Positions 1 to 64,000 of a DNA stretch of 64,000 bases are shown here, one piece after another. Where the stretch lies: positions 1 to 64,000 of the forward strand of contig NC_087386.1 of the NCBI RefSeq assembly GCF_963675165.1, written 5' to 3'. Source of the stretch: Halichondria panicea. Taxonomy: Eukaryota; Porifera; Demospongiae; Suberitida; Halichondriidae. The translations under genes and the position numbers were made by a program. How positions within the stretch are numbered: the stretch's first letter is position 1; each line of letters opens with the position of its first letter. The notes below the pieces were generated by a model, which saw only the letters and a program-made list of their open reading frames with translations, did not search any database and was not told where the DNA came from.

Positions 1-733
1 ACACACACACACTGCTCATCTTGTTACTGTGGCTTATATACAACCACACAACTGACTTATTGTACACTTACTTGAGAAGTGGGTCTAACGCTGGTGTATG
101 TGTGATGTGATGGCGGACTGCACTAGCGGCTCAACACAGGACAAGATGATACAGCAATCAGATCGCCATCTTTATTTAGCTGTGGGGGTTCCCAAGGGGA
201 ATACCCTTCTAAAACCGTACATGTGTAAACACTGTGTACTATGATGTCACATGCTGAGACACCCACGCATCTAAACAGTGTAATTAATTTTTTTGTGGTC
301 AAAATTTGCATACCTGACATTCTTTTCATGTTTTATAGCATTATAAAAAGATCTGCAGCCTTGGTACAAACTAACAGCACCGTCCTTTCTGCGAGAGTCT
401 ACAAAAGCATCTGCATCTGCAACGAAACAAGCTCATTTTAGAGCACTTTCTTCATTGGATTCCAAAGTACGTTTGCAGCAAAATAGAATGTGTGCTTTGG
501 TGCAAAGTAAACATCCTCGTTGTTGCTTTAAAACGCGAGTCTTGTTGCACTTTACATTAGTGTGCTAGCTAAAGTGTGTCTGGTTGCTTGTGGACGAGCA
601 GCAAGGTATTCTGCCAAGTAAACAATTGTTTTATCTAGCTTGCTAATCTGCTGAAACTGTGTCAACAAACTAGCTATATTATCATTGCACTCTCTATTTA
701 TTTTTCTGCAGAAAGCCAGTTGAAATCTGCCTG
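1..733. other. Upstream flank of the forkhead gene
   Basis: No convincing protein gene is seen here; the short open frames have no recognisable domain. The first bases are a CA microsatellite. A pyrimidine-rich stretch ending in ctgcag at about 706-711 looks like a 3' splice site just upstream of the forkhead start codon. The forkhead gene may therefore have an upstream 5'UTR exon somewhere in this stretch. That is inference from one acceptor-like site; no matching donor was pinned down. Confidence 0.4.
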
Positions 734-2074
734 ATGCCTAATGCAATAGAGACTCTGGAACCATCTGACTATCTCAGCCTTGGTTCTCCTGCAGCCAGCG
801 ACATGCAGAGACACCATCCCTACCGCTATCAGCTCTACCCAACTACTGCTTACACTGTGCCAGCAGGTATCTCTCCAGCTGCAGCAGCCTATCCGCAGTA
901 CCAGACCAGCTACGATGCCATTTATCGCAACTATCAGGCCTATGGGTCACTTGGAGGACACTCCTCTGCCGGCATGATGCAGTCACCAGCGGTTGTGAGC
1001 CCAGGTATCGAAGTGGCTGGAAACTATCCTATGAGAATCCAACGTCCACAAAAGCCACCATACTCTTACATTGCCCTGATAACTCTCGCTATCATGAGCA
1101 AACCGGAAAGAAAAGCAACTCTGGCTGAGATTTGTCAGTACATTCGCGAGACCTTCCCTTACTACAGAGAGAATTGCAAGCAAGGATGGGAGAACAGTAT
1201 TCGACACAACCTTTCCCTCAACCAATGCTTCCAGAAGCTCCCTCGTGAACAAGGGAAACCTGGCAAAGGACATTTCTGGGTAATTGACCCCGGAGCACGA
1301 CACATGTTTGACGATGGATCTTATCGTAGGAGAAAGAGACGCTACATGAAAGGAGACAACCCAGACTCAGCAGAAGAACATCAAGATGCCATGATGCCAC
1401 AGCAATCGCGAGGCATGGGCATAGACAATCTTATACAGCAGGCTCGCTTCATGAACATTATTCCTCGCTCGATATTTGCCCCTCAAACCTCCCCTGGTAT
1501 TATCTCCCCAAACACACCTAACTATCCCACAGAGCCTCGGATGATCACTGCACAGCTACCACCTTACAGCTCCCTACAAAATCAGATGTATCATCAGCCA
1601 AGTGGTATTGCTGACCTACCTGTAGCAACCACTACACTGCCACTTCCCACTGGCTACCCTCAGCATCATATGCTCATTAGTTCTGGCCCAGTCTCAGGTC
1701 AAACAGTGATTCAAGATCAATCGTCGACTATTGCAGAGTCTCAGTACAGCTCGCAAGCAAGTCCGTCCATCTCCCAGATGCCATGGTCTGCTAGTGTGCC
1801 CATGCTAACACCTATAAACCACCTCAGTACTACGACCTCAAGTTCTGAACACTCTCACATTTGCACCACGGCAGTTATTTCCGACTGCAGCAGTGAAGCG
1901 TCTGGTTCCCCTCAGGCCTGCCTCGAGCCTGTCTATCCCTTCAGCCAGGACTCCAGAATGAGCAGAGTATCCTATTCTGAGATCGAAGAGTGCCTGGGCA
2001 GCAGCAAGATCTCCCTCCACATCCCAGCCATCCAGACGGAGATAGAGCCACTGGGCGACAGGGACTCCTCCTAA
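734..2074 (+). CDS. Class I forkhead (Fox) transcription factor
   Basis: Single-exon frame of 446 codons. The forkhead winged-helix DNA-binding domain spans about residues 106-205. It opens with [14 protein letters not shown], has the recognition helix [16 protein letters not shown], and closes with [10 protein letters not shown] and a basic tail (RRRKRR). The domain binds DNA in the nucleus. The N-terminal 100 residues are rich in Tyr, Ala, Pro and Gln, and the C-terminal 240 in Ser, Thr and Pro, as usual for Fox activation regions. The loop before the recognition helix (YRENCKQGW) seems one residue longer than in FoxC or FoxD, and the helix has Glu where most have Gln. The tail mixes features of FoxD, FoxF and FoxL1, so I do not name a subfamily. 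A 3' splice-like site just upstream suggests a noncoding first exon. Confidence 0.93.
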
Positions 2075-2385
2075 AGAAGCACCAAATGCTGCAAACACAA
2101 TCACTTGAACATTCAATCAAATATTTCACTGTATTTCTCACATCACTTTCACCCTATGTATAATTTGTACTGTTTTTTATTTTTATTTGTGTATCAGGAA
2201 TTCAGGTACTAGAGAGAATGATTAAATATGTCTAGCTGTTGCATTTTTGTTGAGAATCAAATGTTTTTTGCCTGTGAAATAACGTAAGCAGAAGTTTGCA
2301 TGCCAATTAGATCGTACATGTAGTAGTACGAGCTCCACCCCTCTTCACGGGTCAAAGCCTCAAGGGTCAGAATATTCCACGTGGA

Positions 2386-2393
2386 TATATAAA
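2386..2393 (+). promoter_or_regulatory. TATA-like box upstream of GMDS
   Basis: The string tatataaa lies about 82 bases before the GMDS start codon, in the 400-bp gap after the forkhead gene. Spacing would put transcription start near 2415-2425, leaving a 5'UTR of about 50 bases. The rest of the gap (2075-2474) holds the forkhead 3' flank, and nothing else was recognised. Confidence 0.45.
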
Positions 2394-2474
2394 GTTACAG
2401 AGCTCCAGCTACATTCCTTGGTATCCTACATTCTTGCTATTAACCAACACACGTACACCGACCCACAGACGATA

Positions 2475-8224
<5,750 letters not shown>

Positions 8225-8424
8225 GCATTGTACTAGGAGACTATTGAACTGAACCAAGAGTGTCTATATTTCATTATAGGGATATAATTATTATAATAAA
8301 ATTATATAGTTAGTGGTTAGTTGTATTATCAAGAGTCATTTGGTATTATATTCATTTCTCATGATTACCAAGTGAACATTTTGTGCATGTTTGAGAGTAC
8401 AATAATAAATGAACGACTGTTATA

Positions 8425-9159
8425 TCATCTGAAGGGGAACACTTTCTTATAACGTGAGTTGGGTACTTTATCTTTGTTCTTGAGTTTCCTGACAGCTTCT
8501 CTGATGTGCTTGGGTTGTAGTGGCCCCTCCCCCTCACGAGCAGCACACGCCTCCTCAACCAGCTCGCCCACATACACCTGCACACACACACAGACTCGAG
8601 CTATGCATGGGGACAGTCAGGAACAACTATGGGGGGGGGGCTATTCCTGCCATTGTAACGATAGCTATAGAGCTAGGGCCTAACCTTGGCTATTCCTGCC
8701 ATTGCAATGACGGCGTTCTGAGGCACACTGGCTCCAGCCACACTCTGCATAATCTTCTTGATGGCTGCCTTGGGGAAAGTGGAGCGACGGTAGATCTCAT
8801 ACTGGTCTTGCTGAGAGTTGGAGAAGGCAGAGACCAACAGCTGTAGCCGATCCATCTCATCCATACCACCGCCATCATCTGAAGGCTCTGGCTCTGAGGG
8901 GGAGGGGTGAGGGGTGAGCATGTTGTAACCATTAATGAGGGGTGAGGGGTGAGCATGTTGTAACCATTAATGAGGGGGGAGGGGTGAGGGGTGAGCATGT
9001 TGTAACCATTAATGTAGTTGTGAGGTTTATACTATTGACAGGTATAGGTGCGGGCTCAGGCAATGGTGGACTGTCTTCAATCTTCCTCTTCTTAACAGGT
9101 CCCTCCTCTGACACATCCTCATCATCATCATCCTCCTTCTTGCGCTTGGAGCTGCCCAT
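8425..9159 (-). CDS. TAF11: TFIID subunit TAF11
   Basis: Three exons on the minus strand: 9159-9040, 8891-8685 and 8577-8425, giving 159 aa plus stop. TAF11 is a histone-fold subunit of TFIID that pairs with TAF13 in the nucleus. The N-terminus is acidic and basic low-complexity sequence. The conserved core starts near residue 65 with [20 protein letters not shown], then [21 protein letters not shown] and the terminal helix [14 protein letters not shown]. Order and spacing match the family. Exon 2 could start at either of two adjacent AG sites; the one used keeps frame. The exon 1 donor (gtcaat) is weak, so the first intron is the least certain part. Intron 1 contains a 30-bp repeat (ggtgagcatgttgtaaccattaatgag) in three copies. 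Confidence 0.9.
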
Positions 9160-9367
9160 AGTCTCAGTCTGCCAGAGTTAGCAGCTAGCGTATAGCCTAG
9201 CTAGGAGAACTAGAATACAGTACGTCCACGCGTACGCCCATCTATGAGTTTGTTCTAAAGACGACCTTTTTGATTTGCAACTCCCACCCCAACTCCGCTG
9301 ACACGCCCCCTCTATTATGTCTCCACGTGGTTGAAGCTGAAGTATAAAACCATTGCTGCTCCAGAGA
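9160..9367. promoter_or_regulatory. Divergent promoter between TAF11 and importin-4
   Basis: Only 208 bases separate the start codons of TAF11 (minus) and importin-4 (plus), so this interval must hold both promoters. A tataaaa lies at about 9343-9349, only about 20 bases before the importin-4 start codon, which is probably too close to act as its TATA box. Nothing else specific was recognised. Confidence 0.5.
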
Positions 9368-11603
9368 ATGACTGCTGCCAGTGTTCTGGAGGAGGTACTG
9401 GGTCGTCTGCTGGTCCCTGACAATGCTGTCATTCAGCAGGTAGAGATGTGCACACATCATATACTGTTAGGGGGCTTCATGTGTGTATAAGGAGTATATC
9501 GGTGTACTGGGTGATGGCTGCTTCTAGGCCACCATGGACCTTGTCGTGTCGCCCTCTTATTATTTATTTTTGTAGAAAACCTGCGCAGTGGTTTCCTGTT
9601 TATAAGTATAAATAGTGTATGTATCGATGTAGGCCACCAAGGAGCTCCAGTCAGTGTTCAAGGACCCAGTCATTGTCACAGCTCTCTGTGAGGTGCTGCT
9701 AGGATCACAGAATCCACAGGTACGTTACTATCATGCTGTGATGGTGTGACTAATGTGTGTGTGTGGGCGTTCAGGTACGCCAATATGCAGCAGTCTTACT
9801 CAGGAAAAAAGTTACACAAACTTGGAAGAAGTTGTCACTGGAAGTTAAGCTAACGTGAGTGTGTGCACTGTTGCTATAGTAACCTCATCGTATTCTGCAC
9901 AGGATAAAGTCAACACTTCTACAGACTCTCTCTCAAGAGACCATGTGAGTTGTGTGCCCGCCCCCTCACACACATGCCCACTCCACACACACACACACAC
10001 AGTCGACTGGTCCTCCATTCTATAGCTCATCTTGTGGCAGTGATAGTGAAGAGAGATTTCTGTGACAATATTCAGTGGAGTGATCTCAACACCTTCATCC
10101 TGGGACACTGGTCAAGCAGCCAGCTGGCACACAAACAGGTTACCACTATGTAACTCATTAGTGTTGACCTCTGAACTCTCTGTACAGTTGGCGATGCTAC
10201 TACTCTCCAAGCTCATGGACTGTGCAGCTCATTATGTGAGTGGGTGGATAATGAGACTGCCCCTGTCATTAACACCCCCCACACACACAGTACCATGTCA
10301 TTAATCCCCCCCACACACACACAGTACCATGTCAATGGACAGTTCCCTAATGTATTCCACACACCACCACCCCCCCCACACACACACACCCACACACCAC
10401 CCACACACACACACACACACAGTACCATGTCAATGGACAGTTCCCTAATGTATTCCACACACCACCACCCCCCCCCACACACACACAGTACCATGTCATT
10501 AATCCCCCCCACACACACACAGTACCATGTCGATGGACAGTTCCCTAATGTATTCCACACACACACACACCACCCACACACACACACACACACAGTACCA
10601 TGTCAATGGACAGTTCCCTAATGTATTCCACACACCACCACCCCCCCCCACACACACACACACACCCACACACCACCCACACACACACACACAGTACCAT
10701 GTCGATGGACAGTTCCCTAATGTATTCCACACACCACCACCCCCCCCACACACACACACACACACACCCACACACCACACACACACACACCACCCACACA
10801 CCATACACACACAGTACCATGTCGATGGACAGTTCCCTAATGTATTCCACACACCACCACCCCCCCCACACACACACACACACACACACCCACACACCAC
10901 CCACACACACACACCACACACACACAGTACCATGTCGATGGACAGTTCCCTAATGTATTCCACACACCACCACCCCCCCACACACACACACACACACACC
11001 CACACACCACCCACACACACACACCACCCACACACACACAGTACCATGTCGATGGACAGTTCCCTAATGTATTCCAAATCTTCTCCTCTGCTCTTGAAGA
11101 TCTTTCTGACCCGACCATCACCTACTACACTCTCAAGTAAGCACACCCTCCACATATTACACCTCCTCACACATGCACACGTAGGTCCCTCACTGCCATG
11201 GTAGCGTATGTTGGCTCTGATGACATGGTAAGTGGGTGTGGTCTTGTAGCCCACCCCTCTTATCTCCACACACAGGTGGTGTTTCGCAACCTCATCCCTC
11301 ACATCATGACGGCTGTTAGCTCCCTTATGCAGACTGATGAGGTACATACACTGTATTGTGAGACCACACCCCTTAATCACACCCACTCCAGGATCGTGCA
11401 TGCGAGGGTATGGAGTTATTTGATGAGTTGATTGAAGCGGACGTAGCCATAGTAGTGCCCCACCTGCCCTCGCTCATCACGTTCTGTCTAGAGGTGGCCG
11501 CTAACTGTAACCTTGGCAACAACATACGTGTCAGAGCCATCTCCTTTGTCTCTTGGCTAGCATCACTCAAGAAAAAGGTGGAAAGTGTAGTACTGGTGTA
11601 CTG

Positions 11604-11638
<35 letters not shown>

Positions 11639-12072
11639 GCGTACTGAACACACACACACACACACACACTGGCGTACTGAACACACACACACACACACAC
11701 ACACTGGCGTACTGAACACACACACACACATACACACACTGGCGTACTGAACACACACACACACACACACACTGGCGTACTGAACACACACACACACTGG
11801 CGTGCTGAACACACACACACACACACACTGGCGTACTGAACACACACCCCCACACACACACTAGGCACTGTTGAAGGCTGGTCTCCTACTTCCTATCCTC
11901 CGTGGTATGTTAGGGATCATGGCCATGCCTTCTGATGAGGATGAGGAAGAGGGTTCAGAGTCCGCATCACCTACCACCATTGCTGCTTCAGTATTGGACA
12001 CTCTCTCCAACCACCTCCCTCCAGACAAGCTCTTCACTCCACTAGTAAGCACTAACCCCTCTGTGTGTGTGT

Positions 12073-12107
<35 letters not shown>

Positions 12108-12118
12108 TGGGTGGGTGG

Positions 12119-12149
<31 letters not shown>

Positions 12150-15100
12150 TGTGGGTGTGTGGGTGGGTGGGTGTGGGTGTATGTGTGTGTGTGGGGGTGG
12201 GGGTGTGTGTGTGTGGGTGTGTGTGTGTGTGTGTGTGGTACATGGCCTCTCTAATGATGAACGCCATGTTATGTGTGTCCAGATGCAGTTACTGGGTCCT
12301 TGGGTGGCTAGCTCAGTGGAGCATCAGAGAGGAGCTGCTCTTATTGCCATTGCTGTTATCACTGAAGGCTGCTCTGATCACATTCGCCAACAGTAAGTAC
12401 TCTGCTCTCCATCTCTATAAATCCTAAATACAAGCTCTGTGATTAGTTGATCTCTTACAATTTTATAGCCTTGCGTCTAGAATTCAGCCGTTTTGATAGC
12501 AATCTTTGAGAGCCTGTAATTTGTGTTCAGATTGTCCAATTTGAATGTCCATTATAATAATGTACGATTAGACACAATAAGCAACTCTCAGGATTACATG
12601 TGCACCTCTCCCTCCCACCAGCCACATGAAGTCCCTACTGGAGGTGGTCTATAAAGGTGAGCTAGTCCTCGTGTGTGTGTGTGTGTGTGATGTGTGTGAT
12701 GTGTGTAGGTGTGGGGGATGAGAGTCAGGTGGTCAGGAATGCTGCGTTGTTTGCTATTGGCCAATTTGCTGAATACCTACAGGTAACCTCTCTGTTCCTA
12801 GTGTCCTCATTATTGCTGTCCCTCCTAGCCTGATATCAGTGAGTACAGTGCTGACTTGATGCCAGTGTTGTTCCAGTTCCTAGACACTGCCATAGCATCA
12901 GATACACACTTCCAGTCATCATCCATCACTAAGATATTCTATGCCTTGGAGAGCTTTATTGAGCACCTAGGAGCTGGCCTTGATCCCTACCTACCCATGC
13001 TAATGGAGAAGCTGTTCGTGGCTCTCTCCCTCACCAAGGTAAGGGAGAGTGGGTGGGCGTGTGTGTGTGTGTGTGTGACTGGTAGAGGTTAAGTGGGTGA
13101 GAAACTCCTAAGCTTTCAGAAAATCATTTGGACCATCAGAACTCCATATAGTTACAAAAATAATTCTGAACTAATTTACTGCAGGATATCCATGTGCAAG
13201 AACTGGTTACCAGCACCTTTGGAGCAGCAGGTATCGTGTGTGTGCAGTGTAGTGTGTGTGGGTGTGTGGTGCGCAGTGCAGTGTGTGGGTGTGTGGATAA
13301 TGTGACATGTATGGTTCCACAGCAAACGCATGTGAAGACAAGCTGCAACCTTATTTCACCAAAATAGTGGAGACACTCAAGGTAACAATGTCTTATCCAA
13401 TATGGTCAATATCACCTCTCTCTTGTGTAGGGATTCATTGCTCTCCCACACAACACTGACAATGCAGTACTGCAAGCCCAAGCCATCGGTAGGTACATCT
13501 CACACACACACTTCACACACACACTTCACACACACACCCTCACAGATACTCTGGGGACGCTGGCTAGAACGATAGGAGAGGACATGTTTCGCCCACTGGC
13601 TCAGGATTACCTTGCTCTGGGAATGGTGAGATTGCTCCTCTCATTATTATCCATTTAATGAGTTGCTTGCAGAACCTGATGCAAAGTGATGACCCGGACA
13701 CAAGGAGATCAGTGTGAGTGGGTGTGGTGGGAGGGTGGAGCTTGTGAGTGGGTGGGTTTTCTAATTTTTTCTGGTAGCTTAGAAGGAGCGCGTTCAGATG
13801 ATCTGCTCAAACCACGAACAGCCCACTCTATGTAGTTTAATGTAGTTAAACGTAGTTAACGGGGAAATACACTAACCGCGGCCTTACCTCGAATCACACA
13901 GTCGTAGGTGTGGCTTCTGGTTACATGCATGCCTACCGCACATGCGCATCCATGGTTCCACGTGCTAAAGTGCAGCCGCTGTCAGCGAGCCACAGACAAA
14001 TTGGCTGCTCAAATCTTATGCCTCCCACCTATGGGGGGTGATCAGTGCCAAAACCTCCAGCTCTTTTTATTTAGTACTAAAATCATTTGCATAGTAAAGT
14101 TCTACATACAAATGACACACTCTCTCTTATTTGCATGGTGAAGTTCTACATACAAATGATAGTACTCTCATTTGCATCTGGTGAAGTTCGACATACAAAT
14201 GATACTCTCATTTACATGGTGAAGTTCGACATACAAATGATACTCTCATTTACATGGTGAAGTTCGACATACAAATGATACTCTCATTTGTATGGTGAAG
14301 TTCGACATGCAAATGATACTCACATTTGCATAGTGAATTTGCAACTATTCTCCTTTTCACCTAAGAAAAGGCTCAGGGGAGAGAGTTATCTTTTAAAACT
14401 CCGTTATTGGACACGCCCACTTATGTGACCAAAAAGGATTGCCACATGAGCGGGCGTGTCCAACACGTAGTTATAACAATAATTATAATGTTAAATGTGT
14501 CCTCCTTCATGTTGAGAGTTGTCTTAGGGGCATGCGTGAAGAATGTCACGCTCCCACAATGTTAGCGTCCTATCAACTCCGGTCACACATGTACTACTTC
14601 TGTTGCTATATAGCCTCGAGTATAAAATACATTTTTGACATCAAGTATATAAACACCCACACATTATGTAGTTAGTGGTTTGTTCTAATTGTATTCCAAC
14701 CTTCCCTTTTTCATCCGAGCCCTTCCTTAGATGAAAAAGGGAGTGGTTTCAAGTCAATGCAAATATGTATGAGAGTGTCATTGTAAAACTAACAAAGCTT
14801 ATCATTTGCCATGCAGCGTTATTTGTATGTAGAACTTCTCATTAATTTGTATTTAGAACTTTCATTTGTATGTAGAACTTCACCATGCAAATAAGAGAGA
14901 GCGTGTCATTTGTATGTAAAACTTCACCATGCAAATAATTTTAGTACTAAATAAAAAGAACTGGAGGTTTTGGCACTGATCACCCCCCATACCCACCCCC
15001 CCCCCCCCCCCCCCCCATTCACGGAGGTTAAGACCTATATTTTCTATTTTCCATCCGACGATGTTGATATACCGGTTGGGGGGCTGAATGAGGGCCCCCA

Positions 15101-17955
15101 ACACTTACGTGCTTAATGCTAATCGCAGGGGCCCCTCTCTCAGTACTCCCCCAAAACCTAACCGCAGTCTAACCGCAGTCACGTGACCCCTAACCTCTAG
15201 CGTGACAGGGCACGTGACATCTGCTTAGACCGGTACTGCCAAAAGATAGTGATATCCTCGCCTAGGATATGATATATGCGATCTAGGATATGACGCATTC
15301 CTAGATCACAGTCATTTACTACAATCTGTATGACCATAGTTAACTCAATGATGCGATGTTCTCTGTTATATTCAACGCTAGGTTTCAGAGCCACCTCTAG
15401 TAAGCTTCTCAAGGGAAAGAATTAAAAGCGTCTTATTTGTTGAATGCTATTGTATCACACATGCCCCTCCCCTTTGCTCAGTTACGGGATGTTAGCGTCG
15501 TTGTCGTGTGTGCTGGGAGAGGAGCTGGGACCACACCTACCAACCATTGTGGAGAGGATGATGGAATCACTTACCTCCCAGGAGGGGGTCAAGGTTCGCT
15601 GTATGTCACTATATCACCTATATTATACTGCTCCTCTGATTGGTCAGATCCACTACGATTCGTTTGATGTCTCGTTGCTTGGTTTTGATGAGGAAGGGGA
15701 AAAGGCGGACATGGAGGCAGGGATAGACTCAGATGAAGGCATTGAAGGGTAGGACATACTGTGTGGGAGTGTGGGGTGGGTGTGTGTGGGGGTGTGTGGG
15801 GGTGTAGTAACTGTATAATTATGTCATCATGTGACTCTCCTTATACCAGCAATGCAATAGCCAGTGACACCGCTACAACACATGTAACCAGTTCTTGCTA
15901 CGCTAAGTAACCATTACCTGTGTGTGTGTGTGTGCAGGTATTCGGTTGAGAACGCCTATATGGAGGAGAAGGAGGACACTTGCAATGCACTAGGAGAAAT
16001 AGCTGAGAACGTAGGGTGAGTATGAACCTTGAACTATGACCTCTGTACCCTTGACCTCTGCTTCATAGGAGCCAGTTTCTACCATACATTGACGATTGCT
16101 TCAAGGAAATATCCATCCTCACAGAGGTGTGTGGGCGAGTGTGTGTGTGTGTGCCATGTGACCCCTACCCACTCAGAACTCGGTGGAGGGTATACGTAAA
16201 GCTGCTATTTGGGCGCAAGGTCGACTGTGTAAAGTGTGGTACAAGTGTGTGGTTGCCATGGATACAGAGAGTCGTGAGAGTATAGAGTATTTACTCAACT
16301 CAACATTTCTCAGTTTTGCTGCGACTGTGCGTACAGACTGTGATCGCTCTGTTGTCATAGCAACCCTGGAGACACTGGAGGACTTATTGAAGAGCTTGAA
16401 GGGGAATAGTCCGTTCCCCCTCACGCAGAAACCATTGTCCAGTCTCCTAGTGTCTCTACAGGATATATTCAATAATAAGGTAACCACGTACTGCTTGCAT
16501 GTACATGCAGACAGAGGGCGGGCACAACCTATGTGTGTGGGCGTGGGCTCATGTGACGTGTTTATTCCTATATTTAAGGCAACACTTTAAATATACGACA
16601 TTTTTCTTTAACATTGACTTAGTTTTGTGTGACATTTTTATTATTATAATGTTGTGTCGCTCTGGCTGTTAGTACTGTGTTGACCTCTGACCCCGTGCAG
16701 GCGCAGTGTCAGGAGGAGGAGGATGGAGGTGACCTTGATGACCTCTCAGAGTATGACAGTGTGTTAGTTGAGTGTGGGGGGTCTGTGTTAGGCCCCCTAG
16801 CTGGAGCTGTGGGGGGTGGGGTCTTCCTGATACACCTACCTGAGGTACTACCTCAACTACTCACCAAGCTTGTGAGTACATGCAGAGTAACTCAGTGGAT
16901 GCTTGTATCATCCTCCCCCATATAGAGTGGCTCTAGTGGAGACCAATCCTTTGCTGTTGGAACACTGGCTGAGGTATTGCATGTGCACCAAAGGTTGCAG
17001 CTTGTGTGTGTGTTGGTTTAATCTTTGTCACTGCAGATTATAGAAGGTCTAGGATCTCATGCTTGTCATGTGACTAGCCTCTATCCAACATTTGTGGAGT
17101 ACAGTGGTGATGCTCGTGCAGAAGAGGTGTGCAGTAACTCAGTGTATGGTCTGGGGCTATTAGCAGCCAATGGTGGGCCTGACATGACCAGGTATGAAGC
17201 CTCGTAGGTAGTGGTGTGCTTTTGGTCCCAAACCTTTCAATTTGAAGTGTGGCTACAAGTGATTAAATAGCTGCTCATAACTACTTGATTTATGATTCAT
17301 TAGCACATATGTACAAGACATACATGTACTGAGATTACTATAAATAAGCATGTACCCAATGCCCCCCCCCCCCTCTGCCTGCTTTATAGCCATGTACCCA
17401 ATGCCCCCCCCTGCCTGCTTTATAGCCATGTACCCAATGCCCCCCCCCTCTGCCTGCGTTATAGCCATGTACCCAATGCCCCCCCCCTCTGCCTGCTTTA
17501 TAGCCGTACCCAATGTCCCCCCCCCCTGCCTGCTTTATAGCCATGTACCCAATGCCCCCCCCCCCCTCTGCCTGCTTTATAGCCATGTACCCAATGCCCC
17601 CCCCCCTCTGCCTGCTTTATAGCCATGTACCCAATGCCCCCCCCCTCTGCCTGCTTTATAGCCATGTACCCAATGTACCCCTCTGCCTGCTTTATAGCCA
17701 TGTACCCAATGTCCCCCCCCCCCTCTGCCTGCTTTATAGCCATGTACCCAATGTACCCCTCTGCCTGCAGTAAATATCCAGAAGTGCTGAGTCATCTGTT
17801 CAGTGTGGCTCACGCACGTAAGAGTGCCAAGTCTCGTCGTATCCTTGACAACGTGTGTGGGGCAGTGTGTAGAATGATCCTTGCCCACCAAGACAGTGTC
17901 CCTCTAGATCAGGTGATGACTCTCCCCTCAGACTCCCAGGGCTGCTAGTAACTGC

Positions 17956-18020
<65 letters not shown>

Positions 18021-18682
18021 GTGCTTCCAGTGCTCATGGCCTCCCTGCCACTGGTGGAAGATATGGAGGAAGCTACTACTGTCTATAGCTGTCTCCAACA
18101 CTTGCTCTCCAACAGGAACACTGCTGTAAGCCACCTCTCACTTATTGTGTATCTGTCAGAGTCCAGCCCCCTTTCCAATGGTGCGCTACAAGCTCTGTGA
18201 TTAATATAATTATAGCTTGTTGTAGTGTTTAGGATTCAGCCATTTGGTAGTGATCTTTGAGATCTCTATAAGCTAGTGGTGCTAGTAGATTGTCCATGCA
18301 TTACATATCTCATTGTGTACTCTCAAGGTGATGAGTCACCTCTCCACTGTCCTCAAGGTGCTGGCACATGACCTCACTCCAACCTCACAGCTCCCTAAAG
18401 GTGAGTCACTCTCTGTGGCTCTAGGGCCTAATTATGTGAGCTAAGTAATATGTAGCCATTATGGACTATTGTAGCCTATATTAATTAGTACACAGCTGAC
18501 ATTTGCAGCACCCTTCACTACATGTATGCCCAGCACACTGCCCCCCCCCCCCAGGGCTGAGAGGTGAGCTGATGTCACTAGTGTGTGCACTCAACAGAGA
18601 GTGTCCTGCTGAAGTGAATGCTGCTAGTACTGCACTATCACAGGAACAACTGACAATACTAACTAACATTATCAACTCATGA
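9368..18682 (+). CDS. IPO4: Importin-4 (karyopherin-beta family nuclear import receptor)
   Basis: Thirty-two exons: 9368-9439, 9633-9719, 9775-9854, 9903-9944, 10003-10138, 10188-10235, 11042-11136, 11185-11227, 11276-11341, 11392-11577, 11865-12044, 12283-12392, 12622-12656, 12709-12782, 12829-13038, 13185-13230, 13323-13381, 13431-13488, 13546-13625, 13673-13713, 15482-15593, 15648-15748, 15938-16015, 16069-16126, 16177-16479, 16701-16871, 16926-16973, 17037-17191, 17771-17912, 18021-18125, 18328-18400, 18555-18682. The product is 1073 aa; human IPO4 is 1081. It is a HEAT-repeat solenoid that carries histones and ribosomal proteins into the nucleus with Ran. Diagnostic segments include YSVENAYMEEKEDTC after an acidic patch, FAVGTLAE, and LPPDKLFTPL. 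Several introns hold minisatellites touching the splice sites. Intron 20 carries a fold-back element, and intron 21 is only 54 nt. Confidence 0.95.
10236..11041 (+). repeat. Minisatellite copying a 3' splice site and exon start (IPO4 intron 6)
   Basis: Seven imperfect units of about 75-120 bp precede the true exon 7. Each has a CA-rich tract ending in cacacag, then taccatgtcratggacag and the following 17 bases identical to the start of exon 7, then a C-rich linker. The real exon 7 begins with this same sequence after the eighth CA tract. Two shorter partial units (taccatgtcattaatcc) lie among them. The array therefore multiplies a functional acceptor together with 35 coding bases. Confidence 0.92.
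11578..11864 (+). repeat. Minisatellite filling IPO4 intron 10
   Basis: Eight units of a short core, actggcgtactgaa, each followed by a CA tract of varying length. They span nearly the whole intron from the donor to the acceptor before 11865. The first core (actggtgtactgaa) lies about 10 bases inside the donor, so the array probably grew from the intron's own sequence. Confidence 0.9.
12060..12238 (+). repeat. GT/GGGTGT simple repeat in IPO4 intron 11
   Basis: About 180 bases of mixed gt and gggt units with no other content, starting about 15 bases after the donor of exon 11. Confidence 0.9.
14031..14990. mobile_element. Fold-back DNA element with long inverted repeats (IPO4 intron 20)
   Basis: The two ends are inverted copies of each other over about 125 bases: left arm about 14031-14155, right arm about 14866-14990. 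Both outer ends contain ggggggtgatcagtgcc. Short conceptual peptides from the two arms are nearly identical in opposite orientation, which shows the symmetry. Inside are about seven tandem units of 38 bp built on catttgcatggtgaagttc and tacatacaaatg (about 14085-14340). A perfect-looking hairpin at about 14407-14462 joins ttggacacgcccacttatgtg to its near reverse complement. No transposase was seen. It fits a non-autonomous fold-back or large MITE-like element. A poly-C run (14997-15016) follows. Confidence 0.7.
17345..17770 (+). repeat. Minisatellite ending at the IPO4 exon 29 acceptor
   Basis: About twelve units of 33-41 bp: ccatgtacccaatg, a C run of 5-12, then ctctgcctgctttatag. The last unit changes to ctctgcctgcag, the acceptor of exon 29. 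Each unit thus carries a pyrimidine tract followed by tatag, an acceptor-like element, so the array looks like repeated copies of the intron's own 3' end. Confidence 0.9.
17959..18018 (+). repeat. (GT)n microsatellite, IPO4 intron 29
   Basis: About 30 uninterrupted gt dinucleotides running directly into the tag acceptor of exon 30. Confidence 0.95.
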
Positions 18683-20281
18683 TTCCCTACACACGTGATG
18701 TACATGCAATCATTATTCTTGTGCTCTTGTTTATATGGTGTGTGTGTTGTCTGAAGTGCCACTCTGTCTGGTGATAACAAGAGTTCATTATCCGCAGGGA
18801 AAGTTTCCCATACAATGTGTAAACTGGGTGGGTCTGTGGCCACCGCGCGCTAGTACTACATGTATTATAGTGGTTGCAGTAATGCGCATGCGCAGCTCAA
18901 ATCTCTATGCAGTGGCCAATACTCTATTCTGATTGGTTGCTAAGCCATCGCACCAGCAGTTGCCCTCGTGGATTTGTTGGTGAAGGCTATAGAAGATGGT
19001 GAGTTCTTCAGCTCTCTTGCTGATCATTTCTGCTAGTGTAGTTTGTCTTGTATTGTTGGGTAACAGTTATTGTTGCAATTGTATATTAAATCCTGTGCTT
19101 ACTGAATCTTAATTTGTTCCTCAGAATTTTGATGCAGCGATTGCATTCAGTAGAGGACTAGACTGTACACAGATCGAATGTTGCAGAAGAACAGATCATC
19201 CACGTGATGTACGTGTTCGGGCCTCACATTGGAATACCAGGTAACCATCCTTGCAAGAGAATAGACAACCATTTCAGTGTGTTTTAAAGTGACTAACGGC
19301 TTTCATATAGGTTGTTTTGTTGAGACTTGTTGACTTTGAATCTGCTGTTGATGTTTGATTAATATAATTGTTGGTTTACTGTGGCCTCTTTTGTGACTGT
19401 GATTGTGTGTAGGCCATGCAGCTATTAATAGTAACATGCTTGCCAGCACTGCGCTAGCTTGTAGATAAATAGTTAGGGCCTCGCCTTACGTGAGTATACG
19501 CATGGCTAAGAGTCTATTACTCTGCATGGTCTTAAACCCTTTGGGGGGGGGGGGGCGTAGCACTGGAGTAACCAATCAGAATGTGTGTGGAAGGTTCTTC
19601 AACAGTCGGGTTGCAGGACAGCATCTTCTTGTTTTTGGAACCGTTGTTGAACCAGCCTTCGGGGTGCAACGATGGATTACTCATGGCACTCCAGTCTACC
19701 GGAGGGAGCACTCTGCTGTTAGTACCTGCCTAATGGGAAAGCAGCACAGGGTATGTTCCTCCGGGAGCATATCCTGCCATAATAGGGAGTGTTGAGATCT
19801 CGTTATCAGTTCCAATAGTTAGTTAGCTAGGATCATTAGAAAATAGCTAGCTATAATAATTATAGTTAAACAACTGCTGCTTCTTGGCTTATGCTAATCT
19901 GTTATGACGGCTTTTTTAGGATCTTAACTCTGTGCCTACTGCACATGGAATTGGTAAGTTTAGGCTTTAACTAAACTCTAGGTGTGCCAAGGGAACTTTA
20001 GCCTTTGACTGGATTAGTGAAAAGTAGTCTTGAGCACTTGTGCAAGCCTTGCATGCCAGGCTTGTTGCAACTGGAGTCGACAAGGGCTTCAAAAGCAAGG
20101 AGGTGTTGTCTCTGTGAGTCTACTGTTGTTGAACCATCCCACACATTCTGGTTGATTACTTCTGTGCTCAGTTAATGGTACTCACAGTCACAGGGTCCCT
20201 TTAGTTTATTATGCCCTTATTGTATTAGTCCCTTGGGCAAGGAAACTACTGGTGGTGGTGTTCCCTTAGTTACTGCATGGG

Positions 20282-20682
20282 TTTGTACAATACTGTGACT
20301 ACTGATTGAGGATAGTTCAACAGAGGATTGAGCTGAGGAACAGCAGGTTGCAGGAAAGTGTCTTCTATCTAATCTGAACTCAGCCAGTGGGTTGACGTCA
20401 GTGTCGTGGACCTGTAGTGTACTGAACGGACGAGCATCTGTTGTGAGTATCAGCTTTGGTGAAAACAGCACGGCGGCCGCCCTCCTTGGAGGGGGTGTGA
20501 GGACTCCGGTCAGTCAAGAGGGGTTGAAGCGATTGCTTGGTACACGGTTAGCACACTAACTGTTGTACCCGTCAATCCACTGGCTGGTTTGGACAGGCAG
20601 ACGGTACTTCCCTGCAACCTACTGCTCTCAGCTCAATCCTCTGTTGAACTATCCTTAACCAGTAGTCACAGTATTGTACAAG
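20282..20682. mobile_element. Fold-back inverted repeat
   Basis: The left arm (about 20282-20396) and right arm (about 20569-20682) are imperfect reverse complements of about 115 bases, sharing ggatagttcaacagaggatt. They are separated by about 170 bases. There is no coding capacity. It resembles a MITE or fold-back remnant. The arms flank a GC-richer core containing a gcggccgc site. Confidence 0.65.
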
Positions 20683-21136
20683 CCCTTGCATGGTAGGGTT
20701 GGAGGTGGCCCCTTGCTAATTGCTGTTAAGGAATTGGTAAATTTATGTGGTGTTGTCTGAAAATATGTAAGTGGTTGTGGAAATGTCTTCTCTGCACGCT
20801 TGGTTTGGTGGTGTGCCGTGTTTGTTATTTGTCTGGTATTGTGATTGGATTGAGTTATTGTGGTTGGTCTGGTTGTTGTCTCATCATCGTCCCTTGGGCA
20901 GGATTGTTCATGCTGTGGTGTTTGTTGACACTGCTGAATATTCGTTACTAGGTTTAAGTTTCCACACCCACACAATCTGTGCATGGCTGTTGTTAACAAT
21001 ATTTGCCAACTCTTTGTCATGTTTTCCACAGCAAAACTTGTGTACTGACTAATATTAATATCCACTGACGTAGCACATTTTATATTCTTTTCTCTCCATA
21101 GCTACTGTGCCTCGAGAAAACAACAATCTAGCCATC

Positions 21137-21415
21137 TATAAGTAACGTTTGTGTGTGTGTCCCTCCCTATGCAGGTGAGCATCTATAAGTAACATTTGTG
21201 TGTGTCCCTCCCTATATGCAGGTGAGCATCTATAAGTAACGTTTGTGTGTGTGTCCCTCCCTATGCAGGTGAGCATCTATAAGTAACGTTTGTGTGTGTG
21301 TCCCTCCCTATATGCAGGTGAGCATCTATAAGTAACGTTTGTGTGTGTGTCCCTCCCTATATGCAGGTGAGCATCTATAAGTAATGTTTGTGTGTGTGTC
21401 CCTCCCTATGCAGGT
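21137..21415 (+). repeat. Tandem array A of CAG/GTGAG-containing units
   Basis: Six units of 47-54 bp of the form atgcaggtgagcatctataa, then gtaacgtttg, a gt run and ccctccctat. Every unit has a pyrimidine tract, then cag joined directly to gtgagc. This is the composite shape of an acceptor fused to a donor, as in recursive splice sites. Confidence 0.9.
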
Positions 21416-21532
21416 GAGCTTAACCTTTGTGAATATCATGATGGCTTGCAGGAGCTACTGGTCTCACTACACAGGGAGGGTACTGGTTCCCTCCTCCGCA
21501 ACTATCTGATAATGTGTATTGCATATAGCAAT

Positions 21533-21652
21533 AGGTAAGGACAGTGTGGTCCCCTCGACAGGTAAGGACAGTGTGTGACCCCATGGCAGGTAAGGACAGT
21601 GTGTGACCCCATGGCAGGTAAGGACAGTGTGTGGTCCCCTCGGCAGGTAAGA
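21533..21652 (+). repeat. Tandem array B of CAG/GTAAG-containing units
   Basis: Four units of 28-31 bp reading caggtaaggacagtgtg, then a short gtcccctcg or accccatgg linker. Again each unit begins with an ag-gtaag junction. It differs from array A in sequence but has the same composite splice-site shape. Confidence 0.85.
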
Positions 21653-22152
21653 GCTTATTTAACTTTTATGGTACATATTTCATGACAGCTTGCAGGAGCT
21701 ATGGCTTGGGGGGAGATGTTTTGCTCCGCTACTATCAGTACGTTGTTGTCACACATCACTCCCTCCCCCACATGTGTTGTATCTGGAAGTCAAGACTTGA
21801 AGAAATAAACATTTGTCATTTTAATTGATGGTGGAGTTTTTATAACACCTGGTTTTGTGATTATTTTTATTTTGTGATTAATGTATTACAGGGTCATCAA
21901 AAATAATTGCTAATTTTCTGTACCATTATCATGCAAAGGTTTTTAAGTGAAATGATCGTTATAACTTTAAGTGAAGTCATGAAGGGGCTGAATGGCATGA
22001 CCTTTACCTGTTTCCAGATAATTATTCGTATAAATAGGGTGACAGTGCTGTATACATGGACGATCTTTACCTATTGCTAATATCTGCTACAGTGAATACG
22101 ATCGCGAATAGCTAGCTACGCTGCTCTCCCCAGTGAACATGCTAATAGAAGA

Positions 22153-22948
22153 ATGGCTGTGCTGTGTGTAGCTATCATCTCTAAACAGGTGCGCACACTC
22201 CACACACACCACACACACACCACACACCACACACACTCTAGAATGTTCCCCTCTACTTGCGTACAGTAACACCAGCTAATGAGACTGATCTCCATTTCCA
22301 GTATCTCGTACACGCTTCCATTGATGTTGTGGAAGAGAAAAGTAAGTGATACACCCCCACACACACACTCACTGTCCCCACCCACTCACTGCCCCTATAT
22401 ACCCACCCACACACACTCACTGCCCCACCCACACACACACTCACTGCCCCAACCTAACCACACACCCACACACACAGTTTCTGCTCTCACGTCATCCAAG
22501 AGCTCCAACGACCCTCGGGAACATTACCTCGGCCTTCTCTACCCATCAGAGCAATATAAAATGTACCCTTTCTTGGTGAGGTGCCATAATTGACCCCCTC
22601 CTCCCACATGCAGCTATGGTTATGCCACCAACACACGTGTCAAGCTCATCATAGTCACTGAGAACACTACAAGTCAGTCCAGAGACATACAGATCAAAGC
22701 AGTGAGTTATTACACACGTCAAAACTTGACCCTAGCTCTCCTCTGTAGCTGTTCAAGAGTCTCCACGTGGCCTACACTGACATGCTCTCTAACCCCTTCT
22801 ACACACCAGGCACTAAGATCAACTCAAAGTAAGCTCCATCATTCTGTATTATGGTACCACATTAACTGCCCTCCCTCCCTCTCCCTCATTCTCCAGGGTA
22901 TTTGACAGAGTTGTCAGTGGACTGTTTCAAACTAGCAAAACTCCCTAG
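22153..22948 (+). CDS. TRAPPC2L: TRAPP complex subunit 2-like
   Basis: Six exons: 22153-22188, 22242-22341, 22478-22562, 22614-22701, 22749-22828, 22897-22948. The product is 146 aa (human 140). It is a sedlin/longin-fold subunit of the TRAPP vesicle-tethering complex at the ER-Golgi. Family segments are clear: MAVLCVAIISKQN at the start, VPLYLRTVTPANETDL, QYLVHASIDVVEEK, YLGLLYPSEQYK, YGYATNTRVKLI and SNPFYTPGTKI. The exon 3 donor lies inside the atg of an apparent longer frame; using it restores the expected KIYGYATN join. A tail of about 10 residues extends past the human end. A polyadenylation-like aataaa is at about 23009. Confidence 0.95.
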
Positions 22949-23090
22949 CAAGTATTATTAATTGTTTGTGTACATTTAATATTAATGTTGTCATTATTGT
23001 GTTTTTAATAATAAAAATAATGTTATTGCTTATTGCAGTGTACAAATGGTGTACAGGATAGGAATGATATGGCTAGTAGCATCATTAGAG

Positions 23091-24122
23091 TTAGTGTTTC
23101 TTTCTCTCTAGTACAGTGATCTTATCCCCGAGGTGAACGGTGCCCCCTGATTGGAGGGGTACCATGAACTGGCCGAACATTGCGTGGGCGGGACCCCCAG
23201 GAGCTCTGTAACTCCTCAACACTTCTAGTGGTCCCACTTTATCCACACTGCCACTCAATTGGTCGATACCCGTCATCTTGCAGCGCTATATGTGTGTGTG
23301 TGTGTGTAAACACGGTCACCACAATATCACTTCTAATGCACTTATATTATACAACAAAGTGACCAACTAATGAAGCCACACTAATAAGAGACATGTAAAG
23401 CCCTAAGGCAGTGCACACACACACACCCTCACCTCAGCATTGGCGTATGCTAGGAATGGCACCTCCCCCACTCTCACTAGCAACCACTTGTCCTCTTCAA
23501 ACGCTCCATTAACTCCCTCTATCTCTATATTTATCCTGAACCTGTTGAGAGGTACCTCCGTGTCGTATAGTGACCTCATGCGTGTGTTGAGGTCCTCTAG
23601 TGATTCCTGGGACACTATGGAGACTGGAGCAGCATCAGCCAGACTCACACTCATGGGAGGAAGCCGATGCTTTAGACTAGAGGGGAGATTATCCACTCGT
23701 CTATCATAGCCACCGTCACACTTGCCACAACCAACCAATCGGTATAAGCCACTCAGTCCAATCAGATTGCTGAACCATGTTGCAGCCTCGTCCCCTTGAT
23801 CCACCAACTGTACATTAGTGCCCCAGACAGTGCACGGTACACGAGGTCCAACCATCACTGGTGTTAGTCTGAGCTCAGAGCTAGCAGAGGGTGCACTGAC
23901 TGTCAACACTCTCCCATCGTCTCCCTCTGATACATAGCAGGCAGTTACTGTGGCTAGGATGGGGAACTTGCGTTGTGAGACAAAGCGACCACTAGAGTCC
24001 ACCACCATTAGCCGTCTATCATCCGCTACACCATATTGGTCCAGGCTGATACGATCCACTGATAAAGATCTACAAGACTTGATGGGATGGATGTTGAGCC
24101 CTGTCACAGTAGCAGTCGTCAT
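23091..24122 (-). CDS. MTARC: mARC-type MOSC-domain molybdoenzyme
   Basis: Two exons on the minus strand: 24122-23433 and 23285-23091, giving 294 aa. The family reduces N-hydroxylated compounds using a molybdenum cofactor, with cytochrome b5 and its reductase, at the mitochondrial outer membrane. The N-terminal beta-barrel starts with VTGLNIHPIKSCRSL. The MOSC domain has LADAAPVSIVSQESLEDLN and LNRFRINIEIEG. Exon 2 starts with RCKMTG, whose Cys232 aligns with the molybdenum-binding Cys273 of human MTARC1. It is followed by GPLEVLRSYR and FGQFMVPL. Human mARC proteins are about 337 aa with an N-terminal membrane anchor. Here the chain begins directly at the barrel, so either an upstream exon with the anchor was missed or the protein is soluble. 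Confidence 0.92.
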
Positions 24123-24607
24123 GGCCGGCTGTCCTAATGCACGTGCATGAAAGTATTACAATGATGATTTTGTGGGTACAGTGATTACAAGTGAAAGCAT
24201 TGTTCCATTGTACACACGCACACACACGCTAATTAGTACAAGCTGAAGGTACTAGGTTAGTTAATGATTACTCATTATTTGTTACCAGATAGAGTTACTT
24301 AGCACTACATTGGCAGTACAGGATTGTGTGTGTTCATATCAAGTGAATATTGCTACCCAGAGCTAGCTAGCTACAGTGTTGACTCACAAGGACCTAGTCT
24401 CACAGCTCACCGTCTCTCTGGGTCCACTATATACAGTACTTGTCTTGAGTGCAGCCGGCCTGTGTCTGTGACTGTACTGTACTAGAGCTCGAGTGTGTTT
24501 ACAGTTTACACGGCCAGGGTACAAGGTGGTGTTAGCTACGCCCATCTCCGCTAATTAGTATGCAATATCAGCCTTTGAGCTACAGCTTTAGGGAAGAAAG
24601 TGTCAGA
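24123..24607. promoter_or_regulatory. Divergent intergenic region, mARC and Rab
   Basis: This 485-bp gap lies between two start codons on opposite strands and must hold both promoters. I see no clear TATA box and no gene. Confidence 0.45.
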
Positions 24608-25765
24608 ATGGCCCTTCACGAAGTCAAGCTTTGTCTCCTCGGGGTGAGTGCCTGTGTGTGTGTGTGCTCAGTACTAAGCACTATCTAGTACCCCATTAGA
24701 TCATCCATTCATTGTGTAGGAAAGTGGTGTTGGCAAGACCTGCATTGTTAACAGATTTGTATCAGATCTATTCTCTGAACATGAAAGTTTAACTGTAGGG
24801 TAAGTTCATACATGCTATCACATAGTCTAGCATTATATAGTTACTAGCTAGCCTCCTATAAAGAAACTAGTCATGGTTGGATTGAGCTGTGACATTGTGT
24901 TCCACCCCCCCCACACACACACGTACACCAGAGCTGCCTTCACTACCAAGACAGTGCGTGTGGATGACAACTCTATCCTCTTCCAGATATGGGACACTGC
25001 AGGACAAGAGAAGGTGACTCATAACCTGGGCCACTAGTTTAGATGCTGGTGGCTTTAGCCTCTCAGGATGGTTTGTTTATGGGGAGTAAGTATGTTTTGT
25101 CATAACACTCTTTGTTTTAGTAGAGTCTGTCAACAAGTGACCTCCCACAGCTAATAACACCTCCCCCCCCCCCCACACACACACACACACGCTACTCACC
25201 CCCCCCCCACACACACACACACACCCCACACCCACCCACCCCCCACACACACACACACACCCACACACACACAGTATCGAGGGCTTGCTCCGATGTACTA
25301 CAGAGGATCATCAGCAGCTATTGTAGTGTATGACATCACTAGTGAGGTAAGAGCCCCTCCTGCACGAGATGGTGGTGGCCAGTGTGCCCCCCCCACACAC
25401 ACACACTATACACTGTACGCCCACACACACACACACAGAGGAGCTTCAATGAGATGCAGACATGGATTACTGAGCTGAGGCAGTTGGGACCTCAGAACCT
25501 GGTCCTGGCTATAGCAGGGAACAAGTTGGATCTAGAGTCATCACGACAAGTAAGCCAATGCTGTGAGAGTGGGCGTGTGTGTGATATATGTGTGTGTAGG
25601 TGTCCACAGCAACTGGAGAGACGTTTGCTAAGAATGCAAATGCTATTTTTATGGAGACGAGTGCTAAAGATGGTCATAACGTACAAGAACTGTTCAAGGA
25701 AATTGGTAAATTGGACTTTAATAGTATACTCTGCATACCTTACTCCCCACACACCCACCCACTCA

Positions 25766-25800
<35 letters not shown>

Positions 25801-25951
25801 CACCGCCCACCACACACACTCACTGCCCACCACACACACACACTGTGTAGCTGAGAGTCTGCCGCTGGATAAGATTGCACTGGAGAACAAATCTAGCACT
25901 TTAAAACTCTCTCGATCTTCTCAAAAGAAAGAGAACAATTGCACTTGCTAA
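24608..25951 (+). CDS. Rab22/Rab31-like small GTPase
   Basis: Seven exons: 24608-24643, 24720-24799, 24932-25013, 25275-25346, 25439-25549, 25600-25705, 25851-25951. The product is 195 aa, typical of Rabs. It starts MALHEVKLCLLG, very like Rab22a. The P-loop is GESGVGKT (residues 12-19), switch II WDTAGQEKYRGLAPMYYRG, and the guanine motifs are GNKLDL and ETSAK. The C-terminus ends Cys-Thr-Cys, a CXC double geranylgeranylation signal. Rab22/31 proteins act in early endosome and TGN traffic. Rab5-subfamily membership is clear, while the exact paralogue is inference. The stop codon taa overlaps an aataaa (25950-25955). The gene lies in the same window as a RabGGTase subunit, but 33 kb away with no structural link. 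Confidence 0.93.
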
Positions 25952-26153
25952 TAAAATAGAGTTTTTTTTACTTCTGTTTATGTTATCCGTTATACAATCT
26001 CTTCACAGTAGAAGTTGTTGTGCATATTTTGTGGTTGGAATAACAATAACATGATACACATCTCTGTGAATGAAGACCCTTTCCAGAGGAACTGCTACTA
26101 ATAGTTATACTCTATAGCTGGCTACTATATCTGCGCGCGCTGAGGTGTACGGG

Positions 26154-29100
26154 ATGGCCACTGTGTGCAAGAAATGGGCGAGTGTGTTTGGAACCTTGCA
26201 GCCAGTGATAATAGGAATGATCCATGTGCAAGCTCTACCAGGTAAGCCATACTGGTACCTACTGCGCATGCGCTAAGCCCCCCCCCCCCCCCCCCCGTGT
26301 AGGGACCCCCCACAACTGTCTGCCCATGATGGAGATAGTGAGGAGAGCAGTAGAGGAAGCGAGGATATATCGAGACACTGGATTGGATGCTTTACTTGTA
26401 GAGAATATGCACGACACTCCGTACCTAAGGGGTGTGGGGTCAGAGGTCACTGCCGCCATGACGAGGGTGGCATGTGAAGTGAGAGCGGCCGTACCTCAAC
26501 TACCACTAGGAGTGCAAATACTGGCAGGTAACCCTAGCGATAAGAGCATCCGGTCATAACTTTGGTCCATTTTTAGAAGTTGGCATTTGTATGGTCTTAC
26601 GAGACCTTGTGTTTAGAGAGAGGCCTTTCTATTTTTTGACAAAAGGACAAAAGACCATGAGCTTAGAAAATAAGGCCGTTCCAAATTTGGGATTTCAGCA
26701 TACCATCTGAACGGGAGCTATCACCTCTATGTATGTATACCCCCCCCCCCACACATGAACCATTATGTCACAATGGTCCCCCCCCCCCCCATACACTATA
26801 CAATACACAGGTTGCAACAAGGAGGCCTTGTCAGTGGCCCTAGCCAGTGGTGGGAGCTTCATTCGTGCAGAATGCTTTGTCTACTCCCACGTGGCTGATG
26901 AAGGTTGGATGGACGCTTGTGCAGGGGAACTGCTCAGATATCGCAGAACTATAGGAGCTGAGGAGATCATGGTGCTAGCTGATATCAAGAAGAAACACTG
27001 GTAAGCTAGTGTAGTGAGTGGCTAGCTACTAGAGGGGCCATTATATTGAGTCCTTCAATATCAGTAGCCTGTGCAGTAGTTGTATTCTGTAGAGATGTGG
27101 AAATAGTGAGAAGTGCACAGAACATTCCATAGGTAGCTGTCAAAGTCATTTGGAAATTATACACAAAATCAATCGCTAAATAATAACATCATTTGACAGG
27201 TCAATATTATTATTATTATCAATGCCCAATAGTTAGCTCTTGGGGAACTAGTTGGTACATGATATTCACTGGGATTGGTTGTTATAATAGGTGTGGGAGC
27301 ATTTGATCACCCTCCTCCTGTGTATTGCATTATTTTACAGTGGGAAAACTTTGCTAGTATTCCATTTAAAGTTCTTGCAATCTTTATTTGGAGCATAAGA
27401 ATGATGTCCCCCGTACCTCTGTACCTCCATGCAACCCCTCTACGCCATTGTTTGCCAATTCAATAATTAATTATTCACGGCTAGTTTATATTAGTGATGA
27501 TGTGATGAGGTGATGGGTGTGTCTCCATTCTTTAGACAACATGGCGAGCAAAGAACCTGTTAGCAGTGAAGTAGCTGATACTACGTGTCACATCTGTTTA
27601 GAGCAGTATAAGCACCCAAAGCTGTTGCCATGTGGACACACGTTCTGTCTCCACTGTCTGGTTAAGATGGAGGAAGCCAACACAAATCCTGGAGCTAATA
27701 TCTGCTGTCCAGAGTGTCGAACTAATCACACTATTACGAATGGCCCTTCATCTTTGCTGACTGACTACACTATGCTATGGGAGGTACAGACGTTGGCCTG
27801 GCGTGCTGGGTTGGATGAGAGGCGCTCTGTGTGTGGGGGGTGTCCTGATGGTCGTGATTGCCTCTGTTTCTGTATTGACTGCGATGATTTTCTCTGCTCC
27901 TTCTGTGTACAAGCTCACAAGCGAATGAAAACTTTAGCCAAACACAAGTTGATTGATGTCAAAGACCTAGCTACCATCAAGCCTAAGCCAGAGCCTATAT
28001 TGTGCTCATCTCACTCGTCCCTACTAGTGAGCATGTACTGCTCTACTTGTAGTCTGCTCATCTGTACTGACTGTATTACTCGTCACTCCAGGCACACACT
28101 CCACACCCTCACTGCACACACACTGACATCCTTTGAACACAAACTGGATGATCTTATCCAAAATATTGACAAAGCTGTATCCAAAAGAGCTCAAAGGATT
28201 GAGGAAATCAACACCGCTCAAGAAACAATGGAAGAAAATCCAGTTAAATTGAAACAAGCTATCAATGAAATGGCAGACAAGTGCTTGTTAGCTATAGAGC
28301 AGCTGAGAGTCAACGCACACGCACAAGTCAACCAACAACTAATCAGCTTGAAGAAAAGTACTGAACAAAAACAGACCATTACTGATGAACTAACTACGCT
28401 CAAGTCTTGTATGCAGTTCGCACAGAAAACCCTTTCATGTAGCGAACCTGCTGCCAGAATAGCAATGGTTGCTAAGGCCACTAGTGTGTTGTCAGGGGTT
28501 AAAGTGACCTGTACTGAAGTGCCAGCAACCGTACCGCTGTTTATGAGTGTCAACAATCTCGAATCCGTGCTCAAGTCTAAAGAGCTGGTATCTGAATTCA
28601 ACTCATCCAGAATAGAGGTGACTGGTTGGACTAACTCTATCCTCAGAAAGCAGAAGGTAGTACAAGTAGCTATTCCAGTGGTGCCTCCTCCAAAGCCAGA
28701 GTTCAGAGTGGAGTATAGTAGCCATCGTCGAGAGCTTTCAGTGAAGGTCACAGTCGTGGACAATAACACCTGGAGGTTAGAGTTCACTCCGTGCTACATT
28801 GGATGCCATTATTTGAAGGTAAAGCTGTTTGATGAATGGTTGTGTGTTCCAACGTCACAGTCTAGGCTTTCTAAGCACATTAATATTGAAGGCAGTTTGA
28901 CAGAGGGTGACATTGTGCGACCTCTGACTGAAGATAACACTGGTGATCACAAAGTTGGAAGAATTGATAAACTAGCTATTGTTCCCAGTAACTCAAGGAG
29001 AACTCACTCTTACACGATGGATATTATATGGAATTATAATACAGACAATTCAGTTCTAGAAGAAAAGCATACATTTTCTTATTTAGTGCGTGTTGGTAGT

Positions 29101-29777
29101 TTTCCTTTTGAACTTGTCCTAGCTGCTAATACTCCATAGGTAATAACATGCTGTGCAACTAACTAACTCTAACCCTAACTGTACTGTACACACGGCTTTC
29201 TGTTATCTCATCTCAGGAACTCTTACAATCCTTTTCCTTTTGAACTTGCTTTGAATTAGTGTTTCTGTGTGTGTACTTTATATGATTGTATGACTGCATG
29301 TTGATGTGTTTGTGTGAACGGAATTCCTACCTACTAATGTGTACTTAGTGCAAATGTGGATGCATGTGTGTGGGGGGGTGGTTTATTCTGTTCTGAAGTG
29401 TTTGTGTACATAAGAGCAATGGATTCTTATTTCCCAGTTCTCATTCTGTGACTGGTGACCTGAGTATTGGAGAGACGGCTCAAGCTGCTCGATTCTTTGC
29501 TGCTGATGGTGTGATAGTCACTGGAGCATCTACTGCACAACCTGCCAACACTTGTGAACTAGACACTGTACGCACTTCCCTAGGGTCAGAGGTCAATGGC
29601 GGGCTACCTATACTCGTAGGGTCAGGGGTCACTGTAGAGAATCTGGACAAATACATGTGTCGTGTGAACGGACTGATTGTGGGGTCAGAGTTCAAGGAGG
29701 GGGGACTGTGGAGTAATGCCATTGATGTTGAACGAGTAAGGAAGTTCCTGAGAAGGAAACACGAACTATTGCCCTAA
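26154..29777 (+). CDS. BtpA-family TIM-barrel protein
   Basis: Four exons: 26154-26241, 26303-26527, 26811-27000, 29438-29777, giving 280 aa. The BtpA family includes cyanobacterial BtpA, linked to photosystem I assembly, and poorly known animal homologues such as C. elegans F13E9.13. The animal function is unknown. Conserved parts are IIGMIHVQALPG, DALLVENMHDTPYL, GVQILAG, ADIKKKH and DGVIVTGASTAQPA, then ILVGSGVTVENL near the C-terminus. The pattern is that of a (beta/alpha)8 barrel. The last intron is 2437 bp, far longer than its neighbours, and contains a complete intronless TRIM gene on the same strand. Phases match across it (TG plus T giving Cys). Intron 2 contains a dispersed repeat and poly-C runs. 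Confidence 0.92.
27541..29139 (+). CDS. TRIM-type RING/B-box/coiled-coil protein, nested in an intron
   Basis: Uninterrupted frame of 532 codons. A RING finger of C3HC4 type begins at CHICLEQYKHPKLLPCGHTF (residues about 17-60), followed by two B-boxes (about 98-140 and 158-200). A long predicted coiled coil covers about 205-310. The C-terminal part includes VTVVDNNTWRLEFTP and has the look of a filamin-type repeat, as in TRIM2/3/71, but no NHL repeats follow. TRIM proteins are usually ubiquitin E3 ligases. A ctttag just upstream of the start may end a 5'UTR intron. The gene lies wholly in the last BtpA intron on the same strand. Being intronless among intron-rich neighbours, it may be a retrocopy that inserted there (inference). 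Confidence 0.9.
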   Translation: MASKEPVSSEVADTTCHICLEQYKHPKLLPCGHTFCLHCLVKMEEANTNPGANICCPECRTNHTITNGPSSLLTDYTMLWEVQTLAWRAGLDERRSVCGGCPDGRDCLCFCIDCDDFLCSFCVQAHKRMKTLAKHKLIDVKDLATIKPKPEPILCSSHSSLLVSMYCSTCSLLICTDCITRHSRHTLHTLTAHTLTSFEHKLDDLIQNIDKAVSKRAQRIEEINTAQETMEENPVKLKQAINEMADKCLLAIEQLRVNAHAQVNQQLISLKKSTEQKQTITDELTTLKSCMQFAQKTLSCSEPAARIAMVAKATSVLSGVKVTCTEVPATVPLFMSVNNLESVLKSKELVSEFNSSRIEVTGWTNSILRKQKVVQVAIPVVPPPKPEFRVEYSSHRRELSVKVTVVDNNTWRLEFTPCYIGCHYLKVKLFDEWLCVPTSQSRLSKHINIEGSLTEGDIVRPLTEDNTGDHKVGRIDKLAIVPSNSRRTHSYTMDIIWNYNTDNSVLEEKHTFSYLVRVGSFPFELVLAANTP

Positions 29778-30147
29778 CCTTATTAGCACCATTACTGACA
29801 TAACTGACTCATTCATAGTGTTTCTGTTGATGGACTGTATGTGTCACATGCAACATCCCTCCTATCATTCTTAGTAATGTTATACATGAGTGTTTGATAG
29901 GCTGTAATGTAAGCAGATGTATATAGAGTATAATCATAATGTCTAAACATAGTCATGATACAGCCATCTGGTGGAAATGCACATACTGACTGTTGCTATG
30001 GGATACTGTGTGTAGGTGATCTAAAAACAATGAGGCTAAAATAATGTGTTTGCTACAACAACAGAACTGAAAGTGGGATAAAACAACATCCACACTCACC
30101 TAGCTAGCTATGGTGGCTAAGCTACTGTGGTGTTCTTATTATCAGTC

Positions 30148-30967
30148 CTAGCATCTCCTCTTGCCAGGTGGTTTGACAGGTATCTTGTGAACTTTGTTGA
30201 GCTGTTTTCCACCCTTATGGTTGTTGATGTTCTGTCTCTTTAGCGCACGTCGTGTCAGTTTCCCTTGCTTGCTCCTATTTGCCCCCCTCACCCTCACTGA
30301 GCCTTTATCCTGCAATGGTATTTGGAGGTGCTGGGCTAGTTCTGTACGACGCCTGTTTCTCAGAGCAACTTCTCTCTCTAAACGGGCAGCCTCTAAATTA
30401 CTGTATGGGGAGAATACAATTATCATTCTTAATACAGAACATAGTATATAGCAACCAGGAACTTAAGTGTAGGAAGCTTAGCTAATAGGATGTTTATACT
30501 GTTGTGTGTGTGACCTGTTGTCTTGTTCGTGTCCCTCATCAGACCTTCCTGCTGGCTCCTGGTACACGGACATGGTGGGGTGCTCTATAAGGAGGTCCTC
30601 CATTGGATGTGTAGGGGCAGGGGCAGGGCCTCCAGTGAAGGTTGTGGCTGGCATTAGCACCCACGAACCATCAGAAGCCATAGACTCCATATCCCAGTCT
30701 TGTGGACCAGTGCTAGACGTTGAGCCTGGATGTGGGAGAGAGACAACAGTATCTTAGCTATGTATCGTATGGGCAGCTTGTTTCTTAGGGCAGCTAGCTA
30801 GGTACGTGGTGTCACTGTGTATTTAGACTACCTGCAGACTCTCTTGCTCTGTTTACCAGTAACCAACCCTCCTCCCCATCTTCAGTAGTCACCCCCTCTT
30901 GGTCCACCTCTTCCTCTTGAGGGTTCTCCTTGCCCCAGAACAACTTGCCAAGAAATGAAGTGAGCAT
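30148..30967 (-). CDS. TP53INP: TP53INP1/2-like autophagy and nuclear cofactor
   Basis: Three exons on the minus strand: 30967-30832, 30725-30515, 30400-30148, giving 199 aa (human TP53INP2 is 220). These proteins shuttle between nucleus and autophagosomes and bind ATG8/LC3. The LC3-interacting motif EEGWLLV has its Trp at residue 35, the same position as in human TP53INP2. The second family block is SWVLMPATTFTGG followed by MEDLLIEHPTMSVY. The C-terminal region is basic (RRALKRQN, KPPGKRRC), fitting the nucleolar and nuclear signal of the family. All three blocks are in the expected order. The gene is tail to tail with the BtpA gene. Confidence 0.92.
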
Positions 30968-31524
30968 ATTTTCTCTTTTAATATAGGGAGATGTGCAGCT
31001 GACAGTAGTTCAACAGCTTGAGTGAGGTCTTTGTCATTAGAGGGACACTTGGCGACTTTAGGAGAGAGAGTTTGTGCTAAATAGATACAGGCGAACGGAG
31101 AAAGCGCTCTAGTTAGACTAGCAATAGTAAATACACCTATAATAATAATAATTTTGTTTACATTCCACTTGTGGTTGAATGACGCAACCACAGCAGCCTC
31201 TATTAATTAGTGCAAGCTGCCGCCTTTTGTGTAGTGGGGGTGGGGCTGATACACCACAACACAGAACTGGAATGCTTGCATGTGCAAGCGCCAATCAAAA
31301 GCCTCACAGCTGATTTAGTTTCTAACAGGGCGCTAAAGACAAGCCCTTTCAATGTTCCCTTGCTAGTTTCTAGTATAGTGTAGGATTGTTGTAGCTAGAT
31401 CACTGGCTGTAGCATCTGCCAATCATCTCAATAACTAGCTAGTCTAGACCAGTCTACTCAGCACTGCCTTAGTAAGCTTAGATCACACAGATCAGCTTCA
31501 TTCCTCAGAGCTTGTATCCCTGCA
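30968..31524. promoter_or_regulatory. Divergent intergenic region, TP53INP and cyclin E
   Basis: A 557-bp gap lies between two start codons on opposite strands. It contains a t/aata-rich stretch near 31140 and no recognisable gene. It presumably includes promoters for both genes. Confidence 0.4.
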
Positions 31525-33993
31525 ATGGACAGCACCCCCGTCAAGAGAGTTACAAGAGCGTCGAGAAAGAGATCACAGGAGGACAGTACAGCTACACTGG
31601 AACAGGTGAGCTAGATCCAGCTGACCCATTAAATGTCATTAATTATTTTAGCTAGCTTGTAAAATCATGTATAGATTATCATTTCTTGTATGGTAAAGAG
31701 CTAGCTAGCTGCAGCGCACTGCACTGGGCATGGATGGAACCTAGATACTGCATAGTTAGCATCGTTTGCTGTGTGAATATATATTAGCACCACAAGCATA
31801 GTGTCTAGTGGAGTGTATGGTCACTATTCCCAACTGTAGGGCCCATCCAGAAAGAGACAGGCTACCAAAGAGACGGCAGCAGCAGCTACCATCCAGCCAG
31901 CCATGGAGGTAAGGAGAGGAGAGGTCGCCATGCAGCTCTAGATATACCGCCTTCCTGTAGCTATGAATAATCATAGTCTATAGTTGGGTGTGTGCTTGGA
32001 AAAAGGCGCTTGATTGCTTTCACTTGGATCTAATAATGTTGGCTGTGTCTGTCCCTCAGATGAAAGAGAACTGTATGATGATGTCAGTGCTGTGTCTACA
32101 CAAGGCTAGTAAGGAGAACCCAGCTGGCTACTACAAGCAACCCCCATTGGGAGGAGAGGGACTGTTCAGTAGCTGTGCCCCCTCGGAGACCCGCTCCCCC
32201 CTGCCCTCACTACGATGGGCTGCCTCGGGAGAAGTGTGGGCTCAGATGAGACAGCAAGACGTTGTCAAGTCAGCACCTGAGGCAGACCTGCAAGTGCGCC
32301 ACCCTGGTATTGTTCCGAGCATGAGGGTCATCTTGTTGGACTGGATGTTGGAGGTATGTACGTACGGTACTGTACAGTACGTGTGTGTGTGTGTGTGTGT
32401 GCACGGTACTGTACTGTGCGTGTGTGCGTGTATTGTGTGATAGCTAATGGCAGATAATGTCTTGTTAGCTACAGCTGATTACATGTACCACTGATCCCAG
32501 CTGATGCTTACACACGTACACAGGTGTGTGAGGAGTACAGGCTGCATAGGGAGACATACTATCTGGCAAAGGACATGTTAGACAGGTTCTTGGACACAAG
32601 ATCTGGACTCCAGAAAGAGCAACTACAACTAATAGGTGTAACCTGTCTGTTCATCTCTGCCAAGATAGAGGTGGGTCAGCTGTACTAGTATTCATTACCT
32701 TCTGTTTACTGGACATTGTGCCCCTTATAACAGTGTACTGTTTACTGTCCGTAAAGCCACTGTGTATATAGTAGTCCTTGTGTGTACAGCCCCCTGCATG
32801 GTGTTAAGCTGTGTACCCTGACTGTGCTAACACAGTTATGTCTCACTACACACACACCAAGTATTGACCCCTCTCCCTGTGTATCACTATGCACACCAAG
32901 TATTGACCCCTCTCCCTGTGTATGCAGGAGATCTATCCTCCCAAGGTTGGAGAGTTTGCCTATGTCACTGATGGTGCTTGCTCAGTGGCAAGTATCACAG
33001 AAATGGAGCTCATCATTTGCAAGGTAACTATATACATGCTACAGTGTGTGTGAGGTCCCCTGTATTTACATGATTGACCTTTAGACTCTCCGCTGGCGTC
33101 TCAACCACAGTCAGGTGACAGTCAACACTTGGGTTAACACTTACGTACAATTGCTGAGTCATCATTTGCGTCCTGGAGTCAAGGAGCGAGAGTTTGAACT
33201 ACCAGCATTCTCACCAATAGAGTTCATTAAGGTCATGCAACTACTCGACCTTTGCACCCTAGATACAAACAGTCGGCAGTTTGGGTCAAGTGTACTTGCT
33301 GCGTCAGCATTCTTTCTGTCTTCAGAGCGAAGTCGTGCTCACCTACTATTAATCACAGGTAGGGACTGTCCCCTCCACCCACGCACTGTGTCTATACTTA
33401 TGTACAGGGTACGAGCTGAGTGAGATTAGACTGTGTGTGGGATGGATGCATCCATTTGCTGTAGTCTATGGACACAACGGAACCATCATACAGAAAGCTT
33501 TCTCAGGAGTAAGTAGCTCTGGTAGTGGGGGTGTCTTAATGGGTGTGGTTACTCCTCCCCTTCCTACCACAGGTGATACCTCAAGACACTCATAACATAC
33601 AGACACACGATATCTCCATATCAATGATGGTGAGAATACATGCTTTAACCACTGCTAACCACTGCCCCCTCATATCACTACCCCCTGCTAACCACTGCCC
33701 CCTCATATCACTAACCTCTGCCCCCTCGTATCACTACCCCCTGCTAACCTCTGCCCCCTCATCACTACCCCCTGCTAACCTCTGCCCCCTCATCACTACC
33801 CCCTGCTAACCACTGCCCCCTCGTATCACTATCCCCTGCTAACCTCTGCCCCCTCCTATGTATACAGGATGATGCTAGAGAGCTGGGGACTACAGAAGAA
33901 TATCTGAGGATGGGATATTACGAGTCCTCTGTGTTTCTCACGCCCCCTCGCTCTGAGAGGCGTTGCCTAGCACCCATCAACTCACCACACTAG
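31525..33993 (+). CDS. CCNE: Cyclin E
   Basis: Nine exons: 31525-31605, 31840-31908, 32060-32353, 32524-32670, 32928-33023, 33085-33358, 33408-33508, 33573-33629, 33868-33993. The product is 414 aa (human CCNE1 is 410). Cyclin E activates CDK2 for entry into S phase. The cyclin box begins near [14 protein letters not shown] (about 137-149) and runs through [40 protein letters not shown] and [10 protein letters not shown], with the second fold around LLDLCTLD. The C-terminal [11 protein letters not shown] (Thr398, Ser402) matches the Fbw7 phosphodegron of vertebrate cyclin E (LLTPPQS). This predicts SCF-Fbw7 turnover (inference from motif). The N-terminus is basic ([11 protein letters not shown]). 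Intron 8 is filled by a minisatellite. Confidence 0.95.
33641..33859 (+). repeat. Minisatellite in cyclin E intron 8
   Basis: Imperfect units of about 25-33 bp: ctgctaaccactgccccctc followed by atatcactacccc. About seven copies run from near the donor to just before the tatacag acceptor of the last exon. Confidence 0.88.
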
Positions 33994-34953
33994 GACACTC
34001 AACAATTTTTTGTATGTTTTCAATGTAGCCCACTATAATTATTATATGGTTTTATCTTCACTTACTCTGACACACCTGTTACAGTAATCATTTCTTTATT
34101 ATCTTAATTCGTTGTACCAACTTTTGACAATGAATTGTGACTACATGGTAAAAATTACTGCATGCTGCATGGCATAATCATTCAGCTGCCAATGAAGTTT
34201 AAGACCATAACATAGCTTACCCCCCAGTATGCCCCCTCTCTCACAGTTCTTAATAACCCCACCCCCCCTCTCTCACAGTTCTTATAACCCCACCCCACCC
34301 CCCCTCTCTCACAGTTCTTATAACCCCACTACCCCCTCTCACAGTTCTTAATAACCCCACTACCCCCTCTCTCTCACAGTTCTTATAACCCCACCCCACC
34401 CCCCCTCTCTCACAGTTCTTAATAACCCCACCCCCCCTCTCTCACAGTTCTTAATAACCCCACCACCCCCTCTCTCGCAGTTCTTAATAACCCTACCCCC
34501 CCTCTCTCTCACAGTTCTTAATAACCCCACTACCCCCCCCTCTCTCACAGTTCTTAATAACCCCACCACCCCCCCTCTCTCACAGTTCTTATAACCCCAC
34601 CCCCCCCTCTCTCACAGTTCTTAATAACCCCACTACCCCCTCTCTCTCACAGTTCTTAATAACCCCACTACCCCCTCTCTCACAGTTCTTAATAACCCCA
34701 CCCCCCCCTCTCACAGTTCTTAATAACCCCACTACCCCCTCTCTCACAGTTCTTAATAACCCCCCCCCCTCTCTCACAGTTAAGTTGTTAATAACACATT
34801 AATTTGATTTTTGATTGAATTAACGAGCGATTAGCTCTGATGAAAATGGTGCTACATGCGTAAATACAGTAAAACATGTCGAGAGTGACTATACAGTAAT
34901 GGCTACTAGTGTTGTGGCAGTGTGTGTACAAGTGATGAGTGTGTGGGCGTGGG
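33994..34953. other. Tail-to-tail intergenic region with a minisatellite
   Basis: No gene is seen between the stop codons of cyclin E (plus) and the VWA protein (minus). From about 34224 to 34782 it holds roughly eighteen units of 28-34 bp of the form ctctctcacagttcttaata followed by accccaccccc. Read on the plus strand each unit contains a pyrimidine-rich tract ending in cacag, again acceptor-like, although no exon follows. Confidence 0.85.
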
Positions 34954-36372
34954 TCAGTGTGGTTCTACTGGCAGCACTAGCGAGGAGCAGCAAATGTTCG
35001 TCTCTATAGATGGATTGTTGCAATAAGACACCTCCACGTTGTAGCCACTTCCACTATCCTCGGAGCCATGCCCACTTTCCTGGTAACGATGACTTGTGTG
35101 TAGTGGTTCTAGCCTGACCAGTGTTCCTGAGTCTATACTGCCATCCCCCCAGGCAACAGAATAGCTGCAGGGGAAGGGGGCGGGGCTAGATAACAGCACA
35201 CAATGAGGGGGCGGGGCTAGCACAATCGTACTCTATCAATTAGCCCACGCTAGGGAGGATAAGTGTATGCACTCACCTGAATCCCTCGGACAAGGAGCAG
35301 TTGCCAGGGGCAACAGAGAGGTATAGACTCGTGTCGTGAGGTTGTGAGATGTTGAGTAATGAGAGAGTGGAGTTGATGAGAGGGCAACACTTACGCTGGG
35401 CTGTAAGGGGGAGGGGACAACACTTACGCTGGGCTGTAAGGGGGAGGGTACTAAAGAGCTAATTAATTGAAATCAGACGTTTGCACCGCAAGTCATGGAC
35501 TATTAAAACTTGCTCTGAAAACACTCACTTATATTTCTGAGATAGCAGGACACGGTATTAGCTAGTATGCATGGGCCCACCTGACGGTATTAGCTAGTAT
35601 GCATGGGCCCACCTGTTCCAATAGTGAAGGGCAGGATCTTCATGAGTGTCTTGCCAAACCCATCATCCACACACAGAATGAACACGTGTGGTCCACCTCC
35701 CAGCGTGCTGACGTTAGCCACGTATATACCACTAGGAGAGTTACCTGTGAGGGGGGCACAGGGGGTTAAAGCAATGGGGGGGGGGGGCACAAGGGGTTAA
35801 AGCAATGGGGGGTGGAACAAAGGGTTAAAGCAATGGGGGAGGGCACAAGGGGTTAAAGCAATATGGGTATGTATACTTACAGGACTCTTGTTGTAGACTG
35901 GAGACCTGACAAGTTGCCATAACCCTCCTATCACAAGTGTAGTCAGCGACCAATCGGTGCTCCTGTATCCTCACATGTACGTCACACGACAATGGTCCGG
36001 GAGCTGCATACACACATACAATGCCCATATATGGTCACAGTGGTAGATAGTGTATAGGACTGAATTGGGGACACCTTGTACTTTTACAATGCTCCCATAC
36101 AGTGCTGGGTTGTGTATCTCACGTTATCCATTGAGAGGATCCATTCATATGAGCAGCTATTGTAACACAACAGAATAACTATATTGGGTTCGAATGCGAC
36201 GTTATTTGCATAATTCGCAATCGAAATAAACACAAAAAGTGAGCATGCGCATGCAACGCAATCAATGCTTGTACAGTGTCATTTACAACTAATTAATTAA
36301 CCTTGCATTCGAAACCTGATATACATTATATTACACAAAGACACCACCAGAAAACAAGAGGGTACAGCCCTG

Positions 36373-36417
<45 letters not shown>

Positions 36418-39400
36418 AGGCGGTGTAGTGTGTGTGTGCTCACGTGGTGTGGGAGGGAGAGAGAGTGAGAATTTGATGAGCTTATTGTCCGCATAGCCAT
36501 CTTCATCCATACAGGTTATGGAGAGAGTGTGATCACCACCTCCCAACACACGAGGGTCACTAGTGTACTCCATCGCACTACAATCCACTAATCTCAGTCC
36601 CACTATTCGACACAAACAACGCACATCAGGACGTGACGTATTGTAGCGTATTCTGATACGCCCAAATGGATCAGGGGCGTCTACTGTTGGAATACCAACC
36701 ACAATAGGACCTATATATGAGAGGCCATAATGAGACTAATAGACACACCCACACACCCACACGCTTACCTGTGGGTTTAGTGTAGGGTCTTTGCACTAGG
36801 AGACTTCCCGCTGCTAGTAGACCACGGTTGCCAATAGCAACAACGACAAACACTGATTGGTCAGTCCCCAATCTCTCCGCTGATAACACCTCAGACACAC
36901 CACCTACACAGCATCACAGTGACACCCACACCCACACACATACAAGGAGTAATTATTCTGACTGGAGGTGACCTCCAGCAAAGGTAAACTAGCAGACACC
37001 AAAGGTGAAGCTACAATCAACTGCAGCATCCACTACCAGCCGACACCTGTCATACACACACACTAGACACACACTGGTACACACATATCACACACACACA
37101 TTAGTCAGACACACACTGTTACACACACTGGTACACACATATCACACACACACATCAGTCAGACACACACTGGTACACACACTGGTACACACACTGGTAC
37201 ACACATATCACACACACACACATCAGTCAGACACACACTGTTACACACACTGGTACACACATATCACACACACACATCAGTCAGACACACACTGGTACAC
37301 ACACTGGTACACACACTGGTACACACATATCACACACACACACATCAGTCAGACACACACTGGTACACACACTGGTACACACACTGCACACTGGTACACA
37401 CATATCACACACACACATCAGTCAGACACACACTGGTACACACACTGGTACACACACACACTATTTGACCAACTACTTAACTACTTGCTCGTGCACTAGC
37501 ATGCAAATATTGAAGGTCAAAGGTCATAGTGTGATGTGATACATAATAATATCAACCATGTACGTGTCTTTTGCCTATGGAGATTACTAAGGACACATTG
37601 CATAGTGTCTGGCAGACCACACTGTATGATGCTAGTTATGTCAGGACACTCAATCAAGATGTACCTCTGGACACACACTTGTACTGTATACACTGATCGA
37701 TAGATGAGGGACCTCCAGCGAGTAGCAGCAGAGTGTCACACCCACCCCACACCCACCCACCCACACTCACACTCACACTGATAGAAAGGACCTCCAGCCA
37801 GCGAGCAGTAAAATGTCACACCCACCCACACACACTCACACTCACACTGATAGAATGGACCTCCAGCCAGCGAGCAGTAAAGTGTCACATCCAGGGAGAA
37901 GCCATAGTGTTGTGTCTCCACTCTTAGACTGCCATTACCAGCATCAACAGCCGTGGGCGTGATGTGGGGGAGTGTGGGTGTGGTCAACGTGAAGGCAAAT
38001 ATCCTCGTACCAATAGAATCTTTTCTCTTTCCAATGACAAGCATCTTGTGATCCCCAGAAGGCAGACTCTTGAGGTAGTAGGGACTGGAACCTGAGGGGG
38101 TGGGCACACCATCACAAGGGGCACACCCTCACAAGGGGCACACACTCACATGGTAGTAGCTGTGGTGTGTCTGTGTCGTTGGTCAGGAAGACACATTCAT
38201 AAGAGGCTCTATTAATGGTACTATTAAAGCTGAGCTCCACTTCCCCTCCAGGGAACTGATCCACTGCCCCTGTCACCAACAGAGGACCTGCAAACACACC
38301 ACACAGAAGTTATATACATGCACGGCTACATATACTGTTTGGTTACATATGGCATGGTTATATATGGCATGGTTACACATGGCATGGGGTTACATATGGC
38401 ATGGGGTTATATATGGCATGGTTATATATGGCATGGTTACACATGGCATGGGGTTACATATGGCATGGTTATATATTGTATGAGAGAGGTTTCTAAGGAC
38501 CATAATTCAATAACAATTTCACTACTTAATTAAATACCAAGTCCAACAATTAATTAATGTAATTGCATTACAGAGCAGGGTGTGCACATGAGGATGTGTG
38601 GGTGGTTGTTAGTGAGGGTGTGGAGGGTGTGGAGGGTGTGCACACAGGCAGGCGGCAGGCAGGATAGGGTTAGGGTTATTGTAAATTGAACAGGAAAGAG
38701 AAACAACACTAAACAAGGTCATGCAACTCACGAGGTATTGAGGTGGGCTGGGGGTTAAGCACAGAGGACTGCCCCCCCTCGGGGGTCACAGGCGAGGGGG
38801 TCAAACACTGTGGGGGGGATAATGACACACTGTATACCAGTAATAATAACATACCTCTGTAGGGGCGTTGTTGGCAAGGCAACGGCAGGTCTCCTGGTCA
38901 GTGGCCTTCACACAGTCACGCCTGGCACACTCTCCACCTACGCCCACCTGCACACACTCACACTCTTCACACACACTCACAGAAAGAGTTCTTTGAATGT
39001 CATTTTCTGTCACGAAAGCTCGCACAAAAGTTTTCAGTACAGTGAGGTTACTTGTTGCCAATAGTGACAGTGGCCATGACGATCCTCCGCTAGCCGTTGC
39101 CAGGGTTACATAGTCCTCTACAGTGTTCCCTTGCACACTGGTCACCTCCACATTAGAGTCCATGATCTCATAACTTGCACCATTCTCAGATAGTGTGGAT
39201 ACTGTATGCGTGTCATGTAGACCTAGTACTATCTTCCCGGGTAATCGCCCGGGTAATCGCATGGACACGTCCACCACGACATTCAGTGCAGTCTCATGAC
39301 CAGCTAATAGACTAAAGACGTTATCTCTATTCAGATGACTGCTTGCAGCCAGAGCTGTGCGACCCATGTCTGTGACTAGTAGCAGTGCTCGGCCAATACG

Positions 39401-40232
39401 AGGGTCAGTGCGGAATGGAGCATGGGATAATGTGAACTGAACTGCTTCGTAACCATCGGCAACATCGCCTTTTTTCTGTAGTCGTCGCCGTGCCAACACA
39501 AAGTCGTTAGAGGGAAAAAATACGTTATCATTTGCTGTGAGAAAATGCCCAGTCAGCGATCGTCTATTACTGCCAAAATGCACAAGACAGTATTGATTAG
39601 AGACGATGTCCAGCGAGTTGAATTGCTCCTCCAGCAGAGTGACCACTTTCTGTAGCCAGAGATGCTTTCCTGACATGCTGCTAGCTCCTGATACCAGGAG
39701 GCACACATCCATCCCATTATAGCCTTTCAATGAAGACACTTCCCTGTATGTTACATTGCCTGCAGTCAAAGAGATTCAATGTTGCATGAATTTGCACATC
39801 ACTTTCCTAGCTATTCAAAATTAATGAGAACACGCAAAATGATTTTTAGTGAATTAAAAAGACAAGTATTATTGAATGCTTCGAATGATTTGGTACGTTC
39901 TTTCCATAGACCCAGATAAACCCATATACGCCTTGTCTATTCAACACCCCAATTATACTCAGAATGCTCTGAGCTCTACGCATACAATGCGACCATTGGC
40001 CACACTCTAGTCTAGACACGGTGTTGCACTCACTGTGAAGGAGCGGGGTGGTGTCACAATCCTCTCCTCCTGCAGTAACAAAACACATGCAGTCAATCAC
40101 TATAGCTAGTGGAGTACTAGTCTAGCTATTGCATGGCTTACCTGTACTGCAGTCTTGAGAGACAGTAGCTTGCAGACAATGCCCCAGCAGCACACACACA
40201 ACACACAGCAATATAACTCTAAGCTCCATCAT
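34954..40232 (-). CDS. Secreted VWA-domain protein with beta-sandwich repeats
   Basis: Thirteen exons on the minus strand: 40232-40142, 40069-40034, 39759-38855, 38807-38732, 38287-38150, 38091-37848, 37046-37000, 36903-36769, 36710-36444, 36003-35881, 35744-35613, 35400-35277, 35164-34954. All phases agree, giving 842 aa. The start MMELRVILLCVVCVLLGHCL is a signal peptide. A VWA domain follows (about 55-240). Its metal-site loop reads LLVSGASSMS, with Ser where Asp is usual. Then comes a cysteine-rich stretch (CEECECVQVG). Next are about four domains of 85-100 aa with the pattern Cys-x-Leu, Cys-x-Ser-Pro, Gly-Gly-x-His and Asp-x-Gly, a type common in extracellular adhesion proteins. The end has VAWGDGS, like a PKD domain. 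No membrane segment was seen, so it is probably secreted matrix. The precise family is unknown. Confidence 0.8.
35752..35868. repeat. Short tandem repeat in a VWA-gene intron
   Basis: Four units of about 27 bp (ggcacaaggggttaaagcaa plus a G run), starting a few bases from the acceptor of the exon at 35613-35744. Confidence 0.85.
37055..37465. repeat. Nested tandem repeat in a VWA-gene intron
   Basis: Units built from acacactggtacacacatat, then CA tracts and catcagtcagacacacac, with the actggtacacac core duplicated one to three times per unit. About six higher-order units occur. On the minus strand the array lies just upstream of the acceptor of a 47-nt exon. Confidence 0.88.
37722..37900 (-). 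repeat. Exon end and donor repeated in tandem (VWA-gene exon 6)
   Basis: On the minus strand the last 40 coding bases of exon 6 (through GGPFYQ) and its donor are followed by two more imperfect copies of the same exon-end plus donor. Unit length is about 60-65 bp and the linkers are GT-rich. This is the donor-side counterpart of the acceptor duplication in importin-4. The unspliced frame stays open through both extra copies. Confidence 0.85.
38318..38482. repeat. Tandem repeat in a VWA-gene intron
   Basis: Units of about 16-17 bp (tacatatggcatggggt and tatatatggcatggt) in about nine copies. It touches no splice site. Confidence 0.85.
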
Positions 40233-40838
40233 ACTCTCATGCACACTCAACTAAGCTAGCTAATAGCAAACACTATAATGCTCCTTGCAGATGGTTGGAT
40301 AGGTCTATAGAACTGCTCTTGTATAGAAAGCTATTGACTCCACTACAATGATGTACACAGGCTCTCAATTCAATTAAACCACTAGACACATTGCATGCAT
40401 ATATAACTATGCATTCAGGAAAGCCATAGCAATGCTACACAATCATTGAATCTGAATAATAGAGCATGGAAATCAACACTGACTAGTTATATGCTAAACA
40501 GAATTATGAGCTCACGCCCATGCTGACAAGGCGTCAGGAATACCACGTGCATTCGAGAGCTAAAAAAGAATTTGATTTTTTTTCAGAATTAGGCTTATAA
40601 GGTTGAGTTGCTAAGATACAAATTAGTTGCGAAAACCTGATATGTAGAGTTGAGGGGTTAGGGTGTACGTGGGAAGCAGGGTGTGTTCACTGAGACAAGA
40701 GGCGCTGCACACATAACACAACGCAATACAAGCAGCGGTACATGTACACACAACTCTTGTTAACCAAGCACTTCTAATGAGATCGTTTGTACAAGAAACT
40801 GCGTGCACTAAACAATAACATAATTATCATTATACAAA
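40233..40838. other. Intergenic region between VWA gene and MRPL3
   Basis: About 600 bases with no recognisable gene. It must hold the promoter of the VWA gene (minus) and the 3' end of MRPL3 (minus). No TATA box or clear polyadenylation signal was picked out. Confidence 0.4.
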
Positions 40839-41721
40839 CTATTTCTTTCTCTTATCAGGGAAGTCTAGTGTTGGTTGGTGTGGGAAGTGGATATCAGTGC
40901 AATAACTCTCCTCAGTCTCTGGACCACCTCCTGTTGGAAATGGGGCGTGGTGTGGGCGTGGCTTCCTCCTAGCATCTGTCACTCGCACATAAGTATTAGT
41001 ATGTCCTGGCACAGGTCCTTTAACATACAGTACGTTGTACTTATGGTTGACTCTGTACACCTATAGATAGAGGCAGGACAACAGCTTAGTTACAAATATT
41101 CACACCAAAACGGTACATCTATTACAATGAAACGTTTAGTGAGAACAATGCAAGGTTGGCACTATGGGTCAACTACTGGCACTATGGGTCAACTACTGGC
41201 TACATTCCTCGACTATTAATTAGCATAGTCTATATACAGTTACTACGACAGCATTCCCACACCACTTTCACCATGACTACCATACCCCCCTCACCTTGAG
41301 GCATTGTGCTGTAGCTCTCTTTCCCCCCATCCTCCCTGGCATCTTCTTACCAGGCCATATCCTGCCAGGTTCTTGACCTCCTCCAGTGGCACCCATCTTA
41401 CGGTGAGCCTTAGTCACGCCATGCGAGGCTGGCATACCGCTCATACCATGACGTTTCATCACTCCAGCAAAGCCCTTCCCAATGCTAGAGGAAGGACATT
41501 ATGAGTGCTAGCTAGCCACTATTAGTATCTTACGTCTTGGCACAGACATCGACATATTGGCCTGGTGTGAAGTGTGAGGCTGTGATAGATGTGCCCACTG
41601 GGAGGAGAGCATCCTCCGATACCCTGAACTCTTGTAAGACTCTCTTTGGTGTTACATCAGCTTTTGTATACTGACCCAGCACAGGTTTGGTTATCTGTAT
41701 AACATTAGATACATTGACACA

Positions 41722-41752
<31 letters not shown>

Positions 41753-42454
41753 TGTGTGTGTGGGTGTGTGTGTGTGTGTGTGTGTAGAGTGATGACTCAC
41801 ATTCCTAATCTTAGGATGGTTGACTGCTCCAACTTGTAGTCCATTGTACCCCTCTCCCTCGCGTGTACGAACCATCACCACCTCATTGTCCACAATCTGA
41901 GGGAGGGGGGTAATGAGGGACCCTCCACACACAGCACAGGGGGTAATAAGGGACCCCCACACACAGCACAGGGGGTAATGAGGGACTCCCACACACAGCA
42001 CAGGGGGTAATGAGGGACCCCCATACACAGCACAGGGGGTAATGAGGGACCCTCCACACACAGCACAGGGGGTAATGAGGGACCCCCACACACAGCACAG
42101 GGGGTAATGAAGGACCCCCCACACACACACACGTACCTGGAGGAGGGTGACAGCTACGGAGGTCCCCTCTTTAGTCCATACTTGACTCATACCTAACTTG
42201 ATGGCTACAGCTCCACAACGACGTGACGTACGACTCCATTCTCCTGCTTTTAGGGGGAGGTGGGCCACTCTAATAGACGCCGCGGGTTCATCCTCTTTAG
42301 CCTCACTATTTAGTCTAGCCAGTACCGATTCTGCCACTTGGAGCTCTTCTCTGGAGAGTGCATCAGAGGATACGGGACGACATGCTCTCACTGCTAATGA
42401 CCGACAGCTACCAAGTCCTCTAATGAAGCGTAGGGCTTGCTTGAACATAGGCAT
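40839..42454 (-). CDS. MRPL3: Mitochondrial ribosomal protein uL3m
   Basis: Five exons on the minus strand: 42454-42137, 41896-41801, 41694-41534, 41484-41295, 41060-40839. The product is 328 aa (human 348). uL3m is part of the mitochondrial large ribosomal subunit near the peptidyl-transferase centre. The first 30 residues are Arg-, Ser- and Ala-rich without acids, a good mitochondrial targeting signal. Hallmarks are GAVAIKLGMSQVWTKEG, GYNGLQVGA, and the L3 core GKGFAGVMKRHGMSG, then ASHGVTKAHRKMGATGGG and PGKKMPGRMGGKRAT. The C-terminal block is HKYNVLYVKGPVPGHTNTYV. Intron 1 is nearly filled by a minisatellite. The start codon is 130 bases from that of URI1 on the other strand. Confidence 0.96.
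41908..42125. repeat. Minisatellite in MRPL3 intron 1
   Basis: About seven units of 31-32 bp: gggggtaatgagggacccyc then acacacagcaca. On the minus strand each unit reads cccctgtgctgtgtgtgg followed by gtccctcattacccc. It runs from about 10 bases after the donor to about 10 bases before the acceptor. Confidence 0.9.
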
Positions 42455-42584
42455 CGCTTATTTAATACCACGTGGGTCGCGTGATTAAAAAATCACTTGT
42501 GGCCTCAAAAGCCAGTTGACCTATGACCTCTTATTTGTACTTTCTAATAGATGCACACTACCCACGTGGACGTACACAGAAGAA
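42455..42584. promoter_or_regulatory. 130-bp divergent promoter, MRPL3 and URI1
   Basis: Only 130 bases separate the two start codons. The interval contains accacgtgggtcgcgtgatt, which includes a cacgtg E-box. The shortness implies shared regulatory sequence (inference). Confidence 0.55.
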
Positions 42585-44907
42585 ATGCAGGAGGCCATCG
42601 ATTTCTCCAGGTTACAACAAGAGCACAGCAAGGTGAGCTATGTGTATAGTATAGTAGCTATGAACCTCATCCGCTGTAGGCCACCGAGGAGAGCAATGAC
42701 AAGATACAGAAATGGCAAGCTATAATTAATGAATGACATTTTAATGCGTCCTATTTTGTTGGTGTATAGGGAACAGTTTAAGGCTGACTATGAGGCACTA
42801 CAAACTAGACTGAGCACACTACCCAATCAGCTAACTCATGACGTTATGGTAGGTTTACCAATAGAGCAGTGCCTTGTGTGTGTGTGGGTGTGGAGCCACC
42901 AGTAGTGTAGTGTGTGTGGGTGTGGAGCCACCAGTAGTGTAGTGTGTGTGGGTGTGGAGCCATCAGTAGTGTAGTATGTGTGGGTGTGGAACCACCAGTA
43001 GTGTAGCGTGTGTGGGTGTGGAGCCACCAGTAGTGTAGTGTGTGGGTGTGGAGCCACCAGTAGTGTAGTGTGTGTGGGTGTGGAGCCATCAGTAGTGTAG
43101 TGTGTGTGGGTGTGGAGCCATCAGTAGTGTAGTGTGTGTGGGTGTGGAACCACCAGTAGTGTAGTGTGTGTGGGTGTGGAGCCACCAGTAGTGTAGCGTG
43201 TGTGGGTGTGGAGCCACCAGTAGTGTAGTGTGTGGGTGTGGAGCCACCAGTAGTGTAGTGTGTGTGGGTGTGGAGCCATCAGTAGTGTAGTGTGTGTGTG
43301 TGTGTGTGGAGCCACCAGTAGTGTAGTGTGTGTGGGTGTGGAGCCATCAGTAGTGTAGTGTGTGTGGGTGTGGAGCCATCAGTAGTGTAGTATGTGTGGG
43401 TGTGGAGCCATCAGTAGTGTAGTGTGTGTGGGTGTGGAGCCACCAGTAGTGTAGTGTGTGTGGGTGTGGAGCCACCAGTAGTGTAGTGTGTGTGGGTGTG
43501 GAGCCACCAGTAGTGTAGTGTGTGTGGGTGTGGAGCCACCAGTAGTGTGGGTGTGATGTGTGTATGTTGTGTGTTTTGTGCAGGTGCCTTTTGGAAGGTT
43601 TGCATTTGCTCGTGGTCAGCTTTACCATAGCAACGAGGTGACTGTGTTGCTAGGGGATAACTGGTTTATCAAGACCACCACTAAACATGCCCTCGAGATA
43701 GTTGAGCGGAGGAAGAAATGTGAGTCAGTGTGGGGATAATGACCCTATTGACCTCTGGGTGGGTATGTATATGGATCCTATTGACCTTTGTACAGATGTG
43801 TGTGAGATGCTGTCACAGGAACAAGAGTGTTTGAATGATCTAGAGAAGAGGCAGTTGTTCACAGAAGAGTTCCAGTCAGCAGTAGGGGTCAGAGGTCATA
43901 TTGTCAGTACACTACTCACTGTAATACATACAGGACACTGTGGAGATCAAGGAGAAGTGTGTTCCCCCTCAGTCATCACCAGGGAAGGGAAAAGGTTATT
44001 CATTAGCCTTCAATACACATCGCTCATAAATAGAGCTAGGATAATTGAAGAATACATTTTGCCCTTTGATGTTCTATTTGTTGGGCTATTATTTATAGAC
44101 TAGAGATTTCTCAGAAATAGGCCTGTTTTGATGTTTAACTTTGAACGCTCAAATTATGTAATTTTAAAATTGTTGATTAGTGCGCTGATGTAATTGTATT
44201 GTACTCGTCTTGCAGAACGCAAAGCTTGGGTGCCTAAAGGCAATGTACCTCCTCCAAGGAGAGTGTTCCCTCCCTTAAGAAAAGGCCCGAGGGACACACT
44301 AGAGGCTGTATCATCTACAATGGAGAAACTAAACGTTAACGTTCAGAGCGTTAGTGAAAGTGTAACCACGGCAACCAACCAGCCTCTACGGATAACTGTG
44401 ACTCATGGGGAGGCAAGTAACGACAACACGAGTGAAGGGAGCAGCGAGGTGAGGAAATATTAAGTCTATAATATAATTTTAATCCCTGTACTACAGGGAG
44501 GACGACCTTTGTACTCTAGTCCAGGAGACATATTCCCTCGTCTCACTCGACATGATGTTGTTGATTCTGTTGGCATGGCAGCCAAGAGTGTCAGATGGGG
44601 TCCCACTGAGTACTCCACACCCCCTGTCACACAAGCCACGCCCCCTCCACCGGGTAGACCCAGGGCAGTCCGGGTGAGGACGCTGTGTGTATGACTATTG
44701 TCACTGTTCTTGTTTGTGTGTGCAGCCATTTACTGGTCAAGTGATAGAGAGGATATCGCCCCAGACCACACCCACTACTGACAAAACCACACCAATTGCG
44801 GACAAGGTAAGCTGCTCTAGCTAATGTGTATGTGCTCATGACATTCGTAGTTGCAGGGAAACAAGAGAAGCTCACGTTTCAAGTCAAACAGAACTAAAAC
44901 TGATTAG
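42585..44907 (+). CDS. URI1: Unconventional prefoldin RPB5 interactor
   Basis: Ten exons: 42585-42632, 42680-42714, 42770-42848, 43584-43719, 43796-43881, 43934-43994, 44216-44448, 44497-44673, 44726-44806, 44857-44907. The product is 328 aa (human URI1 is about 535). URI1 is the alpha-type prefoldin of the R2TP/prefoldin-like complex and helps assemble RNA polymerases in the cytoplasm. The family core is LSTLPNQLTHDVMVPFGRFAF, then GQLYHSNEVTVLLGDNWF. The C-terminus has PFTGQVIERI and ends in the basic SSRFKSNRTK. Intron 2 uses a GC donor (aaatg/gcaagc); with it the join IQKWEQFKADYEAL matches the family. The acidic middle of the vertebrate protein is absent. Intron 3 is a 700-bp minisatellite. 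Confidence 0.93.
42875..43562 (+). repeat. Minisatellite in URI1 intron 3
   Basis: About twenty-one units of 28-34 bp: gtggagccaccagtagtgta then gtgtgtgtgggt, with an a/c alternation in ccatcag/ccaccag. Runs of identical variant order suggest blocks copied together. The array ends about 20 bases before the exon 4 acceptor. Confidence 0.92.
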
Positions 44908-45136
44908 CTGAATCCTGTGATCACATGTTTGTTGACGTGCAATCATTAATTATACACCACCTGTCATTATATTCAAGGTACCTATAATTATATATAACAA
45001 TTCAGCTTGTGTGATATGAAATGGCAAAATTATGACGCTAATTATAATAATTTAATGTATTATTATGAGCAAAATACTATACATGTAGGGAAAAATGTTC
45101 AGTTTTTTGAGCTGACAGTTGACTAGACGCGTACAT
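44908..45136. other. Tail-to-tail gap, URI1 and receptor kinase
   Basis: A 229-bp AT-rich gap between two stop codons on opposite strands. It is likely to hold both polyadenylation sites; nothing else is seen. Confidence 0.4.
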
Positions 45137-48100
45137 CTAGTCGTCTTTTGTCATTTCTGTCTCGGGGTCAGAGTTCTCCTCAAGGAAAGCATCGCTGGAT
45201 ATGTCAGAATACACACTTTGTGCATCGTATTCGCTAGAAGTGCTGACTCGGCATTCCTCGAGGCATTGACTTAGCTCTTTAAAGGTTGGCCGTGATTGGT
45301 CGTCTTGTGCCCAACACTCGTTCATGATAGCGTAGATACGACCAGAGCAATCTGATGGTTTCTGTAACACCTTGCCGTGACGCACCCTCTCCATGACCTC
45401 TTCATTAGAGGTGCCATAATAAGGCTGCATTCCAAGTGTGAACACTTCCCACATGACCACTCCAAAGGACCACACGTCACCGGCAGTAGAGAACTTGCCA
45501 TATATGATAGCCTCAGGAGACATCCAGCGAATAGGTAGCACAGCTTGCCCCCTCACGCGATAGTAGTCCTTGCTGTAGAGGTTGTGGCTGAGTCCAAAGT
45601 CTCCTATCTTGACTAGAACTCTGGATGGTGTAGCACTGCAATCATCATCAGGGAGAGATGACACCAGGCAATTACGACATGCCAGATCACGATGCACATA
45701 GTTCATTACTGAGAGGTATTCCATTCCTTGAACTATTTGCTTGCAGATATCGGTGAGTTGTTCTTGATTGAGTGAGGCAGGATCATCAGACAGTGTAGAC
45801 TCAGTACGAGAGCGTGGGCGGTCCAGAGGGTTCATGTAGCGACGTTGTAGACTACTAGCATTCTCCCTCAGGAACTTAGCAAGGTCACCTTTATCCATAT
45901 ACTCAAACACCAGATAGTAGGGGGCCTGCGTCATGCTTACAGCTAGGATCTTGACTATGTTCTCGTGGTCAAATCCAAACATAAGCTTAGCTTCATTCAC
46001 GAAAGCTTCTATTCCATCGTTAGTATCTTCCTTGAGTGTCTTGACAGCCACGTGTGTGTCAGGCTCTGAGCTGCCTTCCATGCCTCGTAGCTTGCCCTTG
46101 AACACCATGCCAAAGAAACCTTGTCCTAGTTGCTTGACATACTCTATGTTGGCTTTGGGGACTTGTTTGAATGAAGCGATTGCAGTGGCCACTTTAGGAG
46201 GGAGCAGTTGAATACGTGGATATTGATTATTGTCTCTGAACTTGACATTCTTGACAGAATCGTTGCCAATGACATGCAGCTGAGGTGAACTGGCAGTGGT
46301 TTGTTTCTTGTGCTTGTACACCACAAACCCAACGACACCACTAACAGTAACACAGATAGCAATGACTACACAAATCCCTAACACTACTGGAGCCACAGCA
46401 CTAGCAGGATTGGATGATGAGGGGTCCTTGGTCTCAATACCTGCAGGGGAGAGATGGCAATGAGTGAGGTATAATACCGTATAGTGGGTAATTTTCGGGG
46501 GACAAAATATTCGTGGTTGAGCAGTATTTAGTCATTTCGTGGATATTATTTTCGTGGTTGCTGCTTGCACTGCAGGTAAAGGTAGGCAAGGTTGCTTCAT
46601 TCGTGGGTAAAATATTTGTGGTCAGACCGAATATTTTGTGATTTTTGTCCCACGAAAATTACTCTTTATACGGTACTTTGGTACATGATTTTCTGAAAGC
46701 TTAAAATGGCTCCTTGAAATTAAATGTCAATTTTTGGTCTGTTTTTGACATAATATACCATACACCATGGGTCTTTTACCAAAAATAAGAAATTATGACC
46801 CGTTTCAAATTTGGGATTTGAGCATACCATCTAAAAAAGCTCCTTCTAGTAGTAAGCTTTCAGAAAATCAGAAAATCCTTGACTTTGGACCACAGAGCCG
46901 AATCTAGTTACTCTAAATGCAGGGGCTCATGCAGTCTTGTTTGAAGCTTTATACACGTGTGTTAGATGCTATGCATGCACATATGTACCCTCACCAACAA
47001 TGGAGCATGATTCAACGAGACATAGCTCAACGAGGCCCTGGTTGTTGAAACACCACGGAGCTTTGGCCCACTGTCCTGGATTCCTGCATGTGCTACCAGC
47101 TCCCACTAGCTCTGGGTAGAGTGTGGCAGTGAAACTAGTGTTAGTCTCGCTCCAGTCCATACAAGGCAGGTTAGACACTGTGCGTGAGTGTGGGCCACTA
47201 TAGCTCTGGCCATAGTCACTGCTGTTGTAGCAACCTGCAAGGGGAGAATGGAATGAATGATGGCAAGTCACTTCTGTAGAAAGAAGTCAGCTAAAGTTGC
47301 GGCCTAGACTGACTGGCTGGTGGTGGCATATGTTGTGTGGTCAGCATTGATAAGGTTTGTGGTGGAGGGAATCACTTGAGTGCTATTGATGAGCCACCAC
47401 ACCACATCACCAACACCACCACTAATACACTAAATCACCAACAAGAATGTGCAGGCACTCTGGACTCACTGCTGACAGCTTGAGTGGTGATGATGGTGGG
47501 AGAGGGCATACACTGCTCACTAGATGAGAGACTGCAATCAGGGCCTAGTAGTTGATTAACACGATGAGTAGAGCTCCAACGTGATGTCAGCTCAGAGAGA
47601 ACCTTGACAGGACAAACTAGCCTCATCTCATCTCTCAGTGTGCAATGGTCTACACAAGAAGACAGAGGACTAGGAGAGACTGCATGGGGGGAGTACAGTG
47701 TGGTAGGGGACTAGGAGAGACTGCATGGGGGAGTACAGTGTGGTAGGGGACTAGGAGAGACTGGTGTGAGCTGGGGGGTGGGAAGCAGCCATGAGCTCAG
47801 AGGACCTCTCTATGGGCTCTAACCACAAAGACTTACAATAGCTAACCACAAGTAATTGAATATCAACAGACCTCCATCCTTGCAGAAGGGCAGTGATCCA
47901 TGACATATAAGGAGAGTGAGAGCATTCTGACAGGCAGGGCTCAGTTTATCCCCCTCTAGACTGTGATACAGGCCCACCATGCTCCCCTCTATATCACCCA
48001 GTGACACACTGCTCCAACCCTCACGATTCACGTGCACACTTCTCTCTCTGTAGCCGGACAGCGAGGAGCAGAACTGACCACCATACATCTCACAAGTATC

Positions 48101-50920
48101 TGCAATAACCAGTAGCACCAATTAACAATGTTAACACTGCACACAAAGACACTAACTATGCGCCAGTACACACTAACACCAATTAACACATAAACCATCC
48201 AACACTGAACTACATACACTCACGACATTGTGGAGGATTGCAGTACTCCCACCGACCACTGCCTCTAGCTATGTAGCACCACGGTCGCTCTCCTATGCCA
48301 CCTGGGTTACGACAAGAGAAGCTAGCTCCATATAGCTCCAGTTGGAAGTGAGCAGGGACAATAGAGTGGGCGTTGGGTGACTGTGAGTACCAGGACTGAC
48401 AAGGTAACCCACTGGCAGTGCGTGAGAGGTGACCAGCGTAACTTCTACCATTGCCTTTAACACACTCCACTTGTTCCACTACACCCTCACCAGGGCTATC
48501 TGTATATAACACATAGTTAGCCTATAATGCATGCTATATGACTGCATGCTTCCTTACCTACTGCAGGGCTGTCTAAGGACACATAGATACACTCCGGGCT
48601 CTCTCCTCCAGGGGTAGTGCGATTATCACAGCTGGCAAACAGAGCATAACGCAGTGGGAAGAGCTGATAACGATACTCCTCAAGGAAGGATGGATCCAGG
48701 AAGAAGCCACAGAATCCTTCAGCTCTGAGAATGTTACAAGTGTGCTTGCAGAGAGGTCGTGGTACAGGATGACTGGTGGTAGAGCTGGCATCACAATAAG
48801 GGTATACACTACTGCAGGCAATGCCTCGAATAAAGTCATAACATTGATCAATAGTCTTTTCAGTGATACCGGCAGTCATATAGCGTGTGGAGGCCAGGTT
48901 ACCATGGTGACTGGCCGTGTAGGTACCTATCAACCCAATCTGTTCACTTATGGTGCTTTCCAACAACTCTGCTCCGCTATTGACCAGGACGTTTGTGTCT
49001 TCGTGGATAAAGTTACGACATATCCCACCGTTGTAAGGTTGACAAGGACTGCAGGAAAGTGCACGGTAAATTAATTAATGCAACCACTGTGTGGTAGACT
49101 GTGGTGGATGACAGATGCTATCCATTACCCTCTACACTTGTACTGCTACTCAATAACTGGCTTCCCACAACTCACTGTTGGTGGGTAATGTTCACTGACA
49201 CTGCATGATATGGAGGGATAAACATGGTCATCACACACACACACACACAGTGGGTTAGGTAGTGACTTACCTGCTCTCTTGATGGTGACCTTCTTGTTGA
49301 CAGTCAGACGTCTCTTGAGGTATGGAGGGTTCACGTGAATACTAGAGGCAGAGCAGTAATAGTCCCCAACATCAGACAATGAGACTATTATCTGATATCC
49401 AGTTCCTGTGAGTGTACCCAACTTACGACCATTACGTATGAGGAGGACATGAGGGGGCGGGGCACCTCCAGCTGGACACTGGATAGTGACAGTGTCCCCT
49501 ACACTCACTGTCAGTGTGATGTCATCACTCTCCAGGAAATAGGGCGATCCTGTGTGCAGTCAATGCAGAGATAGGCAATGCAGGGGGTAGGATATAGTCA
49601 ATGCAGGGGGTAGGGGGCTTACTATATACATACAGACAACTTACTTTGTTCCCCAAAGTAGAAGATGGGAGAAGGGAACTGATTGTAGAGGTACATTCCT
49701 GTGGTATCTTTATACCTGTTCCGTATCTGGAAAATGTAGTATTTGTCCCTACTGACTGGAGGAGTGTGTGTGTAGTGTGTGTCCCGTGCTTGGCTCGTGT
49801 TGATGTAGAATATTTCTGGGGCTGGTAACACGGGACCATTGTCCATATAATCATCAAGATCTTCTGGTTCAAACATGAGCACATACACAGAGTATCTGCG
49901 AGAGCCATGACAATATTCCATGTGGGTAGGACGAATAGTAGAGTCCCATTGTACAGTGACCATCTGGGTAGAGTTGATAGTGCTCACTGCAGCACTCATG
50001 TTGACAGCATCAGGATGATAGCAGCTAGGTTCATTGTCTGTGACTACTCCTCTGATCTGGTGCTCTGCATACACACACATATAAGCACATAAGCACATAA
50101 GCACATAAGCACACATACAAAACGGTGACTTACGTAGTTCTGAGTAGACATCAAATCTTGCTTCAGTAAATCTGTGCTGCACTTTGCAAATATAAAATCC
50201 TCTGAAGGCCTCATATTTCCTATCACTGCATGATGCAATGGTTAGGCCGCAGTCTAGTTGTAGTGAACCAGTAGAGTTAGGCTGGCCCAATATCCTGCGG
50301 CACTGTGGGTCTGCCACACTTAATGCTAGACCATACTCATTGATCCAATAGTGTGTGTCCGTCACTGAATGATATTCTTTCCCAGAGCGCGGCCTGAAAG
50401 TCCAGCTCACTGCGAACTTATATTCCTTAAAAACGAAATTCTTTGTACCATTGTACTTGACTCTGCAGGGTATGTGGCAGGAGGTGGGACCGATATCAGC
50501 GTCATCAGTTTGGATATTCTTAGTGCCAGCTATAGGGAGAGAGGGGCCAGGGGGGAGGAAGAGAGGTGGTGGTTAGCACAGAGGGGGTGCTAACAGATGA
50601 TAATTACTGCTCTGCTAACACACAAGGGAAAGTGGTAATAGTAGCAACTTAGCACTCAACCACTATTAAACTTGTTAGGGATGGATCACTAGATCAGATT
50701 ATTACTGTGTGTTCAGCTTAGGCTGGTCTGATTGTAGAATGTTCAGTGGAGGGATCATGTCACGTCAGTACATGCAAGCAGAGACATAATTATATGAGCT
50801 AGCTGTACATGGCTCAACTGACATACTGTATATATTCATTATTGCAGCCTCACCGAAATCACTTGCGAGGGAGGCTCCCACCAGCAGCAGGACTAGTAAA
50901 CCAGCTCTTATCATCATCAT
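45137..50920 (-). CDS. ROR/MuSK-like receptor tyrosine kinase with two frizzled-CRD/kringle pairs
   Basis: Eleven exons on the minus strand: 50920-50854, 50529-50134, 50064-49645, 49549-49271, 49200-49176, 49048-48558, 48499-48224, 48099-47872, 47649-47470, 47234-46995, 46440-45137. Phases agree throughout, giving 1301 aa. Signal peptide MMMIRAGLLVLLLVG; two extracellular beta-sandwich-like regions (about 23-294, the second FN3-like); Ig domain (295-387); frizzled CRD (396-559, CQPYNGGICRNF); kringle (560-651); second CRD-like region (652-787); second kringle (788-867); membrane helix (about 886-909). The kinase has GQGFFG (973), Lys1001, HRDLACRN (1117), DFG (1149) and activation loop YSKDYY (1156-1161), typical of ROR, MuSK and Trk. 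All catalytic residues are present. One exon holds the membrane helix and whole kinase. An in-frame upstream Met exists at 50971. Confidence 0.9.
46475..46675. mobile_element. MITE, family with TACCGTATA ends (copy 1)
   Basis: About 201 bp in a receptor-kinase intron. It starts taccgtatagtgggtaattt and ends with aaattactctttatacggta, which is the inverted repeat with a few mismatches. There is no coding capacity. It belongs to the same family as the element at 53593-53760. Confidence 0.7.
47681..47770. repeat. Short tandem repeat in a receptor-kinase intron
   Basis: Three imperfect units of about 40 bp: ggactaggagagactgcatg then ggggagtacagtgtggtagg. Confidence 0.85.
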
Positions 50921-51636
50921 CCCGTACAGTCTCTCTGGTTGGCTAGCACAGTCAGCCAGTGAGTCAGTCAATACAGAGAAAGCCTGAGCTGAGGTGTCTA
51001 TATAGGAAAATGTGCAGACCGCAGCATCTAATTATACGAAAAACAAGCTCCTGGCCACATAAAGAAATATTAAAAGCTGTACTCTACTGTACTGCTCTGA
51101 CTGTACTGCATGCATGTACTGTACAAAGTACAGTGTACACATGTACACGTACACAAGACCCTCATTATCTCTATAGCCCCTATAAACATTGTAGCCTCTG
51201 ATCTAACACTACACTTTAGCCGTCCTCTGGATTGATGTCTTCTGACCCCAAGAGAAAGCAAGCCAAGCCATACAGTATGAGCTAGCTCTCGTATTATGTG
51301 CTATATATCATCATGAGCCCTAATTATGGTCACACCATTCTGGTGTGTGTGATGCTGTCTAAGTGTCTAATGGGTTTGGGTATAAAGAAAGCCTCAGACA
51401 CGTAATTAGCCTCCACACAACACATCTATTGACCACCTAATATTATTAGAGTCCTGTGTACATGCGCAGGTGGTCCTCATGTCTCCAGTGACGTGACATG
51501 TGTGGAGGTTCTCGGCTTTATCCTGGACACACACATACACTTGTCCGCCCCCTCACCTCACACAACAAATGCCTCGGGAGGACGGAGGGAGCTAGTGTCC
51601 GCCCCCTCACCTCACACCCCGGGAGCACGGAGGGAG
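50921..51636. other. Divergent region between receptor kinase and UBE4-UBC gene
   Basis: A 716-bp gap between opposite-strand start codons. The frame of the plus-strand gene stays open upstream to about 51493 without an ATG, so a missed 5' exon is possible. Positions 51545-51640 hold a tandem duplication of about 53 bp (gtccgccccctcacctcaca). No other gene is seen. Confidence 0.4.
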
Positions 51637-54600
51637 ATGGCGCTCAGTTCCCACCAACTACCACTCAACAAAGGGGAGGGGACAAGACAAACATTTCAAG
51701 AGCTTTTATCGTCTTGTGCAGCTGCTGAGATTGTAAGTCTATTTATGTGTAACAGTTTTGGATATTTCTGGCTCAGGATGTGCTCGAGTATGCAGTTGGT
51801 TGCTATTCTCGTGCTTCCAGTCATCCTAGGCCATCATGGGATAATGAGGTATGGAGGGACATCTCCGCTGTTGCCATGGATACTACTGCACTGCTGACAC
51901 TACAGCAACTAGTGCAAGGTATTTTACTACACTCATGTGATAGGTTCATGACCTTCATGTGACGGGTTCATGACCTCTGTAGCTTCGTCCTCTCCTGGCT
52001 CTAATGATCTCTGGTCTGGTTTGTATGGAGGGAGAACTGTCAATGTGAGTCTCGTGTGTGTGTGTGTGCGTGCGTGCGTGTACACCCTGCCTCTTGTGTC
52101 CTCCCTGTACAGAGGGTGTTGAGTGGCTTCCTAGAGCTGCTCTCTGGTTGGTCGGAGGGTGGACTGGAGGTGACACCAAGCATGCTACACACTATTGCAG
52201 TACATGCACAGGCTGGACACAACAGACATGCTCTAGTACAACTGGTCAGTCCTTCCTAACCATGAAGCCACTTGCCTCTAATGTCATTATCAGTGCTCTC
52301 TCTATAGGTCAAAGGTGGCGGACAGTTACTCAGACAAGTCACTAGGTAAGCACACACACACACATACACACACAGCAGTGAGACCTTTCACCTCTTAGAT
52401 TGGACGAACTCCTTGTGAAGGAATCACGAACCCTGAGTGGCCTCGATCGTCTCTTCTCAGAGGTACGCCCACACCACACCACACACACCACACACACACA
52501 CACACACGCCCACACAGCCGCTAGTGGCGGAATTGTTGGCTGGGGAGTTGTTGGATGAGATTCAATTCAAATCAGGGGCAGAGTTTGAGAGCAGTTCTTT
52601 GTTTGGTGATCTCCTCGGTGTAACCATGGTGATAGATAAGCTACACACACAGTTACTAGTGGATAAGAAATATAGTTGCTTCCTGGAACTACGTAACTAT
52701 CCCACCGTCAATACTGGTGACATCATTTCCTGTCATGTAAGTATGAACCCTGGCCCCTAGCGCACATTAACCCTCTTCCTACTATATAGAGCCAGCTACA
52801 AGATGCTCTGCATAGAATACACACAACCATCCAATCTGCTCTCCTTAAGATGCTCAAATCACCTCACAAGAATATGTAAGATCACCCTCACACCTCACAC
52901 ACCACCCTCACACACCTCACACACCACCCTTATAGAGTGCTTGGGTGGCTGGCGGCAGTTGTACATCTCAACATTCCTAGGGTGGGTCCAAGGTTCAGAG
53001 GTCAACAGGGTGGTGGGATCCAAGGTGCCTGCTCTGATGGTAAGACACACTACATGTATATAGTGGTGTCATGATGACACTGCATGACACACTACATGTA
53101 TATAGTGGTGTCATGATGACACTGCATGGCACACTACATGTATATAGTGGTGTCATGATGACACTGCATGACACACTGCAGGTTGGATGGTGAACTTTTG
53201 CTCCGTGTTGCTGGAGTTGTGTCGACCATTTTTCAGTAGCAGTAGCTCTGGATCCAAGTTGTCCCTCATCCACTCCTCTTATCCCAGCTCTCCGTTGTGC
53301 AGACTGCAGCTCAGTCAAGAGCCTTGCTTGGCAGGGGGACATATTGGTGAGACTAATGCATGCTGGGACATGTCTGGTCGGTATGCTACAGTGGATTGCA
53401 GTGCCGCAAAACAGATAATAATTTCTAAGCCTAAACTAGGGGCTTTTCAATATTTCAGTTTGACCCTAAATTATAAATAAAAGAGCAAGCTTACGTAGGC
53501 CAGAATGATGATATACAATGTACATGCATGGCAACTTTCTTTTGCAAAGTCTTACGTATGTGTATGTATATATGTGATGACTAAGACTTAACTACCGTAT
53601 AGCGGGTTATTTTTGTGGGCAACTGACCTCCACGAAATTTAACGTAGGCGTGGCTTACCGGAACGTACGAACGCAGTGCAGGAAATGAACTTTTCACTCA
53701 CGAAAACCACCGTTTTCGAGTTGGACGAATTTTTTACCCCACAAAAATCACCATACAGTATCTAATAGTGGCTCAGTCTGTGCTGCAATCCACAACGCAA
53801 TAATTATGTTCACATACCGTATTTACTTGATTAAACGCCCTCCTTGATCGCCCATGGTAAAAGCTCTGATAAATGCCCATCTTAAATAATCGCCCATGTA
53901 TGGGCGTGGCACTGTGGGTGGAGCTGAACTAGCACGTGGAACCAGTTGCAAGCGTGGCAGCATAGACTATAGATACTTTTTATGGTGACAGAGAGAGAGA
54001 GAGATACCAACACAGAGGGAGAAACACCACTTCTATGACTTAAGATTTAAGCTGAGAGCTGTGGCAGCAGCGAAAAAGAGCATAATAACTGCTGATGAGC
54101 AAGAGTTTGGAGTAGACATGACCAATAAACGCCCATTTCGAATAAGCGCCAATCTCGTTTAAACGCCCCCTTTACAGACTTTTAAACGCCCAGGCGTTTA
54201 ATCAAGTACTAATAAATACGGTAATTATATTCCATAGTTATTCTGTAATCTATGACCACTCAACCATGCAGCCTTTTAGCCACTGTGTGTCTAAGCTGTG
54301 CAGTCAACCATGACCACTAATTACATTACTAAAATAGACACAACCCAGTGTGTTCATACACTAATTTTAATTTGGCAGAATTTAAAGTTGAAATTCAGTC
54401 AACCATGACCGGCCACTAGTAGGGAGAATATACAGTGTGTGGTCATGGTTGAACTGCCAACCAACCTGAAATCCTGTGTACATGTACATTATCTGAAACA
54501 CTAGTAGCTCTTTATTGGTTGGGAAAGCAATGTTGTGGGCAGACTAATGATACACCATAACCAGCTTGCATGTTGTGGTGTGTGTGTGTGGTAATACAAT

Positions 54601-54679
54601 CTCTCCACTAACACACACATGTATAGAGCTTCTTTATTGCTCCTATTTGAGTGATCTCATTATGTATCCTGTCCACACG

Positions 54680-54719
<40 letters not shown>

Positions 54720-54938
54720 GGAGGCCATTATGTGGAGGGATATTTGTCAGGAGGTGGCTTCAAGTTTGTAACTGAGTTATTTTTCCTGACACAAAGGGCT
54801 CTACATGTTGGACTATTACCTGCAGTCAACCAGTTCACTCAAACTTCCTCTCAACTTGCCAAACAATTGCTGGCTACTAACATGTCCTCTCCCCATCTCA
54901 AGCAGCTCAACTCAGTGAGTAGACCCACCCACTCCACA

Positions 54939-54998
<60 letters not shown>

Positions 54999-57900
54999 AC
55001 TCCCACCCCCACACACAGTTGCACATGCTGGCTGGGACCTGCTGCTTGCTGGACCCTCTGCTTGTACAGTATTGCTCAGAGTTCTACATCACCCAGGCAG
55101 TGTGGCTTACTAAGCTACTAGAGGACCATTGTATAGAGAATGACCAGAAGAGCATATTGTCCACTCTACCAGAGCATGCAGTCAAGGACATGGCTCTGTG
55201 GCTCCAGTTCATTGTGCTCAGTAGACCCACCTTGTTGCAGGGACTGCCAGTGAGTGTGTCCCTGATACTAACCACTCACTCTCTCTCTCTCTGCCTTATA
55301 GTTGACACCATTTATAGACTGTTGTGTGTGTCTATTGGAGCGCCCTGACCTCCTACCTAGTCCATTGGCTCAGAGTAGACTAGTGGGAGTACTTTTAGCC
55401 TGTCTCAACAGTGATAGGAGGGCACCACAGTAAGCACCACAAGCATACTCTGTATCCCATATTATACTGTACCCTTCCTCTGTAGGAGACTGCTAGGCTC
55501 TGAAGGTTGGGGGTAAGTACACACACACCTCACACACACACACTCAGCCAACACCCACTCCACCCACACACCCACTAGTGGTATCCTTGCTGAATTGTCT
55601 GTACTGGTGCAAGCTAGTCCATCAGTGAGAGACAAGTTAGGCCCCGCTCTCCTCCACACCTACGCTGCAGTCAGTGTTGTGGAAGGACTAGATGTGGACA
55701 AGGAGAGCTTTGACAAGTTTGCCACTAGGTACCCCTCCTCTGTTAACCACACCCATTAACCACACCCCTATCAGGTACGAGGTGGCTCAGCTGCTACTAA
55801 GACTCTGGGCACGTGATGATGCTCGTGCTTCCATTCTAACACAATGCTCTTCCAAGAAGTTTACGGTACTGTGACCTTTGTGTGTGACTAAACCTTGACC
55901 CAAGCTCTTACAGGCATTTCTTGGTGCAGTGTTAGACACACTCTTGTATCAGCTTAGTGACGCTCTCTCCCGTCTGAGCAATGTGCATGGGTGTGAGGCT
56001 GCCAAAGAAGGTAAGCCCACACACGCGCGCACACACACACACGCACACACACGCCCACTCACTGATAGGATGGAGTGCTTTGTCTGAGAGGGAACGCCGT
56101 GAGAAAGAAGTTTTCTTAACAGGAGAGCAACGTGCAGCGAAAGGATTCATGACACAAGCTAGTCTTCAACTAGACCTCCTGGCTCTAATGACACTCAGTG
56201 ATGTTGTGGTAGAGTGTTTGTTAGACCCCCAGCTGGTCAGAAGGACCGCCCACACAGTAAGTCAATGTGAGGGGTGTGTATACCGCTCACACAGTGAGTC
56301 ATTGTGTGAGGTGTGTATACCGCCCACACTGTGATTCATTGTGTGATGTGTGTATACCGCCCACACAGTGAGTCATTGTGTGAGGTGTGTATACCGCCCA
56401 CACTGTGATTCATTGTGTGAGGTGTGTATACCGCCCACACAGTGAGTCATTGTGTGATGTGTGTATACTGCCCACACTGTGAGTTCACGTGTGCACCCTC
56501 TTGTGTAGGTGTTGGGGCTACTGGAGACATTGTGTGGACCAGCATCCTCAGAGCTCAAAGTGGCGGACATGGAGAGCTACTCATTCAAACCCAAGGCTCT
56601 TGTGTGTCAACTATCCTCTGTCCTAGTACGAGGCTGGCAGATTGCAAGGGGTCGGAGTTCACTCTTCCTACAGAGCATAGTAGAGTATCCGGAGTACAGT
56701 GCTTCTACCATGAGCAAGTGTGTCGTTATTCTCTCCACTGAGCAAGTGGCCTTATCCACAGAAATGGCTCAACTATCTCAGCAGGTATAGCCTGGTCATA
56801 CCGGGGAGTTGAAAATCTTTCAACAGCCATAACTTTAGTACCATTGATCCAATATTATTTATTTCCTGAATATATAAATTTAATTATGACACCATTTACT
56901 ACACCATTTGAAAGGTCTCCTTCTAATTGTCAGAAAATCATAAAAATAATTGTTGGAAGTTGGATCCTAAGTTATGCTAGCTGAGAGATTCCCCAAACCA
57001 TTGATTAAATGGGAGGGGGGTTAGCTTTGTGTTATTTTCTAGAATTCAGCTGTTTTGGCAGCTATCTTTGAGGGCCTGTAACTGGTTGTTCCTGTAACTT
57101 GTGCTGTCTGATGGAGGTATGCGTGGCCTTAAAGCTGGGTCAACTCAGCCTACCACGAACTAACCCTAACCCTTAATTACACCACCCCCCCACACACACG
57201 CGCGTAGGTGGAGTCCCTTCAGTCTTCTGTGGAATCAGCCTCTTTCATTGACGGGGCTGCCCCTTCCAATCATGACTGGCAGAATATTGCTGACTCATCA
57301 ATAATTGACTCGAATGGTTTGTGTGAACTGTACGTGAGTGCATTGGAAGAGGTCAAGTATGAAAGTGCCGAGCTGGTCGACTCTCATCTACTAGCTGATA
57401 AACTGCCGCCGACGCTTGACCCGAGGTCACCAAAGGTCAGAGCTATACTCCGTGATATGAAACAACTACAAGAGTCCCTCCCACTTCATCCTGACTCAGC
57501 AATATTTGTTAGACAAGTGAGTGGTATGTTGTTAGACTTGTCATGTCCCCACACCCCACTCACCCACACCCACACACACAGGATGAAGATCGTATGGACC
57601 TAGTGCGTGTGCTTATTACTGGCCCTACAGACACTCCATACAGTCGAGGTTGCTTTGTGTTTGATATCCTCTACCCCAGCTCTTACCCCACACACCCTCC
57701 TCTGGTCTTCCTCACTACCACTGGAGGGGGTACTATTAGGTGGGCTCATTAGTGGACACTGCTCTCATTATGTCCCGGTGCTTGCTTGTGTGTTAGGTTC
57801 AACCCTAACCTATATGCTGATGGGAAGGTGTGTCTAAGTCTTCTGGGTACATGGCATGGAGGAGATGCTTCTGAGAAGTGGGACCCCCTAAGATCTAACC

Positions 57901-58465
57901 TACTCCAGGTACCCCCCCCCCCCACACACACACACACACACATCACAATAGGTACTGCTCTCCATCCAAGGCATGATTCTCATCTCAGACCCCATGTTTA
58001 ATGAGCCTGGCTATGAGACTATTAGAGGCAGTCAGGAGGGACATGTAAGTACTGCCTGGTTGGTTGGTGTGTGTTGATTAGCTCTGTGTGTGTGTGTGTA
58101 GGATCGGAGCAGACTCTACAATGCTGACCTTCGTGTGCACACAGTGCGTTATGCTATGCTAGAGCAGTTGAGACATCCTCCCAAAGGTAACCACCCACCC
58201 CCACCACTCTCCTAGTCCCCCGCCCCCACCACTCTCCTAGTCACCCGCCCCCAACACTCTCCCAGTCACCCACCCCCACCTGACCCTTGTCCCCACCCGA
58301 CCTTTGCCCTCTACAGGTTTTGAAGATGTGATTCAAGTGCACTTTGCCTTGCAGCAGGAGCCACTATTAAAGCAGCTATCTGATTGGCTGAACCATTGCA
58401 TATCTCCAGAGCAGCAAAGGCGACTCAGGAAGGCAGTGGATGAACTGAGGACACTGTTAGACTAA
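51637..58465 (+). CDS. UBE4/Ufd2 core fused to a BIRC6-type ubiquitin-conjugating (E2) domain
   Basis: Twenty-five exons: 51637-51732, 51777-51918, 51983-52044, 52113-52244, 52308-52345, 52399-52462, 52518-52736, 52790-52875, 52936-53039, 53182-53346, 54718-54914, 55019-55249, 55302-55429, 55486-55512, 55579-55728, 55775-55865, 55914-56010, 56069-56256, 56509-56784, 57208-57516, 57582-57739, 57797-57908, 57952-58044, 58102-58186, 58317-58465. Frame holds to give 1132 aa. Residues about 250-830 match the Ufd2/UBE4 core: [54 protein letters not shown]. Where UBE4 has its U-box (EFRDPLMDTLM...) there is none. Instead residues about 870-1110 are a BIRC6-like UBC domain: [39 protein letters not shown] (catalytic Cys999) and FNEPGYE. 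It may act as an E2/E3 hybrid. The start is the first in-frame ATG and could be incomplete. Confidence 0.82.
53043..53178 (+). repeat. Minisatellite in UBE4-UBC intron 9
   Basis: Three units of 43 bp: acacactacatgtatatagt then ggtgtcatgatgacactgca. The last unit is followed at once by the ctgcag acceptor of exon 10, and actgca is also the unit end, so the acceptor looks like the terminal unit. Confidence 0.9.
53593..53760. mobile_element. MITE, family with TACCGTATA ends (copy 2)
   Basis: About 168 bp in UBE4-UBC intron 10. It begins taccgtatagcgggttattt and ends aaaaatcaccatacagta, the inverted repeat. It is the same family as 46475-46675. Confidence 0.7.
53815..54223. mobile_element. MITE with TACCGTATTTACTTGATTAAACGCC ends
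   Basis: About 409 bp in the same intron. The left end reads taccgtatttacttgattaa and the right end is the reverse complement (ttaatcaagtactaataaatacggta, with a small insertion). Internal aaacgccc and gcccat motifs recur. It shares only the outer taccgtat with the neighbouring family. No coding capacity. Confidence 0.7.
54230..54473. mobile_element. Partial copy of the CAACCATGACC MITE family
   Basis: It contains caaccatgaccactaattac and ends gccaaccaacctgaaatc, both shared with the element at 58697-58863. The opposite terminal repeat was not found, so the copy looks incomplete or rearranged. Confidence 0.5.
56257..56505 (+). repeat. Minisatellite in UBE4-UBC intron 18
   Basis: Six units of 36-37 bp: cattgtgtgaggtgtgtata then ccgcccacacagtgagt. 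The unit end (ccgcccacacagtragt) copies the last bases of exon 18 and its donor (accgcccacaca/gtaagt). So a donor junction is tandemly repeated along the intron. Confidence 0.9.
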
Positions 58466-58913
58466 CAATTGCTCGAAACTCTCATTTATATACAGTTTAG
58501 TTTTGTATGACTCACAGTATTGAATTTTTCATACATGTATACGTAGTTTTTGTACGTAATTTTTTGTGCAAAACTTACCGTTTTGAAGTTGTATAATTGT
58601 TATACTCAACAAAGTTAATTATAATCCAACAATTAGCAATAATTAATTTTTTATGAAAGTATAATCACAGATCTAGAATAAAATAATTTTACAGATGATT
58701 TCAGGTTGGTTGGTAGCCTCCTTCACGAGGCCTCAACAACACTATATATATATAGAAGCCCTAGTGCACTCAACCATGACCACACACACTGTACGCTTCT
58801 TCACTAATGTAATTAGTGGTCATGATTGACTGAATGTCAACTTTCGCCAACCAAACTGAAATCCTCTGTACACAGTCATAATACATGCACACACAATAAT
58901 ATTATATACACAA
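58466..58913. other. Tail-to-tail gap, UBE4-UBC and RABGGTA
   Basis: A 448-bp AT-rich gap between opposite-strand stop codons. It includes a complete MITE at 58697-58863 and an aataaa near 58677. No gene is seen. Confidence 0.5.
58697..58863. mobile_element. MITE with GATTTCAGGTTGGTTGG ends
   Basis: 167 bp with terminal inverted repeats gatttcaggttggttgg and ccaaccaaactgaaatc (16 of 17 match). Inside, caaccatgaccac and gtggtcatgattgac are also inverted. It is non-coding. The family is shared with 54230-54473. Confidence 0.75.
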
Positions 58914-60654
58914 CTAAAGAGTGAGTTCTACAAGTCCAGGAACTATTGCTCTGAGCATATCCTGCAGAAGGGGTTTTCCCTGGGAGCAGAGGGGATTCCC
59001 CTGCAAACACAGCACTTGGAGTGTCAGGAGACTCTTCAATGCTTCCTTTATAGCCTCCAGCTCTGCAATATCTGGGAGGTCTGGTTGAGGATAGAAACAA
59101 GTCTATTATACTTATGTACACAAAAAAGGTGGATACAATTGTTAGTGAGGGAGAGGTGTTGTAAAGGAGCCTGGATATGAGGTAGGGCTACAAGATGGTT
59201 GTCATCTAGTATCAGTCTGGTAAGTGCAGGACAGATCAAGGTAGGAGGTAGACACCTCAGAGCATTGCCACTCAGATCCAGCCTTTCATAGGGAAGTAAG
59301 TACTGTGTGTGCTCCAACCGAGTCAGCCCCTAACGAACACGAGTACATTAGTGACACACCCACACACACACACCCACTCACCATGCCTGAAAGGTCCAGT
59401 GCTGTGAGATGAGTGGAGACTCTCAGAGCTTGTCTCAACATGAACCTGCTCACTGCATGACATATACACACTGCTGTCAGAAAATGGACAATTTTAGTCA
59501 GAAATTAATCACTGATCTAAGCACACCATGTAGCAGCTAAATAATTACAATTCAGAAGTCGGACATTCACAACCCAAGTTATGGACCATCAAAGTTGCTT
59601 CTAAAACTGCCCCATTTAGACATGCAGTGTGTGTACTCACTGAGGTCAGTGTAGTAGGATTTCCTGAGTGGGTCCACTTGACACAGCCGAGAGGTCATGT
59701 GTTGGATTAGGGGGGAATATTTGACAGGATCCAGAGATTGCATGAGGAGCACTGTGGTCAACAAGCACCCTACACACACAGAGTGTAGTGAAGGGTGAGG
59801 GGGTACACACACACACACACAGAGTGTAGTGAGGTGGTGAGGGGGCACACACACACACAGAGTGTAGTGAGGGGGTGAGGGAGTACACACACACACATAG
59901 AGTGTAGTGAGGGGGTGAGGGGGCACACACACACACACACACACACAGAGTGTAGTGAAGGGTGAGGGGGTGAGGTGGTACACACACACACAGAGTGTAG
60001 TGAAGGGTGGGTGAGGGGGTGAGGGGGTGAGGGGGCACACACACACACACACAGAGTGTAGTGAGGTGGTGAGGGGGTACACACGCACACACACACACAC
60101 AGAGTGTAGTGAAGGGTGAGGGGGTGAGGGGGCACACACACACACACACACACACACAGAGTGTAGTGAAGGGTGAGGGGGTGAGGGGGCACACACACAC
60201 AGAGTGTAGTGAGGGGGTGAGGGGGCACACACACACACACACAGAGTGTAGTGAAGGGTGAGGGGGTGAGGGGGTACACACACACACACACACACAGAGT
60301 GTAGTGAAGGGTGAGGGGATGAGGTGGTACACACACGCACACACACACACACACACAGAGTGTAGTGAGGTGGTGAGGTGGTGAGGGGGTACACACACAC
60401 ACACACACACACACAGAGTGTAGTGAGGTGGTGAGGGGGTGAGGGGGTACACACGCACACACGCACACAGTGTAGTGAAGGGTGAGGGGTGAGGGGGTAC
60501 ACACACACATACGCACACACACAGAGTGTAGTGAGGTGGTGAGGGGGTGAGGGGGTACACACACACACACACACACACACAGTGTAGTGAGGGGGTGAGG
60601 GGGTACACACACACACACACACAGAGTGTAGTGAGGGGGTGAGGTGGTGAGGGG

Positions 60655-60693
<39 letters not shown>

Positions 60694-60919
60694 GTAGTGA
60701 GGGGGTGAGGTGGTGAGGGGGTACACACACACACACACACAGAGTGTAGTGAAGGGTGAGGGGGTACACACGCACACACACACACAGAGTGTAGTGAGGG
60801 GTGAGGGGGTACACACACACACACGCACACACACAGAGTATAGTGAAGGGTGAGGGGGTGAGGGGGTACACACACACACACACACACACAGTGTAGTGAG
60901 GGGGTGAGGTGGTGAGGGG

Positions 60920-60980
<61 letters not shown>

Positions 60981-61061
60981 GTAGTGTGGGAGTGAGGGGG
61001 TGAGGGGGTACACACACACACACACACAGAGTGTAGTGAGGGGGTGAGGGGGTGAGGGGGT

Positions 61062-61092
<31 letters not shown>

Positions 61093-61615
61093 GTAGTGAG
61101 GGGGTGAGGTGGTGAGGGGGTACACACACACACACACACACAGAGTGTAGTGAGGGGGTGAGGGGGTACACACACACACGCGCACAGAGTGTAGTGAGGG
61201 GGTGAGGTGGTGAGGGGGTACACACACACACACACAGAGTGTAGTGAGGGGGCACACACACACACACGCACAGAGTGTAGTGAGGGGGTGAGGTGGTGAG
61301 GGGGTACACACACACACACAGAGTGTAGTGAGGGGTGAGGGGGTGAGGGGGTACACACACACACACACACACAGTGTAGTGAGGGAGTGAGGTGGTGAGG
61401 GGGTACACACACACACACACAGAGTGTAGTGAGGGGGTGAGGTGGTGAGGGGGTACACACACACACACGCACAGAGTGTAGTGAGGGGGTGAGGTGGTGA
61501 GGGGGTACACACACACACACACACACACACAGAGTGTAGTGAGGGGTGAGGTGGTGAGGGGGTACACACACACACACACACACACAGTGTAGTGAGGGGG
61601 TGAGGTGGTGAGGGG

Positions 61616-61654
<39 letters not shown>

Positions 61655-61834
61655 GTAGTGAGGGGGTGAGGTGGTGAGGGGGTACACACACACACACACA
61701 CACACAGAGTGTAGTGAGGGGTGAGGGGGTACACACACACACACACAGAGTGTAGTGAGGGGGTGAGGTGGTGAGGAGGTACACACACACACACACACAC
61801 ACACAGTGTAGTGAGGTGGTGAGGGGGTGAGGGG

Positions 61835-61873
<39 letters not shown>

Positions 61874-62237
61874 GTAGTGAGGTGGTGAGGTGGTGAGGGG
61901 GTACACACACACACAGAGTGTAGTAAGGTGGTGAGGGGGTACACACACACACACACAGAGTGTAGTGAGGGGGTGAGGTGGTGAGGGGGTACACACACAC
62001 ACAGAGTGTAGTGAGGGGGTGAGGGGGTACACACACACACACACACACAGAGTGTAGTGAGGTGGTGAGGGGGTGAGGGGGTACACACACACACACACAC
62101 AGAGTGTAGTGAAGGGTGAGGGGATTAGGGGGTACACACACACACACACACAGAGTGTAGTGAGGGGGTGAGGTGGTGAGGGGGTACACACACACACATA
62201 CACACAGAGTGTAGTGAGGGGGTGAGGTGGTGAGGGG

Positions 62238-62272
<35 letters not shown>

Positions 62273-64000
62273 GTAGTGAGGGGGTGAGGGGGTACACACA
62301 CACACACACAGAGTGTAGTGAGGGGTGAGGGGATGAGGGGGTACACACACGCACACACACAGAGTGTAGTGAGGGGGTGAGGTGGTGAGGGGGTACACAC
62401 ACACACACACACAGAGTGTAGTGAGGGGTGAGGGGGTGAGGGGGTACACACACACACAGAGTGTAGTGAGGGGTGAGGGGATGAGAGGGTACACACACAC
62501 AGAGTGTAGTGAGGGGGTGAGGTGGTGAGGGGGTACACACACGCACACACACAGAGTGTAGTGAGGGGGTGAGGTGGTGAGGGGGTACACACACGCACAC
62601 ACACAGAGTGTAGTGAGGGGGTGAGGTGGTGAGGGGGTACACACACACACACACAGAGTGTAGTGAGGGGGTGAGGGGGTACACACACACACACACAGAG
62701 TGTAGTGAGGGGTGAGGGGATGAGGGGGTACACACACACACACACACAGAGTGTAGTGAGGGGTGAGGTGGTGAGGGGGTACACACACACACAGAGTGTA
62801 GTGAGGGGGTGAGGTGGTGAGGGGGTACACACACACACAGAGTGTAGTGAGGGGGTGAGGTGGTGAGGGGGTACACACACACACACACAGAGTGTAGTGA
62901 GGGGGTGAGGTGGTGAGGGGGTACACACACACACAGAGTGTAGTGAGGGGTGAGGGGGTGAGGTGGTGAGGGGGTACACACACACACACACACACAAACA
63001 CAGAGTGTAGTAAGGGGATGAGGGGGTTAGTTAGTGCTCACATTTGTTGGATGGCTCTTCTTCCAATAGTTGCTGACAACTTTCCAGTTGAGACGCCAGT
63101 AGAGAGGGTGTGGCTTGAGTATGTGTCCATGGTAACAGCCCGTCCCCACGCACCCAATACACAGCCTCACCTACACACACACACACACACACACAATGTA
63201 GTGAGGGGTGAGGTGGACACTCACACACAATGTAGTGAGGGGTGAGGTGGACACCCACACACAATGTAGTGAGGGGTGAGGTGGACACTCACACACAATG
63301 TAGTGAGGGGTAAGGTGGACACTCACACACAATGTAGTGAGGGGTGAGGTGGAAACCCACACACAATGTAGTGAGGGGTGAGGTGGACACACACACAATG
63401 TAGTGAGGGGTGAGGTGAACACCCACACCCACACACACACACACACACACAATGTAGTGAGGGGTGAGGTGGACACTCACACACAATGTAGTGAGGGGTG
63501 AGGTGGACACCCACACACAATGTAGTGAGGGGTGAGGTGGACACACACACACAATGTAGTGAGGGGTGAGGTGGACACACACACACAATGTAGTGAGGGG
63601 TGAGGTGGACACCCACACACAACACCAGCTTACTGGGGGAGAGGGAGATGTTCTGTTGATCAAAAGAGATGTTGATTGTACTTGGCAGTGTAGGCAGTGT
63701 GGTCTGATAGAGTGTTGTAGGCCATTCCCCCTCACACACAATCTCACACACAATCTCCCCATCCATAGTGATACACAGTCTCTGGTGGACCTGAGTGGGC
63801 AGTGTGGAGGTGGATAGTGTGAGTGGTGCTCTCACATTGAGGGGTTGGTTGAAGGATATGACCAGCTTTGGTTGGGAGGATACTTGCAGGTATACCATAT
63901 CCACAGAGTCTAGACACCTCACTACAAACAAGGTGGGGGGTCAATATGTATAGCAGGGTGGGGGGCCATGACTTACCCTCCCCCAATAACCAGCGATGAT
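58914..64000 (-). CDS. RABGGTA: Rab geranylgeranyltransferase alpha subunit (partial, C-terminal part)
   Basis: Seven exons seen on the minus strand: 64000-63977 (runs off the edge), 63921-63634, 63170-63042, 59769-59641, 59452-59382, 59329-59137, 59080-58914. RabGGTase prenylates Rab C-terminal cysteines in the cytosol with REP. The edge exon gives HRWLLGEG, the end of the last PPTA helical repeat. Exon 2 is the Ig-like insert domain. Then come LLASQLESCQQLLEEEPSNKW, CLLTTVLLMQSLDP and the leucine-rich repeats (LTALDLSGM, YERLDLSGNALRCLPP, LILDDNHLVALP, LQVLCLQGNPL), as in vertebrates. N-terminal PPTA repeats lie beyond the window. Phases agree at every junction. Two introns hold related minisatellites, one of 3.2 kb. 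Confidence 0.93.
59775..63010 (-). repeat. 3.2-kb minisatellite in a RABGGTA intron
   Basis: About sixty units of 40-65 bp. On the minus strand each unit is one to three copies of ccccctcac or accacctcac, then tacactctgtgtgtgtgtgt and acc. The units differ in CA-tract length and in the number of ctcac blocks. The intron's true acceptor (ctcactacactctgtgtgtgtag, before 59769) is itself one unit with tag in place of tac. The unit has no stop codon in any minus-strand frame, so three overlapping frames of about 776, 1115 and 1140 codons appear; these are repeat artefacts. Confidence 0.95.
63180..63622 (-). repeat. Minisatellite in the upstream RABGGTA intron
   Basis: About eleven units of 38-42 bp, on the plus strand acacacaatgtagtgagggg then tgaggtggacactc. 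The core tgtagtgaggggtgaggtgg is shared with the 3.2-kb array in the next intron, so the two arrays have a common origin. One end reaches the acceptor of the exon at 63042-63170. Confidence 0.92.

Follow-up and report, generated by a model that had tools for sequence, protein, structure and literature searches.

The locus studied here lies in a 64,000 bp stretch of sponge DNA (the window; positions 1-64000 of contig C10 in an assembly of 131.5 Mb and 39 contigs). It raises the question whether a Ufd2/UBE4-type core and a BIRC6-type UBC domain are joined in one protein, with the UBC in place of the U-box, or whether two neighboring genes have been read as one. The original prediction favored a single chain of 25 exons in one frame. 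This chain was found to be stop-free, with GT..AG introns and a product of 1132 aa, so that the chaining itself was confirmed. The exon count and the start had to be revised: prompted by homologues, an ATG at 51235 and an acceptor at 51470 were recognized, which lengthen the frame to 26 exons and 1201 aa. A TAG in frame is located six codons 5' of this ATG, and the added N-terminus of the window protein is alignable with that of the database proteins P0001-P0003. The following features were assigned.

51235..58465, + strand: whole coding gene, 26 exons, GT..AG introns, single frame, product of 1201 aa
51235-51274, 51470-51732, 51777-51918, 51983-52044, 52113-52244, 52308-52345, 52399-52462, 52518-52736, 52790-52875, + strand: exons 1-9
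52936-53039, 53182-53346, 54718-54914, 55019-55249, 55302-55429, 55486-55512, 55579-55728, 55775-55865, 55914-56010, + strand: exons 10-18
56069-56256, 56509-56784, 57208-57516, 57582-57739, 57797-57908, 57952-58044, 58102-58186, 58317-58465, + strand: exons 19-26
51235..51732, + strand: revised 5' end, comprising the first coding exon and the lengthened second one; adds 69 residues to the earlier model
52671..56784, + strand: Ufd2/UBE4 core (PF10408), residues 299-903 of 1201 (230-834 of 1132), E 2.6e-80
56785..57207, + strand: phase 0 intron of 423 bp at the core/UBC boundary, U-box search negative
57208..57429, + strand: linker, then the BIRC6-like extension N-terminal to the UBC, from the alignment with relatives; the family profile extends into BIRC6 before the UBC
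57430..58423, + strand: BIRC6-type UBC domain, residues 975-1188 of 1201, BIRC6 E 1.2e-70, UQ_con E 8e-20
57831..57833, + strand: predicted active-site Cys codon (Cys1068) within [18 protein letters not shown], from the sequence; motif kept in relatives
58677..58682, + strand: AATAAA, candidate polyadenylation signal, 212 bases beyond the stop codon

The final residues of the Ufd2P_core match fall slightly beyond the exon junction 56784/57208. Within the gene, AATAAA was confined to the long intron 53347-54717, where three copies are present.

Domains of the product and the missing U-box

The 1132-aa product was analyzed with Pfam, a check proposed with the original prediction. Ufd2P_core was detected at residues 230-834, in agreement with the claim that the first ~830 residues resemble the UBE4 core, and UQ_con at residues 925-1043, while the U-box was absent and neither a BIR domain nor the remaining BIRC6 body was matched. 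When the UBC part (residues 906-1119 of 1132) was compared separately, BIRC6 was the top match, followed by UBE2O and UBE2Z, which bears out a BIRC6-like UBC behind the phase 0 intron. The window protein has the Ufd2P core that marks UBE4/Ufd2 proteins as well as the BIRC6-type UBC with active-site Cys that marks BIRC6, and it combines a UBC and a predicted substrate-binding platform in one chain, as E2/E3 hybrids do. Substrate binding by the core would be expected by analogy with UBE4/Ufd2. The catalytic Cys that had been predicted for the UBC was located at Cys1068; its motif was preserved in 50/50 rows having both domains, and [13 protein letters not shown] around it are among the nearly invariant alignment columns.

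To follow up the absence of the U-box, 81 U-boxes of UBE4 proteins were combined into a profile. It gave no match in the six-frame translation of the window (E up to 0.5) or in any of the 53 rows of the family of relatives described below (E up to 1), whereas it was positive in 109/121 UBE4-like rows at E under 1e-5. An overlooked U-box exon between core and UBC, which the original prediction had named as a possible refutation, was rejected on this basis. The U-box is the terminal part of Ufd2. A family profile (49 rows) aligned with residues 34-881 of the 968 residues of yeast Ufd2 (E 1.4e-65), and its later part matched the BIRC6 UBC with its extension (E 2.3e-120). Since the alignment to Ufd2 stops at the last 87 residues, the UBC appears to replace the U-box at its very position.

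Continuity of the gene across the core/UBC boundary

A search with the 1132-aa product, in which 7999 candidates sharing most words were scored, matched 110 proteins, at least 46 of which carry both domains according to precomputed Pfam annotation. Three further two-domain proteins came from a core-only search with a lancelet member, which listed 30 proteins, 25 of them belonging to the family. Together with the window protein, at least 49 database proteins thus make up 50 two-domain rows, and the core precedes the UBC in all of them.

The nearest relatives among the matches listed were P0001-P0003 (51-55% identity over 98-100% of the query). Each is an uninterrupted ORF (1268-1282 aa) on a contig of 3924-4803 bases, a length into which an intron-rich gene would not fit; these contigs were therefore read as cDNA. 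The linker over the junction is identical to that of P0001 in 36/73 aligned residues, next to 357/632 in the core and 175/226 in the UBC. Core and UBC distances were correlated at 0.937 across 42 rows, a value reached in 0/2000 permutations. Because the chains of the relatives run across the junction 56784/57208 and the linker is conserved, continuity at this point is supported, and transcription across it is to be expected from the relatives.

In three of the 53 family rows the UBC is missing. In P0014 the linker is followed by an unrelated tail resembling a retained intron, the terminal part of P0021 looks frameshifted, and P0114 has a low-complexity tail close to the core end. P0014 and P0021 look like splicing or frame errors; alternatively, all three could be genuine forms without UBC.

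That the model wrongly merged two genes, one for a UBE4 fragment lacking the U-box and one for a separate BIRC6-like E2, as the 423-bp intron, the stop met immediately by unspliced reading beyond 56784, the variant polyadenylation signal ATTAAA at 57004 inside this intron and the cores without UBC in P0014 and P0021 might suggest, is very unlikely, given that at least 49 proteins from other organisms have both domains in one chain (some of them ORFs on mRNA-sized contigs), that the linker is conserved in relatives, that core and UBC diverged jointly and that AATAAA was not found in intron 56785-57207. The concern about two adjacent genes raised in the original prediction is thereby answered in favor of a single gene, as far as sequence can tell.

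Relatives of UBE4 and BIRC6 in the same genome

Fifteen core matches were obtained in the genome, with three main loci: the window with four, C3:5.982-5.986 Mb with five and C6:4.216-4.224 Mb with four. The other two, both short, are at C6:1.94 Mb. U-box matches listed for the genome numbered 10, none of them on C10. The core on C3 is followed by one and that at C6:4.2 Mb by two; another is located at C6:1.95 Mb, and the remainder lie elsewhere. Compared with human fragments of unequal length, the C3 locus was nearer to UBE4B (370 vs 140 bits) and the locus at C6:4.2 Mb nearer to UBE4A (307 vs 86 bits). BIRC6-type UBC exons were found on C15 and C11; C12, C9 and other parts of C10 gave weaker matches. 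The BIRC6 family domain PF12356 gave no match in this genome, nor in any of 14 control genomes. The separate genes that had been proposed as a test are therefore present as UBE4A-like and UBE4B-like genes with U-boxes on C6 and C3, and on the BIRC6 side as UBC exons. Since the UBE4 genes stand separately beside it, the fused gene is not an assembly product of ordinary UBE4 genes. The two-domain relatives together with this search led us to reject an assembly join, and an artefact is considered excluded.

Spread and phylogeny of the family

According to their source names, family members occur in Branchiostoma (lancelets), Lingula (a brachiopod), Owenia (an annelid), a chiton and gastropods (molluscs) and sea anemones and stony corals (cnidarians). 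Further members were found in the sponge Dysidea avara (P0026), in the green algae Myrmecia, Trebouxia and Nannochloris, and in Calcidiscus, a haptophyte; the identifier of P0114 points to Sycon ciliatum. The same domain order was thus encountered in another sponge, as had been suggested for verification. Many of the named members are annotated as uncharacterized. No vertebrate or arthropod fusion was among the matches listed, which would be consistent with loss in these groups.

The motif GLDVD was present in 53/53 family rows vs 0/121 UBE4-like rows and 0/62 other UBC rows. With a lancelet query, core identity was 22-25% to five listed U-box UBE4 proteins and 41-100% to 25 listed family rows. 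In a careful core tree, from which 23 of 80 rows were omitted (including the two human fragments and three family rows that evolve fast), the family (37 rows) was split from UBE4 (20 rows) with branch support 100/97. A quick tree of all 80 rows, which held 31 of 119 available UBE4-like cores, gave the same split with support 99. In the UBC tree, which omitted 18 of 108 rows, the family (41 rows) was on one side of a branch supported by 89/87 and present in 90% of bootstrap trees, and in a quick tree of all 108 rows the support of the family branch was 85; this is the weaker of the two tree results. P0001-P0003 grouped with the window protein in the trees of both domains. The family is old and widespread and forms one lineage in the trees of each domain.

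As P0040 is named after a viral-type E2, a viral origin was considered and rejected: 69 pattern-matching stretches in a viral collection yielded no confirmed relative. NCBIfam, a prokaryote library, gave no match on four members.

The N-terminal region

A long stretch ahead of the core is present in 39 family rows, including the window protein. Among 16 animal-named members of this type, nine have a leader and a second hydrophobic helix, five the second helix alone and two, Lingula and Littorina, neither; the second helix is located between about residues 40 and 220. Leader and helix were also found in P0114 and in several rows placed next to cnidarians or gastropods in the UBC tree. At the thresholds used, the window protein lacks a signal peptide, and both it and P0001-P0003 are devoid of helix and p97 motif. 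The window copy is probably soluble, judging from these predictions.

The N-terminal motif of UBE4B binds p97, and the VBM consensus is aliphatic-R-x-x-R-x-x-R (PMC5559722). Ahead of the core of the window protein no VBM match was obtained, even with a looser pattern whose last residue may be R or K. This looser, p97-binding-like motif was found in 12 of the 39 family rows with long N-terminus, against 0.77 expected by shuffling. Ten of the 12 carry it downstream of the helix, and most mollusc members lack it; in UBE4-like rows it was found in 49/68, within the first 120 residues.

Weak Pfam matches to EF-hands were obtained between leader and helix in the members scanned, the best of them in Oculina (E 2.2e-5, under the curated cut-off). 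P0114 carries four EF-hand families in precomputed annotation, and canonical-looking EF-hand loops are present in Gigantopelta and Patella. Three named green algae have UIM-like motifs by pattern instead, and P0033 has weak Pfam support for a UIM (E 0.065). The loose UIM pattern also matched P0002, P0003 and P0010, probably by chance. The EF-hand may bind calcium, and the helix-bearing members may be anchored in a membrane of the secretory pathway.

Proposed mechanism

Taken together, these results make it probable that the locus encodes one protein belonging to an ancient, apparently undescribed E4-E2 family, in which a BIRC6-type E2 replaces the U-box behind a Ufd2/UBE4 core and which would act as a self-contained E2/E4. 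The architecture put forward in the original prediction is supported by both the sequence and the relatives. In such a protein, the tethered UBC would be charged with ubiquitin by E1 at Cys1068. Already-ubiquitinated substrates, or clients from p97/VCP and shuttle factors, would be bound by the helical E4 core and positioned near Cys1068, so that ubiquitin could be added or chains lengthened without a U-box recruiting a separate E2. The protein would be self-contained in the way that BIRC6 and UBE2O are as E2/E3s; ubiquitin loading by E1, client holding by the core as in UBE4/Ufd2 and transfer from the tethered UBC are inferred.

One alternative is that the UBC donates ubiquitin but the transfer depends on activation by another protein with a RING or U-box, such as UBE4A or UBE4B. 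UBE4A-like and UBE4B-like genes with U-box matches are still present in the same genome, which would provide such partners; we nevertheless regard dependence on a partner as rather unlikely, because BIRC6 is described as able to transfer ubiquitin without an independent E2, BIRC6 and UBE2O are described as E2/E3 hybrids (PMC13061254) and the UBCs of these two proteins are the closest solved relatives of the family UBC. It is improbable, too, that the UBC is a pseudo-E2 that merely binds partners, with the protein acting as a scaffold or decoy whose core holds ubiquitinated clients. Loss of the U-box, the source of UBE4 ligase activity, would fit such a role, but the Cys motif is kept in 50/50 rows and its surroundings ([13 protein letters not shown]) are nearly invariant.

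Building on the self-contained E2/E4, a broader and more tentative reading can be offered, which we hold to be possible but doubtful as a whole. The one-chain E4-E2 class may predate the split of green algae and animals; sponges, cnidarians, lophotrochozoans and lancelets would have retained it, and vertebrates and ecdysozoans would have lost it. Many animal members might be self-contained, calcium-tuned ERAD ligases anchored in a membrane of the secretory pathway, in which a lumenal EF-hand calcium sensor would be followed by one membrane helix, a cytosolic p97-docking motif and an E4 core with tethered E2 that ubiquitinates clients at the membrane. In the sponge line of the window the enzyme would have become soluble, and some algae would carry ubiquitin-interacting motifs at the same place.

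Novelty and significance

The original prediction knew of no described protein with this domain order. This held for the literature, in which no description of an E4-E2 fusion was found (bioRxiv and most subscription journals being outside the coverage), although the order itself is not unique to the window, since at least 49 other proteins share it. A snail survey reports an ufd-2 sequence with Ufd2P_core alone (PMC6548493), which might be a fragment derived from an E4-E2 gene or from a UBE4. E2/E3 hybrids look rare, and in a recent human survey BIRC6 and UBE2O are named as such (PMC13061254). If the proposed reading is true, a further hybrid architecture would be added, in which an E2 stands where an E4 has its ligase module. 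Natural orthologues exist in tractable animals (Nematostella, Branchiostoma) and algae, and it can be asked directly whether an E4 needs the U-box itself to elongate chains or just an E2 near the core. In membrane-anchored members, a single molecule may link ubiquitin transfer to calcium and p97.

Comparison with known systems

UBE2O and UBE2Z, large and class IV E2s, belong to the same broad UBC subclass as the family, but they match the family profile more weakly than BIRC6 does, and neither of them is known to have a Ufd2 core. UBE2O is also alike in being an E2/E3 hybrid (PMC13061254). As for the E4 chain elongation factors UBE4A, UBE4B and yeast Ufd2, the family profile aligns with nearly the whole Ufd2 chain (34-881 of 968), and some animal members share the N-terminal p97-binding-like motif of UBE4. 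In contrast to UBE4/Ufd2 proteins, the family has no U-box (0/53), carries an attached UBC and contains the GLDVD motif (0/121 in UBE4-like rows). BIRC6 (BRUCE/Apollon) differs in that the platform of the family is a UBE4 core and not the BIRC6 body, and in that the UBCs of the family make up a separate group in the tree; it resembles the family in the UBC subclass, including the N-terminal extension, and in having an E2 and a large binding platform on one chain.

An apparent receptor gene beside the fusion gene

Apart from the fusion gene, which joins a Ufd2/UBE4 core to a BIRC6-type UBC domain, the following features were found:

674-2071 (+), forkhead-domain frame
27514-29136 (+), TRIM-like frame with RING and B-box
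45140-50930 (-), apparent ROR-like receptor tyrosine kinase gene, from domain matches in frames of the window
59048-59329 (minus strand), LRR frame adjoining the 3.1-kb minisatellite
59907-62994, minisatellite spanning 3.1 kb, in which a unit of 52 bases recurs about 61 times
G000:C6:1941500-1949500, L030, a partial UBE4-like copy elsewhere in the genome

In addition to a leader peptide near 50850-50930, the frames at 45140-50930 (-) encode Ig, Fz and a pair of kringle domains, as well as a membrane helix and tyrosine kinase; the Fz match falls slightly short of the Pfam cut-off. We infer that these frames constitute a single gene. ROR usually has one kringle. The ROR-like gene and the fusion gene seem to be arranged head to head, their start codons about 300 bases apart.

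At L030, the UBE4 core is matched twice, over short stretches about 2 kb apart that score the same, and a U-box fragment was detected as well; this copy is perhaps a duplicated or broken gene.

Repeats with donor-like sites and a repeat within the coding sequence

A 37-base tandem array (56245-56484) begins with the last 12 bases of the fusion-gene exon 56069-56256, and its unit contains the exon end and a donor-like GTGAGT site. The unit of the array at 21133-21419 likewise has CAGGTGAG as its end. Splice donors may be the origin from which minisatellites grow in the window.

Inside the fusion-gene exon 51470-51732, the stretch GTCCGCCCCCTCACCTCACAC is repeated in frame (51540-51636). As seen in the alignment, the residues that this repeat adds to the fusion protein are absent from its three nearest relatives, P0001-P0003.
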